Shown piece by piece: positions 1-64,000 of a stretch of DNA of 64,000 bases (positions are counted from its first letter, which is position 1; each line of letters begins with the position of its first letter). The notes beneath the pieces are model-generated. The model had not been told where the DNA came from, did not search any database, and saw nothing but the letters and a program-made list of their open reading frames with translations. The stretch is from Phycisphaeraceae bacterium (lineage in GTDB: Bacteria > Planctomycetota > Phycisphaerae > Phycisphaerales > UBA1924), in NCBI GenBank assembly GCA_019636615.1, contig JAHBXF010000001.1, positions 1,364,001-1,428,000 on the forward strand, in the 5' to 3' direction. The translations under genes were made by a program, and so were the position numbers.

Positions 1-396
1 CGAGGGGTCTGTCGAGGCGCGGTTGTGGCAACTCACGCACTCGCGGGCGATGATCTCGGCCGGGGCCATGTCCCCCTTGTCGAAGTCGTCGTACTGCTCG
101 TTGACGCGCCCGCCGTTGAGCCAGTCGAGCAGGGCGCTGCGCTCCTGGGCGTCGATCGTCTCCGGGTGGCCCCCTTCAAGGGCGACCAGCAGGGGCGAGC
201 GAGATTTCACCCCGTGGTAGACGCCCTTCACGTCGTCGATGGTGAGGCCGGGTCGCTCGTCGCGTTTGTGGTCGTGGATGTAGAGGTGGCTGACCGAGGC
301 CGCGAAGCCCCCCAGCAGCACAAGGCAGAGGCAGGTGATGCCCAGGCGCGCCAAGGCGCCGAGGTCGCGGGTTCGGAAAGGGGCTGGTGCGCTCAC
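1..396 (-). CDS. Membrane-anchored c-type-cytochrome-like protein, C-terminus beyond the window
   Basis: This reading frame was translated directly from the reverse strand. It starts at a GTG at 396 and stays open for 132 residues to the window edge, so the C-terminus is missing. Residues about 13-33 form one hydrophobic segment (around LCLVLLGGFAASV), giving a signal anchor with the rest outside the cytoplasm. A CVSCH motif near residue 123 fits the CxxCH site for covalent haem c. It lies 48 bp downstream of the Gfo/Idh/MocA gene on the same strand and is probably the last visible gene of that cluster. No full domain can be assigned. It could be one of the single-haem-motif membrane proteins common in planctomycetes. 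The start has a weak GAGG upstream. Confidence 0.72.
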   Translation of the reverse strand, partial: MSAPAPFRTRDLGALARLGITCLCLVLLGGFAASVSHLYIHDHKRDERPGLTIDDVKGVYHGVKSRSPLLVALEGGHPETIDAQERSALLDWLNGGRVNEQYDDFDKGDMAPAEIIARECVSCHNRASTDPS

Positions 397-444
397 GTGG
401 GCTGGTGCCTCGGGGTGGTGGGTGTGGAAGGAACAGGCGTGGGA

Positions 445-1683
445 TCAGATGCGCAGCGCATCTTCCGAGATCTCAACCTGCGTGTTGCCCGCGACGGCGC
501 GGGCGGCGATGATACCGACGATCGTGGCCCGCGCGGCTTCTTCGGCCGAGCAGGCCGGCGGCTTGCCGTTGGCGATGCTGTCGGCGAAGTCGGTCAGGGC
601 GTAGTACTGCGGTGAGTAGGGCAGGCCCACGCCTTCCTTGAGTTTTCCCTGGCTGGCGAGTTTGGTGGCGTCGGCGATGAGGGTGATGCCCTCGTCGTTG
701 TGGAACTGCTGGCGGTTGGCGTAGACCTCCCACCCTTGCGTGGGCGCGTCGGCCTCTTTGAACATCCAGCCGTGGCTCCACGCGAGTTTGATCGCCGCGT
801 TCGACCCGTGGAAGACCTCGAATCGGCCCTCGTAGGAGTTGCCCAGGCTCGCGGCGTATTGCAGCATCGCGCCGTCGGCGAAGCGCAGGTTGCAGTTGAT
901 CGTGTCGGCCAGCGTCCGGCCGTCGTCGTGCACGCGGATGGAGCCCGTGCCCCACACGCTGGACGGGTAGCGCCCCGTGTAGAAGTGGAAGACATCGAAC
1001 TGGTGCGTGCCCTGCTCGCCGGCCAGGCCCAGCGAGACATCGGTGTCAAGCCGCCAGTTCACCTCGCGGTCGCGCGATGCGTCGCGCGAGGGAACGCGCC
1101 ACGAGTTCTTGCGGTAGTCCTGCGCCCGCATCGCCACAAGGTCGCGCACCGAGTCGGAAAGAAAGAACGTGCGCGCCAGTTTGTAGACCGGGTTCGACCT
1201 GGCGTAGAGCCCCGCCTGGAAGACGGTCGAGGCGCGGCGCGCGGCGTGCGCGATCTCGCGGCAGTCTTCCGGCGTGTGGGCCAGCGGCGCCTCGCAGAAC
1301 GCGTGCTTTCCCGCCCCCAGGCAGTCCAGCGCGATCTGCTTGTGCAGGTGCGTGGGCGTTGCGATGATCACCGCCTGCAGGTCTTTCGTCTTGTCGAGCA
1401 ACTCGGCGTGCGTGCCATAGGTCGGCGTTTCGCCCAGTCGCCGCTGGGCCGCGCTGAGGCGGGCCGGGTCGTTGTCGGCCACGGCGGCCACGGTGAAGGC
1501 GTCGAGTTTCTGCAGGTCGTCGAGCAGGGCGCGCCCGTGACGCCCGACGCCCACCACGCCCACGCGCAGCGGCTGCGCCAGACGCGGCGCGGGGGTGGCG
1601 AAGCCCAGTTCGGGGAGCACCGCCAGCGCGGCAAGGCCGCCCGCGGCAGAAGCAAGAAACGTGCGCCGGTCGAGTTCGGTCAT
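445..1683 (-). CDS. Tat-exported Gfo/Idh/MocA-family oxidoreductase with altered EKP motif
   Basis: This 412-residue protein is of the Gfo/Idh/MocA type, NAD(P)-dependent dehydrogenases acting on sugars and related polyols. The N-terminus has a twin-arginine signal (DRRTFLASAAGG, residues 5-16), so it is probably exported folded with its cofactor. The Rossmann dinucleotide motif VGVVGVGRHG is at 41-50. The usual catalytic Glu-Lys-Pro is Glu131-Ala132-Pro133 here, so the conserved lysine is missing, unlike in the paralogue at 2755-4086. The ATG overlaps the stop of the upstream apbE gene by 4 bp (ATGA), indicating translational coupling. The substrate cannot be read from the sequence, and the lost lysine makes ordinary dehydrogenase activity uncertain. 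Confidence 0.88.
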   Translation of the reverse strand: MTELDRRTFLASAAGGLAALAVLPELGFATPAPRLAQPLRVGVVGVGRHGRALLDDLQKLDAFTVAAVADNDPARLSAAQRRLGETPTYGTHAELLDKTKDLQAVIIATPTHLHKQIALDCLGAGKHAFCEAPLAHTPEDCREIAHAARRASTVFQAGLYARSNPVYKLARTFFLSDSVRDLVAMRAQDYRKNSWRVPSRDASRDREVNWRLDTDVSLGLAGEQGTHQFDVFHFYTGRYPSSVWGTGSIRVHDDGRTLADTINCNLRFADGAMLQYAASLGNSYEGRFEVFHGSNAAIKLAWSHGWMFKEADAPTQGWEVYANRQQFHNDEGITLIADATKLASQGKLKEGVGLPYSPQYYALTDFADSIANGKPPACSAEEAARATIVGIIAARAVAGNTQVEISEDALRI

Positions 1684-2693
1684 GAGGGGGCTCCGGGCGT
1701 GGCCGAGGGGCAGGGTGTCTGCCCGGTCGGCGATGGGGCGGGTGAAAAAGCAACAGCGGGCGCGTCGGCCGATCCGGGCGCGCCGGGGATGGAGACATCG
1801 CGCCGGCGAGGGCCCTGCGCGATCCAGCCGCCGCGCGGCTGAAGGGTGATCGTTGTCAGGTCAGGGGGCGGAGTGAACCCGGCGAGCCCATCGGGGCGAG
1901 AAGAAAGCACCAGGAGCGCGGTTGACCACGCGTCGGCCTCGGCCGCGCCCGGGGCCAGCGTCGCGGCCAGTTCAAGCCCGGGCCGCACCGGCCTGCCGGA
2001 TTCGGGGTCGATGATGTGCCCCCCCCGGGGTGCAGACACGCTCAATGCGCCCTGTGTCAGCCGCACGGTGGGCGATCGCGTCGCGTCTGCCGCCGCCAGC
2101 CGCACCGCGAAGGGGTGCGCCGGCGTGCCCACGGCGATGGCCGTGCTCGTGCCCGCGTGCAGGAACGCCGCCGTCACCACGCCGCTCTCGGCGATGGCGC
2201 GCGCGGCGAGGTCGAGGGCGTGCCCTTTGCCCACCGCGCCAAGGTCGAGGCGTACGCCGGGGTCGTTGGTGTGTGCGGTGCGAGCGGCGGCGTCCAGCAC
2301 GAGGCGCTGCCACCCCCACACACACCCGGCGGGGGCGTCTGGGCTGGGCGGTTCGCCGCGCAGGCCCCAGGCGTGCATGAGCGGCCAGAGGGTGATGTCG
2401 AAGGCGTGAAAACTGCGCTGTGCAACATCGGCGCACAGCGAGAGAAGACGAAAGGTGTCCGCGTCGAGTCGCACCGGGCGTGAGGCCCCGTCGCGCGAAA
2501 TGGCAGAGACCAGGCTGCCCGGCCGGAAGGGGGAGAGCCGGTCTTCGGTTTCGTGGATGATCGCCAGGGCCTCTTCGCCCGCGGCGCGCACGTCGCGTTC
2601 GCTGGGGCCCCAGAGCACCAGTTCGAAGCGCGTGCGCATCGCCTCTGCCGCGAGGCGCACTGCATCGGCTGGCTGACGGGTCTGATCGCGCAT
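1680..2693 (-). CDS. apbE: FAD:protein FMN transferase (ApbE family)
   Basis: This 337-residue protein matches ApbE, which attaches FMN from FAD to a threonine of target flavoproteins. The typical blocks occur in order: EDRLSPFRPGS, FDITLWPLMHAWGLRG, LDLGAVGKGHALD, HIIDPESGRPV and a C-terminal EADAWSTALLVL metal-site region. The family's usual Gly-Gly-Asp after the Gly-Lys-Gly block is degenerate (HAGTSTAIAVG). The start at 2693 was chosen because upstream residues in this frame are out-of-phase shadow of the next gene. No signal peptide or lipobox is visible, although many ApbE proteins act outside the cytoplasm. It sits between two Gfo/Idh/MocA genes and overlaps the downstream one by 4 bp. 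No recognisable flavinylation target (FMN-binding domain) is encoded nearby. Confidence 0.88.
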   Translation of the reverse strand: MRDQTRQPADAVRLAAEAMRTRFELVLWGPSERDVRAAGEEALAIIHETEDRLSPFRPGSLVSAISRDGASRPVRLDADTFRLLSLCADVAQRSFHAFDITLWPLMHAWGLRGEPPSPDAPAGCVWGWQRLVLDAAARTAHTNDPGVRLDLGAVGKGHALDLAARAIAESGVVTAAFLHAGTSTAIAVGTPAHPFAVRLAAADATRSPTVRLTQGALSVSAPRGGHIIDPESGRPVRPGLELAATLAPGAAEADAWSTALLVLSSRPDGLAGFTPPPDLTTITLQPRGGWIAQGPRRRDVSIPGAPGSADAPAVAFSPAPSPTGQTPCPSATPGAPS

Positions 2694-2754
2694 GAAAGCG
2701 GCGCCAGGCCTGCGGGCCCCGCGCCGCGGGAGAGAGAGCCGGTGAGGGTGGTTT

Positions 2755-4086
2755 TTAGACCGCGCGGGCCTTGAAGGTGGTGGTGTCGAGTTCGTAGGCG
2801 CGGCCTTCCCAGATCGAGCGTGCGGCCATGTCCACCACGGCCATGACCTTGGTGCCCAGTTCCACGCCGGCCAGGGGCTTCTCGCGCGAGCGGATGCAGC
2901 GCAGCCAGTCGAGCCGGTGGACATCCTGGTCGTTGCCGATGTCGGGGCACTCCACGCGCATGGGGTCGACGTCGTTGGCGTAGAGGCGCTCGGGGCGAAG
3001 GGTGCAGTGGCGGTCGGCCAGGTAGAGATTGGCCTTGTGCCCGCGGATCATGGTTTCAACGCCGACCTCGTTGCAGGTGGAGCCGGCGATGGTCATCATG
3101 TGGCCGCTCTCGAACTCGACGATGATGTTGACCTGATCGTGGTTCTCCATCTTCTTGTCAACGAGGTGGCTGCCGCGCGCCACGACGCGCTTGGGCCAGC
3201 CCACGCGCTCGAGGGCCATCATGAGCGGGGTGATCTCGTGCACCAGCAGGTCGCCGATGATGCCCGTGGACCAGTCGCGGTAGCGGCGCCAGCGGGCGTA
3301 GATCTCGGGGTTCCAGGGGATCTTGGGCCCCGAGCCGCACCAGGCGTCCCAGTCGATGTTCTTGGCCGGGTCCCAGCGCTTGTCGATGGCGTAGTAGAGC
3401 CACTCGCCGTGCATGCTGTTGCGGCAGTAACTCGTCTGGCTGAAGGTGGGCACGCCGATGGCGTCGGCCTCGATGAGTTTCTTGGCCTCCTGGTATTTCT
3501 TCAACTGCATCTTCTGCGTGCCCACCTGGAAGACGCACTCCGGGTTGGCCTGCACCACGCGCATGAGTTCGACGGATTCATCAAGGTGCAGGCACATGGG
3601 CTTCTCGCAGAAGACATCCTTGCCCGCCGCGATGGCGTCGATGGCGTTGCGCGAGTGCCAGTGCTCGGGCGTGGCGATGAGCACGCCGTGGATGTCGTCG
3701 CGTTCGAGCATCTGCCGGTAGTCGCGGTAGGTGTCCACCTTCTTCTTGGTCGCGCTCTCGGCGGCACGCTTGGCGTCTTCCCAGCGAAGGTCGCAGACAT
3801 CGGCCAGCGCCACGACCTCAACATTCTCGATGCCCTTGAGCAGGAAGTTGCAGAAGGCGTGGCAGTGCCCCGTGCCCATGCCGCCGGGCCCGATGATGCC
3901 GATGCGGATGGGGTCGCCGTCTTTCAGCGGCGTGCGCGGCGCGGCCTTGGGGGCCACGAAGGGACGCGCGGGCTTGGCCGCCGCGGCGCTCACCAGCGCG
4001 GCAGCACCCGCCATCGCGGCGGTGCGGGTGAGAAACTCGCGGCGGGATTGCCCTGAGTGCTGAACAGGCGGTGGGGTGGGGATCAT
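2755..4086 (-). CDS. Tat-exported Gfo/Idh/MocA-family oxidoreductase
   Basis: This 443-residue NAD(P)-dependent oxidoreductase of the Gfo/Idh/MocA family has a Tat signal (SRREFLTRTAAMAGAA, about residues 14-29), a glycine-rich dinucleotide loop (IGIIGPGGMGTG) and the intact catalytic motif Glu161-Lys162-Pro163 in CEKPMCLHL. It is the first gene of the minus-strand cluster. The start at 4086 is favoured because AAGGA lies a suitable distance upstream and the Tat signal follows at once; a longer form from 4164 is possible but lacks such a site. The gap to apbE is 61 bp. Planctomycetes encode many such secreted paralogues, generally linked to polysaccharide or polyol catabolism; the substrate is unknown. 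Confidence 0.92.
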   Translation of the reverse strand: MIPTPPPVQHSGQSRREFLTRTAAMAGAAALVSAAAAKPARPFVAPKAAPRTPLKDGDPIRIGIIGPGGMGTGHCHAFCNFLLKGIENVEVVALADVCDLRWEDAKRAAESATKKKVDTYRDYRQMLERDDIHGVLIATPEHWHSRNAIDAIAAGKDVFCEKPMCLHLDESVELMRVVQANPECVFQVGTQKMQLKKYQEAKKLIEADAIGVPTFSQTSYCRNSMHGEWLYYAIDKRWDPAKNIDWDAWCGSGPKIPWNPEIYARWRRYRDWSTGIIGDLLVHEITPLMMALERVGWPKRVVARGSHLVDKKMENHDQVNIIVEFESGHMMTIAGSTCNEVGVETMIRGHKANLYLADRHCTLRPERLYANDVDPMRVECPDIGNDQDVHRLDWLRCIRSREKPLAGVELGTKVMAVVDMAARSIWEGRAYELDTTTFKARAV

Positions 4087-4840
4087 GGTGATGGTTCCTT
4101 GGGCGATATGCACAGGGGTGTTGGGCTGCCCCCGCGGGTGTGGCTCCACGAGAGGTGAAGACACTTCCAGTGTACCAGCCTTCCCCCCGCCTGCGGAAGG
4201 GCATTTGGGCCCCGGCGCACGAAAAATGGCCGGATCGGGTGCCGGCCGGCCTTCGGATGGGCGAGAGTCCCTCGACGGTCACGGGATGGATGGTCAGAGC
4301 CGGGCCGAGGGGGTGTTGGCCCCGAAGAGTGCGGAAGGGCCGTTCGAGTTCGCTGGCCTGGGCCATGCGCTCACGCAGGCAGCCCAGCAGGCGATTTGTA
4401 GTCACCCCAATTCTCTTGGACAACCCGGAGGCTTCTTCGGCGTGGGGGTGCAGATCACCTCGGCACGGGTTCCAACGGGGCCTCGCCGCGCCACCGCCAA
4501 CGGTCGTGCGCCCTGGGGGCGGGAGACGAAAGGGCGGAGTACGAAAGGCGGAGTACGAAGGGCGGAGCCGCGCGGCGGTTTGGCGCGGGGCGGCCGCGCG
4601 TGAAGAGGGCTGCGGGCTGCGGGCATTCGCACCGTTCGCCGGAGCAACCGGCGGATGGTGGCACGACAAGACAACGGGCATGAGGTGCCTCCGGCCGATC
4701 GGGTTGCTGTTCTCGTCGTACTCGATGCCAACATCGTAGAACGCCCCGCCCCCCGCTCCGCTTCCAATCTCTGCCCATCTTGGGATCGATCACCCCTCAT
4801 TGCCGTACTTTAGCAAATCATAATTCCTGGATACTACTGC
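4087..4840. other. Intergenic region with a short tandem repeat and a possible RHS remnant
   Basis: I see no convincing gene in this 754-bp stretch. It contains the 5' region of the oxidoreductase cluster. A 14-bp-period repeat of GGCGGAGTACGAA lies at 4533-4545 and 4547-4559, with a partial third copy at 4561-4567. On the minus strand at about 4683-4755 a short open stretch reads FYDVGIEYDENSNPIGRR, which resembles an RHS/YD repeat and may be a leftover of the RHS locus next door. Open frames here otherwise lack coding character. Confidence 0.5.
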
Positions 4841-5332
4841 CTACTCGGGCGGATCCCACTCCCCGGATAGTAACTCTGTTTTTGCTTTTTCGACTTCCGG
4901 GTCCAAACCGGTCGCATAATTCGTTTCAAGCAGTTCAATTGCTTCAGCCTTTTTTCCCATTTGCGCGAGCACCCGTGCCAATCCAATGTAGGCACCCACG
5001 CCTGCGCCAAGCGAAATAGAATTGCGAAATGCCCGCTCCGCTTCGTCCAACAGATCGTGGCAATCCAGAAACCAAGCCAGCGATTCGAATGCCTCTGGAT
5101 TCTGGGGATCGAGCCTCGTTGCCTCGTGGTACAATGCAAGTATCTCGTCATTGTTCGCGGTGCTACCAGTCGGCTTGGCCATTATGAGTAGGTCAGCCAA
5201 CATGCATTTGAGTTGACCAGAATCGGGGTGGGCCGAAACCGCTTGACGAGCGAACTCCAACAAGCGGAATGGACATCGCTTGCCTCTTGGCCATTGATCC
5301 CATATTGCTTCAATGAACTCGTCCTCTGTCAT
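4841..5332 (-). CDS. TPR-repeat protein, candidate immunity protein of the RHS cassette
   Basis: This 163-residue soluble protein has tetratricopeptide-like helices: a unit around residues 60-100 (ILALYHEATRLDPQNPEAFE, then an LAWFL and LLDEAERAFR helix pair) and another around 110-140 (GLARVLAQMGKKAEAIELLE). There is no signal peptide. Its ATG at 5332 immediately follows the TAG stop of the RHS-core gene, with no gap, so the two are almost certainly translated together. The sequence is visibly richer in A and T than the surrounding genes, as is the RHS tail. A small gene right after an RHS toxin tail is normally its immunity gene, and TPR proteins can fill that role. That function is inferred from position only. 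Confidence 0.7.
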   Translation of the reverse strand: MTEDEFIEAIWDQWPRGKRCPFRLLEFARQAVSAHPDSGQLKCMLADLLIMAKPTGSTANNDEILALYHEATRLDPQNPEAFESLAWFLDCHDLLDEAERAFRNSISLGAGVGAYIGLARVLAQMGKKAEAIELLETNYATGLDPEVEKAKTELLSGEWDPPE

Positions 5333-6625
5333 CTAACAACCCGGATTGCTGTACGACTGCGACTGGGTGTTGGAGTCCTCTTCCGCCTTTTTCTGTCTCG
5401 CCTCTTCACATGCTGCCTGCACCTGTTTGTGAAACTCATCAAACGATGCTGACGCGGTCGGCCCCAAGGAACCAAAGGATGTCAGTATGTCCTGCGAGCA
5501 CTCCGTCGCGTCTCTATTCATCTGTAAAATATTGCAGTCGCCAGATTCAACTGCATCGGCGAGCCCATTGAAATAGCGACGGCACGACTGCCCCCTCTCG
5601 GTCTGGCCACTCAACAATTCTGAACTGGAGTCGAGAATGGCGACGCCGGCGAACAGGAGTGAAATTGCGGTTCCTCTACCTATGAAGCCCCGCCGCCCTT
5701 TAGGATGCCGAACTCCGGGAGCCTTCTGCTGGATACGTGAATTTTGCTCAATCAGCTTTTTAGCCTTTTTGATCTCGGCGAGTCGTCTTGCTTTCGTCTT
5801 CTTATCGAGCGTTTCGTCATTTTCTATCTTTGCCCTCTCGGCCTCCAACTCCGCCAAGGTGATGTCCCTCCGAAGCCAAGTTGGCCACTCGCCGTTTAGG
5901 CCGTACGGATCGACAAGACTCACCACTGTACTACCAACAAGTTCGTATAGACTCATCCCATCCACATACCCCAACGGATCCCGCCTCGTCCAACGCCCGA
6001 TCTCCGCCCAGTACACCCGGTGCCGCACGTGGCTCATGGCGATCACATGGTCCCACTCGTAGCCGGCGTAGCCCTTGCGGTTGCCCATCTCCGCCGATGA
6101 CACCCGGCCCTTGCCGTTCTGCCCCGTGTTGGCATCGTCACTGTCCATGAAGAGTGCGATGTCTGCGCTCGACCCGATGTCGCCATCGAAGTCCAGGTCG
6201 GGTTCCCCATCGGGCGTCGCGGCGAAGTCCCCCGTCGTCGTGCCCATGCCGAACGCGGTCAGGTCGTCGAGGTTGACAACTCCATCGCGGTTCACGTCTG
6301 CCAGAGGATAGACCGTCGGTTCGCCGTAGGCCGAGTACCGCACGAACTCCCAGGGGGCGCCATCGCTGCGGGTCACCGCCACCACATCAGCCCGCCAGTT
6401 CTGGCAGTAGAAGCGCCGCTCCTCCAGGGCACCGTCCGAGGCGCTGGTCCACGGTTCGTCGGTGTCCCGGTCACGGAGGATCACGCTGTCAATGTAACTG
6501 CTGCCGGTGAATACCGCCGCCGAGAGGGTGGGCTGGCTCAGCGTCGTCCCTCTCGATGTGCCCCGCACCGTGGCACGCGTGGGACGGCACCAAGACGGGC
6601 GGGAGAAGGTGGCAGAGGTGTCCAT
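5333..6625 (-). CDS. RHS repeat-associated core protein with variable, toxin-like C-terminal tail (5'-truncated)
   Basis: The frame contains an RHS-associated core (about 5880-6050; HVRHRVYWAEIGRW, RRDPLGYVDG, then VDPYGL), where RHS proteins normally switch from a conserved shell to a variable toxin. The roughly 185-residue tail has a charged coiled-coil-like stretch (AELEAERAKIENDETLDKK), one possible membrane helix (AISLLFAGVAILD) and ends in Cys; I do not recognise its activity. An EF-hand/dockerin-like insertion (LADVNRDGVVNLDD, then DLDFDGDIG) interrupts the RHS part at about 6140-6310. RHS similarity fades at about 6540 and there is no upstream repeat barrel or signal, so the gene is a truncated cassette, perhaps a displaced tip or pseudogene. 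The start at 6625 is nominal; the frame is open to 6883. The stop abuts the TPR gene's ATG. Confidence 0.65.
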   Translation of the reverse strand: MDTSATFSRPSWCRPTRATVRGTSRGTTLSQPTLSAAVFTGSSYIDSVILRDRDTDEPWTSASDGALEERRFYCQNWRADVVAVTRSDGAPWEFVRYSAYGEPTVYPLADVNRDGVVNLDDLTAFGMGTTTGDFAATPDGEPDLDFDGDIGSSADIALFMDSDDANTGQNGKGRVSSAEMGNRKGYAGYEWDHVIAMSHVRHRVYWAEIGRWTRRDPLGYVDGMSLYELVGSTVVSLVDPYGLNGEWPTWLRRDITLAELEAERAKIENDETLDKKTKARRLAEIKKAKKLIEQNSRIQQKAPGVRHPKGRRGFIGRGTAISLLFAGVAILDSSSELLSGQTERGQSCRRYFNGLADAVESGDCNILQMNRDATECSQDILTSFGSLGPTASASFDEFHKQVQAACEEARQKKAEEDSNTQSQSYSNPGC

Positions 6626-7209
6626 TCGCGTGCGCGACACGGCGTGCGCCGTGCTGCGGCGTTCGGAAGCCGCGCGGTGTTGGTGCGTGAACGAGGGAGA
6701 GGTGTGGGATGGATGCCGCGCATGCAGGGGAGGCGTGCCGCCTCCCCCGCACCCCCACCGCCTCACCGGCTGGGAGAGGGCGGGACAGGGATGGACACCT
6801 GGCATGATCGGTAGAGGAAGCGGCGGTGGCGTGGCTCGCTCCCAGACGGGACAGTTCCACGCTTCGCACTTGACCGGCATCACATATCACCCCTGCATCG
6901 AGCACACGTGGTTTGGATCGCGGCCGGGCCGCGTGCGGAACACGTACGCAAGGCATCAAGGCCGCTGATGCGGCGCCGATGGATATGGGCGTGAGCGTCT
7001 TTGGGGCGATGTGTGGCCGAGACTTGCCGCGCGAATCTTCTCGGACTGCAAACACGGGATTGACCAAGCCTTCAAAGACGGCCGCGAGACTCTACGGCCT
7101 GAAAGTCCGGTCGTGCGGTGGCGCTGGTTGAAGCGTCCGCGCGAAGCCGGCCTTGGGCGAGTGTCGTCACGTGTTTCAGGGGGCTGGTTCATCGCGGAGT
7201 CTGCAAGCC
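6626..7209. other. Intergenic region with a GC-rich hairpin
   Basis: I see no gene in this 584-bp stretch, although frames stay open because of GC richness. A perfect 8-bp hairpin (GGGGAGGC, 5-nt loop, GCCTCCCC) lies at 6727-6747 inside a low-complexity segment whose minus strand reads like the dispersed intergenic sequences common in GC-rich bacteria. The right end holds the 5' region of the prepilin-like gene at 7210. Confidence 0.5.
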
Positions 7210-8259
7210 ATGACAACAGTGCAGCGTTCACGTTTCGCCGGTGATCGAGCGGGTTTCACGCTCATCGAACTGCTGGTGGTCATCGCCATCATCGCGCTGC
7301 TCATCGGCATTCTGCTGCCGTCGCTGGGCAAGGCGCGGGCCTCGGCGCGTCAGATCAAGTGCGCGGCCAACGCACGCTCGGTGGTGCAGGGCATCGCCAG
7401 TTACCTGGTGAGCGGCCGGCAGTTATACCCGCCGCACTATGTCTACGGCGACAGCGAAGAGGGTTTCGGCTGGCGCATCGAAGACCAGCAGTTGAACAAC
7501 CCCAACCTGCAGAACGGCTATGTGCACTGGTCCTACTTCCTCTTTTCTGAAGGAAGCGTGAACGAGGACGCGTTCAAGTGCGCCGCCATGCCGCGCGGCG
7601 GCGCGCCGGCCACCAACCCCGGCCCGCGGGGAGAAGACTGGGAGCAGGGGCAGGTGAACGACCTTGGCGGCACCTCGGGCGCACAGACGCCCAACGACCG
7701 GCAGGTCAAGCGCATCGCCTACGGCGGCAACGGCGCGATCTTCCCGCGGAACAAGTTCTACAGCGCGGGCGGCGAGCGCAAGAACATCTTCGTGAAAGAC
7801 GCCGACATCCAGTTCACCGACCGCACGATCCTCATCGGCGAGTATGACCCCAGCCGCAACTACCACACGCTGCAAACAGGGTCAGACACGGTGCTTTACA
7901 AGTCTCACCGCCCCTTCACGCCCTTCATCGGCCTCTCGTCGGGCACGCAGGTCTATCAGGAGCCGATGGCGATGCGTGCGCAGGGGCGGTATCTCTACCC
8001 CCGGCTCGACGACATCGAGAACGACGTGCCCGCGGCGGGCATCGAGGACGGCGCCCGCACCACGCTCAACGCGGTGGGGCGGCACCACCCGGGGCCGCGC
8101 GACAGCAAGGGCGGCGGCAGCAACTTCGCCTTTGTCGATGGCCACGTCGAGTCGCTGACTGTTTCGGACACCATCCGCAAGCGCCTGTGGGGCGACAAGT
8201 TCTACAGCATGAGCGGGCCTTCCACGAAGGTGGATGTGAACGCCAACCCCGCGCCCTGA
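7210..8259 (+). CDS. Prepilin-type N-terminal methylation domain protein (pseudopilin-like, DUF1559-like)
   Basis: This 349-residue protein begins with a class III signal: a short basic leader, then [19 protein letters not shown], with Glu at position 5 after the predicted cleavage glycine. It is therefore a type IV pilin/type II secretion-like pseudopilin anchored in the inner membrane. The C-terminal [12 protein letters not shown] block is typical of the large planctomycete pseudopilin family. The start at 7210 puts the leader in the usual place; GGAG lies 10 bp upstream. An in-frame TTG at 7153 would add an unlikely 19 residues. A second, different pseudopilin is at 36403-37176. No secretion ATPase or prepilin peptidase is in the window, so the partner machinery lies elsewhere. 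Confidence 0.85.
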
Positions 8260-8502
8260 GCGGGCCCCAGAGCAATCCCCCTGACCCCGCGCTGGTGCCT
8301 AGCGGCGGAGCGCGGGCTTGAGAGCGGAGTGGTGCAGGGTCGGCGCCGTTGGCGCGGCCTGCTCAGCCATGAGGTGTTAAAGCCCGCCGCGGGAGCGGCT
8401 CGGCTGTGAGTGCGCGCAGGATGCGTCAAGGTTGTGTTCAGATTGATCTGGATTTGTGTTCGGAGGAGATCGGTGCTCATTCTTTTCAAAGAGAGGTCAC
8501 AG

Positions 8503-11406
8503 ATGAATCAGAAGACTCGGACCACGTTGATGCTCGCGGCCATGGCCGGGGCCTGTGTCGGCGTCGCCTCGGCACAGAACGGCGGCATGGTGAACATCTC
8601 CGGCGCCACCCTGCTGGAGAACTATGTGAAGGCGCCCGCCTCGACCAACGACTTTATTGATGTCGATGGAGACGGCATCGCCGGCTGGCTGGGAAGCCTG
8701 AGCGTGGACCAACTCGCCATCGGCGGGCCCGCGGGCACCGCCGGCCAGTCGCTCGTGGTGCAGTACCGCGTCGCGGGGTCGGTCAACGGGTTCAAGGAAC
8801 TCACCGGCTTTGGCTACCCCCGCTGTGTGAGCGGCGGTGATGACGAGGTGGGGGGCATCCTGGGCAACCGCCCGCAGGCCGACCCGCCCGTGCTCGGTGT
8901 GGCTTCGTTCGCGTACCACAACCGCGTGCTGTATATCAACAACGGCAACTCGGGGGGCATCCCTTCGCTCTACAACCAGGGCAACCCCGGCGGCGCGCCC
9001 AACCGCGTGGGCCCCGACTACCGCGCCACCTTCGCCAGCCCCCCCTTCGGCAGCGCCGGCTTCATGTGCATCGACATCGCCCCGATCGATGTTTCTTCCT
9101 TCCTGGCGGTGCAGAAGGCCGGCGACCCCGCGTGGAACCGCCGCTCTTCAGACCCCGGCTACGGCCGCAACCCCCGTCTTTCGGTGGCGCGCCCCTTCGG
9201 CGCTCCCGGCTTCGGCGGGCTCTCGCACCAACTGGCCGACCTCGACGGCCGCAACCTGTTCGACCCCACCAACCCCAGCGCCGCGGACGCGAACACGATC
9301 TTTGATACGTCCCTGGCCTTCGCCGCCATCACCCCGGTGATCAACCCCGGCACGGGCATGCGCCGCGTCTCGATGACCGAACTGCAGTACCTCTTCGGCA
9401 CGGGGCGCGCCGCCAGCGGCGAGAACCTCGTGGTGATCACGCGCGACGTGGGCTCGGGCACGCGCAACGCGTTCCAGAACTGCATCGGCCAGGACCCCTC
9501 TTGGGGCATCGGCGACAACGTCGGCGGTCTTTCGACCTCCGGCGCCGACCACGTCCTCGGGTCTTCGTACACCCCGACCAACAAAGGCTCCAACGGCGGC
9601 GTCGAGCAGGTGCTGCGCAACACGCGGCTGGGCATCGGCTATGTCGGCACCGAGCGCGGCGTGACCGGCAGCGGCAGCGGCTCGTGGCTCTCCACCGGCG
9701 CGCTCGAGATCCCCGATGTGCTCAACGACATCTACGGCGGCACCCAGTATGTGCGCCCCACCACGGCGAACCTGGTGAACAACAGCGCCAACGGCTGGCT
9801 CATCGGCGGTCAGGCAGTGCTCGCCACCGTCGGCGACCCGCGCTCTGCCCCCGCCAACCTCGGCGGGCAGGGGTGGGCCGGCGCGTTCGATCCCTACATC
9901 GACCTGAACAGCAACGGCCAGTGGGACCCGGGCGAGCCCTACACCGATCTCAACGGCAACGGCCAGTGGGACGGCAGCAACGCCGAGGCCGGCATGCCCG
10001 CCCGCACCACGCCCCCGATGCAGAACCCCTTCGCCGCCGCGTACATGAACAACATTTCACGCAGCATCGCGGCCGTGAACCAGATCCCCGATGACGCGCA
10101 GAACCTGGGCATGCCCGGCGAGTTCGCGGCGACACAGTTCCTGCTCACCGCCGCGCGCGACAACCTGCACGACGATCTTGACTACACCAACATGATCCCC
10201 AACCCGGACTTCAACCCCTCGGTGCAGGCCTACACCCTGGCGAACAACGTGCACAACAACGCGGCGTTCATCTCGTATAACGAGAGCACCTGCGGCCGCG
10301 TGCCCGCCCGCGCCACCGGCGCGGTCTACAGCGACGGCGTCGCCGGCGGCGCGTACTACATCAACCAGAAGCCCATCGCCGGCGGCGGCGACCCGGACGC
10401 CAACCGCCGCGTGCCCTACGGCGCGGCCATCAACTGCCGCAACAAGATCGCCGGTGACTTTGACGGCAGCGGCGCCCGCGATGCGGGCGATGTCTGCGAG
10501 ATGCTCAAGGCCTACCGCCAGCGCAGCGGCGGCCCCGTCTGGGCCCCCGCCGATGGAATCTACGGGCCCGGCGCCGGCGCCGAGGCCATCATCGAAGTTC
10601 TCGGCGACTTTGACGGCAACGGCTCCTTCGACATGGTTGATGTGCGCTACTTCGCCGACGGCCTTTACCTTGTCGATGGCGCGCTCGACCGGCGCGCCGG
10701 CTTCGTCGCCATCGATGAGTGCTGGCAGACCCTCACCGGCAACGCCAACTTCTTCGGCACGGTCATCGCCACCGGCAAGGCGTACGAGATCGGCGACAGC
10801 GTCGCTGATATCGCGGGCTCGGCCGGCGGGCCCACCGTGGGCTATGCCCCGTACGGCGCTGATGGCCGCATCGACGCGGCCGACATCGACTACGTCTACG
10901 CCCAGTTCCGCAGCAACCCCAACATCGCCGACGGCGTGGCCGACTGGCGCGACCTCAACAAGGCCGTGCACTTTGACCTCTCCGCCGATCTCAACGGCGA
11001 CCTCATCGTTGACGACAACGACATCTGCCTGCTGGTCACCGGCATCCTCGGCACTTCCATCGGCGATGTCAACCTCGACGGCGTGGTGGACAGCACCGAC
11101 CTGGCCATCGCCGTTGCTTACCGCAACGGGCTGGACGCGCCGGGCGGCTGGGCCAACGGCGATGTGGACGGCGACGGCCTCGTCACCGAGTCTGACCTGG
11201 CCATCATCGCCTCCGGCGGCGGGTGCGCCTGCTTCTGCGCGGCCGACTACAACCGCGACGGGGGCGTGGACGGCGCCGATGTCGAGTCCTTCTTCATCGA
11301 CTGGGAGGCGGCCGAAGGGTGCGCCGACGTGAACCAGGACGGCGGCGTGGACGGCGCTGACGTTGAGTTCTTCTTCACCCAGTGGGAGGCGGGCGGCTGC
11401 GACTGA
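8503..11406 (+). CDS. Secreted PstS-like substrate-binding protein with multiple dockerin-type repeats
   Basis: This 967-residue protein has a signal peptide (LMLAAMAGACVGVASA, cleavage near residue 26) and a GAGAGG ribosome site before the ATG. Residues about 28-520 resemble phosphate-type binding proteins: VNISGATLLENYV near the start and the anion-loop-like VITRDVGSGTRNAF near residue 310. Later come several calcium-loop segments (GDFDGSGARDAGD, GDFDGNGSFDMVD, GDVNLDGVVDSTD, GDVDGDGLVTESD). The protein ends in the duplicated repeat shared with four other proteins here (YNRDGGVDGADVESFF, then VNQDGGVDGADVEFFF) and a final Gly-Gly-Cys-Asp. It is probably surface-attached through the repeats. 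Whether it binds phosphate is inferred; it is much longer than a transport PstS, and no pst transporter is adjacent. Confidence 0.8.
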   Translation: MNQKTRTTLMLAAMAGACVGVASAQNGGMVNISGATLLENYVKAPASTNDFIDVDGDGIAGWLGSLSVDQLAIGGPAGTAGQSLVVQYRVAGSVNGFKELTGFGYPRCVSGGDDEVGGILGNRPQADPPVLGVASFAYHNRVLYINNGNSGGIPSLYNQGNPGGAPNRVGPDYRATFASPPFGSAGFMCIDIAPIDVSSFLAVQKAGDPAWNRRSSDPGYGRNPRLSVARPFGAPGFGGLSHQLADLDGRNLFDPTNPSAADANTIFDTSLAFAAITPVINPGTGMRRVSMTELQYLFGTGRAASGENLVVITRDVGSGTRNAFQNCIGQDPSWGIGDNVGGLSTSGADHVLGSSYTPTNKGSNGGVEQVLRNTRLGIGYVGTERGVTGSGSGSWLSTGALEIPDVLNDIYGGTQYVRPTTANLVNNSANGWLIGGQAVLATVGDPRSAPANLGGQGWAGAFDPYIDLNSNGQWDPGEPYTDLNGNGQWDGSNAEAGMPARTTPPMQNPFAAAYMNNISRSIAAVNQIPDDAQNLGMPGEFAATQFLLTAARDNLHDDLDYTNMIPNPDFNPSVQAYTLANNVHNNAAFISYNESTCGRVPARATGAVYSDGVAGGAYYINQKPIAGGGDPDANRRVPYGAAINCRNKIAGDFDGSGARDAGDVCEMLKAYRQRSGGPVWAPADGIYGPGAGAEAIIEVLGDFDGNGSFDMVDVRYFADGLYLVDGALDRRAGFVAIDECWQTLTGNANFFGTVIATGKAYEIGDSVADIAGSAGGPTVGYAPYGADGRIDAADIDYVYAQFRSNPNIADGVADWRDLNKAVHFDLSADLNGDLIVDDNDICLLVTGILGTSIGDVNLDGVVDSTDLAIAVAYRNGLDAPGGWANGDVDGDGLVTESDLAIIASGGGCACFCAADYNRDGGVDGADVESFFIDWEAAEGCADVNQDGGVDGADVEFFFTQWEAGGCD

Positions 11407-11531
11407 ACGCGGTTCTACGCACGGCGACGCCGACGGCGGCTCGCCCGCGTGCGAACAGGCGTTTCAGAGACAGCCCCGCAACGTTGATCACCCCGCTTGG
11501 TGCGCCCAGACACACGGCCACCAACACTCCA

Positions 11532-11569
11532 CCGAAGGGCCCGCCACCGTGCGGGCCTTTCGGCTTTTT
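11532..11569 (+). terminator. Rho-independent terminator after the PstS-like dockerin gene
   Basis: A 13-bp stem (CCGAAGGGCCCGC paired with GCGGGCCTTTCGG, one G-U pair) and a short loop are followed by CTTTTT, about 125 bp after the stop of the 8503-11406 gene and before pdxA. Confidence 0.85.
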
Positions 11570-11666
11570 GGGCGCCCCGGGGTTTGTGCGGCGCGTCGGC
11601 GGGCCGCGCCGCACCCCCGCCCCCGGCCACTACGCTTGGTTGCACCGCTCAGAGCGAGGTGCACAC

Positions 11667-12755
11667 ATGCCATCAGATCTATCCATCCCTTCGGTCTGCA
11701 TCACACTGGGCGACCCCGGCGGTATCGGCCCGGAGGTGGTGCTCAAGGCGCTGGCAGACCCCGCCCGCCGCGCCGGCGCGAGGTTCATCATCCTGGGCCC
11801 GGCCGTCGCGCTCGAACGCGCGGCCGCGCTGGCCGGCATCGAACCATTCTGGACAACGCTCCCCGCGGGGCTCTCCGGCGACGGGGCCTTCTGGCGCTCG
11901 CACGGGCCCGCCCCGTTGCTGATGGATTCGTGCGGCGGCCGGCCGCGCGAGTGTGCCCCGGTTTTCCCCGCGGCCCCGGCGCGGGAATCGGGCGCGTTGT
12001 CGTATCAGTGCGTGATCGACGCGATACACCTGGCGCGTCTGCCGGCGGGCGACCACCGGCGCGTCGATGCCATCGTCACGGGGCCCATCAGCAAGAAGGC
12101 GTGGGCCCTGGCGGGTCACGGGCAGTTCCCCGGGCACACAGAACTTCTGGCCCACGCATTCGGTGCGCCTTCCTGCGCCATGTTCTTTCACGCGCCGGCC
12201 ATGCAAGACCGCCCGGGGCTGAATGTCGCGCTGGTCACGGTGCACATCCCCATCTCGCGCGTCGCGGCGGCGCTCACCACCAGCGCGATCGCGCAGACCA
12301 TCGAACTCACCGCCCGTGCCGTCGAGAGGCTCGGCGTGCACGCCCCCCGCATCGCGGTCTGCGGGCTCAACCCGCACGCGGGCGAAGAGGGCCTGCTGGG
12401 CAGCGAAGAAGAGACCATCATCGCCCCGGCGGTGGCGCAGGCCCGCGCCGCGGGGCACTCGGCCTACGGGCCCTTCCCGGCAGACACCATTTTTCAGCGG
12501 GCGCTCTCGCTGCCGGGCGTGCGTCCGCCGTTTGATGCCGTGGTCGCGATGTACCACGATCAGGGCCTTGCCCCGCTCAAGACGCTCGCGTGGGACCGCG
12601 CCGTGAATATGACCCTTGGCCTGCCCACGGTGCGCACCAGCCCGGACCACGGCACGGCCTTCGACATCGCGGGCGCCAACAGCGCCAACCCCGGCAGCAT
12701 GGCCGCGGCCATCGACCTCGCCGTGCGCTGCGCGGCGCCCGGGCGGGTGGAGTGA
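11667..12755 (+). CDS. pdxA: 4-hydroxythreonine-4-phosphate dehydrogenase
   Basis: This 362-residue protein matches PdxA, the cytoplasmic NAD-dependent enzyme of de novo pyridoxal 5'-phosphate synthesis that oxidises 4-phosphohydroxy-L-threonine. Family blocks appear in order: LGDPGGIGPEV near the N-terminus, TGPISKKA, PGHTELLA, CGLNPHAGEEG, MYHDQGLAPLK and TSPDHGTAFDIAG; the histidines in the second, third and fifth regions include the metal ligands. The length fits the family (about 330-360). The start at 11667 follows GAGG by about 8 bp, and the frame upstream is non-coding. A strong terminator lies just upstream, so it has its own promoter. No other pyridoxine gene is nearby. The product would supply PLP to enzymes such as the cystathionine synthase at 44961. 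Confidence 0.95.
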   Translation: MPSDLSIPSVCITLGDPGGIGPEVVLKALADPARRAGARFIILGPAVALERAAALAGIEPFWTTLPAGLSGDGAFWRSHGPAPLLMDSCGGRPRECAPVFPAAPARESGALSYQCVIDAIHLARLPAGDHRRVDAIVTGPISKKAWALAGHGQFPGHTELLAHAFGAPSCAMFFHAPAMQDRPGLNVALVTVHIPISRVAAALTTSAIAQTIELTARAVERLGVHAPRIAVCGLNPHAGEEGLLGSEEETIIAPAVAQARAAGHSAYGPFPADTIFQRALSLPGVRPPFDAVVAMYHDQGLAPLKTLAWDRAVNMTLGLPTVRTSPDHGTAFDIAGANSANPGSMAAAIDLAVRCAAPGRVE

Positions 12756-13043
12756 TCCTGCGCCGTTGGCGCGTCGTACTCATGTGTGTGCCGGGTCGAA
12801 CCTTCCATCCGTTACAGCCCGCACGCGCCAAAACGGCCGCGCCGCCGACACCTCCGGCACGGGCGGCGCGGGCGGGCGGGGCCGGCACCCCAATCGCGCG
12901 ACACGAGGGGGAGTTGGCGTGCGGGCTTCCCGATAGCCCCATAGATTCCGCGCGTGCTCCACGTGTCCCCACGCGCGCGCCCCCGGGGCCCTGGCGGGTG
13001 CGCGTGACAGACGGTCAAGACCCGACGAAACCTCGATACAGCC

Positions 13044-15107
13044 ATGCCGATCACCATGCTTCAACACCGCGACCCCGCACCTCTGGCCAACCGCCCTGTT
13101 GAGTGGCTCGCCCCCCTCGCGAAGTGGTTGATGGGCGTTGTTTCGGCCCTGCTGGTGTCGTGCGCGCACGCGGACGACACGGGCGGGGGCGGCTCGACGC
13201 CGCGCACGCAGACGCTGCATTGGATGGGCACGACCGACGACAACGAGGTGCGCTGGCGCACCGGCATCAGGTGGTCAGAGAGGTTGCGCTTCGGCGATCT
13301 GCCGGTGCGCAACGACATGGCGGTGATCTATCAGCAGTGGATCGCCGACGACGTGCGTGCGCAGGGGCTGGGCATGACGCGCGTGAGTTCGTACACCGAC
13401 GATTACCGCCAGACGATCTCGCGCTGCCTGGCCGAGCGCGTGCCGGATGTCAACTTTGACGGCTACATCCTCATCGATATCGAGTTCATGCCGCTGATCT
13501 GGGGCAAACGCACGGGCGGGCCTGACCTGTATGAAGAGGCCGACCACGGCCCGCGGCAGTTCGATACGTGGTACACCTATATCCGCAACAACCGGCCCGA
13601 GGTCACGCAGAACCTGGGCACCGAGGCCGCGGAGCACGCGCTGGCCGAAACATACGAGCAGGCGGTGCGCGAGTGGCTGACCCTCACCTTCCACCTGTTC
13701 AGAGAACTGCGCCCGAACGCGAAACTGTCGTACTACGGCATGCCCATGGGCTCGCGTCACTGGCAATACAACACGCCGGACCCCAACATCTGGAAGCAGC
13801 GCAACGACCGCCTGTCGTGGCTTGTCACGCTGCAGGACGCCCAGATGATCCCGCTCTATCAAGACCGCATCACCGTGCCCGAGGGCACCACGCCGCGCGG
13901 CCAGTGGCAGAACACCATCGCGCAGAGCGAGGATTGGATCATCTCCAACCTGCGTGAAGCACGCCGCATCGGTCAGGGCAAGCCGGTGCTGGTGCTGGCG
14001 ATGGTCAAGTACATGGAGTACATCCCCGGGTACGAACTGGCCTTCCTGCAGCCGATCAACCTGGATCACATGCTGCGGCTGCCGCTGGTGCACGGCGCCG
14101 ATGGGCTCATCTTCTGGGATCACATCGAGAACCAGACTCAGTTCAACGAACTGCAGTCGTTCATCGATCAAAGCGTGGTGCCCCTCCTGCTCCCCATGTT
14201 CCAGACCGGCGGCGGCTCCGGTGGCGGCGGCGATACCGGCGGCGGATCTGGTGGCGGCGGCGATACCGGCGGCGGATCTGGTGGTGGCGGCGACACCGGC
14301 GGCGGATCTGGTGGTGGCGGCGATACCGGCGGCGGATCTGGCGGCAGCGGTGACACCGGCGGCGGCTCCGGCGGTGGCGGCGACACGGGCGGCGGTTCCG
14401 GCGGCGGTGGCGACACGGGCGGCGGATCTGGTGGCGGTGGCGACACGGGCGGTGGTTCTGGTGGTGGTGGCGACACGGGCGGCGGATCTGGTGGCGGTGG
14501 CGACACGGGCGGCGGATCTGGCGGTGGTGGCGACACGGGCGGTGGTTCTGGCGGTGGCGGCGACACGGGCGGTGGTTCTGGCGGTGGCGGCGACACGGGC
14601 GGTGGTTCTGGCGGTGGTGGCGACACGGGCGGTGGTTCTGGCGGTGGTGGCGACACGGGCGGCGGCTCCGGTGGTGGTGGCGATCCGGGCGGTGGTTCGG
14701 GTGATGGTGGCGATACCGGCGGCGGATCTGGTGGTGGTGGCGACACGGGCGGCGGCTCCGGTGCGGGGAGTTCTGGGGCCGGGGGCGGATCTGGTGGAGA
14801 GACTCAGGGTGGTGGTTCCGGTGGCGGATCCGGCGGGGGATCAAATATTGAGGAGGGGCCCCGGCCCCCAACACCTGCCGAGCAAGTGGCGGCCGCGCGG
14901 GCCCGCATGGGGATTGTGGTCCGCAAGGCCGCGCCAGCGCAGAATCTGCCCCGCAACCGGGTGACGGTGAGTCGTATCGCTCGGCCAAATCAGCACTTAT
15001 ACCGCTTGAGCACGGGTCAAACCGTTCGCTCGCCGGGGTTGCGGGTGATGGAGCGGAACAACCTGATCAGGGTGTTGCCGAGGACAAGTTCGGGCACGAG
15101 GCCGTGA
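13044..15107 (+). CDS. Secreted hyaluronidase-like (GH56-like) glycosidase with long Gly/Ser/Asp/Thr repeat
   Basis: This 687-residue protein has an N-terminal export signal around residues 28-44 (GVVSALLVSCAHA); LVSC could also be a lipobox. Residues about 50-385 recall GH56 hyaluronidases: ILIDIEFMPLIWGKR matches their catalytic loop, with Asp145 and Glu147 in the Asp-x-Glu position, followed by AETYEQAVREW and LFRELRPNAKLSYYGMP, like the FExAAxxFM...LRP...YxFP pattern, and a late DGLIFWDH block. Residues 388-567 are 18 ten-residue units of TGGGSGGGGD type, then a short basic C-terminal region. The start is uncertain: ATGs at 13044, 13056 and 13131 are in frame and none has a strong ribosome site. 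The GH56 assignment rests on motif resemblance. A plain terminator follows at 15249. Confidence 0.65.
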   Translation: MPITMLQHRDPAPLANRPVEWLAPLAKWLMGVVSALLVSCAHADDTGGGGSTPRTQTLHWMGTTDDNEVRWRTGIRWSERLRFGDLPVRNDMAVIYQQWIADDVRAQGLGMTRVSSYTDDYRQTISRCLAERVPDVNFDGYILIDIEFMPLIWGKRTGGPDLYEEADHGPRQFDTWYTYIRNNRPEVTQNLGTEAAEHALAETYEQAVREWLTLTFHLFRELRPNAKLSYYGMPMGSRHWQYNTPDPNIWKQRNDRLSWLVTLQDAQMIPLYQDRITVPEGTTPRGQWQNTIAQSEDWIISNLREARRIGQGKPVLVLAMVKYMEYIPGYELAFLQPINLDHMLRLPLVHGADGLIFWDHIENQTQFNELQSFIDQSVVPLLLPMFQTGGGSGGGGDTGGGSGGGGDTGGGSGGGGDTGGGSGGGGDTGGGSGGSGDTGGGSGGGGDTGGGSGGGGDTGGGSGGGGDTGGGSGGGGDTGGGSGGGGDTGGGSGGGGDTGGGSGGGGDTGGGSGGGGDTGGGSGGGGDTGGGSGGGGDTGGGSGGGGDPGGGSGDGGDTGGGSGGGGDTGGGSGAGSSGAGGGSGGETQGGGSGGGSGGGSNIEEGPRPPTPAEQVAAARARMGIVVRKAAPAQNLPRNRVTVSRIARPNQHLYRLSTGQTVRSPGLRVMERNNLIRVLPRTSSGTRP
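14205..14744 (+). repeat. In-frame 30-bp minisatellite, 18 units
   Basis: Eighteen consecutive 30-bp units encode the decapeptide TGGGSGGGGD, with rare variants (GGSGD, PGGGSGDGGD). Third positions vary between units (GGC/GGT, TCC/TCT, ACC/ACG). Downstream, irregular Gly/Ser/Ala-rich sequence continues to about 14840. The complementary strand is also open (a Pro-Val-Ser-Pro repeat), but only as a by-product. Confidence 0.95.
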
Positions 15108-15248
15108 GCCGCGAGGGAGAGCCCGCGAGGCGGGGGGAAAAAGTCTGAGAGTTTTTTGGCAACCACTGCAACCGAAGGCCCGGCCGCATCGGATACTCTG
15201 GCGTCCTTCGGGCCATGCCCGTAGGACCCCACAACCGACCCCCACGAG

Positions 15249-15295
15249 ACCCGGCACTTGGGTTCGTTTCTGAGTGCCGGGTATTTTTCTTTTTT
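15249..15295 (+). terminator. Rho-independent terminator after the GH56-like gene
   Basis: A perfect 10-bp stem (ACCCGGCACT paired with AGTGCCGGGT) is followed by ATTTTTCTTTTTT. It lies about 140 bp after the stop at 15107 and points along the plus strand. Confidence 0.9.
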
Positions 15296-15379
15296 GACCC
15301 GCCCGCACGCTCGCCGCCGGGCGCGCGGCACTCGCCCCGGTCCCCGTTCAGAGGGCTCGCGCGACGGGGCGCGTCAATC

Positions 15380-16492
15380 TCACTGACCGATCCGCACGCC
15401 ACCATCGGGCGCGTGCAGGCGCATCGCGCGGCCCCATCTGGCCAGGCCCGTGTAGTACCCGGGCATGATGATCACGTCGCCGTTGCTGGGCGCCGCGTTG
15501 TACGCGTCGGGAAAGTTGTTGTAGGGGAAGGCCCACGTGCCGGGGCCGTTGGGGCTGGCGCCGATCCGCGCCACTTTGGCCCAGCCGGGCTGGTAGATGC
15601 GCATCGCCGTGGCGCGGTCGCCGAAGGTGCTGTGCGCCCGCTGGCCGATGCGGCTCTGCCAGATGCCCGCGAAGGCCGGCTGCACCGTGATGGTGTCGCC
15701 GCCGATGGTGAAGGCGGTGCGGCTGTAGTGCATGAACGAAGAGAAGTTGTAGATGCCCACGGTCAGCGAGTTGTTCTCGATGTTGAAGTTGCTGTTGCAC
15801 GGCCCGTTGCAGGCTGTCTGGCTGATGAGCGACGTGTTGATGGTGACGAAGTTGTCGCGGTCTGTGCGTGACTGCTCGTGGTAGATGCCCAGCACGTGGA
15901 AGAGTTCGTGCACCATGATGTAGTGCACGTTCCAGTTCACGATGTTCACCACGCGCTGGCCGTTGCCAAAGCCGATGGGCGCGTTGTTCGCCGTTGAGTT
16001 CTGGATGTGAATCCACGACAGGTGGAAGTCCTGCTTGGGCACGAACGTCACGGCGCAGTACGCCGAAACTTCGGACATCGCCGCGTTGAAGAGCGTTCGG
16101 TTCGCCTGTGAGACGTTGCCGTCATACTCAAAGGGGATGACCCCGCCGGGCCAGGGGGGCGCGGGGCTGTAGGGGCCGCGCGGCTCAAAGAATGGCAGTT
16201 GCACGCACCCGCTGATGTAGTGCCCGGGGGTCACCTCAAGGCCGGACTCGGGGGGCACAAACTCTTCGGGGGGTTCCGGCTCGTGCAGGGCTTCTGCCGC
16301 GGGCGCGGGAGGGGGCGGCGGCGGGGGCGCGGGGTCGTGCGCGGGGCGTTGCAGCAGCGGCGGGCTGATCGGCGGCGGGGCCATGTCGGGCAGCGTGTGC
16401 TGCGCCGCGGCGCGCCCGGCGCACAACGCCAACGACACAACCGCCGCCAGCGCGGCGATGGACGAGAAGATGGAAGAGAGCGGCTTGTTCAT
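15380..16492 (-). CDS. Secreted astacin-family zinc metallopeptidase (M12A-like)
   Basis: This 370-residue protein has a signal peptide (IAALAAVVSLALCAGRAAA, cleaved near residue 30) and a proline-rich linker (residues about 38-80). The catalytic region carries the astacin signature VHELFHVLGIYHEQSRTDRD: zinc ligands His195, His199 and His205, catalytic Glu196, and the family-specific HExxR extension. The Met-turn is SSFMHYS (Met254), with the expected tyrosine two residues on. Astacins are secreted endopeptidases. About 100 residues follow the catalytic part, with no dockerin tail. The gene begins 18 bp after the tail-fibre-like gene on the same strand, so the two are probably one transcript. 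A Pro-rich segment between signal and catalytic domain may act as propeptide or spacer. Confidence 0.9.
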   Translation of the reverse strand: MNKPLSSIFSSIAALAAVVSLALCAGRAAAQHTLPDMAPPPISPPLLQRPAHDPAPPPPPPPAPAAEALHEPEPPEEFVPPESGLEVTPGHYISGCVQLPFFEPRGPYSPAPPWPGGVIPFEYDGNVSQANRTLFNAAMSEVSAYCAVTFVPKQDFHLSWIHIQNSTANNAPIGFGNGQRVVNIVNWNVHYIMVHELFHVLGIYHEQSRTDRDNFVTINTSLISQTACNGPCNSNFNIENNSLTVGIYNFSSFMHYSRTAFTIGGDTITVQPAFAGIWQSRIGQRAHSTFGDRATAMRIYQPGWAKVARIGASPNGPGTWAFPYNNFPDAYNAAPSNGDVIIMPGYYTGLARWGRAMRLHAPDGGVRIGQ

Positions 16493-16510
16493 GGCGTCAT
16501 CCCCCTTCCA

Positions 16511-18682
16511 TTACTGCAGGTTCACGAGCACCAGCACCAGGCCGCGCTCGCCCTGCGCCAGCGGCGTCATGGCCTTGCCGATGACAGCGCCGGGCGCGCG
16601 GGCGTCGTCGGCGGCGCGCATGGCGTGCCCGGGCGTGCCGGAGGTTGTCAGCCGGTCGCCGGGCCTGATCTCGTGTTCGGTCGCGTCGGCGAAGCACCAC
16701 ACGCGGCCGGTCATGGCCACGGGGTGAGCGCCGCTGGCCAGGGGGTTGTTGATGTCGCGCATGAGCATGCCGGGCGAGAGGCCGTTGGCGCCGGAGATGA
16801 TGCCGGCCACTTTCGTGTCATACTCGCTGCACGAGATGCGCAGGTTGCCCGCCGAGTCAGGGTCGATCACCACCACCATTCCAGGCACGGGCTCGCCGGC
16901 GATGTCGAAGGGCTCGGCGAGGTCGGCCCCGCCCAGGATGTCGAGCGCGCGAACCGCGGCGATGCCGTCGGCAAAGAGGGCGCGCCCGCCAGCGTCGTTG
17001 CGGCAATAGATGGCGGAGGCGTTCAGGCCGCGCGAGATCGCCACAAACCCGTTGCCCTGGTCAGACTCGGCCCACGCGCCTTCCCCCGCGCCGCCCAGCC
17101 AGGCGCGGTTCACGTTGGCCGGGGTGCCGCCGGGGTTGCGCTCGGCGTAGAGGGCGAAAGAGCCCGAGGTGGTGCGTGCCACAAACCCGGTGCCCGAGGG
17201 GCTCTCGGCATAACCGCCCTCGCTCGCGCCGCCGAACCACCCGCGGTTGTTGTTCGCCGTGCGCACGCCGTAGAGGGCGATGCCCCCGGTCGCGGTTTCG
17301 GCGTAGAGCCCGTAGCCGGTTGAGACAGCGCGACCGTAAAGCGCACGCCCGACCGAGGTGTAGCCATAGACACCCAGCGCTTCCGAGTTCTCGCCGTAGA
17401 CGCCCGCGGCAAGAGAGTTGCTGCTGCTGCTCACGCCCAGCACGCCGTAGTTCTGGCCGGTCGTTGAGGTGGCGTGTCCGCGGACACCTATGCCCGAGTT
17501 GGCGCGGGCTTCGCCGCGCACGCCCGCGGCGCTGCCGGTGCCCGTGGCCGAGGCAAGGCCAAAGACGCCGTACTGGTTCATGAACGTGCCGCTGTGAGAA
17601 CCCAGCACCGCGCCGCCCGTGGCGTTGCTGGCCGCGCCGCTGAGGCTGCCGCCGAAGACGCCGTTGCCGGTGAAGGAGGCGTTGCCGCTGCCGTCGTCGA
17701 TGGTGTTGCGCCAGGTGGGCGAGCCGCCGGTGTTGGTCAGCGTGCCCACGCGACCGGTGTTCTGCACACCAAAGAGGGAGATTCTGCCGCTGGCGGGCAC
17801 GATGCCCCACGCGCCGGCGGTGGGGTTATACAGGCCCAGTTGCAGCGTGGAGAACGAGTTGAGCACGAAGCCGCCGCCCGTGTCGTTGCTGTTGCGCACC
17901 CGCACCGAAACATCGGGCCCGAAGACTTCGAGCCGGTCGCTGGGCGAGGCCGTGCCGATGCCCACCAGGCCGCTGAAGATGTTGTTGGCCGCGAAGGTGT
18001 TGGCGATGTCCCGCCTCGCGACGTTCGTGGATAGCCGCGCGTCGGCCAGCGTGCCGCTGGCGAGGTTCGAGGCGTTGAGCCCCGTGAGCCCCGCGCCGCT
18101 GCCGGTGAACGAACTCGACGCGTTCGAGAAGGTCATCGCCCCGGTGAAGGTCTGCGCGATGTTTGTGCGCGCCACCGAACTGGCCAGGCGGGCGTCGGCC
18201 ACCACGCCCGAACTCAGGTTCGAGGCGTTGGTGAAAAAGGTCGCGGGCTGTCCGCCGAGGTTCGCGGCGTTGCCCGCGGTGTCGGCCGCGCCGGCGAGCG
18301 TGGCGTAGATGGCGATGGGCGCCGCGGTGATGGCCTGGCGCGAAGAGAGCAGGGTGTACCCGGAGGTGTTGGCGCACGAGAGGCCCGTGTCCTGGCGGGT
18401 TTCAACTTCAAGATAGCGCGTCGCGCCGGAGGTGAACTGCCCGCCGAAGTCAAGAACAACGGTGAAGAGGCCGTCGGTGACTTCAACGTTGTCGGCGCAC
18501 AGCGTGCCGCCCAGCGGCGTGCCCCCGCTGGGCACGCTGTACAGCCGGAAGCGGATGTCGTGGGCCCCTTGCGCGGGTTGCCCCGCGCTCGTCAGCACCC
18601 CCTGATAGGTGAACGACGTTTGGGCCAGCGCGGCATGACAGCCACCGGCGATCGCGGCCGCGACAACGATGCGACGAAGCAT
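16511..18682 (-). CDS. Secreted tail-fibre-like repetitive protein
   Basis: This 723-residue protein has a signal peptide (VVAAAIAGGCHAALA) and an ATG at 18682 preceded by GGAGG at ideal spacing. Residues about 22-125 form a conserved head (SFTYQGVLTSAGQPAQGAHD). A phage-tail-fibre-like stretch with Asn/Ala/Ser repeats follows (NASNLSSGVVADARL, NASNLASGTLADARL; GVGTASPSDRLEV-like register). Residues about 340-560 are Gly-rich short units such as GVFGLAS, GVRGEA, GVYGEN, GVYGYT, suggesting a beta-solenoid. The C-terminal about 130 residues (GADLAEPFDIAGEPVPG to VLVLVNLQ) look like a compact conserved domain. I cannot assign a biochemical role; an extracellular fibre or adhesin is inferred. It lies directly upstream of the astacin gene (18 bp). 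Confidence 0.75.
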   Translation of the reverse strand: MLRRIVVAAAIAGGCHAALAQTSFTYQGVLTSAGQPAQGAHDIRFRLYSVPSGGTPLGGTLCADNVEVTDGLFTVVLDFGGQFTSGATRYLEVETRQDTGLSCANTSGYTLLSSRQAITAAPIAIYATLAGAADTAGNAANLGGQPATFFTNASNLSSGVVADARLASSVARTNIAQTFTGAMTFSNASSSFTGSGAGLTGLNASNLASGTLADARLSTNVARRDIANTFAANNIFSGLVGIGTASPSDRLEVFGPDVSVRVRNSNDTGGGFVLNSFSTLQLGLYNPTAGAWGIVPASGRISLFGVQNTGRVGTLTNTGGSPTWRNTIDDGSGNASFTGNGVFGGSLSGAASNATGGAVLGSHSGTFMNQYGVFGLASATGTGSAAGVRGEARANSGIGVRGHATSTTGQNYGVLGVSSSSNSLAAGVYGENSEALGVYGYTSVGRALYGRAVSTGYGLYAETATGGIALYGVRTANNNRGWFGGASEGGYAESPSGTGFVARTTSGSFALYAERNPGGTPANVNRAWLGGAGEGAWAESDQGNGFVAISRGLNASAIYCRNDAGGRALFADGIAAVRALDILGGADLAEPFDIAGEPVPGMVVVIDPDSAGNLRISCSEYDTKVAGIISGANGLSPGMLMRDINNPLASGAHPVAMTGRVWCFADATEHEIRPGDRLTTSGTPGHAMRAADDARAPGAVIGKAMTPLAQGERGLVLVLVNLQ

Positions 18683-18844
18683 TCGAGTACCCTCCATGTG
18701 CGAGACTGACAAACGCTAGGCCGGTATCTGGTATCGGGTCATGCCCTCACAGGAGGTGAGTAGCCCGATAACGCCGGGGGGGGGTCGAGATTCTCTGTCG
18801 GAGGGGAGGGTTGGGGGGGCAGCCGGCAGTGGCAACCCTGCTGT

Positions 18845-18850
18845 TATGAT
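18845..18850 (+). promoter_or_regulatory. Possible -10 element for the AAA ATPase gene
   Basis: TATGAT matches the bacterial -10 hexamer at five of six positions, 33 bp upstream of the preferred ATG at 18883. No good -35 partner is seen. It lies over the alternative TTG start at 18850, which argues for the ATG. Confidence 0.35.
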
Positions 18851-18882
18851 TGTTTGGTCGTTCTCACATTGAGGCCAAACCT

Positions 18883-21576
18883 ATGCCGGATCCCACACTC
18901 GCCGCACCGATTTCACCTTTCACCTCTATTCTGGCTTGGTCGGCGACTTGGCCGGACTGGCAACGTGACGCTTTACGAAGGATTGTCGAATCGGGGCCAC
19001 TGAGGCCTGAAGATTTGAAGGAACTCGCGGCGATCTGCCGCGCGAAGCATGGGCTATTGCCCACAACGGAAGCCGCGCCGACAGCGGTTCCGCTAGCCGC
19101 AGCCCACTCGCCTGGCGGCGCGGGCGACACCTCATCGGTCAGCCTGTCCAAACTATCTGGTCTCCAGAATGTAGGTCGATTGCCGAACGATCAGGAAATC
19201 GAGTTCGGGGATGCGCCGGGTCTCACGGTGATCTATGGCGAGAACGGGGCGGGAAAGTCGGGATACGCCCGTGTCATCAAGAAGGCGTGCCGAGCTCGTG
19301 GGACGCCGGAAGAGATCAAGCCAGATGTCTTCGTCGCGGCTGCGGCTGGCCCAGCCAGGGCCAAGATCGGCTACCGAGTTGGATCGGTAAACACTCAGAT
19401 CGATTGGACGGACGGCAGCACATCCGATCCTTGTTTAAGCAACATCTTTGTGTTCGATTCATTCAGCGCGCGAGTCCACGTCGGCGAGGATGGCCCCGCG
19501 TGCTTCAAGCCGCGCGGCCTGGACGTGCTGCCGGAACTCGCCAAGGCGTGCGACACGATCAAAGCGGACCTACAAACCGAGATCGATGCGGAGTACAAGA
19601 AGATCAAGGAGGCACGCGACGGGTGGAGTCGCAACGGCACAACCACCGTTGCAAAACTGGTCAACGCGATCGACGCGAACACCGACCCCGCCAAAATCGA
19701 ATCGGCAGCCGCGTTCACAGGCAACGACGAGAAGCGACTGACCGAGATCAACGCCACACTGAGCACCGACCCGAAGCTGAAAGCGGCCGCCACAAGCGCC
19801 GCAGCGAACCGCATACGCACATTCGCCGAGACCGCCATGAGCCGCGCGACGTCTGTGGAAGATACCGCCATGCAGAGACTTGGCGAGGCGATCAAGGACG
19901 CGGAGACAGCCGCGAAGGCGGCCAAGGCCGCAGCTGGGCCGGAACTGAAGGACAGTGACCTGCCAGGCAGTTGCAATGATGTGTGGCTTAAACTGTGGGA
20001 CGCGGCAAAGGCGTACTCGGTTGCTCACGCGTACCCCGACAAGACGTTCCCCGTCACGGATAGGGGTGCGAAGTGCGTTCTGTGCCAGCAATCATTGCAA
20101 GCCGACGCGATTGACCGTTTCTCCCGCTTCAACAAGTTCGTCGCCGAGGAGACCCGCAAGCATGCAGAGGCGGCTAAAGCCAAGGTGACAACGATGAAAC
20201 TCGGCGTGGATTCGCTCCGTGCAATTGGGACCGAGGCAGCCAACATCAAGACTGACCTAGATCGCGAAGCCGCAGGGGCGTACACAGCAGTCGAAGCCTT
20301 TGCCAAGGCGTTTGACGCTCGGGTTGCTCACGCTCAAAAGTGTCTGAAAGACGGGACATGGACAGACGCACCGGTCCTTCTTGCGTCGCCGTGTGCGAAC
20401 TTGATCACACTCGCAGAGAACCTTGATAAGCGTGCAATGGAGGAGGAAGCCGCCGCCGACCCGAAGAAGAAGCAGGAGTTGGAGAAGGAGCGAGACGAAC
20501 TCACCGACAGGAGGTGGCTCGAATCCAAAATTGATGAAGTCAAGGCCCAGATCAACTGGCACGCCCGCGCCGCGAAGTTGAAGAAGTGCCAAGAGGACTG
20601 TGCAAGCCGACCCGTGTCCGACAAAGCCAAGGAACTCGACAAACTGCACGTAACAGCGGCATTCTGCAAGGCATTCGCAAACGAACGCGATGCGCTCGGT
20701 CTGAAGACGCTGCCGGTGTCTTTGTCGGCAGTGCGGGTGGCTAAGGGAGAAAGCCAGTTTGCGGTCGTCGTGGACGGTGCGGCCAACGCGAACGTTGAAG
20801 AAATTGCAAGCGAAGGCGAGCATCGGTGCATCGCGCTGGCCGCGTTCATGGCCGAATTATCTCAGGCGTCACACAAATCGGCTCTGGTGTTTGACGACCC
20901 GGTATCTTCGTTGGACCACAGACGCCGCGAGGAGATCGCCAAGCGATTGGTTCGCGAAGCCGAGACTAGACAGGTGATTGTGTTCACTCACGATCTGGCG
21001 TTTGTGTGCGATTTACAAGATGCGAACTTGGGCGGCCGAAAGGCGATCCACTGCCAGCATATTGAATGGAGGGCAGGCAAGCCGGGAAGCGTCGCTGCTG
21101 GCCTGATCTGGGATGCAAAGAGCACCGACCAACAGCTGAAGGATCTGCGAGAACGCATCGGTCGCGCCGACAAGACCAAGCGTGAAGGAACCGACTCAGA
21201 GTATAAGAGTGCCGTAGGGCCGATCGTGGATGACATGCGTTCGACGTGCGAAAGGATCATCGAGGACGTCTTGCTCGGAGACTTACTCAAACGTCACTCA
21301 AGCCAGATAAAGGTTGGGCACGTGGATCGAGTGGCCAAAGTCCGAGCCGAAGATTGGTTGGCGATCAAACGTATTTGGAGCGAGTGCTCCGAAGCCACGC
21401 CTGCCCACGCAAACGCCAAGAGCGGCCCTCACAAAATACCCGAGCCTGCGACTTTTAGAGAATGGATAAACACTCTAGAGGCGACGGTCGAGACGGTAAA
21501 GAACGCAAGAAAGACATACGGGGGTACTGTGATCACGGAGCCCAAGCCCCCATCGGTGCCTGATCCGTTCGCCTGA
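18883..21576 (+). CDS. SMC/RloC-like AAA ATPase with CxxC hook, candidate defence protein
   Basis: This 897-residue cytoplasmic protein has the split-ATPase layout of SMC, Rad50 and RloC/PrrC-like proteins. Walker A is GENGAGKS (119-126). A long helical region is broken by KCVLCQQSL (Cys398 and Cys401), a zinc-hook-like CxxC. After the second helical arm come EGEHRCIALAAFMAEL (signature region), LVFDDPVSSLDHRR (Walker B Asp671-Asp672 and D-loop) and VFTHD (His703). About 130 further residues form a helical tail with an Arg-x3-Glu (786/790) and a later His842; an anticodon-nuclease-like (HEPN) activity as in RloC is possible but unproven. The gene stands alone and is less GC-biased than its neighbours, suggesting acquisition. 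ATG at 18883 has GAGG upstream; a TTG at 18850 is the alternative. Confidence 0.82.
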   Translation: MPDPTLAAPISPFTSILAWSATWPDWQRDALRRIVESGPLRPEDLKELAAICRAKHGLLPTTEAAPTAVPLAAAHSPGGAGDTSSVSLSKLSGLQNVGRLPNDQEIEFGDAPGLTVIYGENGAGKSGYARVIKKACRARGTPEEIKPDVFVAAAAGPARAKIGYRVGSVNTQIDWTDGSTSDPCLSNIFVFDSFSARVHVGEDGPACFKPRGLDVLPELAKACDTIKADLQTEIDAEYKKIKEARDGWSRNGTTTVAKLVNAIDANTDPAKIESAAAFTGNDEKRLTEINATLSTDPKLKAAATSAAANRIRTFAETAMSRATSVEDTAMQRLGEAIKDAETAAKAAKAAAGPELKDSDLPGSCNDVWLKLWDAAKAYSVAHAYPDKTFPVTDRGAKCVLCQQSLQADAIDRFSRFNKFVAEETRKHAEAAKAKVTTMKLGVDSLRAIGTEAANIKTDLDREAAGAYTAVEAFAKAFDARVAHAQKCLKDGTWTDAPVLLASPCANLITLAENLDKRAMEEEAAADPKKKQELEKERDELTDRRWLESKIDEVKAQINWHARAAKLKKCQEDCASRPVSDKAKELDKLHVTAAFCKAFANERDALGLKTLPVSLSAVRVAKGESQFAVVVDGAANANVEEIASEGEHRCIALAAFMAELSQASHKSALVFDDPVSSLDHRRREEIAKRLVREAETRQVIVFTHDLAFVCDLQDANLGGRKAIHCQHIEWRAGKPGSVAAGLIWDAKSTDQQLKDLRERIGRADKTKREGTDSEYKSAVGPIVDDMRSTCERIIEDVLLGDLLKRHSSQIKVGHVDRVAKVRAEDWLAIKRIWSECSEATPAHANAKSGPHKIPEPATFREWINTLEATVETVKNARKTYGGTVITEPKPPSVPDPFA

Positions 21577-21653
21577 AACGACGGTTCCCCGCTCGCCCTC
21601 TCCCCACCCCCTTGGTTCTCTTCCCCACGCGCCCAGGGGGCCGTGCTTGAATG

Positions 21654-21688
21654 AAAAAACCGCCGCGCCCTTGTCGAGCGCGGCGGTC
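21654..21688 (-). terminator. Rho-independent terminator after the caspase-like dockerin gene
   Basis: On the minus strand a GC-only stem (GCGCGGCGG-type arms, about 9 bp, loop about 9 nt) is followed by six T. It lies about 50 bp after the stop of the 21739-22893 gene. Confidence 0.85.
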
Positions 21689-21738
21689 GATAGAACTCAT
21701 CCGCGCCGCCCCCCTCCAGCGACGGGCGGATGAGGGGA

Positions 21739-22893
21739 TCAGCAGCCGCCTTCCTGCCAGACGGCGAAGAAGAACTCGACATCAGCGCCGTCGATGCCGC
21801 CATCAAGGTTCACATCGGCGCACCCCAGGCCGTTCTCCCACTCGTTGAAGAAGGCCTCAACATCGCTGCCGTCCACGCCGCCGTCCTGGTTGAAGTCGGC
21901 GGCGCAGGGCGGGCACTCGGGGCCGCCCGGGGGCATGCCGAAAAGCGTTCGGCGCACACCGGCGTAGAGCCACTCACGCACCTCGGGTGGCGCGGGGAAG
22001 TTCGGGATGATGGTGACGGGGCTGCCCGGCGCTTCGAGTTCAACATTGAGGGTGACTTCGGGCACCTGGCGGGCGATGTCCCAGAAGTCGCCGCGGAAGA
22101 TCACGAGGAAGTCGGCATCTGGCGAGCCCTCGGCCGGCCAGTTCTGCACGATGCTGCCGTTCTCGATGCGCGCCGAGAAGAGCACGTTGGTCTGCGGCGG
22201 GAACTGGTCTTCGATGATCAGCGTGAAGGTGCGGTTGCCGAAGAGCCCCGCCAGCAGGGGGTCCATCGGCCAGTGGCCCAACGGCTGCAACGGGTACGCA
22301 TCTTCCTCGCCGGTCACAAACTGTCCTTCGCGCAACTGCGGCGAAATGCCGAAACTCGTGTTGTCGGCCTGTGGGGCGCCCGCCGGCGCATACTGCTTCT
22401 TCTGCTGCCAGCGCAGTTCATCGGATGGGAAGATGCACCCATCCCAGGAGTGGAAGTCGGCGTTGGGGAAGAGGTCCCGCCACTTCTGCGTGTTCTGATC
22501 GCACGCGTGGATCGTCATCACGTCAAAGTTCGGGAATGGCCCGCCGAACTGCTGCGAGGTGGCGCGGCTCGGTTCGCCGTCCTGGTCCTTCAGCCGCACC
22601 CGGTTCTGCCCTTGGGTGCCGTGATCGATAAAGACAAGGCCCTTGGCCTGCGGGTCTTGCACGGCGTCCTTGAACTGGGCCTTGGTCGCTTCGGTGATCT
22701 GCACCACCTTATAGCCCGCGGCTTCAAGATCCCGCTTGGCCTCTTCGGCGATGCGGTCGTGCCACGCCTTGTCGTTGGCGTTCACGTTCCAGCCCGTGAT
22801 CACGTACGCCTTGGGCCCGTCGGCCATGGCCATGCCCGCCAGCAGGGTGAGCGCCATCACAGACACGCCGCGAACGCAGTCGTTGTGGATCAT
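21739..22893 (-). CDS. Secreted dockerin-type protein with caspase-like His/Cys pair
   Basis: This 384-residue protein starts at 22893, where AAAGGAGG gives one of the best ribosome sites in the window. A signal peptide (GVSVMALTLLAGMAMA, cleaved near residue 24) is followed by an alpha/beta domain: AYVITGWNVNANDKAWHDRI, then GLVFIDHGTQGQ with His91-Gly92, then FDVMTIHACDQ with Cys131. A His-Gly and a Cys about 40 residues later, each after a hydrophobic strand, is the pattern of the caspase/gingipain/CHAT fold. Peptidase activity is inferred, not shown. After a further domain the protein ends in two repeats (FNQDGGVDGSDVEAFF, VNLDGGIDGADVEFFF) and Gly-Gly-Cys. It is followed by a strong terminator. 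Confidence 0.8.
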   Translation of the reverse strand: MIHNDCVRGVSVMALTLLAGMAMADGPKAYVITGWNVNANDKAWHDRIAEEAKRDLEAAGYKVVQITEATKAQFKDAVQDPQAKGLVFIDHGTQGQNRVRLKDQDGEPSRATSQQFGGPFPNFDVMTIHACDQNTQKWRDLFPNADFHSWDGCIFPSDELRWQQKKQYAPAGAPQADNTSFGISPQLREGQFVTGEEDAYPLQPLGHWPMDPLLAGLFGNRTFTLIIEDQFPPQTNVLFSARIENGSIVQNWPAEGSPDADFLVIFRGDFWDIARQVPEVTLNVELEAPGSPVTIIPNFPAPPEVREWLYAGVRRTLFGMPPGGPECPPCAADFNQDGGVDGSDVEAFFNEWENGLGCADVNLDGGIDGADVEFFFAVWQEGGC

Positions 22894-22963
22894 CTCTCTC
22901 TCCTCCTTTGGTGTGCTGCCGTGCTGCGAGAGGCCGCCACCACACGAGTGTACTGAATACGCA

Positions 22964-22969
22964 TATAAT
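22964..22969 (+). promoter_or_regulatory. TATAAT hexamer in the divergent promoter region
   Basis: A perfect TATAAT lies in the AT-richer 22894-23116 spacer between the dockerin gene (minus) and the asparaginase (plus), reading toward the latter. No convincing -35 box at 17 bp is seen, so direction and function are uncertain. Confidence 0.35.
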
Positions 22970-23116
22970 CGTCCACAATTTCTCCGGGTGAATTTCAGCG
23001 GAAGTTTGTGTGTATTTCGTTCGTTGGTGCCGTGGCTTTCCTTTGCGGGGCATGCCTTCAGAGCGGCCCGGGGGGGTCGATTGGTGCGCGGGCGTGCCGG
23101 GGGATACGTTTGCCCC

Positions 23117-24223
23117 ATGACGCACCCCTCCCGCCGTGACCTGCTCGTTGCTGCCTCCGCCGCCGCTGTTCTGGGCAGGGGCGTTGTGGGCGCGCCCCGC
23201 CCCCGCCACACCGGCGACGCCCACCGTGGCGCGGTCTGCGTGGCCTCGGCCAACGGGCTGCCCGCCACCCGGCGCGCGTATGAACTGGTGACAGACGGCT
23301 ACGACCCGGCCGACGCGGTGGTGCAGGGTGTGCGAATCATCGAAGACGACCCGAGCGACACGTCGGTGGGGCTCGGCGGCCTGCCCAACGAAGACGGCAT
23401 CGTCGAACTCGACGCCTGTGTGATGCACGGCCCCACGCACAAGTGCGGCGCGGTCGCCTCGCTGCAGAACATCCGCAACCCGGCCATGGTCGCGCTGCAC
23501 GTGCTCCGCCGCACCGATCACTGCCTGCTCGTGGGCGAGGGGGCGCTGCGCTTCGCACGCCAGATGGGCTTTCAGGAAGAAAACCTGCTCACCGAATCGA
23601 CGCGGCTCGAGTGGCTCAAATGGCGCGAGAACATGAGCCGCGAAGACGACCGCCTCAACGACGACGAGCGCGACGAGCCCGTGGGCAAGGTGTGGGTCGA
23701 TCCCGACCGGCGAGCCGGCCTTGATCGCGTCCGCGCCCGCCCCATCCAGCACCAGACCGGCACCGTGCACTGCTCGGCCATCACCCCCGCGGGCGACATC
23801 GCCAGTTGCACCAGCACCAGCGGCCTTTCGTGGAAGATCCCCGGGCGCGTGGGCGATTCGCCCATCATCGGCGCGGGCAACTACTGCGACAACAACATCG
23901 GCGCCGCCGGCTCGACCGGGCGCGGCGAGGCCAACCTGGCCAACCTCTCGAGTTTCCTCATCGTCGAACTGATGGGGCGCGGCATGACGCCCACCGAAGC
24001 CTGCCTCGAAGCCGCGCGCCGCGTGGTTGCCAACACCAAGGAACACCGCCTGAGGCGGGCCGACGGCACCGTGACCTTTGACCTGAAGTTCTACGCCCTG
24101 CGCAAAGACGGGGCCTTCGGCGGGGCCACGCTCTGGAAGGGGGGCTCGTTCGCGGTGTGCGACGAGCGCGGCGCACGCATCGAGCCCGCCGCCTCGGTCT
24201 TTGATATCGCCGCGCCAGAGTAA
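23117..24223 (+). CDS. Tat-exported N4-(beta-N-acetylglucosaminyl)-L-asparaginase / isoaspartyl peptidase-type Ntn hydrolase
   Basis: This 368-residue protein resembles glycosylasparaginase/type-2 asparaginase, an N-terminal-nucleophile hydrolase that self-cleaves to free a threonine and then splits Asn-linked glycans or isoaspartyl bonds. It begins with a Tat signal (SRRDLLVAASAAAVLG). Typical blocks are GVRIIEDDP, GLGGLPNEDGIVELDA, MHGPTHKCGAVASLQNIRNP and the processing site HQTGTVHC with candidate nucleophile Thr214. GRVGDSPIIGAGNYCDN and GRGEANL complete the active site (the usual DSPIxGAG pattern). The ATG at 23117 places the Tat motif at residues 6-7. Export plus this fold suggests use of glycoproteins or peptides in the periplasm. 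Confidence 0.9.
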   Translation: MTHPSRRDLLVAASAAAVLGRGVVGAPRPRHTGDAHRGAVCVASANGLPATRRAYELVTDGYDPADAVVQGVRIIEDDPSDTSVGLGGLPNEDGIVELDACVMHGPTHKCGAVASLQNIRNPAMVALHVLRRTDHCLLVGEGALRFARQMGFQEENLLTESTRLEWLKWRENMSREDDRLNDDERDEPVGKVWVDPDRRAGLDRVRARPIQHQTGTVHCSAITPAGDIASCTSTSGLSWKIPGRVGDSPIIGAGNYCDNNIGAAGSTGRGEANLANLSSFLIVELMGRGMTPTEACLEAARRVVANTKEHRLRRADGTVTFDLKFYALRKDGAFGGATLWKGGSFAVCDERGARIEPAASVFDIAAPE

Positions 24224-24332
24224 ACCCCCGGCATCCTGCATTGGCGGCGCCCGCCCGCGCCGCGTGCCCAGTGCGCCCCGGGGTGCCTTGGGGACGAATC
24301 CATCACCGCCCCGCCCGCGAACCCCCGCAACC

Positions 24333-24983
24333 ATGAACCACACTTCCACGCAACAACTCATCCAGGCCCTCTCCTGGCGCTACGCCGTGAAAAAGTTCGA
24401 CGCCTCTCGCAAGATCCCGCCCGATGTGTGGGCGGCCCTCGAGAGCGCGGCCGTGCTTTCGCCCTCTTCTTATGGCCTGCAGCCCTGGAAGTTTGTCGTG
24501 GTCGGCGACCCGCAGACCCGCGCCACCCTTCGTGCCGCTTCGTGGAACCAGAGCCAGATCACCGACGCCTCGCACCTCATCGTCTTTGCGCGCAAACTCA
24601 CCACCGACGCCGCGGATGCCGAGCGGCTGGTGGCGCGCATCCGCCAGGTGCGCGGCTCAACCGCCGAAGAGGTCGAGCCCTACCGGCAGATGATGCTGGG
24701 CTTTGTCAACAACCTTCCCGCCGGGTTCAATGCCTCAGAGTGGAACGCGCGCCAGGTGTACATCGCGCTGGGCTTCTTTCTTGCCTCCGCCGCGCTGCTG
24801 GGGGTTGACGCCTGCCCAATGGAAGGCTTCGACCCGGCGGTGTACGACCGCACGCTGGGCCTGCCGGAGATGGGCTACGCCGCGACGGTGGTGGCGACAG
24901 CCGGGTACCGCGCCCAGGATGACTTCCTCGCGCCCCTGGCCAAGGTGCGCTACAGCCATGAAGACCTGATCATCCGCCGTTAA
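24333..24983 (+). CDS. Nitroreductase-family NAD(P)H-dependent FMN oxidoreductase
   Basis: This 216-residue cytoplasmic protein is of the nitroreductase family: homodimeric FMN enzymes that pass electrons from NAD(P)H to quinones, nitro compounds or other small molecules. Family features are WRYAVKKFD at the N-terminus (FMN phosphate contact region), LSPSSYGLQPWKFVVV, then LGFFLASAALLGVDACPMEG and GYAATVVATAGYR near the C-terminus. Length and order match NfsB-like members. The ATG at 24333 lies 109 bp after the asparaginase stop; no clear ribosome site is seen. The natural substrate is unknown. tRNA-Arg starts 31 bp after its stop. Confidence 0.92.
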   Translation: MNHTSTQQLIQALSWRYAVKKFDASRKIPPDVWAALESAAVLSPSSYGLQPWKFVVVGDPQTRATLRAASWNQSQITDASHLIVFARKLTTDAADAERLVARIRQVRGSTAEEVEPYRQMMLGFVNNLPAGFNASEWNARQVYIALGFFLASAALLGVDACPMEGFDPAVYDRTLGLPEMGYAATVVATAGYRAQDDFLAPLAKVRYSHEDLIIRR

Positions 24984-25014
24984 GCCCCCGGCGCCGGGCG
25001 TACCCTTGAGCGTT

Positions 25015-25089
25015 GGCCTCGTAGCTCAGTTGGATCAGAGCACCGTGCTTCGAACGCGGGGGTCGCAGGTTCGAGTCCTGCCGAGGTCA
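25015..25089 (+). tRNA. tRNA-Arg (anticodon UCG)
   Basis: A complete cloverleaf is visible. The acceptor is GGCCTCG paired with CGAGGTC (one G-U), with discriminator A and no encoded CCA. The D stem is GCTC/GAGC. The anticodon stem is CCGTG/CGCGG around loop CTTCGAA, giving anticodon TCG (reads CGA). The variable loop is GGGTC and the T arm is GCAGG-TTCGAGT-CCTGC. It is 75 nt and stands alone. Confidence 0.96.
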
Positions 25090-25256
25090 CTTGCCCGCCG
25101 CGGCCCGCCCGGCCTTGCCCCTTGACTGTGCATTCAAGCAGTCGGGAAGGGTGGGGGGCATGCGGGTGTGAGTTTGGGGCGAGGCTGTGATGGTGAGTAA
25201 CACGGGATGGGGGAGGCATCGCCCTGCCACGCAAACACTTCTCGTGGACTGGTTGG

Positions 25257-25598
25257 GTGTGCAGCCTGCTCTTGGCGGTGGTGCTCATCGCGCAGGTGCT
25301 GTCGCTGCCTTTCTATGCCGGGTCTTCGCTGGGCCCGCGCACCGCGTGGCGGCTGGAGCACGGCCGCCTCACGCTCACGCACGGGCCGCACGCCGCGAGC
25401 GAAGGTGTGTATGTCGCCTTCAACACAGAGGGCCTGCGCTGGCGGCCCGAAGCGAGCATCGTCAGCGCGTCGCAGTGGCGCCTCACCCTTCCCTTGTGGA
25501 TGATCATCCTGCCGCTGGTGGGGTGTGCTCTGGCCACGTCGCGCCGGGTGCGGCAGGAGCCTCCGTCCCCGCCGGCCGTCAGGCGCGGGGCTGATTGA
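25257..25598 (+). CDS. Small two-helix membrane protein of unknown function
   Basis: The frame encodes about 113 residues with one membrane helix at the N-terminus (CSLLLAVVLIAQVLSLPFYA), a short external segment (TAWRLEHGRLTLTHGP, EGLRWRPEAS) and a second helix near the C-terminus (LTLPLWMIILPLVGCALA). This layout is common for small planctomycete inner-membrane proteins and has no assigned function. The GTG at 25257 is only the first possible conventional start. The frame extends upstream with plausible basic residues (RKHFSWTGW) and a GGGAGG further up, so the true N-terminus may be about 10 residues longer. Confidence 0.55.
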   Translation: MCSLLLAVVLIAQVLSLPFYAGSSLGPRTAWRLEHGRLTLTHGPHAASEGVYVAFNTEGLRWRPEASIVSASQWRLTLPLWMIILPLVGCALATSRRVRQEPPSPPAVRRGAD

Positions 25599-25654
25599 GG
25601 CCCGTTGCGCAGGCCGCGCACCCCCCCGGCGATGGGGGGGCAGGCGAAAAATGG

Positions 25655-25695
25655 CCCGAAAGCACATAAATATATCCATATCTCCTTGCCGCCGA
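25655..25695 (+). promoter_or_regulatory. AT-rich segment, likely promoter of the outer-membrane gene
   Basis: In a GC-rich context this short tract (containing CATAAATATATCCATATC) is the only AT-rich patch between the small membrane protein and the gene at 25774. A promoter here is inferred; no exact hexamer pair is assigned. Confidence 0.35.
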
Positions 25696-25773
25696 GGGGA
25701 AATGCAGATAGTGTTGTCCGTTGAGCGGGGCGGCCCTGTTGGCGGCCTCGGCCAGCCTTCAGGGGACCTGCAC

Positions 25774-26772
25774 ATGGCTCTGCCACACCGTCTGCTCGTT
25801 GTTCTCGCGGCCGGAACCACCCTCGCGTGCGCGGCGATCGCGCAAGACGCGCCGGCGCCATCGAACGAAATCACCGCCGCGCCCGCCGGCATCAGCCAGG
25901 ACGCCACCTTCGCCTTCTCGAAGGAGCGCTGGCACTCAGACCGCAAGATCGGCTGGGACGGCTTCCTCAGCGGCCTGCGCGGCTTCGAGCATTTCTACGA
26001 GCCCGTGGGCCAGCCGCTCTACTTTGAGTCGCCTTTCAACACCAGCGGCCTGCGCTTCTTGTATCTGTATCACACGTTCAGCGACGACTCGCAACTGGCC
26101 GGCGGAGACCTGAACGTCGCCGCGCTGCAGGTGCGTGTCGCCCTCACCGAGCGGCTGGGGTTCATCGCCACCAAAGACGGCTATTCGTGGCTCAGCGCCG
26201 GCGCACTGCCCGAAGAAGACGGCTGGAACCAGCTCGCGGCGGGCATCAAGTATGTGATCTACGCCGACCACGAGAACGACCTTGTCATCACGCCCGGCGT
26301 GCGCCTCATGCTCGTCACCGGCGAAGACAAGGTGCTCCAGAGCGACACCGAGGAAGTCAGCCCGTTCATCAGCATCGCGAAGGGGTGGGGCCGCTTCCAC
26401 ACCATCGGCAACATCACGCTGCGCGTGCCCTTCGACAGCGACGATGGCAACACCGTGCTGCACTGGGACCTTCACGCCGACTATGAAATCGCCCCCGAAA
26501 CCCTGCCGGGCTTTGCGCCTCTTGTTGAGTTCCACGGCGTTCACTACCTGACCGACGGGGACCGCCTGCCCCTGAGCGTGGGCGGCCTCGACTACACCAA
26601 TCTGGGCTCGAGCGATGTCGCCGGCAGCGCCGTGGTGTGGATGGGCGTGGGCGCCCGCTGGAAACTCAACCCGCACATGTCCATCGGCGCGGTCTACGAG
26701 TTCTGCCTCACCGACCCCGACGATGACATCATGGACCGCCGCGTCACCGCGGACTTCCAGATCACCTGGTAA
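25774..26772 (+). CDS. Predicted outer-membrane beta-barrel protein
   Basis: This 332-residue protein starts at 25774, with AGGGGA upstream and a clear signal peptide (LLVVLAAGTTLACAAIA, cleaved near residue 23). The mature part shows alternating hydrophobic/polar strands with aromatic girdle residues (LRFLYLYHTF, LNVAALQVRVALTERLGFI, AAGIKYVIYADHENDLVI, GVGARWKLNPHMSIGAVYEF) and ends in ADFQITW, an aromatic C-terminal residue typical of outer-membrane barrels. The pattern suggests a transporter or porin of about 12 strands. No named family was recognised. It is monocistronic by spacing, and nothing nearby points to a substrate. Confidence 0.75.
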   Translation: MALPHRLLVVLAAGTTLACAAIAQDAPAPSNEITAAPAGISQDATFAFSKERWHSDRKIGWDGFLSGLRGFEHFYEPVGQPLYFESPFNTSGLRFLYLYHTFSDDSQLAGGDLNVAALQVRVALTERLGFIATKDGYSWLSAGALPEEDGWNQLAAGIKYVIYADHENDLVITPGVRLMLVTGEDKVLQSDTEEVSPFISIAKGWGRFHTIGNITLRVPFDSDDGNTVLHWDLHADYEIAPETLPGFAPLVEFHGVHYLTDGDRLPLSVGGLDYTNLGSSDVAGSAVVWMGVGARWKLNPHMSIGAVYEFCLTDPDDDIMDRRVTADFQITW

Positions 26773-26948
26773 CGGCGCCCTCGCCGTACGCCATTCGCAC
26801 ACACAAAGCCAGTCGCACATACAAAGAGAGAGGTCGCGGGCGCACCGTTTCAACGCCCGCCACACCGCGGCGCACGCGTCAGCGCGGCCAAATCCCGCGA
26901 AGAAGCGTGCGCCGCTGGTGCGCGCGGGGTTACAACACCCAGCATCTC

Positions 26949-27052
26949 ATACGGATCCGCGTCCAAACTCGGGCGAGCCCCTGACTCTCGTCCGTCTCAT
27001 ATTCAATGCTTCTGAGCGTGGATAGCGCCCAAGTTCGAGCGATGATCCGTAT
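26949..27052. repeat. 104-bp palindromic MITE-like element, copy A
   Basis: The element begins ATACGGATC and ends GATCCGTAT. Its two 27-bp ends are imperfect inverted repeats (19 of 27 positions match). The same element, of the same length, recurs at 38897-39000; the arms are strongly conserved between copies and the centre is diverged. It lies in the 489-bp gene-free spacer 26773-27261, where I see nothing else. No clear target-site duplication flanks it. Confidence 0.8.
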
Positions 27053-27261
27053 CACAGCCCAAGGGCGCTTCGGCGATGATCAGACGCCGTGACACTGCGG
27101 CATTCTCCCGCCGCGGCTTGGCCGCGGGGTTGATGCTCAGTCGCGTGCTGAATCACACCGAGCCCGGCGAGCGTGGCGTGCCGGGGCGATGAACGCCGCG
27201 CCGCCGATGTGATGATGGGGTGAATCCCGGGTAGGCGATGCCCAAGCACCGGCCCCCAGCG

Positions 27262-28359
27262 TCAGCGAGTGTGCGAGGGGCATGGGCTATGCCATGATCC
27301 TCCTCGCCTTCTTCGCGGGCCGAGGATGAATAACACACCTACGCCAGCGGCCCACGGGCCCGGAGCGGGGATGGTGGAAGCGATTCTCAATCCGAACTCG
27401 TACGTTGGAATATGCGGGAATTCGGCACCGTTCGAAAGCCGCGCTTGATCGACTAACGAGGACAAAACTCCGTTCTGTCCCCAATGGGAGCCGTCAAATA
27501 TCCGGAACATCTGCCCCCCATCGATGGTCCGAATGCTTTCTGTCCACTCCGTCGTGCCCCCCGCCATGTCGTACAGGCCCCAGGGGGAGGTGGTTGCGTA
27601 TGAGCCCAGCGGGATCGCAAACGGGCTGGGGGTCGTGAACCCCGCGTTCGCTTCGCCGACTCCCCCCATCGACGGCGGCGGGCCGTACACGTACGGCGTG
27701 TCGCTACCATTGCTGTACTGCCACCAGCCGCCGGTGGTGCCATCGCCGTTCAACTTGTTCGGGTCGTAGTGCGCGGCCTTCAACCACTCGTCCCACGTCG
27801 GTATCCAGTAGCGTGCATCCGGGTGCCGCGCCAACTGGTCCGTGAAAATGCCGCCGTTGAAGCCGAAGGTGCTCACATCGTACGCGCCGTTCATAAACGC
27901 ACTACGGTCGGTGCTCTTGTCGTTGTGCAGCCAGTTGCAGTACATCGCCGCCATGCGCCACGAAATGTTGCCGACAGGCATCATCTCGTTGCCCGCGGGC
28001 ACTGCCCAGCGCAGGCCGCCCGGCGTGTTTGGTGTTGTGGCCGTGGCGCCCCAGTGACCCGGAGGCCGCAGGTGCGGAAAGAACCCATCCGAGCGGTCGT
28101 AGGCAGCGTTGAAGAACTCGACCCACTGCGCGGTGGTGACCTCAAACTTGCCCAGGCGGTATTCGTAGTCCACCCCGCCGCGCCCGTTGACAAAGTCGCT
28201 GGGGAAGATGGACTGGTACGGCGCGTTGCCGGGGTGCGTGATGGTGACAAACTCGATGCCGCTGGGGTCGTTCTGTGCGACAGCGCACGGGGCGAAGAGG
28301 GCCAGGGAGGCGAGGGTGGTGAGCGCCTTCTCGCGGCGATGGGTGGAGCGCGTGGTCAT
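27262..28359 (-). CDS. Secreted SUMF1/formylglycine-generating-enzyme-like protein (second of tandem pair)
   Basis: This 365-residue protein has a signal peptide ending near ALFAPCAVAQ and a SUMF1-type domain: YEYRLGKFEVTTAQWVEFF, PVGNISWRMAAMYCNWL, ARYWIPTWDEWLKAA, PWGLYDMAGGTTEWTES and EFGLRIAS. These match the fold of formylglycine-generating enzymes, which is also used by non-catalytic ligand-binding proteins; I cannot identify the two copper-binding cysteines, so enzymatic activity is doubtful. The C-terminus (IPAPGPWAAGVGVLFILGPRR) looks like a PEP-CTERM sorting signal variant: Pro motif, hydrophobic helix, Arg cluster. Its ATG overlaps the stop of the paralogous upstream gene by 4 bp (ATGA). 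The pair share the start of the mature sequence (DPSGI-FVTI). Confidence 0.82.
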   Translation of the reverse strand: MTTRSTHRREKALTTLASLALFAPCAVAQNDPSGIEFVTITHPGNAPYQSIFPSDFVNGRGGVDYEYRLGKFEVTTAQWVEFFNAAYDRSDGFFPHLRPPGHWGATATTPNTPGGLRWAVPAGNEMMPVGNISWRMAAMYCNWLHNDKSTDRSAFMNGAYDVSTFGFNGGIFTDQLARHPDARYWIPTWDEWLKAAHYDPNKLNGDGTTGGWWQYSNGSDTPYVYGPPPSMGGVGEANAGFTTPSPFAIPLGSYATTSPWGLYDMAGGTTEWTESIRTIDGGQMFRIFDGSHWGQNGVLSSLVDQARLSNGAEFPHIPTYEFGLRIASTIPAPGPWAAGVGVLFILGPRRRRGGSWHSPCPSHTR

Positions 28360-29411
28360 GGCGTGGCCTTGCCTACGGGCTTCTGGCATGAGACCGCGCC
28401 ACATCGTCGCCTGCGGAGCATACACCCCGCCAGCGATACAGCTATCGCCACAACAGATCCCGGCCCGGGAACTGCTGCCGCGACACGTAATCCATAAAAA
28501 AGGCTCGGCAAACTCGGAAATTCATCGCCGATCATGTAGATAGCATCCACGCCTGTCACCGCGTTGGTCCAGTGCGTGCCCGCTACGCGGCGGAGTTTTT
28601 CACCGCCGACCGTTCGCACGGTCTCGGTGTACTCGGTTGTTGCCCCTGCCACGTCGAGGAGGCCCCAGGGGGATTGCACATACGGGTAGGCACCCAGCGG
28701 TATCCTGAAGTGCCCATCTTCCGGCAGCAGGAAACCCGTGTTGGCCTGCCCCTGGCCCGGTGGGCCGTGGATGAGGGGGACGTTCGTGGTCGCGGGGGTG
28801 TTCCACCACCACCCGCCCACACCCTGGCCGCCGTGGTTGGGGTCGTAGAAGCCCGCCTTGATCCATTCGTCGAGAGAAGGGATCCAGTACTTTGCATCCG
28901 GGTGGCGTGTGTGCTGGTCAGTGAAGATGCTCGTCCCCGGCTCGTAGCCGAAGGTGCTGACGTCGTAAGCACCGTTCATCACCGCACTCAGGTCGGTGCT
29001 CTTGTCGTTGTGCAGCCAGTTGCAGAACATCGCGGCGGTGCGCCACGAGGGGCCGCTGACGGGGAAAAGGTCGGCATCTGGAAAGTTGCTGAGCGCGAAG
29101 CGGGGTGACTGGCCCTGGCCGCGGTCGAAGGCACCCCAGCGAACAGGGGCGGTGAGGTGGGGAACGCGGCCGTAGAAGAGGTTGTAGAACTCCAGCCATT
29201 GGGAGGTAGTCACCTCGGTGCGGCCGATGCGGTATTCGTAGGGGACGCTGCCGCGCCCGGTGACTGTGTTGTTGAAGTCCGGCCCTGAGTAGGCCGGGTT
29301 GTTGACCGCCCCGATGGTGACAAAGTCGATGCCGCTGGGGTCAATCTGCGCGACAGCGCACGGGGCGAAGAGGGCCAGGGCTGAGAGGGATGTGCAAAGA
29401 CGTGACTGCAT
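28356..29411 (-). CDS. Secreted SUMF1/formylglycine-generating-enzyme-like protein (first of tandem pair)
   Basis: This 351-residue paralogue of the gene just downstream has the same architecture: signal peptide ending ALFAPCAVAQ, then YEYRIGRTEVTTSQWLEFY, GPSWRTAAMFCNWLHNDKS, AKYWIPSLDEWIKAGFYDP, PWGLLDVAGATTEYTE and YGLRVAA. It ends in a PEP-CTERM-like helix (VPGPGSVVAIAVSLAGCM) and arginines. It is the leader of a two-gene operon, overlapping the next gene by 4 bp. The start at 29411 is chosen from the signal peptide; its ribosome site is poor and an upstream GTG at 29459 in the same frame is not preferred. The GNvWEW core of active family members is degenerate (GATTEY), so a structural or binding role is more likely than catalysis. 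Confidence 0.82.
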   Translation of the reverse strand: MQSRLCTSLSALALFAPCAVAQIDPSGIDFVTIGAVNNPAYSGPDFNNTVTGRGSVPYEYRIGRTEVTTSQWLEFYNLFYGRVPHLTAPVRWGAFDRGQGQSPRFALSNFPDADLFPVSGPSWRTAAMFCNWLHNDKSTDLSAVMNGAYDVSTFGYEPGTSIFTDQHTRHPDAKYWIPSLDEWIKAGFYDPNHGGQGVGGWWWNTPATTNVPLIHGPPGQGQANTGFLLPEDGHFRIPLGAYPYVQSPWGLLDVAGATTEYTETVRTVGGEKLRRVAGTHWTNAVTGVDAIYMIGDEFPSLPSLFYGLRVAAAVPGPGSVVAIAVSLAGCMLRRRRCGAVSCQKPVGKATP

Positions 29412-29787
29412 GGGGAGAGCCCGTGGGCGGGGAGGGTGCGCCTGAAGGGAATATGCCACATGGAGGGGCTGGGTGCCACGAAAATCGTCCGGAATAGGCG
29501 CAGAAGGCCGAAAACCACCTGTTTATGGGTGAAGATGGGGGGAATGGGGTGAGTTCGGCTGAAAAAAAGCGGCATTCGGGACCCCTGAACAACCCATGTC
29601 CGGCCGGGGTGGAGAAGTGTCGCAAGCATCGATCTTGGCCGCGCCGCTTCGCGGCGCCGAGAGAGTGTGTGAGAATGCGTACCGGGGGTGCCGCTGTCGC
29701 GGCGACCCTAAGGCAGTTAACCACCACGGCTTCGCCGTGGCGAGAGGCGGAGGAGCGCGGCACTCGATCAACTACTGTTTCGAAGCG

Positions 29788-29830
29788 GCGGGGCCTCTGG
29801 CGCGGCATGGCGATGCGCCATACGCGCGGC
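29788..29830. repeat. 43-bp hairpin repeat, copy 1
   Basis: The core is ATGGCG-ATG-CGCCAT, a perfect 6-bp hairpin, inside a GCGCG/CGCGC outer stem. About 37 of 43 positions match copy 2 at 30098, in the same orientation. Confidence 0.75.
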
Positions 29831-30097
29831 ACCCGGCACAATGCACATCGAAGTCGTCGCAGAGCCTCCGACTTCGATGGCACGTGGGCGCGGCGTTCGA
29901 GGGTCGTGCCGCGCTGTTAACTCGGTTGGTCATTCGTACATGCAGACGTGCGCGGCCGGCGCGGACTTCTGCTGACTGTGCATCGACCTCTTCGCCGCGA
30001 AGCGGCGGGGCCAAGGCGCGCCCAAACAGTGATGGGCGCATCGAACGTGGGGTGGGCGCATGATGCGCATCATCGCGCGTTTGACATCGGGGGCGAA

Positions 30098-30140
30098 ACG
30101 CGGCCTCTCGCGCGGCATGGTGAAGCGCCATACGCGCGGC
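30098..30140. repeat. 43-bp hairpin repeat, copy 2
   Basis: Direct repeat of 29788-29830. Its core ATGGTG-AAG-CGCCAT keeps the hairpin through a G-U pair despite the sequence change, and the outer GCGCG/CGCGC arms are retained. Confidence 0.75.
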
Positions 30141-30422
30141 GGCCGCAAAGAAGACGCAGGAAAACACGGGTCAGAAGACGGTGCTTGCAAAGCAGGAGCA
30201 GACGCGGAAGAACACAGCCCTGAGGCCTGTGCACTCAGGCAATGAAGAAGGATGGAAACAACACAGGCCTCGCACGCTGTGCCAGCGGGCGAAAGCGACG
30301 GACGCCTGCCGGGGGGGATTCAACGCAAGAACCCGGCGAAATCAAGCCGTTCAATACGTGTGTATGCAATGAGCCGCGCGGGGGTTGCGGCCACATGGCT
30401 TCACGGCCGCAACTCTCCCACC

Positions 30423-31949
30423 TCAACACCCGCCCGCTTCCCACAGGGTGAAGAAGGCTTCGACATCCTGCCCGTCTACGCCGCCGTCCTGGTTCACATC
30501 GGCGGTGTCGTCGCCGATCTGCCACATCGCGTAAAAGGCTTCGATGTCTTGCCCGTCCACACCGCCGTCTTCGTTAAAGTCGGCCGCGCAGTCGGGGCGG
30601 AGCAGCGCTCGGATCTCTTCCTCGGCGAAGTAGACATACGCCGCTTCGCGCAGGTGGTCGCGGTCGAAGCCGCCGACGGGGTACCACCCCCGCGCGAGGA
30701 TCTGCGTGGCGTTGAGGATTCGGTCGAGCCGCACCGTGGCGGTGCGGGGGTAAGCCATCGCCAGCGCCTCGGCCCGCTCGCGGTATTCGAGCAGGCGCGC
30801 CTGGTCCGGGTTGTCGACCGGGTGCGACGGCGCGAGCAGAAAGTAGAGTTCATCCTCGGCCCACTGGTTCAGGGCCCAGACCTGCGTGATGCGTTCGATG
30901 ATGGCGCGCAGGTTGTCTTCATACGCCGCGGCGCTCGTGCCGTTGGGCACCTGCGCGGGCCCCACGCTGGGCAACGGCTCGGCCCGGTCGTTGAGCCCCG
31001 TGTTCACGCGGATCAGCACGCGCCTGGGGTTGTCCTGCAACGCGCGAATCCGCGAGAAATAGAGCGTGAGGGTTTCGTCGGTCGAGGCCTGCAGCGCGGC
31101 CGCCATGTCACGCGCCGACTGACTTCCCAGGCCGTAGATGGTGCTCAGCGAGGCGCCCGTGGGCCTGGCCAGCCCCTCGGCCCGCTGGTAATACGCGATC
31201 ATCGGCCCGACCACCGTGCCGCCGGAAGGAATAAACCGCAGCGCCACGGGATAGTCGCGGGCCTCCCCGGGCAGGTCGATGTGGCCGTGCTCGATGCGCG
31301 CTTCCTGGCCATCGCCCGCGCGTGTCGATACGGGCGGGGATGATATCAATATGCTAAATGGTGAACTATCGCGCCGGATCGCGGGTTGAAAACTCCCCGC
31401 GCCGACTCCCGGGAAGAGGCCGTAGGTATAGTGAAACCGCAGCGGCTCGCTCACACTCAGCCAGCAGTTGGCCGCGAGCACCATGCCCGTGGCCACCTGG
31501 CTCGACACCGTGCGCCCTTCGGGCAGATAGAGGTAGTTCATCGGAGCCAGCAGCGAAGGGGGGTTGTTCAGGTATCGGTGCAGCGCCTCGGGCGCGCCCG
31601 AGTAGTCATACTGCCCGGAACTGGCCTGCGGGAAGATATTGAAGCGGTCTCCCGCGCTCGAACCGCCCCCGTTTGCTTCGCCCACGGCCAGCAGGCTCGT
31701 GGCGTAGAGCCCGAAGCGGTTGTGCAGCGCGCGAATCCACGCGGCGTCCCACCCGTGACCCAGTTGAAACTGGTTCGAATCTCCCAGGGCCACCACATCC
31801 ACGCGCCCGGTGCGGGCTTTGTCCCAGAAGGGTTTCAGGGCCGCGCGATTCACCGCGACGGGGGGGCTAGCCACGGCCGCTGCCGCCGCGCCAAGCAGCA
31901 AAGCCGCCGCGCCCACCACCCCGCACAGTCGCATCCATCTGCCGTGCAT
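30423..31949 (-). CDS. Secreted SGNH/GDSL-like hydrolase with dockerin-type repeats
   Basis: This 508-residue protein starts at an ATG at 31949 with GGAGGGG just upstream. A signal peptide (GVVGAAALLLGAAAAAVAS) precedes a domain opening with VDVVALGDSNQF, the Gly-Asp-Ser block of SGNH hydrolases (Ser58 candidate nucleophile). Further on are VLIRVNTGLNDRA, with an Asn in block III position, and GFDRDHLRE, with an Asp-x-x-His pair near the end of the domain. These suggest an esterase or acetylhydrolase acting on polysaccharide outside the cell. The C-terminus carries two repeats (FNEDGGVDGQDIEAFY, VNQDGGVDGQDVEAFF) and ends Gly-Gly-Cys. The substrate is not deducible. Confidence 0.8.
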   Translation of the reverse strand: MHGRWMRLCGVVGAAALLLGAAAAAVASPPVAVNRAALKPFWDKARTGRVDVVALGDSNQFQLGHGWDAAWIRALHNRFGLYATSLLAVGEANGGGSSAGDRFNIFPQASSGQYDYSGAPEALHRYLNNPPSLLAPMNYLYLPEGRTVSSQVATGMVLAANCWLSVSEPLRFHYTYGLFPGVGAGSFQPAIRRDSSPFSILISSPPVSTRAGDGQEARIEHGHIDLPGEARDYPVALRFIPSGGTVVGPMIAYYQRAEGLARPTGASLSTIYGLGSQSARDMAAALQASTDETLTLYFSRIRALQDNPRRVLIRVNTGLNDRAEPLPSVGPAQVPNGTSAAAYEDNLRAIIERITQVWALNQWAEDELYFLLAPSHPVDNPDQARLLEYRERAEALAMAYPRTATVRLDRILNATQILARGWYPVGGFDRDHLREAAYVYFAEEEIRALLRPDCAADFNEDGGVDGQDIEAFYAMWQIGDDTADVNQDGGVDGQDVEAFFTLWEAGGC

Positions 31950-32058
31950 CGCCCCTCCGTGTGTCGGTTTCTTGAGCGCAAGGCGGGCACCCCGCCCGCC
32001 GCCCCAGAGATTCGGCCGAACCTGCCGGGAGGGGGCATCATACATGGCAAGAGAGCCC

Positions 32059-32100
32059 AAAAAAACAAGCAGCAGCCCCTCTCTCCAGTGGGCTGCTGTT
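32059..32100 (-). terminator. Rho-independent terminator downstream of the glycosyltransferase gene
   Basis: On the minus strand a stem of about 10 bp (CAGCAGCCC paired with GGGCTGCTG) is followed by CTTGTTTTTTT. It sits about 230 bp after the stop at 32328 and before the SGNH hydrolase gene. The spacer 32101-32327 shows no gene. Confidence 0.82.
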
Positions 32101-32327
32101 GCTTCGCGGTGCCCCCTCGGTCTCTCCTCCGAGGATGCACCAGTATGTCGCGGGCGGAACGGCAGAAGTGTACAGGAGCATCGTCGAGAACGCAAGGCAT
32201 CTCTGGGCAAAATTCACTAGAAAGATTGGCAATTCGGGCTTTTCTAGCCCTGTTCGTATCCAGCAGAACAACCCATCTTGCCCATCTTCCGCACTTCAAC
32301 ATCTATCCGGTCCTTCGTGCCGCTCGC

Positions 32328-33863
32328 TCATTCCTTGGCGCGCGGCTCAGCCCCCCGAATCTGGTACACACGGAAGTGGAACTTGTGCACCGGCCCTTCA
32401 AAGACGATCGGCTGGCCCGTCAACAGGCCGGCCGCTTCATACTGGGGTACTTCCGGGGGAAGCAGGTCGCGGGGCCAGTCGTCATCGCGCAAGGCGAGGT
32501 AGTGCCCATCGGCGGGCATGGGCAGGGGGGCGCCTTGTCGCCGGGGCATCCAGAGGGGGCGCACCTGCCTGCCGAGTTCTGCCGCGCGCTGGCGGGCGTA
32601 GTAGAGAACCTCAGGCCGGGTGTCGATGAGGTCGTCGGCCCAGATCTGCGAGCCGTCTTCAAGGGTTTCGCCAAGCGCCCGCCCGATCTCTCGCCCGCTG
32701 GTGCGTGTCTCGCGGCGGTGTTCAAACCACACCGCGTGCCCCACAACACCCACCGCCAGCACACACGCCAGCGCGGGCGCTGCGCGCACCATCGCCGCCG
32801 GCCATCCGCGGGCCGGGGCCAGCCCCGCGCTGGCGCGGCAGAGCGCAAAGACCACCACCAGCGGCGTCAGCGTCAACGCTGGCATGGCATACCTGGGGTT
32901 CGATACCCCCAGCACCATATAGAAGAGGAGCGCGAGGACCAATGCCCACGCCGCGGCGCGCCCCGCGCGGTCGGCCCGCACGCACGCCAGCGGGGGCAGC
33001 GCGGGCACGGCGGCCAGCGCCAGCCCGTGCGGCATGGCCGAGACAATCGCCGCGATGGGCAGCAGCAGCACCTGCCCGATGCGGTCGGGCCTCCACAAGA
33101 AGCGGCTGGGCGGCTCGAGCACCGGGGAAGCATCCATGCCGCGCAGCCGCGCCGCGGCCAGCAGGGCGAAGAGGCCAACGGCCCCCAGGCCGAGCGTGGC
33201 GGTCAGGCAGAGTCTGACCGCTGTGCGCCGAGACTGGCCCCAGCCTTGGACAAGCACGCACGCGCCAACGGCCGCGCCCACGCAGGGCAGGCCCGCGGGG
33301 CCTTTGGTGAGGATCATGCCCGCGAGGGCCAGGCCCGCGGCGATGAGGGTTCGCCACGAGGCCCGGTGCAGGAGCGCGTCGATCACCAGCAGCACCGTGG
33401 CCAGCGTGAAGGTGTTGTGCAGGGCTTCGATCTCGGCGCTGCGCCCGGGTGCCCAGAAGAGGGGCAAGAGCAGATACGCGGCGCCGGCCCTGAGCCCCCA
33501 TGCGCTCCCGAACCAACGCGCGGCGTAGAGAAGCGTGAGCATCGCCCCCGCGGTCGTCGCCAGGGCCGAAACCGCGCGGGCGGCGAACTCTGTTTCGCCC
33601 AGCACCAGCGATGAGAGCGCTACCGCCCAGGGCATGCCGGGCGGTTTGCGCAAATAGACCTGCTCGAACATGCTGGTGATGAGCCATTCGCCGCGGCGCA
33701 GCATCTCCCACCCGGGAATGGCCCTGTGCCCCTCGCTCTGCGAGATGCCGCTCGAACCGATGCCTACCCACGTGCTGGCCACGGCCATCGCGGCGAGGAG
33801 GAGAACCTGCGCGCGCAGCGGCAGCGCGCTGGCCCGCGCGCCGGTCTGTGCTTGTTCGTACAC
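32328..33863 (-). CDS. PMT/ArnT-type membrane glycosyltransferase
   Basis: This protein of about 511 residues has 10-12 membrane segments and the pattern of dolichyl-phosphate-mannose or ArnT-like transferases, which move a sugar from a polyprenyl phosphate carrier to protein or lipid outside the inner membrane. The first luminal loop has SSGISQSEGHRAIPGWEMLRRGEWL and YLRKPPGMPW, equivalent to the conserved acidic and Arg-Lys-Pro-Pro substrate loops; EIEALHNTFT and MILTKGPAGLPC follow as in the family. A soluble C-terminal part (from about residue 390) has a DDLIDTRPEVLYYA segment. GTG at 33863 is the inferred start; it lies divergently 59 bp from recR with no strong ribosome site. The acceptor is unknown. 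Confidence 0.85.
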   Translation of the reverse strand: MYEQAQTGARASALPLRAQVLLLAAMAVASTWVGIGSSGISQSEGHRAIPGWEMLRRGEWLITSMFEQVYLRKPPGMPWAVALSSLVLGETEFAARAVSALATTAGAMLTLLYAARWFGSAWGLRAGAAYLLLPLFWAPGRSAEIEALHNTFTLATVLLVIDALLHRASWRTLIAAGLALAGMILTKGPAGLPCVGAAVGACVLVQGWGQSRRTAVRLCLTATLGLGAVGLFALLAAARLRGMDASPVLEPPSRFLWRPDRIGQVLLLPIAAIVSAMPHGLALAAVPALPPLACVRADRAGRAAAWALVLALLFYMVLGVSNPRYAMPALTLTPLVVVFALCRASAGLAPARGWPAAMVRAAPALACVLAVGVVGHAVWFEHRRETRTSGREIGRALGETLEDGSQIWADDLIDTRPEVLYYARQRAAELGRQVRPLWMPRRQGAPLPMPADGHYLALRDDDWPRDLLPPEVPQYEAAGLLTGQPIVFEGPVHKFHFRVYQIRGAEPRAKE

Positions 33864-33922
33864 GGGCCGATGATACTGCGCCGTCTCGCCCGGCCCACCC
33901 CGGGACGTACCCTTTCTGCGAC

Positions 33923-34600
33923 ATGCCCCCCAGAGGCCCATCCTCACCCGCCGGCACCCCGCGCGATGTCGTGAAGCGCGGCCCCGCCTATCCCCGCACG
34001 GTCGATGCGCTCATCGCGCAGTTCGCCTCGCTGCCGGGCATCGGCCGGCGCAGCGCCGAGCGATTGGCCTTCCATGTGCTTAAGTCTGACGGGCCCACGG
34101 CCGAGGCTTTGGCCAACGCCATTCTGGACGTGAAACGGCACGTGCGGCACTGCGAAGTCTGCTGGAACCTCTCTGATTCGTCGCTGTGCGACGTGTGCGC
34201 CGATGAACGGCGCGACCGGCGCACGGTGCTGGTGGTCGAGCAGCCGCGCGACCTGGTCGCGCTGGAACAGACCTCGATGTTCCGCGGCATCTACCACGTG
34301 CTCATGGGCAGGCTGAGTCCGCTCGATGGCATCGGCGCGGGCGATCTCACCGTGGCGGGCCTGGTGGAGCGCATCGACAACCCTGGCAAGAACGCCGGGG
34401 GCGAACCCGTGGCGGAAGTGATCCTGGGGCTGAACCCGACGATCGAGGGGGACGGCACCGCGATGTACTTATCGGACATACTAAAGGAGCGGCAGGTGAA
34501 AGTCACGCGGTTGGCACGTGGTTTGCCGACAGGGTCTCAACTGGAGTACGCCAACAAGGCCGTGCTCACGGATGCGATCCAGAGCCGGCAGACCTTCTGA
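33923..34600 (+). CDS. recR: Recombination protein RecR
   Basis: This 225-residue protein fits RecR, which with RecF and RecO loads RecA at gaps. A helix-hairpin-helix (LPGIGRRSAERLAFHVL) is followed by a four-cysteine zinc finger (CEVCWNLSDSSLCDVC) and a Toprim domain (VLVVEQPRDLVALEQT), then VTRLARGLPTGSQLEYA and a conserved C-terminus. The N-terminus is extended by about 20 residues relative to most RecR proteins. The last 50 codons contain a run of codons rare in this genome (TTA, ATA, CTA, TTG, GCA, CGT, GGT), coinciding with a sigma-54-type promoter for rpoN. rpoN follows 75 bp downstream. Confidence 0.97.
   Translation: MPPRGPSSPAGTPRDVVKRGPAYPRTVDALIAQFASLPGIGRRSAERLAFHVLKSDGPTAEALANAILDVKRHVRHCEVCWNLSDSSLCDVCADERRDRRTVLVVEQPRDLVALEQTSMFRGIYHVLMGRLSPLDGIGAGDLTVAGLVERIDNPGKNAGGEPVAEVILGLNPTIEGDGTAMYLSDILKERQVKVTRLARGLPTGSQLEYANKAVLTDAIQSRQTF
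34511..34527 (+). promoter_or_regulatory. Candidate sigma-54 (-24/-12) promoter for rpoN, inside recR
   Basis: TTGGCACG-N4-TTGC matches the RpoN-dependent consensus, with the GG and GC dinucleotides separated by exactly 10 bp. It ends about 150 bp before the rpoN ATG. It is written by the recR codons TTG-GCA-CGT-GGT-TTG-CCG, in a genome that otherwise uses GC-ending codons. Function is inferred. Confidence 0.55.
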
Positions 34601-34675
34601 CTCGGCGCGGGGCGGAGCCCCGCGGGCGTCGGGGGGCGGGCCAGGGGTGGCACGCCGAAAGGACACCGACGGCAC

Positions 34676-36307
34676 ATGCGTTTCGAGACCGCACAACACA
34701 TCAAACTCGGCCAGCACATGAAACTGGCCCCGCGGATGATCCAGTCGATGGAGATTCTGCAGATGCCCCTTGTCGAACTCGAAGAACGCATCGAGCAGGA
34801 ACTCGAGAGCAACCCCACGCTGGAACAGGTCGACGGCTCGGCCGATGAACCAGCGGAGGCCGGCGAGCCATCCTTCGAGCCAGACTTCGACAGCCGCCCG
34901 CTCACCGTTGACGAGCGAGCCGGCGGCGACGAGTTTTCGCGCCTCGACCGCTACGAGGCCGACCACCCCGAAGCCGTCGAGAACGCCTACGACGGCGGCG
35001 ACGGTGTGGGCCGCGAGACCTTCGACCGCTTTGAATCTTCGTACACCGAGGGCCGCCCCGCCGCGGACGGCACCGACAGCAAGTTCGACGCCATGGCCGC
35101 CACGCCCGCGCGTGGCGCCTCGCTGGCCGATCAACTGCGCGGCCAGTGGGCCCTGACCGACGTTGACGACGCGCTTCGCGCGCCGGGTGAACTCATCATC
35201 TCGTTCCTCGATGACGACGGTTATTTGCGCACGCCGCTCGATGTGATCGCCGACCGCGCCGCGCTCTCGCACGCGGACGACGCGGGCGCACCCGCCGAAG
35301 GGCGAGAGTCCGGCCCGGTCTTCGCGGACAGGCCGACGGTGGAAACGCTGGAACGCGCGCTGCGCGCGGCCCAACTCTTCCTCGAGCCCCCGGGCGTCGC
35401 GGCCCGCACGCCCGCCGAGTGCATGCTGCTGCAACTCGACGCGATGGAGGACGACGCGGAGGACCTTGGCTGGCCGGCCATCACCTTCGAGCACGCGAGG
35501 CTGATCGTTGAGCACCACCTCGACGACATCACGCAGAACCGTCTGCCGCGCGTCGCGGAGAAGACGGGCCTGACGATGGAGCAGATCAAGGAGGCACTGG
35601 GCCTGCTCAAGCGATTGAGCCTCTCCCCCGGCCGGCGTCTTGTGGAAGAGCGGGCGAGGCCCGTTGTGCCCGACGCCATCGTGGAGTATGACCCCGAGCA
35701 AGACCGCTACGTGGCCTACCTCAACGACACGCGCCTGCCCAACCTGCGCATCAACCAGGAATATGCGCGCCTCGCCAAAGACCGCGCCATACAGAAGCGA
35801 GACCGCGAGTTCATCAAGACGAACCTGGGCAACGCGCAGTGGCTGCTCGACGCTGTGGGCCAGCGCCGCCAGACCCTGCTGCGCGTTGTCTCGGCAGTGG
35901 TCGAAGCCCAGCGTGACTTCTTTGATTACGGGCCGCAGGCGCTCAAGCCCCTGCCCATGACGGCGATCGCCGAGCAACTGGGCATCCATGTGGCGACGGT
36001 CAGCCGCGCTGTGGCCGAGAAGCACCTGGCCACGCCGCGCGGCATTGTGCCCTTACGCAAGTTCTTCTCCGGCGGTGTGCAGACCAAGCCCACCGACACC
36101 GGCGAAGCCAAGGAAGACTTGGCGTGGGAAGCGATCAAGGCCGCGCTGAGGGATGTGATCGAGGGGGAAGACAAGAAGTCACCGCTGAGCGACGAGGCGC
36201 TAGCAGAATCTCTGCGCGGGCGCGGCATCGACATCGCTCGGCGCACCGTCGCCAAGTACCGCGACCAGTTGGGCATTCAGCCCGCGCGCTTGCGGCGGAC
36301 GTATTGA
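34676..36307 (+). CDS. rpoN: RNA polymerase sigma-54 factor
   Basis: This 543-residue protein is sigma-54. Region I at the N-terminus is Gln/Leu-rich (KLAPRMIQSMEILQMPLVEL) and binds activator and core; an acidic, variable region II spans about residues 50-150; the core-binding domain follows; the helix-turn-helix region is MTAIAEQLGIHVATVSRAV; and the C-terminal RpoN box is ARRTVAKYRDQLGI, which recognises the -24 element. Length is slightly above the usual 480-500 because of the acidic insert. It starts at 34676, 75 bp after recR. A sigma-54-like promoter inside recR suggests autoregulation. No enhancer-binding activator gene is in the window. Confidence 0.97.
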   Translation: MRFETAQHIKLGQHMKLAPRMIQSMEILQMPLVELEERIEQELESNPTLEQVDGSADEPAEAGEPSFEPDFDSRPLTVDERAGGDEFSRLDRYEADHPEAVENAYDGGDGVGRETFDRFESSYTEGRPAADGTDSKFDAMAATPARGASLADQLRGQWALTDVDDALRAPGELIISFLDDDGYLRTPLDVIADRAALSHADDAGAPAEGRESGPVFADRPTVETLERALRAAQLFLEPPGVAARTPAECMLLQLDAMEDDAEDLGWPAITFEHARLIVEHHLDDITQNRLPRVAEKTGLTMEQIKEALGLLKRLSLSPGRRLVEERARPVVPDAIVEYDPEQDRYVAYLNDTRLPNLRINQEYARLAKDRAIQKRDREFIKTNLGNAQWLLDAVGQRRQTLLRVVSAVVEAQRDFFDYGPQALKPLPMTAIAEQLGIHVATVSRAVAEKHLATPRGIVPLRKFFSGGVQTKPTDTGEAKEDLAWEAIKAALRDVIEGEDKKSPLSDEALAESLRGRGIDIARRTVAKYRDQLGIQPARLRRTY

Positions 36308-36402
36308 AGTGGTTTGCGGATGCTCACGTAAGGGCGCGTAGGCGCGTGTGCGCGTATGCGTGCGTGCGCAAGACTAAGCAATGCGCCATGCCGAGGCACT
36401 CT

Positions 36403-37176
36403 TCACCGCAGGTCGCGCCCGCGCACGCCATCTTGGGTGTGCAGGCCAGCGTAGAAATCCATCGAGTGTATAGGGACCGGGTAGGGGCCGTCCCCCTGAA
36501 TCCGTCCGGGGGTGATCCTCCACGGCGCGAGGTGGCGTGCCGCGCCATCGACCGTTGCAAGCGCGACTACCGGCTGAAACGCGTTGATGGGTCCGGGTGT
36601 GCCGACACCGGACCCCTGGAAGGCGTAGGGGCTGACAAGCAACACTTTCGATTGCGGGTAGATGGTTTCATACCGGCGCGTGCTGCGCCACTGCGCGGGG
36701 CCCGTCCAGGTTGTGTCATTCCAGTAGCGGTGGTCGGCGAAGAGTGAGCAACTCATCAAGAACGCGCCACGCGGCTGCCCGCGCCCGTACTGGGCATCAT
36801 AAACGACGTCCGGCCAGAGGTTGCCGTCCAAATAACCATCAGCCAGCGAGTAATTCCACAGCGAGCTTATCAAGAAGTACGTGGGTACGTTGACCGTCTG
36901 GCCAGTAAACGAGACGAAACTTGACGGGCCGCCGGAGGGTTTGTAGGGTGCTGGCCATGAATCGCGCCAGTCGTCCGCGTAGAGGTGCAGCAGCGCCGCG
37001 ACCTGCGCCATATTGCTGCGCGTCTTTACGCGCTGAGCCTGCGCCCGCACCTGCGAGAGTTGTGTGAGGGCCATCGACACCAGCGCACCGATGATGACCA
37101 GGCAGACGAGTAGTTCGATCAGCGTGAAGCCAGTTCGCATCTGTACAGATGCGGGCCGCGCTGCGCTGCGGCTCAT
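36403..37176 (-). CDS. Prepilin-type N-terminal methylation domain protein (pseudopilin)
   Basis: This 257-residue protein has the class III signal [18 protein letters not shown] with Glu5, preceded by a 14-residue basic leader, and a helix ending LSQVRAQAQRVKTRSNM. It is a type II secretion/type IV pilin-like pseudopilin but shows no similarity in its C-terminal part to the one at 7210. The globular part is rich in Trp and Tyr (DDWRDSWPAPYKPSGG, SLWNYSLADGYLDG). Its ATG overlaps the stop of the upstream gene by 4 bp, so the two are co-translated; an internal ATG at 37140 would leave too short a leader. The partner gene may be assembled or displayed with it. Confidence 0.82.
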   Translation of the reverse strand: MSRSAARPASVQMRTGFTLIELLVCLVIIGALVSMALTQLSQVRAQAQRVKTRSNMAQVAALLHLYADDWRDSWPAPYKPSGGPSSFVSFTGQTVNVPTYFLISSLWNYSLADGYLDGNLWPDVVYDAQYGRGQPRGAFLMSCSLFADHRYWNDTTWTGPAQWRSTRRYETIYPQSKVLLVSPYAFQGSGVGTPGPINAFQPVVALATVDGAARHLAPWRITPGRIQGDGPYPVPIHSMDFYAGLHTQDGVRGRDLR

Positions 37177-38393
37177 CGCCCGCCCCTCACCTTGAGAACA
37201 ATGAGCACCACAACCCCCAGCACGACCACACCCAGCGCGATGAACATCAACATGTTGCCGCCGCCGACCGGGTCTTCTGTCTGGGGAAGCGCGGCGGGGC
37301 GCTGGGATGTGCTCCTGGCGTTCGTTGCTGTCAGATTAGCGGCGGCCTCTCGCGCGGCGCTCAGCGTGGGCGGCGGCAGATAGTTCGCAGGGCGCGTCAT
37401 CCAGTCGGGGTTATGCTCTTTCGTGCGATCGAAAACCTCGAACCCATCGATGGTGCCCCGCAGCGCGTCTTGGCCATCCGTTGGCGGAACAAATGCAGCC
37501 GCTGCGCCTCCGGGAACTTCGTGAAACCCCTTGGATCGAAGTGTGAAGTTTACCTCTCCGTTGGCACCGAGCCTCTCAACAAGTTCATAGGTGAGCAGGC
37601 CTGTTCTGGGGCAGACCGTCGGGCGAGTATAACGAATAGTGACTCCTGCTGACGATGAACTGTCAGAGTTACGCCTGGTGGTTTTCTGACGAACAGTGCC
37701 TACACCACGGCTGTCATGCCAATCACCCTTGTACTCGATGGTACGCGTCGTCTTGTCGCCAACAATAGAGCGGGCGACGACCGTCCATTCGGTGCCGTTG
37801 AGGGTGAGCGGATCAAGGCGTAACCCGTGCCAAATTCGGTCTGATCCCAGCCCCCCCCAGAATAGGTCGCTCAAGTCGGTGAAAAGCGTACGAACATGAA
37901 TGATGACTCCATGGGTCGGGGCCATATCATTATCACGCAACGATGTATTAAGTAATGACAACCGCGAACCCATCAACACCCACGTTGCATCGGGTGAGTA
38001 GACATGGTCGCTGCTATACCCCCTTGAGTCGGCCCGAGACGCTCGCCAACGGGTCTCACCCTCTCCGACAAACTGAAGTTCCCAGAAAAGAGACGCCGTT
38101 GGGTTGTACGACGCCAGCATGGCCTCCACTTCAGCGCGTTGAGGGCCGGGTGGTAAGGCCTTGAGCCGCTCTTTGAGTGTCGCCACATCAGGGTTGGGTG
38201 CGGTGTGATCGATGACGCTGTAGCGAAATACATGCCCCTTCGTGTCGGGCAGTTCGCGGGCCGCGGTCCACGCCTCGTGGAACCAAGTCTGGGCACGGTC
38301 CTGCATCTCCGCGGGCGACTGCGCCGAGGCGGTCGAGGCGGCACACCCGAGCATGATGCATGCCATGGCAGCCTTCTGCACAATGTTCCTCAT
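37173..38393 (-). CDS. Exported protein with C-terminal membrane anchor, unknown function
   Basis: This protein of about 406 residues is co-translated with the pseudopilin downstream (ATGA overlap). A signal peptide (AAMACIMLGCAASTASA) is followed by a soluble, beta-rich domain (FWELQFVGEGETRW, VYSPDATWVLMGSRLSLL, TRTIEYKGDWHDSRG), a low-complexity linker and a final helix (MLMFIALGVVVLGVVVLIV) with basic end, so it is probably anchored in the membrane by its C-terminus. No known family was recognised. Start choice is uncertain: ATG at 38393 has GGGGCAGG nearby; 38414 and 38423 are also possible. The frame extends to 38624 through a 14-C tract, but that part does not look coding. Confidence 0.65.
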   Translation of the reverse strand: MRNIVQKAAMACIMLGCAASTASAQSPAEMQDRAQTWFHEAWTAARELPDTKGHVFRYSVIDHTAPNPDVATLKERLKALPPGPQRAEVEAMLASYNPTASLFWELQFVGEGETRWRASRADSRGYSSDHVYSPDATWVLMGSRLSLLNTSLRDNDMAPTHGVIIHVRTLFTDLSDLFWGGLGSDRIWHGLRLDPLTLNGTEWTVVARSIVGDKTTRTIEYKGDWHDSRGVGTVRQKTTRRNSDSSSSAGVTIRYTRPTVCPRTGLLTYELVERLGANGEVNFTLRSKGFHEVPGGAAAAFVPPTDGQDALRGTIDGFEVFDRTKEHNPDWMTRPANYLPPPTLSAAREAAANLTATNARSTSQRPAALPQTEDPVGGGNMLMFIALGVVVLGVVVLIVLKVRGGR

Positions 38394-38523
38394 GAGCCTG
38401 CCCCAGCGGTTCATGGTTCGCATGAGAGCGCGGTGTGGTTCGGGCGCGGGCAGTTGAGATATGAGAGGTAGACCGATGGCAGAGGAGTTGTCCGTAGTGC
38501 GCAGAGTCATGCTCGCAGTATAT

Positions 38524-38537
38524 CCCCCCCCCCCCCC
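38524..38537. repeat. 14-nt poly-C tract
   Basis: An uninterrupted run of 14 C (G on the minus strand) lies about 130 bp upstream of the gene starting at 38393. Runs of this length slip readily during replication and could vary promoter spacing. Function is unproven. Confidence 0.85.
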
Positions 38538-38752
38538 GTCCATCCTGTCCAGCCCGCCCCCTGAACCCTGCTCCGCGACGAGATGGGTGCATCGCATGTC
38601 ACGGGTGATTTCGTGAAACTGCACTGGCTTGATGGCCTCTATGTTGTGTTTTGGTCATGATGGCGCGGGGCATGAAGCATGCTCAACGAACGCCGCGACC
38701 TCAGCGGATGGCATTGGCCCCGCCGTGCAAGCGCCACTGAAAGCGAACTCCT

Positions 38753-38867
38753 CTGCCCCGCTGGGGCAGGAAGTACGGAATGAGCACGCTTTCCACGGGT
38801 TGCGCTCCGCACGCCTCGCGGCGTGCTGCGCTGCACCCGCGGCTACACCCCGCAGCCCCGCTGGGGC
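38753..38867. repeat. Pair of identical GCCCCGCTGGGGC hairpins
   Basis: GCCCCGCTGGGGC occurs at 38755-38767 (inside a 7-bp-stem palindrome, 38753-38769) and at 38855-38867, in a 717-bp gene-free stretch (38394-39110). The sequence between them is hairpin-forming and non-coding. It may be a remnant of a dispersed palindromic repeat. Confidence 0.55.
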
Positions 38868-38896
38868 CGTAAGACTATTGCCGCACAACGAGTATT

Positions 38897-39000
38897 ATGC
38901 GGATCGACGCTCGAACTTGGGCGCGATCCACGCTCGGAATCGCTGCGGCTGCGGTGGTTTAGAGTCAGAGCCGCGCCCGAGTTTGGATGCGGATCCGTAT
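38897..39000. repeat. 104-bp palindromic MITE-like element, copy B
   Basis: Reverse-oriented partner of the element at 26949-27052 and exactly the same length. It begins ATGCGGATC and ends GATCCGTAT. Here the inverted ends continue about 6 bp outward on each side (AGTATT and its partner AAAACT). The inner arms contain CTCGAACTTGGGCG and CGCCCGAGTTTGG. Confidence 0.8.
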
Positions 39001-39056
39001 AAAACTATTCGACACATGCACAGCGGTGCAACTCGTGACAACGGCACAATATCCGA

Positions 39057-39110
39057 ATGCCGAATGCCGAATGCCGAATGCCGAATGCCGAATGCCGAAT
39101 GCCGAATGCC
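39057..39110. repeat. Heptanucleotide repeat (ATGCCGA) x 7.7
   Basis: Seven perfect ATGCCGA units plus ATGCC directly abut the stop codon of gltX (TGA at 39111-39113 on the minus strand). Seven is not a multiple of three, so unit gain or loss beyond the stop would not affect the protein. Confidence 0.95.
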
Positions 39111-40847
39111 TCACCCCGCACTCGCCAAGCACCGATCAATCCGCGCAAGCGTCGAGTCTTTGCCCAGGATGGTGAGCGTTTCGCCCAGCGGCGGGCTGAC
39201 CGCTACGCCCGCGAGCGCGACGCGCAGGGGCTGGGCGATGCCGCCGATGTTGGGTAGCGCGTGCGCACCCGCGAAGGCCTCGATCGCGGCGTGGATGGGG
39301 CCGGGGGACCAATCTTCCAGCGTGGCCAGCGCCGGGCGCAGCGCACGCAGAAGGCTCAGCCCCTTGCCATCGTCGGCGTGCAGGTTCTTCTTTACTGCCG
39401 CGGGGTCGAAGGTGTACCCATCATCATCGCAGAGCGCAAAGCCCGCGGGGCGCAGCGCATCGGCGTAGGTCTTGGCGCGCGCCTTGACCGCGCCGGCCAG
39501 CAATGTGAATCGCTCCATCCGCGCGGGCGAGCCGTCCCCGGCGAGGCGAGCCGCCTCTTGGGGCCGGTAGGTGCGCATCCACGCCAGCCAGCCCTGGGCA
39601 AACTCTGCATCGCTCATCGCGGCGAGGGCATCCTGGTTGAAAGAGGCGAGTTTCACGCGGTCAAAGACGCTGTTGGTCTTGCCGATGCGTTCGAGCGAGA
39701 AGTGTGCCGCGAGGTAGGGCATGTCGAACTTTTCGAGGTCCTTGCCGTCGGGCGTCTTGACACCCGGGTTCCAGCCCAGGAGCGCGAGGTAGTTGGTGAT
39801 CGCCGACGGCACGTACCCGTTGGCGCGGAAGTCCGCCACTTCGATCTCGGGGAGCGTGATGCCCAGGTACGCCCCGGCGCGTGCCGCGATATCGAGGCTG
39901 TCGTTCTCGCCCGCGATGAACGCGGCGACCTGCGAGCTGTCGGCGCCCATCCCCGCCGCGAGCGTCACGGGCGAGAGGGAAGGGTCTTTCTGCAGCGCGC
40001 TCTTGAGCGCGGCCCGCGCGGCCTTGGCCTTGTCGCGCTTGCTCATCTTGCTCTTGTCGAGGTTGAAGATGAGCGGCATGTGCCCGTACTCGGGCGTGCG
40101 GAAGCCCAGCGCGCGCTGCAACGCCACGTGACGTGGCGTGTTCGCCAGGTGCTCCTGCGCGCGCAGCACGTGCGTGACGCCCATGAGTTCATCGTCGCAG
40201 ACCACCGCGAAGTGGTACGTGGGGAAGCCGTCGGCCTTGCGCAGCACGAAATCGTCGAGTTCTCCGGGCGCGATCCGCACATCTCCCAGCACACGGTCGG
40301 CGACGAGGATCTCTTCGTGCGGGGCGACGAAGCGAACAACGTGGGCCTCGCCGCGCTGGGCACGATCCCAGCGATCTGCGTTGAAGACGCCCGGCGTGAT
40401 GTCGGCGGGGCGTGGGTAGCGGTATGTCTGCTTGGCCGCGGTGGCGGCTTTGCGCTGCGCATCGAGTTCTTCCGAGCCTTCGAAGGCGGGGTAGGCGTGC
40501 CCGCTCTGCACGAGTCGCTCGATTTCGCGGTTATAGATGTTCACACGGCGAGCCTGGAAGTAGCCCCCTTCGATGTCGCGGGCATGGGCCCCGATGACGC
40601 GGCCGCCGGGGAGATCGAGGCGCGGGCCGTCGTCCCACTCGATGCCAAGCCACGCGAGGTCTTCCATGATGCCGCGCGCGGATTCATCGCTGGAGCGCGC
40701 GGCGTCGGTGTCTTCGATGCGCAGCATGAAGCGGCCGCCCATGCGCTTGGCGTAGGCCCAGCAGAAGAGCGCGCTGCGGGCGCCGCCGATGTGCAGGTGG
40801 CCGGTGGGCGAAGGGGCGAAACGGGTGACGACCTCTGTGGATGACAT
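39111..40847 (-). CDS. gltX: Glutamate--tRNA ligase
   Basis: This 578-residue class I aminoacyl-tRNA synthetase charges tRNA-Glu. The HIGH-type motif is FAPSPTGHLHIGGARSALF (residues about 10-28), LRIEDTD follows, and the KMSKS motif is LDKSKMSKRDKAKAAR. It lacks the cysteines of the zinc-binding subtype. Length is above the usual 470-500 because of additional residues after the KMSKS motif and in the anticodon-binding domain. ATG at 40847 (MSSTEVV) is the only sensible start. Its 3' end is bordered by a heptanucleotide repeat. A second, shorter relative (gluQ) is at 49331-50365. Confidence 0.96.
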   Translation of the reverse strand: MSSTEVVTRFAPSPTGHLHIGGARSALFCWAYAKRMGGRFMLRIEDTDAARSSDESARGIMEDLAWLGIEWDDGPRLDLPGGRVIGAHARDIEGGYFQARRVNIYNREIERLVQSGHAYPAFEGSEELDAQRKAATAAKQTYRYPRPADITPGVFNADRWDRAQRGEAHVVRFVAPHEEILVADRVLGDVRIAPGELDDFVLRKADGFPTYHFAVVCDDELMGVTHVLRAQEHLANTPRHVALQRALGFRTPEYGHMPLIFNLDKSKMSKRDKAKAARAALKSALQKDPSLSPVTLAAGMGADSSQVAAFIAGENDSLDIAARAGAYLGITLPEIEVADFRANGYVPSAITNYLALLGWNPGVKTPDGKDLEKFDMPYLAAHFSLERIGKTNSVFDRVKLASFNQDALAAMSDAEFAQGWLAWMRTYRPQEAARLAGDGSPARMERFTLLAGAVKARAKTYADALRPAGFALCDDDGYTFDPAAVKKNLHADDGKGLSLLRALRPALATLEDWSPGPIHAAIEAFAGAHALPNIGGIAQPLRVALAGVAVSPPLGETLTILGKDSTLARIDRCLASAG

Positions 40848-41184
40848 ATGGAAAGAAGGTTAGGGGCGGGGAAGAAGGCGCGGCTCGCATGCCCGGGCGC
40901 CGAACGACCAGGATGAACCCGAGTGGATCCCTCGTGCGCGATGGAGGGGGCGAGCGGCGCACCTGAAGACACACTGGAAGACACATCGGAGCGCACACCG
41001 GATCGCCCGCGGGTTCGCGCACTGGAATAGACACGTGGCCGAGGCCGCGGCGTGTCTGGCGTGCGAGAGAGGATGAGCGCGTGGGGGGGGCGGCGCGGCG
41101 CAATCTGCGAGGCCGCGTGCGCGACCGGCCGGCGCGTGGCCATATGTCGGGGTGGCGGGGTGCGATGGGTGAGGGCGTGCCGTG
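40848..41184. other. Spacer between typA and gltX
   Basis: No gene is seen in 337 bp. The region 40960-41035 has a degenerate repeat of about 14 bp (ACACTGGAAGACACAT, CGGAGCGCACACCGG, CACTGGAATAGACACG), whose minus strand reads as a pseudo-repeat of Val/Cys/Gln. The remainder carries the typA 3' region and the gltX 5' region. Confidence 0.45.
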
Positions 41185-43068
<1,884 letters not shown>

Positions 43069-43311
43069 GGTCTCGTCGCCGGGGGTACGGGTGGGGTTGG
43101 AGTGGGGGGCGTGGGGCGTGGTGAGTGCGGTCATTGGGGTCGGGCTCTGTCTGTCGGCACGATGGGCGATGGTCCCGCGGTCTGGTTCGGCCGGTGGCCA
43201 CGCCGTTCGTGATGGGTGATAAGGCTTTGTTCGGGTGCCCCGGGTCGCTTCTGGAGAGTCCCGACTGTGGAGAAGTATAGCGAAGGGGCGATCGGTGCGC
43301 GGGCCGGGCCG

Positions 43312-43326
43312 TTATCTCCCAGATAA
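43312..43326. promoter_or_regulatory. Small perfect inverted repeat between typA and the PEP-CTERM-like gene
   Basis: TTATCT-CCC-AGATAA is a perfect 6-bp palindrome in the 386-bp divergent spacer 43069-43454. It could be an operator; there is no other support. Confidence 0.3.
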
Positions 43327-43454
43327 GCGCTCCGGACCCACCCCCGGAAGCGGCAAATCGGGGGATTGCCATCGCCGCGCGGCACTTCGTATGGCATCTT
43401 GTTGATGGATGCCTCACCCCGCAAGGGGAGGGAGCAACACACAACAGGAGAGAG

Positions 43455-44228
43455 ATGAAGATGTCCACCCAGATCACACTCTTGAAGGCCGCGGTTGTGC
43501 TCATGCTCGGCGCCGGCGGTGCTGCCCACGCCCAGGTGAGGATGCTGTATCAGAACTCGTTCGAGGCGAGAGAGATGGGCCCCGAGTGGAGCAGCAACTC
43601 ACGGCTGAACTGGGATGTTCCGGCCTTCTCAACCTTCAACGGTCGCTACTCGAATAGTTCCACAACGCTGACGTTGCCCCCCCTTCCCCCGCCGCCCCCG
43701 GCATCGAACAGCGGCGGCGGTGATGGTGGTAGTGGCGGTGGTGGCGGAGGCGGTGGGGGTGGTGGCGGCGGTGGTGGGGGTGGTGGGGGGAGTGCGCTCT
43801 ATCCGCTCATCACACTCAAGTTTGACTTCTACGCCATCGACTCGTGGGACGGCGAAGACACCCGCCACGGCAAAGACTGGTTCGAGGTGAAGATCAACGG
43901 AGAGATCAAACTCCGTGAGACATTCTCGAACCACCCGGGCATCGATCAGTCATTCCCGCTCGCCCCGACGCTCGGCGGGTACAACATCGGCTTTGATCCG
44001 CGCTGGAACGACGCGATCTACCGGGACATCACCATCGACTTCACCGTGCCCGCCGGTTCGCCCATCGTCATCAAGTGGTCTGACCTGGGCCTGCAGGGCA
44101 TGAACGATGAATCGTGGGGCATCGACAATGTCCGCGTGTCGTACCAGATGGTTCCCGCGCCGGGCCCCGCCGCCCTTCTCGCCGGCGGGCTGGTGCTCAT
44201 GGGCCGAAGGCGTTCGCGCCAGGCTTGA
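43455..44228 (+). CDS. Secreted protein with polyglycine tract and PEP-CTERM-like anchor
   Basis: This 257-residue protein starts at 43455 just after AGGAGAGAG. A signal peptide (AAVVLMLGAGGAAHA) leads into a beta-sandwich-like sequence (LYQNSFEAREMGPEWSS, TLKFDFYAIDSWDGEDTRHG, DWFEVKINGEIKLRETF, ESWGIDNVRVSYQ), the shape of carbohydrate-binding or concanavalin-like lectin folds. It is split by a Pro-rich stretch and a run of about 20 Gly encoded by mixed GGT/GGC codons. The end, VPAPGPAALLAGGLVLMGRRR, resembles the PEP-CTERM/VPAP-type exosortase signal: Pro motif, short helix, basic tail. No exosortase is in the window. Function is unknown. Confidence 0.8.
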   Translation: MKMSTQITLLKAAVVLMLGAGGAAHAQVRMLYQNSFEAREMGPEWSSNSRLNWDVPAFSTFNGRYSNSSTTLTLPPLPPPPPASNSGGGDGGSGGGGGGGGGGGGGGGGGGGSALYPLITLKFDFYAIDSWDGEDTRHGKDWFEVKINGEIKLRETFSNHPGIDQSFPLAPTLGGYNIGFDPRWNDAIYRDITIDFTVPAGSPIVIKWSDLGLQGMNDESWGIDNVRVSYQMVPAPGPAALLAGGLVLMGRRRSRQA

Positions 44229-44272
44229 ATGGCGAGTTCGGGATTCGGCGTTCGCGCCGTCAGCGCGCGGCC

Positions 44273-44836
44273 TCAGGCCTCGCCCACGCCCAGGTCGCGC
44301 GTGGTGAAGACCGCATCAAAGGCAAGCCCTTCGCGCTCGATGTTCTCGCGGGCTCCCTCCAGCCGGTCGATGGTCGCGATGACCCCGTGAACGGCAGCGC
44401 CCGTGGCGCGCAGCACGCGAACGGCCTCGAGCGCCTGCCCGCCCGTGGTCGCGACGTCTTCGATCAGCACCAGGTTGTCTCCCTCACCGCAGACGCCCTC
44501 CAACTGCTTGGCGGTGCCGTAGTCTTTCTTCTGATTGCGCACGAAGATGCTGGGCAGCCCCGTGTGCAGGCTGGCCGCGGTGACGAGGGGGATGCCCCCG
44601 AGTTCTGCCCCCGCCAGGCGCGTGGCCCGAAAGCCGCGGGCCGCTTCCATCGCCGCGAGGCGGGTCGCGAACATCGGCGCGAGTTTGGCGAGCAGTTCGG
44701 GGCGTGTGGAGAAGAGGTACTTATCGAGGTAGTAGGTGCTGGTCTTGCCCGAGCGCAGGGTGAACTGGCCGCGCAGCAGCGCGACGCGGGCGATTTCCTG
44801 GGCCAGGCCGGCACGGTTGATCTCGGGGGTAGACAT
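44273..44836 (-). CDS. pyrE: Orotate phosphoribosyltransferase
   Basis: This 187-residue protein converts orotate and PRPP to OMP in pyrimidine synthesis. The PRPP-binding motif is LVLIEDVATTGGQALEAV, near residue 120. The N-terminal FTLRSGKTSTYYLDKYL has the orotate-site basic pattern, and KQLEGVCGEGDN lies just upstream of the PRPP motif. Length matches the short bacterial form (about 180-215). The start at 44836 was chosen because residues before it in this frame are unlike the family. It is divergent from the cystathionine synthase gene (124 bp apart). Confidence 0.9.
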   Translation of the reverse strand: MSTPEINRAGLAQEIARVALLRGQFTLRSGKTSTYYLDKYLFSTRPELLAKLAPMFATRLAAMEAARGFRATRLAGAELGGIPLVTAASLHTGLPSIFVRNQKKDYGTAKQLEGVCGEGDNLVLIEDVATTGGQALEAVRVLRATGAAVHGVIATIDRLEGARENIEREGLAFDAVFTTRDLGVGEA

Positions 44837-44960
44837 ATCGCCGCGAGCGTATGACGCCGGGGAGGCCCGCGGGGTCGTACGATTGCGGCCCCGGCGGGAA
44901 CGGCCCGGAAAGATGCAGGGGGCTGAATGCGGCAGCGTGTCCTCGCACAGGAGCCCCGGC

Positions 44961-46337
44961 GTGAGCAAGATCTACGACAACATCCTTCAAGCCGTGGGCA
45001 ACACCCCTCTGGTTCGCCTCAACAAGGTGGTGCCCCCGGGGTGCGCCGAGGTGCTGGTCAAGTGCGAGTTCATGAACCCCACGGGTTCGATCAAAGACCG
45101 CATGGCGGTGCACATCCTCAACGAGAGCGAGCGTCAGGGGCTGATCAAGCCGGGCATGACCATCGTCGAGAACACCTCGGGCAACACCGGCCAGGGCGTG
45201 GCGATGTGGGCCGCGGTGCGGGGGTATAAGTGCGTCTTCACCATGCCCGACAAGATGAGCCTCGAGAAGGTCAACATGCTCAAGGCCTTCGGGGCCGAGG
45301 TGGTCATCACGCCCACCGACGTGCCCGGCGACAGCCCCGAGCACTATGTCGAAACCGCCAAGCGCATCGCCCGCGAGTCGCGCGGCTTTTATGTGAACCA
45401 GTACCACAACGCCCTGAACATCGACGCGCACGAACTCTCGACAGGCCCGGAGATCTGGCGTGACACCGGCGGCAACCTCGACGCCTTCGTGGCCGGCGCG
45501 GGCACGGGCGGCACGGTTTCGGGCACGGGGCGGTTCTTCAAGAAGAACCACCCGCACGTGCGCATCGTGGGCGTAGACCCCATCGGCAGCGTTCACTACC
45601 ACTACTTCTACACCAAGACCATGCCCACGCCGCACGTCTACAAGGTCGAGGGCGTCGGCGAAGACATCCTCTGCGACGCCATGGATTACTCCGTGGTCGA
45701 TGAGTTCCGCCAGGTGAACGACAAAGAGTCGTTCCTCATGGCCCGCCGTCTGGTGCGAGAAGAGGGGCTCTTCTGCGGCGGCTCGTCGGGGAGCAACGTT
45801 CACGTCGCGTTGCAGATCGCCCGCGAACTCGGGCCGGGCAAGAGGGTCGTGACCGTGCTGTGCGACAGCGCGACTCGCTACACCACCAAGTTCCTCTCGG
45901 ATGCCTGGATGAAAGATTACGGCTTCCTCGACAGCGGCCCCGACCTGGGCCTGGTCGAGGACCTTCTCGCGGCCAAGGCGCACCACACGAGCCCCGTCAC
46001 CGCGGGTGAGGACGACACCCTCGCCGCCATCATCGACAAGTTCAAGCAGCAGGGGGTGAGCCAGGTGCCCGTCGTCACCAGCGCCGGCAAGCCCGTGGCC
46101 ATTGTTCACGAGGTGGACGTGCTTCGGGGCCTCCAGAGCGGGGGTGTCTCGCCCGCGAGCCCGGCCAAATCCGTCGCCAAGCCTGTCGGCGGGCTCATCT
46201 ATCCCAAGGCCCGCATCGAAGAACTCTACAGAATCTTCGAGACCGACCAGGTCGCCATCGTCGTGGACAGCGAACGCATCGTCGGGGTTGTCAGCCAGAT
46301 CGACGTGATCGAGTATCTCAGCAAGAAGGGCCGGTAA
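44961..46337 (+). CDS. Cystathionine beta-synthase-type PLP enzyme with CBS pair
   Basis: This 458-residue protein has a fold-type II PLP domain followed by two CBS domains. PLP-site motifs are NPTGSIKDRMA (Schiff-base Lys in SIKDR), ENTSGNTGQGVAM and GAGTGGTVSGTGRF. Residues about 335-458 hold the CBS pair (GVSQVPVVTSAGKPVAIVHE and VAIVVDSERIVGVVSQID), probably sensing S-adenosylmethionine. The GTG start at 44961 has AGGAG 8 bp upstream. The N-terminal haem domain of animal enzymes is absent. Cysteine synthases without CBS domains are close relatives, so the exact reaction (cystathionine or cysteine formation) is not settled by sequence alone. Confidence 0.93.
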   Translation: MSKIYDNILQAVGNTPLVRLNKVVPPGCAEVLVKCEFMNPTGSIKDRMAVHILNESERQGLIKPGMTIVENTSGNTGQGVAMWAAVRGYKCVFTMPDKMSLEKVNMLKAFGAEVVITPTDVPGDSPEHYVETAKRIARESRGFYVNQYHNALNIDAHELSTGPEIWRDTGGNLDAFVAGAGTGGTVSGTGRFFKKNHPHVRIVGVDPIGSVHYHYFYTKTMPTPHVYKVEGVGEDILCDAMDYSVVDEFRQVNDKESFLMARRLVREEGLFCGGSSGSNVHVALQIARELGPGKRVVTVLCDSATRYTTKFLSDAWMKDYGFLDSGPDLGLVEDLLAAKAHHTSPVTAGEDDTLAAIIDKFKQQGVSQVPVVTSAGKPVAIVHEVDVLRGLQSGGVSPASPAKSVAKPVGGLIYPKARIEELYRIFETDQVAIVVDSERIVGVVSQIDVIEYLSKKGR

Positions 46338-46432
46338 CCCCTCTTCGCTCGGCACGCTCACCACACCGCAGCGCCCACGCATCACCCCTTCCCGCGAACT
46401 CCCCAACCGCCCCCGCCGTACCCACTCCTCCC

Positions 46433-47206
46433 GTGCCCAACCACCAGACCGACGCTCCAGCGGCTTCTCACCCCTCTCCCGGCGGGCAGGCGATGATCCC
46501 CCCGCCCGTGGCAGAACTGCGCGGCATCCGCAAGACCTACTACAAGCCCGACGGCTCGATCATGGTCGAGGCGCTGCGCGGCGTTGATCTCGTCATCCGC
46601 TCGGGCGAATATGTCGCCATCATGGGCTCTTCGGGCTCGGGAAAAAGCACGCTCATGAACCTGCTGGGCTGCCTCGACCGGCCCACCCAGGGGCAGTTCC
46701 TGCTGGGCGACCGCGACGTGGTGCATATGTCCGATGAAGAACTCTCGCAGTTCCGCGGGCGGACCATCGGCTTTGTCTTTCAGGCCTTCAACCTCATCCC
46801 CGAACTGACCATCGTCGAGAACGTCGCCTCGCCCCTCTTCTATCAGGGCATCGCCAAGCGTGAGCGGACGCACCGGGCAGAAGAGTCTCTGCGCATGGTC
46901 GGCCTGGGCGACCGGCTCGACCACCGCCCGCGTGAACTCTCGGGCGGTCAGCAGCAGCGCGTGGCCATCGCACGCGCGCTCGTCACGCGGCCCATCGTGC
47001 TCATGGCCGACGAACCCACGGGCAACCTCGATTCCGCCACGGGCAAGGCCATTCTTGAGATGTTCGAAGACCTCAACCGCCAGGGAATGACCATCATCAT
47101 GGTCACCCACGACCCCGAGATCTCGAAGCGGTGCAAGCGCGTCGTCCGCCTGCGCGACGGCCTCGTCTCAGAAGATTTTCTGGTTGAGAATCGCACCGTC
47201 GCGTGA
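46433..47206 (+). CDS. ABC transporter ATP-binding protein (LolD/MacB-type), no permease nearby
   Basis: This 257-residue ABC ATPase belongs to the LolD/MacB/FtsE-type subfamily. Walker A is MGSSGSGKSTLMN, the Q-loop region is VFQAFNLIPELTIVENV, the signature is LSGGQQQRVAIARAL, Walker B is VLMADEPTGNLDSATG and the H-loop VTHDPEISKRCKR. Such ATPases drive release or export of lipoproteins and peptides with a FtsX-like permease. No permease is adjacent: a phosphatase lies convergently downstream and cystathionine synthase upstream, so the partner is elsewhere. The start is uncertain: GTG at 46433, or ATG at 46493 with GGCAGG before it. Confidence 0.9.
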   Translation: MPNHQTDAPAASHPSPGGQAMIPPPVAELRGIRKTYYKPDGSIMVEALRGVDLVIRSGEYVAIMGSSGSGKSTLMNLLGCLDRPTQGQFLLGDRDVVHMSDEELSQFRGRTIGFVFQAFNLIPELTIVENVASPLFYQGIAKRERTHRAEESLRMVGLGDRLDHRPRELSGGQQQRVAIARALVTRPIVLMADEPTGNLDSATGKAILEMFEDLNRQGMTIIMVTHDPEISKRCKRVVRLRDGLVSEDFLVENRTVA

Positions 47207-47241
47207 GCCGGCATCCGCGGCCCGCCACGCCCGCGGCGGTC

Positions 47242-48582
47242 TCACGCCGCGGCGCGCGCCGCGTCTTCGCTGCCGTGCGCTGGCGAGGCCGGATCATCCG
47301 ACAACTGCAGCGCCACGATGGTGATGTCGTCACGCTGGTGCATGCTGCCGCACTGCTGATCGAGCATCCGCGAGAGATGATCGATGATGCGCGCCGGGCG
47401 GGGCGGCTGCGCCGCGCCCTCCGGCAACGGCTCATCGCGGTCGATGGTGAGCAGGTCTTCGAAGTGGGGCATGTGCGGCCGACCGAGCCAGCGCCCTTCG
47501 GCGCGCGGGTGATCGGGCAGAACCTCCTCGATGCCGTCCGTGTAGATGAGCAGAAGATCGTCCGGGTGCAGTCGCGCGCTCACCTGGTTGAAGCGAACGC
47601 CGGGCCACAGCCCCAGCACGGGCCCCTCCGTCGAGAGTTCGACCAACTCGGGCTGCGATCCGCCCGTCTGGCGCACCAGAATCGTGGGTGGGTGCCCGGC
47701 GCCGGCCACGCAGAGCGTGCCGTTGTGCGTGTCGATCACGCCGTAGAGCGCCGTGGCGAACCAGCCGCCGACGTTGTGCGTGTGCCGGCACACGCGGTCG
47801 TTCAGCCGTGTCATCACTTCGCTGGGTTCGAGCAGCAACTCGGACTGCTCGTGGTGCGTCGTCAACGCGTGCGTGAGCACCATGGTGAGCAGCGCGGCGG
47901 GCACGCCGTGCCCCGCGGCGTCCGCCAGGAAGAACGAAGCCCGCCCGCCGCCCAGGTCGCGCAGCAGGTGAACATCACCGCTGACAAAGTTCACGGGGCG
48001 GTGGATCGATGCCGCGCTCAGCCCTTCCACGCTCGCCGTGCCGTTCATGCCGGAAAACTCGCGCTGCACCGAGGCCGCCAGGTACATCTCCTCGTGCATG
48101 CGGTCGATCTGCGCCCTGATGCCGTCCCCGCAGCGTTGCGCCAGGCGCAGTTCGCGCCGCACAGACTCGAAGGCCGACTGGCGCTGAGCCAGGGCGTAGA
48201 GCATCGCGGCGAGCGAAGACGCGGGGGCGTCGTGCCGGTCGAAGATGATGCCGTCTCGCTGAAAATCTCGCCAGGGGCCGGGGTCGCTGAGCAGAATCAC
48301 CCCCGGCATGCCCGCCCTGGTCAGGGCATCGGTCACGTGGTCGATCACCGAGGCGGGTTCGCGGTCAGACACAATGACCAGCGCGCACCCCTTCTCGTTG
48401 CAGACCTGCTCGGCACGCGAACTCTCGAGGGCCCACGCGGTTAAACCGTCGAACGACGTCTGCTCAATGCGGAGGGCATCACGGCTGCCGCCGGGCCACG
48501 CCGCGGTCAGCGGGGCGCACCATCGCGCCCACGGCGAACCAAACTGCGGGCTGACGGCCATGATGATGCGGGGCGTGGGCAT
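47242..48582 (-). CDS. SpoIIE/PP2C-type serine phosphatase with receiver-like N-terminus
   Basis: This 446-residue protein has an N-terminal part (about 130 residues) that loosely resembles a response-regulator receiver domain but lacks clear phospho-acceptor context, a helical linker (SAFESVRRELRLAQRCGDG) and a C-terminal PP2C/SpoIIE phosphatase. Phosphatase motifs are AASVQREFSGMN, VNFVSGDVHLL (metal Asp), FFLADAAGHGVPAALLT (D-x-x-GHG), VAGAGHPPTI, YTDGIEEVLP and QRDDITIVALQL. Such enzymes control anti-anti-sigma or partner-switching pathways. It runs towards the ABC ATPase, with 35 bp between their stops. No anti-sigma partner gene is adjacent. Confidence 0.88.
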   Translation of the reverse strand: MPTPRIIMAVSPQFGSPWARWCAPLTAAWPGGSRDALRIEQTSFDGLTAWALESSRAEQVCNEKGCALVIVSDREPASVIDHVTDALTRAGMPGVILLSDPGPWRDFQRDGIIFDRHDAPASSLAAMLYALAQRQSAFESVRRELRLAQRCGDGIRAQIDRMHEEMYLAASVQREFSGMNGTASVEGLSAASIHRPVNFVSGDVHLLRDLGGGRASFFLADAAGHGVPAALLTMVLTHALTTHHEQSELLLEPSEVMTRLNDRVCRHTHNVGGWFATALYGVIDTHNGTLCVAGAGHPPTILVRQTGGSQPELVELSTEGPVLGLWPGVRFNQVSARLHPDDLLLIYTDGIEEVLPDHPRAEGRWLGRPHMPHFEDLLTIDRDEPLPEGAAQPPRPARIIDHLSRMLDQQCGSMHQRDDITIVALQLSDDPASPAHGSEDAARAAA

Positions 48583-48637
48583 GGGGAGAACTGCTCAACA
48601 GGCCAGGCCGGGAACCAGCGTCCCAGAACGCGGGAAC

Positions 48638-48661
48638 GGCCCGCGGCATCCGCCGCGGGCC
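48638..48661. terminator. GC-rich hairpin downstream of DUF192 gene
   Basis: A 9-bp stem (GGCCCGCGG paired with CCGCGGGCC, 6-nt loop) lies between the DUF192 stop and the phosphatase gene, but with no T tract. It may be a weak terminator or simple structure. Confidence 0.35.
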
Positions 48662-48758
48662 CAAGCACGCATCGGCACTTTGGTGTGAATTCTTCATCCC
48701 CAGGTCAAGTTCAGGGAGGGTTGTGCGGCCGGTTCCCTCATGCGGGCATCAGGCGGCC

Positions 48759-49352
48759 TCACGAGGCGAGTTTCTTCAGGCCTTCTCGGTCGAGTTCAAC
48801 CCGATCCCCCTCCTTGAGTTTCAGCGTTTCGAGTGTTCCGCCCTTCAACTCGATCACGAACTGCGCGGGGAACTTGCTGGGGTAGCGCTTCAGCCGGTTC
48901 TCATACTTCTCGTTCGTCCATGTCCATTCCGGCAGCCCCGGGATGATGCGACCGGATCGGTCGCGGGGTGGCGATAACTCCTTCTCGTCGTCCTCGCGGG
49001 GCGGGTCGGGCACCATGGCGTGCATCGCCGTCACGCGCCCAGAGCCATCAAGATAGATGATGTCGATGGGGATGGGGCAATCACGCATGACAAACTCGCG
49101 GCGCTCGGCCTTCTTGAAGACGAAGAGCATGCCGCCCTCCGGCTTGATCTCTGTCCGGCCAGATAAACCTCTGAACCGGGTTTCGTCGTTGAGCGCCAGT
49201 TCAAGGTTAAAGGCGCGGCCGTTGATCGTCACCTTCGCCGTGCTCCCGGGGCCCGCCGCGGGGGTGCCGTCGGTGCAACGCGCGGCGCCGAGCATGGTCA
49301 CGATGAAGACCCCCGCGAGCACTTGCCACGTCATCGGTTTGAACGTAACCAT
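48759..49352 (-). CDS. Exported DUF192 protein
   Basis: This 197-residue protein has an N-terminal hydrophobic signal (VLAGVFIVTMLGAARC) and the DUF192 domain: AFNLELALNDETRFRGLSGR, GMLFVFKKAERREFVMRDC, IPIDIIYLDGSGRV. The family's conserved methionine/cysteine and aspartate positions are present (MLFVF...M...C.IPIDI). Function of DUF192 is not established. Its start lies 22 bp inside the end of gluQ, so the two form an operon in the order gluQ then DUF192. Confidence 0.88.
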   Translation of the reverse strand: MVTFKPMTWQVLAGVFIVTMLGAARCTDGTPAAGPGSTAKVTINGRAFNLELALNDETRFRGLSGRTEIKPEGGMLFVFKKAERREFVMRDCPIPIDIIYLDGSGRVTAMHAMVPDPPREDDEKELSPPRDRSGRIIPGLPEWTWTNEKYENRLKRYPSKFPAQFVIELKGGTLETLKLKEGDRVELDREGLKKLAS

Positions 49353-50365
49353 GCGTCATCCTCCCGTGTAAAGACCACCGGCCCGCGGGGAATCATACTG
49401 ATCCCGAGCGCGCCGCGGAACTCCTGGGCCGACATCTCGCGCCGGCGGTCCGTCACCCCGCACCAGTGCGCCACAAGGCCGATGATGCGCTCGGGCCGCA
49501 CGCCGCACGCCCGATACACATCCAGCCGAGTATCGCCGTGTCGCTTGGCAAGCCGTCGCCCGTCTTCCCCACGCACCAGCGGCAGGTGCCAGTAATCGCC
49601 CACGGGTGTCAGGCCCAGCATCCGGGCGATCAACCGCTGCCGCGCGGCCGAATCAAGCAGGTCGTCGCCGCGCACCACCTGTGTCACCCCCTGGCGCGCG
49701 TCATCAACCACCACGGCGAGTTGATACGCCGACTGCCCGGGCCTGGCGCTGTCGCGGCGCGTCCACACGACGAAATCGCCGATCGATCGTGCCGGCTCGA
49801 AGCGTTGCGGGCCCGCGAAGCGGTCCACAAACTCCACGACTTCGCCATCGGGCACCACAAGCCGCCAACTCGGCGCGAGGTCGTCGAACCGACGTGTCCA
49901 TTCCTTGGGCCGCAGCGACGATGGAAAGACGACCTCGTGGTGGCCCTCTTGCGGGGCCGAGGCCGCGCCGGCGATCTCGGCTCGTGTCATCGCGCTCGGG
50001 TACGCGTTGCCGTCGGCGACCAGCCGTGTCATCGCCTCACGGTGGTACGCGCCGTCGTGCGACTGGATGTATGGCCCCGCATCCCAGTCGATGCCCAGCC
50101 AGCCCAGCAGGTCCACGGTGAGGTCCAGCACGCCGGGCTTCACGCGCGGCGTGTCGAGGTCTTCAATGCGCAGCACGATGCGCCAGCCGCGCCGGCGGGC
50201 CATGGCCCAGTTCACGAGAAACGTGCGGGCGTTTCCCAGGTGCAGTGCGCCGGTGGGCGAGGGCGCCAGTCGGGTGGTTTCCTGCCCGTCCGGGGCGAGG
50301 CGACCCCCGTTGGCACGCGTTGCGGGCCGCTCCGGGCGGTATTCCTGCGATTCTTCCGCGCTCAT
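49331..50365 (-). CDS. gluQ: Glutamyl-Q tRNA(Asp) synthetase-like protein
   Basis: This 344-residue protein is a truncated glutamyl-tRNA synthetase catalytic domain without the anticodon-binding part. Such enzymes glutamylate queuosine in tRNA-Asp. Motifs: LAPSPTGALHLGNARTFL (HIGH-type), RIEDLDTPR, and RRLAKRHGD in the KMSKS position, degenerate as in the family. The zinc-binding cysteines of the E. coli enzyme are not visible. Start at 50365 (MSAEESQE) is preferred over an upstream ATG at 50452, because upstream residues are non-family and would overlap the phhB start. Divergent from the pterin dehydratase gene (80 bp apart); it overlaps the downstream DUF192 gene. Confidence 0.9.
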   Translation of the reverse strand: MSAEESQEYRPERPATRANGGRLAPDGQETTRLAPSPTGALHLGNARTFLVNWAMARRRGWRIVLRIEDLDTPRVKPGVLDLTVDLLGWLGIDWDAGPYIQSHDGAYHREAMTRLVADGNAYPSAMTRAEIAGAASAPQEGHHEVVFPSSLRPKEWTRRFDDLAPSWRLVVPDGEVVEFVDRFAGPQRFEPARSIGDFVVWTRRDSARPGQSAYQLAVVVDDARQGVTQVVRGDDLLDSAARQRLIARMLGLTPVGDYWHLPLVRGEDGRRLAKRHGDTRLDVYRACGVRPERIIGLVAHWCGVTDRRREMSAQEFRGALGISMIPRGPVVFTREDDAWLRSNR

Positions 50366-50445
50366 GCAGAGGCAACGGTACACTCTGTCTCTCCCGGCGC
50401 GTCTTGAGCCACGCCGGCACCTGTTTCCACCGGGCCCCCCCACGC

Positions 50446-50793
50446 ATGGCAAAGCAAACCTCTCGCAAGCCGCAGGAACCCACGCCCGAGCCGCCCCAGC
50501 GCCTCTCGCCAGACGAGATCGTGCGGGGCCTGGCCGCGCTGCCCGAGTGGTCTGACCTCGGGGGTTCGATCCAGCGGACCTACCAGTTCGAGAACTTCAT
50601 CGCCTCCATGGCGTTTGTCAGCAAGGTCGCGGCGCAGGCCGAGGCGGTGCAGCACCACCCCGACATCCTCATCCGCTACAACAAAGTCACGCTCACGCTC
50701 AGCACGCACGACGCGGGCAACACGCTCACGGCCAAAGACTTCGACATGGCCCGGCGCGCCGAAGAGGCCGCGGGCAAGGCGGCCGCGCCCTGA
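50446..50793 (+). CDS. 4a-hydroxytetrahydrobiopterin dehydratase
   Basis: This 115-residue protein matches pterin-4a-carbinolamine dehydratase (PhhB/DCoH). Motifs: LAALPEWSDLGGSIQRTYQF, FIASMAFVSKVAAQAEAVQHHPDI with the catalytic His-His-Pro, and YNKVTLTLSTHDAGNTLTAK. The enzyme recycles oxidised pterin after phenylalanine hydroxylation. No hydroxylase is nearby, so a role in general pterin or molybdopterin metabolism is possible. The N-terminus has a short Lys/Pro-rich extension. ATG at 50446. Confidence 0.92.
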   Translation: MAKQTSRKPQEPTPEPPQRLSPDEIVRGLAALPEWSDLGGSIQRTYQFENFIASMAFVSKVAAQAEAVQHHPDILIRYNKVTLTLSTHDAGNTLTAKDFDMARRAEEAAGKAAAP

Positions 50794-50806
50794 GGCGCAC
50801 GCGGGC

Positions 50807-51286
50807 TCACCCCTGAAGCGGCGGGCCGAGAATTTCAAGATCAAACCTGGCGAACACCGCGGTGACCGCTTCGGGCGTGGGGTTGCCGTCACGCGAGAGC
50901 GCATCGACCTCGCGGAATGGGCCTTCGAGCCCGCCGGGCGTGCAGACGACGACCATCCGCGCCGGGCTCGCGCCCGCGTTGCGGAAGGTGTGTATCGAGC
51001 CGCGCGGCGCTCGTACAAAGCCGCCCGGCCCCTGAACAACGCGCCGGCCGTTCAACTCAAAGAGCACCGTGCCCTCGGTGATGAAGAAGCACTCGTCGTC
51101 GAGGGTGTGGCGGTGCAGCGGCGGGCCCTCGCCGGGGGGCACCGTCAACTCCATCACGGCGCACGCCCCGCCGGTGGCCTGCGAATCGGCGAGCACGCGC
51201 ACCAGAACCCCGAGCACATTGAGGCGTTCGCCCTCGGCGGGCAGTCGAACGATGGCATCGTTGCGCCGGGTTGATTGTTCACGCAT
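50807..51286 (-). CDS. Cupin-domain protein
   Basis: This 159-residue single-cupin protein starts at an ATG at 51286 preceded by AAGGA. Cupin motif 1 is PLHRHTLDDECFFITEG, giving His-x-His and Glu metal ligands; motif 2 carries GSIHTFRNAG with the fourth His. Such proteins are often dioxygenases (quercetin-like) or sugar isomerases, but the substrate cannot be told. It is convergent with the pterin dehydratase, 13 bp between stops. Confidence 0.9.
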   Translation of the reverse strand: MREQSTRRNDAIVRLPAEGERLNVLGVLVRVLADSQATGGACAVMELTVPPGEGPPLHRHTLDDECFFITEGTVLFELNGRRVVQGPGGFVRAPRGSIHTFRNAGASPARMVVVCTPGGLEGPFREVDALSRDGNPTPEAVTAVFARFDLEILGPPLQG

Positions 51287-51370
51287 GTCGGGCTGTTCCT
51301 TGTGCTGGCAGCGGGGCATCATACGGCGGCGGCGGCCCACGGCGAGTGCGCGCCCTTGAAAGACGCCGCC

Positions 51371-51790
51371 TCACACCGCGGGCTCGTCACGCATCGGGCG
51401 CGACGATGCGTCGTCATCGTCCGGGGCGGGTGCCGCGGGCTGCGCCGGCGCGTCTTTCGAGTCGCTGGCGATGGCGTGCTTGAGTTCATCCAGCGCGGTC
51501 TTGTTCCACAGCGGTGTCGAGACGAAGTACGCCGCGCGCGCGATCACGTGCCCGGCGATGGGCGCCGTGAGAAAGAGAAACGCGATCACCAGCAGCGAAC
51601 GCACCGAGACGCCAAGATCCTGAAAGTGCACGCACACGGCGACCATGACAAAGCCCACGCCCAGCGTGCCGGTCTTGGTCGCGGCCTGCAGGCGGGTGAA
51701 AATGTCCGGCATGCGCAAGATGCCCACCGCGCCCAGCAGGCTGAAGAGCCCGCCGAAGACCAGCAGCAGAGAGGCGAGGACCTGCATCAT
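51371..51790 (-). CDS. mrpG: Monovalent cation/H+ antiporter subunit MrpG
   Basis: This 139-residue subunit G ends the Mrp complex operon. Three membrane helices (SLLLVFGGLFSLLGAVGI, TLGVGFVMVAVCVHF, LLVIAFLFLTAPIAGHVIA) match MnhG/PhaG, including the family loop GILRMPDIFTRLQAATK. A charged tail with Asp/Pro/Ala follows. Start overlaps the mrpF stop by 4 bp (ATGA). Confidence 0.93.
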   Translation of the reverse strand: MMQVLASLLLVFGGLFSLLGAVGILRMPDIFTRLQAATKTGTLGVGFVMVAVCVHFQDLGVSVRSLLVIAFLFLTAPIAGHVIARAAYFVSTPLWNKTALDELKHAIASDSKDAPAQPAAPAPDDDDASSRPMRDEPAV

Positions 51791-52065
51791 CGTTCACCCC
51801 CCTTCTCAAGGTGGTAGGCGAACGCCACCGTCCCCACGAAGAGCACCAGCGCCAGCACGATGCTCACGAAGATGTAGATGGGCTCGTTCTTCGCGATGGC
51901 GTACACCCCGACCGCGCCCGCCGCGAGCGTGCCGATGAGGTCGAGCGCCACGACACGGTCGGCGAGGCTCGGCCCCCGCAGCAGGCGCAGGGTGACCATG
52001 AAGATGGCGATGATGAACATCGCCCCGGTGGCGATGAGCGACCATGAAAGGATGATGTCAGGCAC
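51787..52065 (-). CDS. mrpF: Monovalent cation/H+ antiporter subunit MrpF
   Basis: This 92-residue small membrane subunit has three helices and the MnhF block LLRGPSLADRVVALDLIGTLAAG. The GTG start at 52065 lies 8 bp inside the end of mrpE, so expression is coupled. It overlaps mrpG by 4 bp at its stop. Confidence 0.93.
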   Translation of the reverse strand: MPDIILSWSLIATGAMFIIAIFMVTLRLLRGPSLADRVVALDLIGTLAAGAVGVYAIAKNEPIYIFVSIVLALVLFVGTVAFAYHLEKGGER

Positions 52066-52546
52066 GGTACTCGCTCCTGAGCGCCTTGATCACAGCCTTC
52101 TCGAAGCCTTCCTTGATCTCACGCCTGATCTGCTCGGGGTCGTCAAACCACATCACGTGCACGTAGAGCGTGCGTTTATCCTTGGACGAATCCAGGCTCA
52201 GCGTGCCGGGCGTCAGCGTGAGCAGGTTCGAGAGCACGGTGAGTTCCACGTCGCTCATCTCTTCCAGGGGCACGGCGATCACACCCGGGCGCATGCGGTT
52301 CAGGGGCATCACGGTGTAATAGGCCATGCGGAAGTTCGAGAGCACCAGTTCCTTGATGAAGTACCAGGCCAGGTCCACGACTTCGCGCAGGTTGCGGAAA
52401 TAGTCGGATGAATCAAGCACGCGACGCGTGAGGAACAGCAGGGCGAACCCCAGCAGCATGCCCACCGCGAAGTTGCGCGCCGAGAACTCTTCGGTCGTTG
52501 CCGCCCACACCAGCGCCAGCACAAAGTTCCAGACGAGGATGGTCAT
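52058..52546 (-). CDS. mrpE: Monovalent cation/H+ antiporter subunit MrpE
   Basis: This 162-residue subunit E has two N-terminal helices ([32 protein letters not shown]) and the MnhE cytoplasmic domain ([20 protein letters not shown]). The start at 52546 overlaps mrpD by 4 bp (ATGA); the upstream portion of the open frame is shadow of mrpD. It overlaps mrpF by 8 bp. Confidence 0.93.
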
Positions 52547-54108
52547 GGGTTCTCTCCGAGCACAGCACGGATGTACGCCCCGTTGTTGAGCAGTTCCGCC
52601 GCGGTGCGCTCCGCCAGCCCGAAGACCGGCCCGGCGAACACGCCCACCAGCACGGTCACCACCGCCAGCCCGCCGCACACCGCGTACATCATCGCGGTGG
52701 GGGGGCCCGCCAGCGCGCTGTCGCACTCGGGCTCTTCGGTGCGTTCCGCGTGTTCGCGCCCTGCGGGCTCACCCCCGGTGCTCTCGCCCGGCGCCTCGCC
52801 GGGGCTCTTCCAGAAGGCCTCGGCCCAGATCTTGGTCATCGAAAAGAGCGTGAGCAGGCCCACCACGATGGCGACGCCGACGATGGTGTACGACTCGGCC
52901 TCGAGCCCCGCGCGCACCAGGATCAACTTGGCAAAGAAGCCCGAGAGCGGCGGCAGCCCGGCCAGCGACATCGCCGCGACCAGGAAGATGATGCACGTGA
53001 GGGGCGACACCCGGTACACGCTCACCGCGCCGGCACGCTTGAGGCTCGAGGTGCCCCGGATGCGGTGCGCCAGGCCCGCGATGAAGAAGAGGTTGGCCTT
53101 CACGATGATGTGGTGCATGATGTAGAAGACCGCTCCCGCCAGCGCCAGCGGCGTGTAGAGGGCCAGCCCCATGATCATGTATCCGATCTGGCTGACGATG
53201 TGGAACGACAGCACCCGCCTGAACTCGAACTGCGCCGCGGCCCCAAGCACCCCCGTCACCATCGTGAGCCCCGCGCCGATCAGCAGGATCGTGTGCGTAT
53301 ACGCCGTGTCCTGCGTAAAAATGGTGGTGAACACCCTGATCAACGCGTACACGCCCACCTTCGTCAGCAGCCCCGCGAAGATCGCCGACACCGCGAAGGG
53401 CGGCGTGTGGTACGACGAGGGGAGCCAGAAGAAGAGCGGGAACGCGGCGGACTTGATGCCGAAGGCCGCCATGAAGAGCACCGACACCGCGGTGATGACG
53501 CCCTTGTCCTCGGCCTGGGCCACCTTCAGGGCCAGGTCGGCCATGTTCAGCGTGCCCACCGCGCCGTACAGAATGCCCACGGCGATGAGGAAGAGCACCG
53601 ACGAGATCAGGTTCAGCGTGACGTACTTGATCGCGCCCTCGAGTTGGGGCCGCTCGCCGCCCAGGGCCAGCAGCACGAACGAGGACATCAGCAGCACCTC
53701 GAACCACACGTACAGGTTGAAGATGTCCCCCGTGAGGAAGGCCCCGCACACCCCCGCCAGCAGCACACTCAGCAGCGGATAGTAAAAGAGCCGCTGCCGG
53801 CGTTCGTCCACGCTCGCGGGCGAATACAGGAACGTCGCCACCCCCGTGGCCCCCGCCAGCACCGTCATGATCGCACCCATCCGGTCGGCAACAAACGTGA
53901 TGCCGAAGGGCGCGGGCCACGACCCCATCTGCAGCGCGAGGATGCCCTCCCGATCGACGTGCAGCAGCAGCGCCACCGCCGAGACGAGCAGCGCCACCGA
54001 CCCCAGCGTGCCAAGCACACGCTGCAGCACGAGGCTGCGCCACGCCACCATCGACAGCGCGGCGACGCACAGCGGGATCAGCACCGGCAGCAGCACCAGA
54101 AGGCTCAT
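52543..54108 (-). CDS. mrpD: Monovalent cation/H+ antiporter subunit MrpD
   Basis: This 521-residue polytopic subunit is homologous to NuoM/NuoN-type antiporter modules of complex I. The conserved Glu in helix 5 is in [17 protein letters not shown]. The half-channel region [24 protein letters not shown] carries the conserved Lys, and TLFSMTKIW sits toward the end. It pairs with MrpA to exchange Na+ for H+. It overlaps mrpC and mrpE by 4 bp each. The C-terminal 60 residues are an acidic, low-complexity extension ([13 protein letters not shown]). Confidence 0.94.
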
Positions 54109-54452
54109 CGGTCCGTCTCCGCGAACTGGTCCGTGTCGTCGTTGCCCACTTCCTGCCAGGCGCGGCTCACCAGCACGATCGCGAACGCCAGCACGCCGAA
54201 GGAAATCACGATCGCCGTGAGGATCAGCGCCTGCGGCAGCGGGTCGGCCGACCCCGCCGGCAGCGTCGTGGCGTCCGGCGCGATAATCGCCGAGCGCGCC
54301 CGCGTCAGCCCGCCCGCCGTGAAGATGGTGATGTTGGCCGAGTGTCCGATGAGCACCAGCCCCATCACCAGTTTCAGAATGCTGCGGCGCAGCATGAGGT
54401 AGAGCCCCGCGGCGAAGAGAACCCCGGCGATGATGGCAAAGAGCAGTTCCAT
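54105..54452 (-). CDS. mrpC: Monovalent cation/H+ antiporter subunit MrpC
   Basis: This 115-residue NuoK-like subunit has three helices: [40 protein letters not shown] and [29 protein letters not shown] and [14 protein letters not shown] are typical MnhC blocks. Its first base overlaps the last base of mrpB (TGATG), and its end overlaps mrpD by 4 bp. Confidence 0.94.
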
Positions 54453-54880
54453 CAGTCGGTCTTCTCCTCCGGCTCGAGAAGGGTCAGCACCATCAGCAGC
54501 GTGATGCCCACCACCACCATGAACACGCCAAGGTCAAAGAGCAGGGGCGTGCCAACTTTCAGCGGCTCGCCCATCGCCACGGGCACCTTCGTCCACACCC
54601 CCGTCATGAACGTCTTGCCCTGAACCATCGGGATGAACCCGCTGACCAGCGCGGTCACAAGCCCGGCCCCGATCAGCGTGCGAAGATCAATCCTGATCAC
54701 CCGGCGCGTCTCCGCGGGGTCGAAGGCCAGCGCGTGCAGCGAAAAGGCCGCCGCCGCGATCAACCCGCCGATGAAGCCCCCGCCGGGCTTGTTGTGCCCC
54801 TGCAGCAGCACGACGATGGCAAAGAGCAGCAGCAGCGGCAGCGTGAAACGCGTCGCGGTTCGCAGGATGATCGAGTTCAT
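54452..54880 (-). CDS. mrpB: Monovalent cation/H+ antiporter subunit MrpB
   Basis: This 142-residue subunit B has four helices: [52 protein letters not shown] and [20 protein letters not shown]. The block [14 protein letters not shown] is characteristic. It overlaps mrpA by 4 bp and mrpC by 1 bp. Confidence 0.94.
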
Positions 54881-57189
54881 GCGCGCCCCTTTCGAAGCAT
54901 TCTGCTGGGCCGCAGCAGCGCGAAGACCCCGATCGCCGCGATCGCCAGCACGGTGATCTCCCCCAGCGTATCGATCGCCCGGAAGTCCACCAGAATCACG
55001 TTCACCACGTTGCGCCCGTGCCCGCCCTCAAGGCTGTTCTCGCCGAACCAGGTCGACATCGCGCGGCTCGACGTCGCCCCGGAGGCCACGAGCACCAGCA
55101 CCGTCATCATGGCCCCGGCCGTGACCGCGATGAACAAGTCGCGGATCTTCTGCGTGCGCGACGAGATCGAACGGAAGTCCGGCAGCCGCAGCAGCACGAG
55201 CACAAACAGAATGACCGTGAGCGTCTCGATGGAGATCTGCGTCATCGCCAGGTCCGGCGCGCCGAAGACCACGAACATCACCGACACCCCATACCCCGCC
55301 AGCCCCAGCGCCGCGATCGCCGTCAGGCGCGCCCGGGCCACCGCCGCCACCACCGCGGCCACCGCGATCAGCGCCCCGATGGCGTATTCATACCACAGCG
55401 CCGGCTCCCACCGTTCCGGCAGGTTCAGCCCGCCCCGCAGCCACAGCGTCACGCCCACCATGCCCGCCGCCGTGCTGATGGTGATGAAGAGGTAACTGCG
55501 CAGATACCCGTTCTGAAGCACGCGCGTCTGCCCGCTGGCCAGCGCGTTGAGCCCTTTCAGGCCGATCTCGTACGCGCTGGCCGGCCCCACGCGGTCGATC
55601 CACCCGAAGACCTCAACCCCGCGGCGCACCGCGCCCCGCAGCGCGTACACGCCGCACCCGCCCGCCACGGCCAGGGCGCTCAGGCCCAGGGCCAGCGTCC
55701 AGCCGTGCCACAGCGAGAGGTCCGGCGTGCTGGGGGCGCCGAGCGTGGCCGCGCTGGCCGGCCCCACCAGCGGCATCGCCAGCACCGAGGGCACCAGCGC
55801 CGTGGCCACGCACAGCAGCGCGAGCAGGCCCGGGCCCAGCAGCAGCGCTGGCCCCGGCGCGTGCGGTTCGTGCGGCGTGGGCAGCGTCTTGCCGATGAAG
55901 GGCTTGATGCCCGTGAGCAGCGCGATGGTGACCGTGAGCAGGGCCGTGAACACCGTCAGGCCCGTCAGCACGCCGCTCCACTCCGGGGCTTTGAGCGTGC
56001 CCTTGAGCAGGAGTTCCTTGCCGATGAACCCCATCAGCGGGGGCAGCCCGGCCATCGAGAGCGCCGCCAGCACGCCCACCACCGCCAGCGCGGGCATCGC
56101 CCGTGCCAGGCCGCCGAGCCGTTCCACATCGCGTTCGCCCGTCCCGTGGTCGATCGCCCCGGCCACCATGAACAGCGCGCCCTTGAAAAGCGCGTGCGCG
56201 AACAGATACACGATCGCGGCTTCCACCGCGTAGGGCGTGCCGATGCCCAGCCCCATCACGATGATGCCCAGCGACGACACCGTGGAATAGGCCAGTAGTT
56301 TCTTCAGGTACGTCTGCCTGATCGCCAGCACGGCCCCGAGCACCATCGTCGTGGCGCCCGCCACGGTCAGCATCGTTTCCCACAACTCCGTGCCGCCCAG
56401 CACCGGAGAGAGCCGCGCCAGCAGATATATCCCCGCCTTCACCATCGTCGACGAGTGCAGGTACGCGCTCACCGGCGTCGGGGCTTCCATCGCGCCCGGC
56501 AGCCAGAAGTGGAACGGAAACTGCGCAGACTTCGTGAAGGCCCCGAGCGCAAAGAGCGCGGCGATGGGCACGTACAGATCACTGGCCAGCACGCCCTCTT
56601 TGCCCGCCAGCATCTCAGAGACGTTGTACGTCCCCGCCAGCGAGCCCAGCATCAAAACGCCCACCAGCAGCGCCAGCCCGCCGCCGCCCGTGATGAGCAG
56701 TGCCTGCAGCGCGGCCTTGCGGGCCTTGAGCCTGTTGTGGTCAAAGCCGATCAGAAGGTACGAACTGATGCTCGTCAACTCCCAGAAGACAAACATCGCC
56801 AGAAGGTTGTCGGTCAGCACCACGCCCAGCATGGCGCCCATGAACATCAGCAGGTACGAGAACATCCGGCCGAGGTGCTCGTGCCCTTCAAGATACCCTT
56901 GCGCATACACAAGCACCAGCGCCCCCACGCCGGTGATGAGCATGCCAAAGAGCAGCCCGAGCCCATCAACCGATAGGGTCAGGCTCAGCCCGAGTTGCGG
57001 CACCCACTCCAGCGTTTCCCGAACCGGCGTGCCCGCCGCCACTTGCGGCGCGAGTGTGCCCAGCATCACCGCGAAGGCCGCCGGCAGCAGCGCAAACACC
57101 CAGCCCGCGGCGCGTCCCAGGGGCCGGGTGATCCACGGCGCCAGCGCTGCCAGCACAAACACGCCCATGAGAAACGCGAGAACTGTCAC
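54877..57189 (-). CDS. mrpA: Monovalent cation/H+ antiporter subunit MrpA
   Basis: This 770-residue subunit A is the largest of the complex. It is NuoL-like for the first about 500 residues: [40 protein letters not shown] (helix-5 Glu), [21 protein letters not shown] with ion-channel Lys/His, and [16 protein letters not shown]. The C-terminal part resembles the MbhD/MbhE-like domain ([21 protein letters not shown]). It starts at a GTG at 57189 with TATACT 54 bp upstream. It is first of a seven-gene operon in canonical order A-B-C-D-E-F-G, all junctions overlapping. The complex exports Na+ and supports pH homeostasis. Confidence 0.95.
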
Positions 57190-57242
57190 GCCGTCCTGGT
57201 CCTTTCAGGCGTGCGGGGGCATCATGCCCCGGCATGGCGGAC

Positions 57243-57248
57243 AGTATA
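57243..57248 (-). promoter_or_regulatory. Candidate -10 element of the mrp operon
   Basis: TATACT on the minus strand, 54 bp before the mrpA GTG, in a region free of genes (57190-57372). The -35 region is not clear. Confidence 0.4.
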
Positions 57249-57372
57249 CAACCTTTGGCCGAACGCGTACACCCCGCGCGCGCGAAAACCGGCTTGGGCA
57301 TCACCCCTTTCGCCATGGGTTCCCCGCTCTATTCGGACACGTTTGGTTCTTATGACCCCGCGCGGCCGTCGG

Positions 57373-58074
57373 TCAGCAGCCCGACTCCCACCGCGTGAAG
57401 AAGAACTCCACATCGCCGCCGTCCACCCCGCCATCCTGGTTCAGGTCGGCCGGCGCCTCGCCGTCTTCCCAGAGCACGAAGAAGGCTTCAACATCCGCCC
57501 CGTCCACGCCCCCGTCGTCGTTGATGTCCCCCACGCACCCACGCGTGATCACCACCGATCCGCTGGTAAACCGCATCGCGCCCACCAGCGAGGCGGGCGA
57601 CACCACCACGTTCGTCAGCGAGAACGAGGCCGTGCCGTCCGCGTTGATCGCCGCCGTCAGCGTCATTGAGAAGGTCACGGTGATCCCGCTGATCACCGTT
57701 GTTCCCCCGACGTCGTCCGCCGTCAGGCCAAACGGGTGCGTGCCCTCGGGGTTGATCACGCTCGAATGCAGCGCGGCCGAAGAGCCGGGCTCAAACTCTT
57801 CCATGATGTCGGCCAGCGGCGTCGGGTTGGGGTACCGCAACGCCAGCAGCCCGCTCACCCCACGCACCAGCGTGTCCTCGCTGAAGTCGATGAAGTAGCG
57901 ATACGCCGGGTCGATCGTTGCCGGGGCCGAACTCCGCGTCTGGTTCGTCGCGTTGCGGATTTCCACGCCCGTCAGGTCAATGCTCACCGAGTCCGCCGCC
58001 GCGGCTACGCAAGATGCCATCGCCAGGGCGCCCGCACTCAGGCCGCCGGCCAATTTCTTCACGCTCACGGGCAT
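57373..58074 (-). CDS. Small secreted protein with dockerin-type repeats
   Basis: This 233-residue protein starts at an ATG at 58074 with GAGGAG upstream. A signal peptide (AGALAMASCVAAAA) leads to a single beta-rich domain of about 150 residues (VSIDLTGVEIRN, YRYFIDFSEDTLVRGVSG, TVISGITVTFSMTLTAAI) and two repeats (INDDGGVDGADVEAFF, LNQDGGVDGGDVEFFF) ending Ser-Gly-Cys. The domain is not recognised; it may be a carbohydrate-binding or adhesive module. Monocistronic by spacing. Confidence 0.8.
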   Translation of the reverse strand: MPVSVKKLAGGLSAGALAMASCVAAAADSVSIDLTGVEIRNATNQTRSSAPATIDPAYRYFIDFSEDTLVRGVSGLLALRYPNPTPLADIMEEFEPGSSAALHSSVINPEGTHPFGLTADDVGGTTVISGITVTFSMTLTAAINADGTASFSLTNVVVSPASLVGAMRFTSGSVVITRGCVGDINDDGGVDGADVEAFFVLWEDGEAPADLNQDGGVDGGDVEFFFTRWESGC

Positions 58075-58240
58075 GGTTCAGGCTCCTCAAACCAGGAAAC
58101 CCGGCCGCGCCCGATCCATCCGGCGCGCCCTTGGTCTCTTGTTCACAAGAGCATACCAGCAAACGCGCGCCGCGCCAAGAGAAATCTTGCCCCGGCGACC
58201 GGTCTGCGCCCCGCCGGCCCGCCAAAGGCCGAGAACACAC

Positions 58241-58288
58241 CAAAAGAAGCGTGCCCGGCGAGCGGTTTGAGGCCGCTCCCGAGCACGC
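58241..58288 (-). terminator. Rho-independent terminator after the matrixin-like gene
   Basis: On the minus strand a long GC stem of about 15 bp (GCGTGC...AGCGG paired with CCGCT...GCACGC, one bulge) is followed by TTCTTTTGG. It lies about 75 bp after the stop at 58365. Confidence 0.72.
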
Positions 58289-58364
58289 TGTGGGGGGGTG
58301 AGGTTGGCCGCGCCCGGCGAGCGGGGGCTCGCGTGAGCGCGGGTGCTGCTGCCGTGGCAGCGGC

Positions 58365-60500
58365 TCAGTCGCAGCCGCCGGCTTCCCAGGCCACGAAGAA
58401 GGTTTCCACATCGCCGCCGTCGATGCCGCCGTCGCCGTTGACATCCGCGGCGGGGTCGCCCGCCTCCCACGCGAGGAAGAAGGCCTCTACGTCGCCGCCG
58501 TCCACGCCGCCGTCGCCGTTGAAGTCGGCGGGGCAGGGCGAAACGACATAGATGTTGACCGTGTCGGTGCCGGTGGCGTTCTCGTTGTCACGCACGGTCA
58601 GCGTGATGGTGTAGTCGCCCACGGCCAGGGTCACTACAGAGACGGCGTTGGCGCTCTCGGCGATCACGTCGCCGTCGATCGTCCAGCGGTAGTTGACAAT
58701 GGTGCCGTCCGGGTCGGTGCTGGCGCTGCCGTCGAGCGTGACCTGGGCCTCGCCCGCACGCTCTTCGTCCACCACCACCTGGTCCTCGCCGGCGTTGGCA
58801 ACCGGCGGCTGGTTGGTGACCTGCCGGAAGCCCATCGCGCCGCTCATCGACATATACCGGAAGTTGGTGTTGCCCGGCTGCTGGGCGCGGATGAAGTAGT
58901 AATACTCCTGCCCCGGCACCGCGGTTTCATCGTCGAAGGTGTGGGTCGAGCCGTCCACCTGACCGATCTGCACAAAGCCCAGGCTCACCGAGTCGATCGT
59001 GTTGCGGATGATCTGGTACCCGGTCGCGTCCGAGATGATGCTCGGCCACGTCACCCGCACAAAGTTGGGGAAGGTGCCCTGCGTCGCCGTGGGCTGCAGG
59101 TTCACGTTCTGGGCCGAAACCTGGAGCCGGTACCCCTGCGGCTCGGCCACCGAGCCCGACGCAAAGACACGCACGAGGAAACTCGTCGTCGGGCTCACCA
59201 GCAGCCCGGTCGTGCTCTCGGCCTGCCCGGCCACCGTGTCGTTGACCGTGCGGAAGATCACCGTGTCAAGCCCGTTGCGCACATCAAAGGCCAGGTTGGC
59301 CATGGTCAGCGCGTTGGTCGTCGCGCCCGTGCTGGTGCAGTTGGCGTTCTGCTCGTTGTCGTTGTAGGTGCTGCCGATGGGCGTTACGGTGATGTTCACC
59401 AGTTGCGGCTGATCGATGTTGAACCGGAAGTAGTCCCGCTCGTTGGTCGCGTCGATGCTCAGGATCGATGCGCTCGCCGGCGTCGGCGAAGGCACCTGCC
59501 CCACCGTGTAGTTCTGCCCGGCGTTGATCGTGCCGATCAGCGTCGCGCGAGAGGCGACGTTGTCGTCTTCGAACGGGTCGCCGTAGTTGCGGTGCGCCGC
59601 GCGGATGTCGTCCTGCTGCGGCCCGTTGAACGCGGTCGAGGCGAAGGGGGCCATGAGTTTCGCGGCCGCGCCCGTGCCCTGCGGGCACACGTGGGCAAAG
59701 CCCAGCCCGTGCCCGTGCTCGTGCATGATCACGTTCCGCAGGAAGAGCCAGTCGCTCGACGAACCCGTGTTCCAGTTCTCCTGCGCGTCGAGCACCATGT
59801 CGCCGTTGTTGGGGAAGGCGTTGTAGGCCAGAATGCCGCCGCCCCCGTCGATATTCTTCATGCCGATGCGGATGTCGCCTCGCAGCGAGGGCGCGCCCAC
59901 GCTGCCCCAGGAGGCGCCGTCGTCCCACTCGGCCCCGTTGAAACGCACACGCGTGTAGGTCACGCCGCAGAGGGCCTGCCAGCGATCAAACGACCGCTGG
60001 AACTGGTTGATCCACGTCGCCCGCCCAAGCCCGCCGAAGATGCTGTCCATGCGCGAAAAAAGGTTGCTCGCGCCCGAGCCGCCCGGCGCGCCCGAATCGC
60101 CCACGATCGTCCCGTCTGGCACGAAACTCCACGTCAGTTCGATGGGGTCGCCTGTCACGCCGATGCTCCAGCGTGCCGCGATGTTGTAGCGCCCGGCGTA
60201 GATCCCCTGCATGTACTGGTTCACCTGCGCCATCACCTCGGCCGAGGGAGGATTGTCAGGGTCAAAGCACAGCGCCGACGCGCCGGGGTCGTCCGGGTCG
60301 CCCGCGTAGGAATACAGCGGGTCCAGGCGCGCGCTGAGAATGTTGTGGATCGAACGTTTGTCCTGAAAACTGTAATCGTGCTCCGGGTACGGCGCGCGGC
60401 TCAGCACGTTCACGCGCATGTCCACCGCGCCCGCCGCCAGCGTCAGCCCCGCCAGCACGCCCGCTACTACCCCGCCGCTCATCTTTGTGTTCCAACGCAT
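58365..60500 (-). CDS. Secreted matrixin-like zinc metallopeptidase with PKD-type domain and dockerin repeats
   Basis: This 711-residue protein has a start at 60500 preceded by GAGGAGG. A signal peptide (GVVAGVLAGLTLAAGAV) is followed by a metzincin catalytic region with MHEHGHGLGFAHVCP: His260, His264 and His270 as zinc ligands and Glu261 as base (HExxHxxGxxH). A Met appears shortly after (AAKLMAPFA), plausibly the Met-turn. Further domains follow, including a PKD-like segment (VANAGEDQVVVDEE, TLDGSASTDPDGTIVNYRW), then two repeats (FNGDGGVDGGDVEAFF, VNGDGGIDGGDVETFF) with a final Gly-Gly-Cys-Asp. It is a secreted, surface-held protease by inference. Confidence 0.85.
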   Translation of the reverse strand: MRWNTKMSGGVVAGVLAGLTLAAGAVDMRVNVLSRAPYPEHDYSFQDKRSIHNILSARLDPLYSYAGDPDDPGASALCFDPDNPPSAEVMAQVNQYMQGIYAGRYNIAARWSIGVTGDPIELTWSFVPDGTIVGDSGAPGGSGASNLFSRMDSIFGGLGRATWINQFQRSFDRWQALCGVTYTRVRFNGAEWDDGASWGSVGAPSLRGDIRIGMKNIDGGGGILAYNAFPNNGDMVLDAQENWNTGSSSDWLFLRNVIMHEHGHGLGFAHVCPQGTGAAAKLMAPFASTAFNGPQQDDIRAAHRNYGDPFEDDNVASRATLIGTINAGQNYTVGQVPSPTPASASILSIDATNERDYFRFNIDQPQLVNITVTPIGSTYNDNEQNANCTSTGATTNALTMANLAFDVRNGLDTVIFRTVNDTVAGQAESTTGLLVSPTTSFLVRVFASGSVAEPQGYRLQVSAQNVNLQPTATQGTFPNFVRVTWPSIISDATGYQIIRNTIDSVSLGFVQIGQVDGSTHTFDDETAVPGQEYYYFIRAQQPGNTNFRYMSMSGAMGFRQVTNQPPVANAGEDQVVVDEERAGEAQVTLDGSASTDPDGTIVNYRWTIDGDVIAESANAVSVVTLAVGDYTITLTVRDNENATGTDTVNIYVVSPCPADFNGDGGVDGGDVEAFFLAWEAGDPAADVNGDGGIDGGDVETFFVAWEAGGCD

Positions 60501-60819
60501 CACCCAACCTCCTCGGCGCTCCGTCAGGCGCCCGGCTCGCTCTCTATTCACGCCCGCCGCAGATACGCGCCGGCACGAACAGAACACCCCGCCCGAACGG
60601 GCGGTATCCAGAACATGCCCCGACGGCCTCTACATCGGCCGCTCTCGGGGCGAGAACCATGCTACGGAGCGAGGAACACATCGGCGCGCGGCGAAACCCG
60701 CGACCCACCCCGTCGCACCACCGGCACATCCCGCGCCCTTTCTCCAAAGCGCGCAGACGCCGCTACTCCCCGGTTCGTCCCCGAACACGCCCCGGGTTGC
60801 ACCTATCCCCTGTTTTTGT

Positions 60820-60841
60820 GTGAAATACCCTTCCATTTCAC
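60820..60841. promoter_or_regulatory. Inverted repeat, possible operator
   Basis: GTGAAAT-N8-ATTTCAC is a perfect 7-bp inverted repeat with operator-like spacing (15 bp centre to centre) in the only AT-rich patch between the matrixin gene and glmS. Confidence 0.4.
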
Positions 60842-61234
60842 GTACGGGTTACCTCCGCCGCACCCATCATCTCGCACGGCAGGCCTTCTGACACAGCGCA
60901 CATTCGAGCAGGCTCGGGCGCCACGCACCCGCGGTTCTGGCCGCGCATTCTTCCGACAAGACGCGCCCCAGGATCTTGTTCCGCCCTTCGTTCCGGCAAT
61001 CTCACTGCATTCGCCCGAGGGGCGAAATCAAGGAAGGGGCGCTAAAACCCTCGCCCTGCGCAAACGAGAACCACTCGGTGTGCCGATCCGTAGGTACCAT
61101 CGCGGCCATCCACGCCCCGGTGTTATTGCGGGGTTCTCGGACGTACACACCTCCGGGCGCGTCTCTACGGGGCAGATCGGCGTGTACGGGTCTGATCAGT
61201 CAGTTCAGGGTGAGGGTTGGAGTTTGGTGATCCG

Positions 61235-61253
61235 GCCCCGCGCTCCGCGGGGC
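61235..61253 (+). promoter_or_regulatory. GC hairpin just upstream of the glmS ribosome site
   Basis: GCCCCGCG-CTC-CGCGGGGC is a perfect 8-bp stem with a 3-nt loop, ending 25 bp before the glmS ATG and directly before AAGGAAG. It may shape the 5' leader; function is unproven. Confidence 0.45.
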
Positions 61254-61278
61254 TCAACAAAGCAAGGAAGTCAACGGC

Positions 61279-63120
61279 ATGTGCGGAATCGTCGCCTACG
61301 TCGGCAACAAGCCGTGTCAATCGCTCCTGATCGAGGGCCTCAAGCGGCTTGAGTACCGCGGCTACGACTCCGCCGGCATCGCCGTGCTGCACAACGGCAC
61401 GCTCAAGGTGTGCAAGGCCGTGGGCCGCGTGGCCAACCTTGAAGACAAACTCGAATCCATCGGCAACTTCACGGGGACCATCGGCCTGTGCCACACCCGC
61501 TGGGCCACGCACGGCGGCGTCACCGAGGTCAACGCCCACCCCCACACCGACGACAAGAGCGGCATCGCCGTCATCCACAACGGCATCATCGAGAACTACG
61601 CCTCGCTCAAGACCTACCTCGAGGAAAAGGGCCACGTCTTCAAGAGTCAGACAGACACCGAAGTCCTCGCCATGCTCATCGGCGAGTTGTACTGCCCGCA
61701 GGAAGGCATCGACCTCGAAAAGGCCGTGCAGGCCGCGCTGCGCGAAGTCACCGGGGCCTACGCCATCGCCGTGATCTGCGAGCATGAGCCGCAGACGCTG
61801 GTGGTCGCCCGCAAGGGCAGCCCGCTCATCGTGGGCATCGGCGCCGGCGAATACATCGTCGCCTCCGACGCGTCGGCCATTGTCTCGCACACCACGCAGG
61901 CCATCACGCTCGACGACTACAACGTGGTGAAGATCACCCCCGCCGGCTTCCGCACGAGCACGATCCACGACGTGCCCGTCACGCCGCGCATCGAACAACT
62001 CGAACTCGAACTGCAGGAGATCGAACTCGGCGGCTTCAGCCACTTCATGCAGAAGGAGATCCACGAGCAGCCCAAGGCGCTGCGCAACTGCCTGCGTGGC
62101 CGCATCGACACGCGCGAGGGCCGCGTGATCCTCGGCGGGCTCTCAGACCACGCCAAGGAACTCACCAAAATCCGCCGCATCACGCTCACGGCGCAGGGCA
62201 CCGCCCTGCACGCCGCGATGATCGGCGAATACCTGATGGAAGACCTCGCCAAGATCCCCGCCGTGGCCGAGTACGCCAGCGAGTTCCGCTACCGCAACCC
62301 CATCATCGAAGACGGCACGCTCGTGGTGGCCGTGAGCCAGAGCGGCGAAACCGCCGACACCCTCGCCGCGCTGCACGAGGCCAAAGACCGCGGCGCGATG
62401 GCCCTGGGTGTCATCAACGTCGTGGGCTCCTCCATCTCGCGCGAGACCGACGCCGGCGTCTACCTGCGCGTGGGCCCCGAGATCGGCGTCGCCAGCACCA
62501 AGGCCTTCACCGGGCAGGTGGCCGTGCTCACGCTCATCACGCTCTTCCTGGCTCGTCGCCGGTTCATGTCGGCCGACCAGTGCGGCGAACTCATGGCCGC
62601 GCTCGAATCGGTCCCCGACAAAATCGAGCAGATCCTCGCGCAGAACGACCACATCCGCAAAGTCACCGAGCGCTATGTCGAGCGAGAAAACTGGCTCTTC
62701 CTCGGGCGTGGCTACAACTACCCCACCGCCCTCGAAGGCGCCCTCAAACTCAAGGAAATCTCCTACATCCACGCCGAGGGCATGCCCGCCGCCGAAATGA
62801 AGCACGGCCCCATCGCCCTCATCAACGAGGGCATGCCCGCCGTCTTCCTCGCCAACCGCGGCCGCCAGTACGAAAAGGTCATGAGCAACATCCAGGAAGT
62901 CCGCGCCCGCGGCGGGCATGTCATCGCCGTCGCCACCGAGGGCGACAAAGACATCCAGCGATACGCGCACGATGTCTGCTACGTCCCCGACATCCCCGAG
63001 CCCCTCAGCCCCATGCTCACCGTCGTGCCGCTGCAACTCATGGCCTACCACGCCGCCGTTCTGCGCGGCCACGACGTCGACAAACCCCGCAACCTGGCCA
63101 AGAGCGTCACCGTCGAGTAA
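61279..63120 (+). CDS. glmS: Glutamine--fructose-6-phosphate aminotransferase (isomerizing)
   Basis: This 613-residue protein is GlmS, which makes glucosamine-6-phosphate for cell-wall and lipopolysaccharide precursors. Cys2 (MCGIVAYVG) is the glutaminase nucleophile; the N-terminal glutaminase (EYRGYDSAGIAV, CHTRWATHGG) spans about residues 1-225. Two SIS domains follow: SQSGETADTLAAL, and in the second LKEISYIHAEGMPAAEMKHGP with the family Glu and Lys/His. It ends AKSVTVE, as in the family, and matches usual length (about 610). RBS AAGGAAG. Confidence 0.97.
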   Translation: MCGIVAYVGNKPCQSLLIEGLKRLEYRGYDSAGIAVLHNGTLKVCKAVGRVANLEDKLESIGNFTGTIGLCHTRWATHGGVTEVNAHPHTDDKSGIAVIHNGIIENYASLKTYLEEKGHVFKSQTDTEVLAMLIGELYCPQEGIDLEKAVQAALREVTGAYAIAVICEHEPQTLVVARKGSPLIVGIGAGEYIVASDASAIVSHTTQAITLDDYNVVKITPAGFRTSTIHDVPVTPRIEQLELELQEIELGGFSHFMQKEIHEQPKALRNCLRGRIDTREGRVILGGLSDHAKELTKIRRITLTAQGTALHAAMIGEYLMEDLAKIPAVAEYASEFRYRNPIIEDGTLVVAVSQSGETADTLAALHEAKDRGAMALGVINVVGSSISRETDAGVYLRVGPEIGVASTKAFTGQVAVLTLITLFLARRRFMSADQCGELMAALESVPDKIEQILAQNDHIRKVTERYVERENWLFLGRGYNYPTALEGALKLKEISYIHAEGMPAAEMKHGPIALINEGMPAVFLANRGRQYEKVMSNIQEVRARGGHVIAVATEGDKDIQRYAHDVCYVPDIPEPLSPMLTVVPLQLMAYHAAVLRGHDVDKPRNLAKSVTVE

Positions 63121-63256
63121 CGCTCTCGGGCGGCCGTCATCCCTTACCGCCCGCTGGTCGGTATTTTCGTCCCTCACCCCTGGGCGTGCGGTATGATTGC
63201 CTGTACGCCAGCCGCGATCGCCGACACACGTTCACCCACTTCAACGGAAGGACGCC

Positions 63257-63658
63257 ATGAACAGCCGGCAACTCACACCAACGCAGTCCGACGCCGTGGC
63301 AGTCTGCGGTATCGCCACGCTCTTTGTATCCCTGACCGTCGTCGCGCAGTTCGCTCTCTGGATGACCACCACCACCACCACCGCGATCGCCGCCGAACTC
63401 TCGATCGGCGTTGGCTTCTTTGTTTCTCTCGCCGCCTTCCTCGTGGCCAACACCAGTTCTCCGCGCGCACGCGCTGCCATCTGCGTTTCCTTCGCAATCG
63501 CGCTGCCCCTGCTGGCCATCACACGCACACTTGTCGCCTCTCCCGGCGGCTACACGCCGCACGCCGCGGACATCGTGTTGGCGGCGGGCCTCTACGCCTC
63601 CCACCTGTGGCTCTGCCGACGCGCCCTGAAGGCCGCCCCGGCCACGGCTCACGCCTGA
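63257..63658 (+). CDS. Small polytopic membrane protein of unknown function
   Basis: This 133-residue protein has three or four hydrophobic segments (AVCGIATLFVSLTVVAQFAL, IGVGFFVSLAAFLVAN, AICVSFAIALPLLAITRTL, ADIVLAAGLYASHLWL) and a Thr-rich loop (TTTTTT). GAAGGA precedes the ATG at 63257. It is 136 bp after glmS on the same strand. I do not recognise a family. Confidence 0.6.
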   Translation: MNSRQLTPTQSDAVAVCGIATLFVSLTVVAQFALWMTTTTTTAIAAELSIGVGFFVSLAAFLVANTSSPRARAAICVSFAIALPLLAITRTLVASPGGYTPHAADIVLAAGLYASHLWLCRRALKAAPATAHA

Positions 63659-63739
63659 CCCTCCGCCCCTTTACGCCCGCGGCCAGCGCGGCCACGTCGC
63701 CCGGGCACAATCGCGCGAACGCCGCGATACCCTCCCGGC

Positions 63740-64000
63740 ATGCGCCAGCCGATGCAGCCGGGCCCCGCACCGCAACGAAATCTTCGCACACGGGTGTGTA
63801 CCGCGATCGCCGGCGTGGCGCTCACGTGCGCGATGGCCTGCGCACAGCCGGTGCCGCAGGCCGCGCCCTTCGTTGATGGTGTGGGCTCGATCGCGGCGCC
63901 GGGCGTGCCCGGGCCCATCGTCGTCTTCGGCGAGAGCGCGTTCCCGATCGTCGCCGCGCGAGACGGCGGTGTCGCGGTCGCCGCCGCGGCGTGGGGCGAA
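63740..64000 (+). CDS. Exported protein, N-terminal part only (possibly M60/TCAF-like)
   Basis: The reading frame was read from the end of the window and continues past it; 87 residues are visible. ATG at 63740 leads to a basic stretch, a hydrophobic signal (TAIAGVALTCAMACA) and then APFVDGVGSIAAPGVPGP and IVVFGESAFPIVAARDG. The last motif recalls the N-terminal domain of TCAF/M60-like peptidases, which open with a similar PGxPGPxxVFG pattern. That guess is weak, as the catalytic part is absent. No strong ribosome site is seen. Confidence 0.5.
   Translation, partial: MRQPMQPGPAPQRNLRTRVCTAIAGVALTCAMACAQPVPQAAPFVDGVGSIAAPGVPGPIVVFGESAFPIVAARDGGVAVAAAAWGE

Follow-up and report, generated by a model that had tools for sequence, protein, structure and literature searches.

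A probably horizontally acquired RloC-like gene of the candidate defence family PDC-S06 in a Phycisphaeraceae genome

The window analysed here, a 64,000-nucleotide stretch of Phycisphaeraceae DNA, carries a solitary gene that is an ordinary, well-supported addition to PDC-S06, a widespread and already catalogued candidate defence family, and nothing new in kind. We propose that the gene probably encodes a self-contained abortive-infection protein of the RloC type, in which a Rad50-like sensor is combined with a HEPN RNase that would be triggered by phage and bring translation to a stop. The open reading frame is intact, running on the forward strand from an ATG at 18883 to a stop at 21576 and giving a product of 897 aa, with an in-frame TTG at 18850, upstream of the ATG, as a possible alternative start. 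The features discussed below are collected in Table 1.

Table 1. Features of the RloC-like gene, in window coordinates.
Feature	Position	Strand	Basis
CDS, PDC-S06 / RloC-like ATPase-HEPN protein	18883..21576	+	PADLOC PDLC04891, residues 12-876, E=2.1e-186
N-terminal helical region, residues 10-84, conserved W19/W26	18910..19134	+	model and alignment
Walker A GENGAGKS, residues 119-126	19237..19260	+	translation and alignment of relatives
Zinc-hook motif C398-V-L-C401 between two predicted coiled-coil arms	20074..20085	+	49/49; helices on both sides in model
ABC signature-like S-E-G-E, residues 643-646	20809..20820	+	alignment of relatives
Walker B and D-loop LVFDDPVSSLD, residues 668-678	20884..20916	+	translation and alignment
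H703, switch histidine (TH motif)	20989..20991	+	48/48
C-terminal helical domain, residues 748-879, HEPN-like, proposed RNase effector	21124..21519	+	AlphaFold2 and PDB matches
R786, proposed catalytic triad	21238..21240	+	47/48; published RloC rule R-x3-E-x36-52-H
E790, proposed catalytic triad	21250..21252	+	48/48
R804, further conserved arginine	21292..21294	+	46/48
H842, proposed catalytic triad	21406..21408	+	48/48; hhalign pairs it with the RloC histidine

Family membership was established with the PADLOC model PDLC04891, which aligns almost end to end with the protein (profile 3-857/858), and three further PDC-S06 models (04893, 04888 and 04892) match over most of their own length. The Pfam family AAA_13, which comprises the PrrC/RloC ATPases, is matched at residues 396-713. 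In length and domain order the protein is the same as other members and shows no substantial difference from them. PDC-S06 is a computational candidate label and not a validated system, the literature searched gave no published mechanism for it, and the long branch to which the query belongs appears uncharacterised there. Four RloC-type proteins that we scanned are also PDC-S06 in PADLOC, through other models (PDLC04887, 04894 and 04896). Since both the RloC types and the longer branch of the query are filed under PDC-S06, the label spans both.

RloC is defined by Arg-x3-Glu-x36-52-His, often with a Ser before the His that is not required (Davidov and Kaufmann, PMC2610378). In the Geobacillus kaustophilus protein the replacement of any one triad residue abolishes activity, whereas an RloC hook cysteine mutant is more active, the anticodon nuclease being restrained by hook and ATPase (PMC2610378). 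DNA breaks activate RloC, which in Acinetobacter baylyi cuts tRNA-Glu and tRNA-Gln (PMC3874168). RloC is further characterised by an anticodon nuclease activity that excises the wobble nucleotide. Like the RloC proteins of these two species, the query joins an ABC ATPase to a coiled-coil CxxC hook and a C-terminal R-x3-E-xn-H (PMC2610378), and all the ABC ATPase features of RloC, from Walker A and the signature to Walker B and the switch histidine, are present. The preliminary description had placed the motifs at G119-S126, C398/C401, D671-D672, H703, R786-x3-E790 and H842, all of which are correct on the translation.

Conservation was read from an alignment of 49 relatives with 20-72% identity to the query, one row of which stops short of the columns counted out of 48. 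Both hook cysteines are invariant in it, as are D671 and D672 of Walker B and the switch histidine (48/48 each). The C-terminal third is weakly conserved, with a mean identity to the query of 20%, yet within it G735, R786, E790, R804 and H842 are conspicuously conserved (46-48 of 48). The spacing from Glu to His is x48-52 across the relatives and x51 in the query, inside the published range, and the residue before the triad histidine in the query is A841, not Ser. Because they are near-invariant over the 49 relatives, the positions of the motifs are not due to chance.

For comparison we assembled 17 RloC-type proteins meeting the published definition, among which CxxC and R-x3-E...S-H are invariant, including the Ser before the His (17/17). 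A profile-profile comparison (hhalign) of the query branch with this set gave E=1e-28 over residues 82-872 which, together with a triad that fits the published rule, bears out the RloC-like layout first proposed from the sequence. The C-terminal domains alone align weakly with those of RloC (E=0.002, probability 13%), and in it H842 falls opposite the RloC histidine, whereas R786 and E790 are not matched to the RloC Arg and Glu. The query is also about 100 residues longer and has its Walker A at residue 119, whereas in the RloC-type proteins, which lack the N-terminal region, it lies at about residue 40-50; the hook reads C-x-L-C-x-Q in the query branch and C-x-F-C in RloC, the Ser before the triad histidine is absent from the branch, and the two are matched by separate PADLOC models. 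Within the additional N-terminal region W19 is found in 43/46 and W26 in 44/46 relatives, and no counterpart of residues 10-84 was found in the other proteins searched; the weak matches that might have made it a domain common to other proteins were rejected as chance or as wrong-frame ORFs. Taken together, the protein most likely works like RloC and belongs to PDC-S06, and we do not assert strict RloC membership because the C-terminal match is weak and the N-terminal region is extra.

In the AlphaFold2 model of the isolated C-terminal region we observed a helical bundle (mean pLDDT 82), for which the top three PDB matches in Foldseek, 1wol, 5yep and 2hsb, are HEPN or HepT proteins; these matches have a probability of 0.96-0.99 but are weak (E=0.07-0.08), and other helical bundles come next. 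The HepT toxins 5yep and 7bxo are among the structures resembling the model. Helical bundles match one another easily in structure searches, and the predicted fold is best described as HEPN-like, not proven. Sequence searches of the PDB and Pfam with the C-terminal region returned nothing useful. The full-length model (mean pLDDT 83, pTM 0.58) resembles SMC and Rad50 heads. The possibility, raised beforehand, that the C-terminal region would prove to be a non-nuclease fold is not what the model suggests, its nearest neighbours being HEPN, if weakly (best E=0.07). The preliminary description had allotted about 130 residues to the stretch after H703, whereas there are 194, with the predicted helical domain at about 748-879. 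The extra C-terminal domain that it had pointed out is present, but is not new: PDC-S06 is catalogued in PADLOC, and the nuclease domains of PrrC and RloC have been assigned to HEPN, with further ABC-HEPN fusions described, by Anantharaman and colleagues (PMC3710099).

By analogy with RloC, we hypothesise that the Rad50/SMC-like ABC head, the coiled-coil arm and the CxxC zinc hook would hold the C-terminal HEPN RNase silent until a phage-associated signal, with DNA ends or DNA damage the likeliest, is sensed by the head. The RNase, with R786, E790 and H842 as its putative catalytic residues, would then be freed by ATP hydrolysis and a rearrangement of the hook, and its cleavage of RNA, most likely at the anticodon loops of tRNA, would bring translation to a halt. 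We infer RNase activity, a tRNA target, a DNA-damage trigger and a role in phage defence because the protein matches PDC-S06 over its full length, the triad and hook are conserved, the profiles of branch and RloC match, the C-terminal model is HEPN-like, several relatives lie in defence-rich surroundings and the spread of the gene is mobile and patchy. The case for RloC-like working is weakened by the weak HEPN match, the C-terminal profile E-value of 0.002, the candidate standing of the PDC-S06 label, the lack of an adjoining defence gene and the unconvincing comparison with control loci described below.

The differences from RloC allow a more divergent view that we put forward only tentatively, in which the branch is a distinct class of hooked ABC-HEPN defence protein, having an N-terminal sensing region to itself and perhaps another RNA target and trigger than RloC, spreading as a one-gene cassette on plasmids and viral elements across phyla. 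A HEPN RNase defence protein directed at mRNA, rRNA or another RNA instead of the tRNA anticodon is rather unlikely, although HEPN RNases with such targets exist (for example RNase LS and LsoA; PMC3710099), the Ser found throughout the RloC set is missing from the branch and the two C-terminal domains bear no more than a distant resemblance; against this, an R-x3-E-xn-H with such spacings is that of the PrrC/RloC anticodon nucleases (PMC2610378). PrrC itself shares the ABC ATPase and the C-terminal R-x3-E-xn-H nuclease, but is hookless and relies on a type I RM system linked to it (PMC2610378). The PrrC model matches the query weakly and in the ATPase part only, and HsdR was not detected in the genome of the window, which makes a PrrC-like arrangement with type I RM in this genome unlikely; with the hook present and no type I RM found in the genome, identity with PrrC was rejected.

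Several lines of evidence support horizontal acquisition of the gene, as had been proposed at the outset. In a tree of 27 members the planctomycete proteins are intermixed with proteobacterial plasmid copies, and a constrained planctomycete clade is rejected (p-AU 9e-40); the copy from the same taxonomic family (G270, L005) clusters with a Rhizobium plasmid copy and not with the window gene. The DNA likeness to the nearest homologue (L002, 72% identity) covers 18925-21560 only, and the flanks differ. GC inside the gene is 0.57-0.62, compared with mostly 0.65-0.72 in the surroundings, confirming the lower GC bias already noticed from the sequence, and relatives turn up both on plasmids and in viral contigs. 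An empty-site comparison was dropped: the upstream neighbour (16514-18712, reverse strand), a 733-aa protein without a Pfam match, belongs to a multi-copy family that numbers 8 matches within the same genome and as many as 20 in relatives, and is useless as an anchor for the site.

The gene is present once in its own genome, and relatives were found in 13/392 genomes of the phylum (about 3%), a count to which the genome of the window itself and two matches limited to the ATPase part contribute; within the class, a strong match (E below 1e-50) was obtained in 7/298 genomes and is truncated in one. This patchy distribution, together with the rejected planctomycete clade (AU p=9e-40), excludes a near-universal, vertically inherited housekeeping DNA repair ATPase, the reading against which acquisition had been set in the preliminary description. 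A plasmid collection yielded 264 records with a match, 130 of them conjugative; in 161 of the 264 the match spans 80% or more of the query, with Klebsiella and Pseudomonas foremost. More than 20 relatives were found in IMG/VR viral contigs and zero in INPHARED phages, for which reason spread through known isolated phages is not proposed. On viral contigs L060, L068 and L069, and at L021, copies are truncated or split into two ORFs, as expected of a costly accessory gene. Two further copies (L018 and L020) were not counted as pseudogenes, since the flagged stops near the match end look natural and the proteins would simply be slightly shorter.

At its own locus the gene stands alone, with the genes on both sides on the opposite strand, in agreement with its description as monocistronic. 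A PADLOC scan of ten nearby proteins gave zero matches, no defence gene adjoins it in the window, and the scan of neighbouring proteins revealed no partner nuclease for the ATPase. The genes around it code for secreted or metabolic proteins, including a hyaluronidase-like protein, an astacin, an asparaginase, a nitroreductase, an FGE-sulfatase-domain protein and a dockerin protein; they had been called unrelated envelope genes, a description that, as to the envelope, fits only loosely. One of the window's genes (13044-15107, forward strand) encodes a domain of the hyaluronidase family (GH56), after which comes a long Gly-rich GGGDTGGGSG repeat.

To survey neighbourhoods for defence islands we read 16 plasmid loci, and several of them are clearly defensive. 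On a Moellerella plasmid (L050, locus 6820-13801) the relative is flanked by hsdS and hsdR within a type I RM operon with an Abi gene near, a placement known for PrrC and some RloC. Other relatives lie near BREX pglZ/brxL (Methylomonas) or adjoin Dsr1 (Shewanella), SAVED, nucleotidyltransferase and Abi genes in a CBASS-like arrangement (Qingshengfaniella), a BsuBI-type RM system (Burkholderia) or a DNA methyltransferase (Acidiphilium). Around the planctomycete relatives, defence-model matches were not convincingly commoner than in control stretches in a small comparison, with type III MTases, helicases and others among 101 neighbour proteins as against RT and MTase matches among 121 in the controls.

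The abundance of relatives on plasmids, and their presence in viral contigs, would also fit a role in anti-plasmid defence, or in plasmid or prophage maintenance or competition, instead of host phage defence. We regard this as improbable, as mobile elements commonly carry phage defence, several relatives adjoin phage-defence systems (Dsr1, BREX, type I RM) and the window copy is chromosomal and solitary. Quite improbable is a Rad50/SMC-like DNA repair or DNA-binding ATPase without an effector, whose C-terminal helices would be structural or partner-binding: head and hook do resemble Rad50 and SMC, and SOS and DNA polymerase genes are found close to some of the relatives on plasmids, but Rad50 and SbcC, which share the ATPase head, coiled coil and hook, have no such C-terminal nuclease-like domain (PMC2610378), the few conserved C-terminal residues are polar and fit the RloC triad and spacing, and the distribution is patchy and mobile.

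If the RloC-type reading is true, one-gene RNase abortive infection with a Rad50-like sensor extends to planctomycetes, and a testable mechanism, involving triad, hook and N-terminal region, becomes available for a large and still anonymous share of PDC-S06 that plasmids commonly carry, resistance plasmids of Klebsiella and Staphylococcus among them. On the Klebsiella plasmid pKP15ZE495-1 (L043, locus 1054-16234) the relative, at 7983-10673, lies between tmexCD1-toprJ1, the genes of a tigecycline-resistance pump, and site-specific integrases. Many plasmids of Klebsiella, Pseudomonas and Raoultella give the same near-identical score, pointing to a resistance element with a candidate defence gene among its cargo. 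A distant relative with 22% identity is found on the Staphylococcus epidermidis plasmid pC99MK1 (L044, locus 5500-8043), a qacA/mupA resistance plasmid, where a recombinase gene adjoins it.

Follow-up and report, generated by a model that had tools for sequence, protein, structure and literature searches.

The last third of recR in a Phycisphaeraceae bacterium (genome G000, 3.84 Mb in 2 contigs) carries a sequence that matches a sigma-54 promoter and points toward the next gene, rpoN, which encodes sigma-54 itself. Is this match a by-product of the RecR protein or a DNA signal kept by selection, and, if it is a signal, what would it do to rpoN? The window, meaning the whole stretch of 64,000 nucleotides (64 kb) of this genome that was analyzed, contains the features collected in Table 1.

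Table 1. Features of the recR–rpoN locus in window coordinates
Feature	Position	Strand	Basis
recR, recombination protein RecR; its 3' end carries the site	33923..34600	+	Pfam RecR_HhH, RecR_ZnF, Toprim_4
Conserved upstream stretch TACTTATCGGAC (codons Y-L-S-D)	34466..34477	+	codon and DNA alignments; 4/4 genomes of the genus
Candidate sigma-54 -24/-12 element TTGGCACG-TGGT-TTGC	34511..34526	+	exact core match; synonymous conservation
Predicted transcription start	34538	+	predicted, 12 nt past the C of the -12 element
Predicted 5' leader of rpoN mRNA, 138 nt, overlapping the last recR codons	34538..34675	+	prediction
rpoN (sigma-54), presumed target	34676..36307	+	Pfam Sigma54_AID, CBD, DBD

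Sigma-54 promoters have the consensus TGGCACG-N4-TTGC, and transcription starts about 12 nt past the GC of the -12 element, a geometry that was used to place the start in Table 1. The criterion applied here was a GG and a GC 10 bp apart in TGGCAC(G)-N4-TTGC. As an earlier note on this DNA had claimed, a consensus sigma-54 promoter sequence overlaps the end of recR: TTGGCACGTGGTTTGC at 34511-34526 of the plus strand contains an exact match to the core at 34512-34526, is read in the recR frame as CGG TTG GCA CGT GGT TTG CCG (RLARGLP) and has its GG and GC 10 bp apart, and the distance of 149 bp from the site to the rpoN ATG was confirmed as well. The recR site is the only exact match to TGGCACG-N4-TTGC in the 64 kb window, and core matches with up to two mismatches are not enriched there (23 found vs 35.6 expected).

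Codon usage was derived from 33 gene models (15,370 codons) that were built for this analysis from the window and do not include recR, because overlapping reading frames outscored it. TTA (0.011), ATA (0.028), CTA (0.010), TTG (0.068), GCA (0.058), GGT (0.091) and CGT (0.095) are all used at less than 0.1 in these models. The 20-codon stretch that begins with TAC at 34466 and closes with the second TTG (last base 34525) scores 15.48 for rarity, compared with a mean of 8.19 (sd 1.38) for simulated codings of the same stretch. None of 20,000 resampled codings is as extreme by window usage, in agreement with the claim of a run of rare codons at the end of recR. The top five 21-codon rarity windows within recR start at 34463-34478, with z from 5.1 to 5.7.

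Synonymous conservation of the site in two genera

Relatives provided 93 loci with a recR end, which gave 82 distinct ones after 11 duplicates had been merged; L099, L105, L108 and L110, where the search for the motif gave no result, had been set aside before this count. Two groups, whose membership is independent of the site, are central to the comparison: genus A, the window's own genus with four genomes, and clade B, a second genus with eight genomes (loci L123-L130 represent the genomes of L017, L047, L050-L052, L058, L063 and L065). RecR identity among the genus A genomes is only about 70%, and their mean pairwise codon identity is 0.551 vs 0.433 expected without ancestry. Free variation of the synonymous codons in relatives had been named beforehand as the result that would speak against a signal. 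Instead, the core bases are invariant in 4/4 genus A and 8/8 clade B genomes, a pattern search having recovered the recR site in every genome of the latter genus, while most other synonymous sites have diverged in both genera. The first base of the first Leu codon and the third base of the Gly codon are T in all 12 genomes, whereas the third base of the Arg codon, which falls in the spacer, varies in both genera (T/C or G/T), as do the codons flanking the site. A fixed core with a variable spacer is the pattern expected of a protein–DNA contact site and would not be expected of a peptide or of codon rarity.

In genus A, windows over the site rank first of 101 recR/rpoN windows in synonymous identity above expectation. 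Retention of rare codons (usage below 0.1, same-amino-acid positions) gives a similar picture: with recR and rpoN of the window as the reference, 14 of 15 are kept in the five site codons vs 16 of 111 elsewhere in the two genes, for which the Fisher p of 1.4e-9 is indicative only since the cells share ancestry. The counts are 14/15 vs 15/109 with L049 as the reference and 5/6 vs 8/46 with L040, and L042 has no site codon below 0.1 and keeps 3/3 when the threshold is 0.15. The same codons vary in the 66 tabulated genomes without a perfect core, indicating that the signal is specific to certain lineages and not forced by the protein. The promoter bases are thus conserved beyond what the protein needs, and the proposal of the earlier note that selection acts on a DNA signal at the recR site is well supported by these alignments.

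Sigma-54 in these genomes and the sign of regulation

When RLARGLP is spelled TTG GCA CGN GGT TTG CC, a perfect and correctly spaced -24/-12 element is formed inside recR. The usual GC-rich spelling, CTG GCG CGC GGG CTG CC, already has GG and GC at the correct distance, so that the peptide may be regarded as pre-adapted and a few synonymous changes would suffice to complete or break the core. Selection would have kept the promoter spelling in genus A and also, as a separate case, in one or more further genera of Phycisphaerales. We infer that sigma-54 RNA polymerase binds the site, is opened there by an AAA+ activator, starts transcription at about 34538 and proceeds over a leader some 138 nt long into rpoN as its target. 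Sigma-54 would in this way control its own gene, most simply by positive feedback. The site is oriented toward and adjacent to rpoN, this adjacency is seen in both clades, the conservation is centered on the promoter and activators are encoded in the genome; an autoregulatory promoter would therefore be the simplest and most economical reading of the site, and we put the probability that it is a sigma-54 promoter giving rpoN autoregulation at roughly 0.6.

Besides sigma-54, G000 encodes AAA+ activators of sigma-54, namely five strong PF00158 proteins, four of which have a Fis-type HTH and one of which is RtcR. Exact cores outnumber those of a reversed-pattern control in G000 (9 v 2), G063 (6 v 3) and G051 (6 v 3) and do not in G061 (3 v 4) and G062 (5 v 11). 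Since the excess is found only in some genomes, the core alone is weak evidence, and it is the codon-level conservation that carries the argument. The nine exact cores of G000 are found at recR, at three flagellar positions (a flagellin gene, a second flagellin-like gene and the inside of a fliK-like gene before flgD), before hsp20, before an M90 peptidase gene and about 200 nt before rpoB, and at two positions left unassigned. Exact cores of relatives precede dnaK, hsp20, a groEL-like gene, a band-7 gene and others. The perfect cores 5' of chaperone and flagellar genes suggest that sigma-54 is in use in these genomes. The core upstream of flgD (L116, G000 C2:1056732-1056746, minus strand) also lies within codons, those for the peptide SELARELL of the fliK-like coding region. 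Sigma-54-like sites are found about 200 nt before rpoB in the genus mates G000 (L120) and G063 (L182).

The chaperone promoters carry a further element. Around 40 exact-core loci, TGCCA-N3-TGGCA with at most one mismatch occurs 8 times just upstream (1.14/kb) vs 4 times far away (0.04/kb), and the TGCCA/TGGCA inverted repeat is concentrated upstream only when its spacer is 3. A search of 16 genomes for a half-site plus promoter yielded 20 matches vs 9 for the reversed control; 16 of the matches have the full repeat, 14 of them before dnaK, groEL or hsp20 and 2 before a DUF1508 gene. Across the order, TGCCR-N3-TGGCA plus promoter gave 24 matches in 23 of 121 genomes vs 1 for the control, and these precede groEL (14), groES-groEL (1), dnaK (6), hsp20 (2) and another gene (1). 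Pfam confirmed one each of groEL, dnaK, hsp20 and groES, and the names of the remaining genes are putative, given by sequence resemblance. In relatives (L164-L207), the repeat starts 104-130 bp before the TGG of a TGGCAY-N5-TTGC promoter, and the cases in G000 are at C2:763785-763926 (groEL) and C2:1254727-1254858 (hsp20). Among the nine chaperone loci found through the core pattern alone, whose gene names are partly putative, seven carry the repeat. These sequence patterns point to an apparent order-wide sigma-54 heat-shock/chaperone regulon with an enhancer of its own, and TGCCR-N3-TGGCA is probably the enhancer of one activator.

A sigma-54 promoter would be expected to have its activator site about 80-150 bp upstream. 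The chaperone repeat was not found with 0-1 mismatch at 17 recR-rpoN loci between -320 and +260 around the site, nor was another upstream enhancer conserved in both lineages found there. A match with two mismatches, TGCCAACAAGGCG, lies 37 nt past the TGG in 8/8 clade B genomes and in L080; it is mostly dictated by the codons for Tyr-Ala-Asn-Lys-Ala and was not relied on as an enhancer. Given that these 17 loci have no enhancer of the chaperone type, three alternatives were considered, namely that another activator works there, that activation needs no enhancer at a set position, or that a closed complex is repressive. The last of these would be negative autoregulation, in which sigma-54 polymerase stays bound in a closed, inactive complex that stops transcription reading through from the recR promoter or masks another promoter, so that a high level of sigma-54 would lower rpoN expression. 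The lack of an enhancer that most chaperone loci possess would fit such repression, as would the intact C at -12 and the T before TTGC in 12/12 genomes of the two main clades, and the accessible text of PMC4551910 reports repression by sigma-54 holoenzyme at C-12 sites in E. coli. However, the E. coli cases described there are mainly ones of promoter competition, and a roadblock to elongating polymerase is not among them. In addition, a roadblock would be indifferent to orientation, whereas the orientation and distance of the recR site fit a promoter, and other activators are present in the genome. Negative autoregulation is considered unlikely.

Flanking sequence, codon choice and occurrence over the tree

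In clade B, conservation extends beyond the site. The sequence AGCCAATTGGAGTATGCCAACAAGGCGGTTTTGGCCGATGCCATA directly 3' of it is identical at the DNA level in 8/8 genomes, and in the codon test, which covers 7 of the 8 genomes because L050 has a truncated rpoN and was left out, 15 consecutive recR codons after the site are identical. The next-longest such run in recR and rpoN is 4, and a single codon is used in 107 of 505 same-amino-acid columns. By the usual sigma-54 geometry, this block would span about -3 to +42 of the predicted transcript and so cover its predicted start. L062 differs from the block by 3 bases and all other genomes by at least 8. It is conceivable that the promoter drives rpoN but that the main object of selection is a leader element made of the first ~45 transcribed nt of clade B, which could be an operator, a downstream enhancer, an RNA element or a small upstream ORF. 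The invariant run is what such an element would leave, and the block also holds a weak TGCCA-N3-AGGCG repeat and, in another frame, a small ORF for the peptide MPTRRFWPMP. Against this, the block is not conserved as a block in the window's own genus, the folding of the bare 45-nt RNA is unremarkable (z -0.21; -0.02 and -2.31 for two longer variants), and the front half of the block has no further copies, occurring once in each of the 4 genomes searched. The GGAG ahead of the ORF stands only 1 nt from its ATG. The ORF was rejected as a candidate in its own right: its DNA is invariant, which makes selection on peptide and on DNA inseparable, its start spacing is poor and its start codon is lost in L062. 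A leader element as the main selected object appears rather improbable.

Genus A has a conserved stretch on the other side of the site. Located 33 bp before the -24 element, TACTTATC(G/A)GAC is kept as DNA in 4/4 genomes except for the third base of the Ser codon, and it includes the very rare codon TTA. The suggestion that the rare codons just before the site belong to the conserved signal is thus borne out for TTA, which the genus conserves in TAC TTA TCN GAC, and not for ATA and CTA, which are not conserved. The TACTTATC stretch does not recur at the genus's other sigma-54 promoters, and among the 8-mers shared upstream of sigma-54 promoters, GATAAGTA, the reverse of TACTTATC, occurs only at the four rpoN loci of the genus.

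The perfect core is present in 15 of the 82 distinct recR ends, those of genus A (4), clade B (8), L062 and the pair L037/L080, in which it is spelled CTGGCACGCGGATTGC. The other 67 (66 in the codon table and L109) lack it and most of them have rpoN close by, indicating that rpoN can in general be expressed without the core. On a RecR+RpoN tree of 81 rows, built by a quick method with L109 left out, perfect cores stand at four places and require a minimum of 4 changes (gains or losses), and there is weak rejection (p-AU 0.032) of a tree that unites in one clade the 13 genomes with the TTG-type spelling, which are those of genus A and clade B together with L062. The sequence TTGGCACGNGGNTTGCC occurs in 7 of 392 genomes of a phylum sample and within recR only in the window's own copy. 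In most relatives recR and rpoN are adjacent, with gaps of 28-76 nt in the four genus A and 39-79 nt in the eight clade B genomes; L037 has the core, yet its rpoN is 989 bp away. Two relatives have a good candidate site elsewhere upstream of rpoN, L055 at -112 and L036 at -86. L040 (G063) contains a second, imperfect copy, TTGGCACGGGGTTTGA (TTGGCACG-GGGT-TTGA), in recR codons 27 bp upstream of the first. The recR 3' ends of L030 and L070 (G037) have an unusual C-poor, G-rich spelling, TTAAAAGGGTTGGGGAATCAGGGGGGAGAAGGGGTTGGGGTGAGT, just before RLARGLP.

This distribution bears on the idea that the match is a by-product of the protein. The peptide RLARGLP hardly varies, being found in nearly all 82 recR ends, and common codons for Leu, Ala and Gly give TGGC...TGC, so the match could be due partly to chance; typical GC-rich spellings are 2-3 bases off the core and in many relatives are the best-scoring site 5' of rpoN. 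However, a perfect core needs rare codons and has a probability of only about 0.002 given RLARGLP and the codon usage of the window. As the earlier note had pointed out, the motif could take the usual GC-ending codons, and the 66 non-core genomes (L109 not counted) do mostly use CTG GCG/GCC CGN GGN CTG. Since the core has been kept in two clades amid largely diverged synonymous sites and with a variable spacer base, the by-product explanation is largely refuted by codon-level conservation and is highly unlikely. Selection for codon rarity itself, whether to delay ribosomes as they approach the end of recR or to couple its translation to that of rpoN, is hardly plausible. No other part of recR in the window, and no other part of recR/rpoN in either clade, is spelled with rarer codons, but specific codons are kept in 12/12 genomes (Ala as GCA and never the equally rare GCT, Leu as TTG and never TTA or CTA), and the window's neighboring rare codons ATA and CTA are not kept.

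The autoregulatory promoter may also be part of a wider picture, which is put forward tentatively and at somewhat less than even odds. The RLARGLP codons would be a switch set by synonymous changes, one that in Phycisphaerales has repeatedly produced an autoregulatory promoter for rpoN, and one genus would have added a 45-nt control element in recR, a downstream enhancer, operator or leader element conserved base by base. If so, one short stretch would serve as the end of a protein, a promoter and a regulatory element.

Comparison with known systems

The locus is a clear example from nature of synonymous sites constrained by a probable signal for transcription instead of by the protein, and close relatives without that signal serve as controls. 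Because synonymous recoding would leave RecR unchanged, it also offers a direct way to test whether rpoN regulates itself in Planctomycetota, and feedback on rpoN would make physiological sense for the apparent order-wide chaperone regulon.

Autoregulation of rpoN through sigma-54 promoters has been predicted for Bacilli, Clostridia, Planctomycetia and others (PMC12316311), and the recR site resembles these predictions in placing a sigma-54 promoter sequence ahead of rpoN, Planctomycetota included. The accessible text of that paper names Planctomycetia and not Phycisphaerae in this context and does not mention a codon-embedded site, and the word recR is absent from its main text. Sigma-54 control of chaperones in Planctomycetota is predicted there too, with no mention of the TGCCR-N3-TGGCA repeat in its accessible passages on chaperones. 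The negative form of autoregulation finds its parallel in PMC4551910, where sigma-54 occupies -24/-12 sites without productive transcription; the repression described in the text available is mainly by competition with overlapping sigma-70 promoters, which sets it apart from the recR site as described here. The open-access literature yielded no description of a promoter in recR codons, of its separate lineages or of the clade B block.

The closest counterparts are the conserved intragenic sigma-54 promoters of E. coli in nagB (for nagE), rlmD (for relA) and yqeC (for yqeB), as far as they are described in the accessible text of PMC4591121. Like these, the recR site lies in the sense direction inside an upstream gene, would drive the next gene through a leader that overlaps the host gene, and is conserved across species. 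It differs from them (PMC4591121) in that its presumed target is rpoN itself, that its predicted leader is about 138 nt long instead of 360-760 nt, that it is known from synonymous conservation alone and that more than one lineage carries it in the codons of one and the same RecR peptide. Sense intragenic sigma-54 promoters, predicted rpoN autoregulation and sigma-54 repression are thus already known, and what is new is the embedding in RecR codons, its occurrence in lineages that are separate, and the block that clade B conserves.
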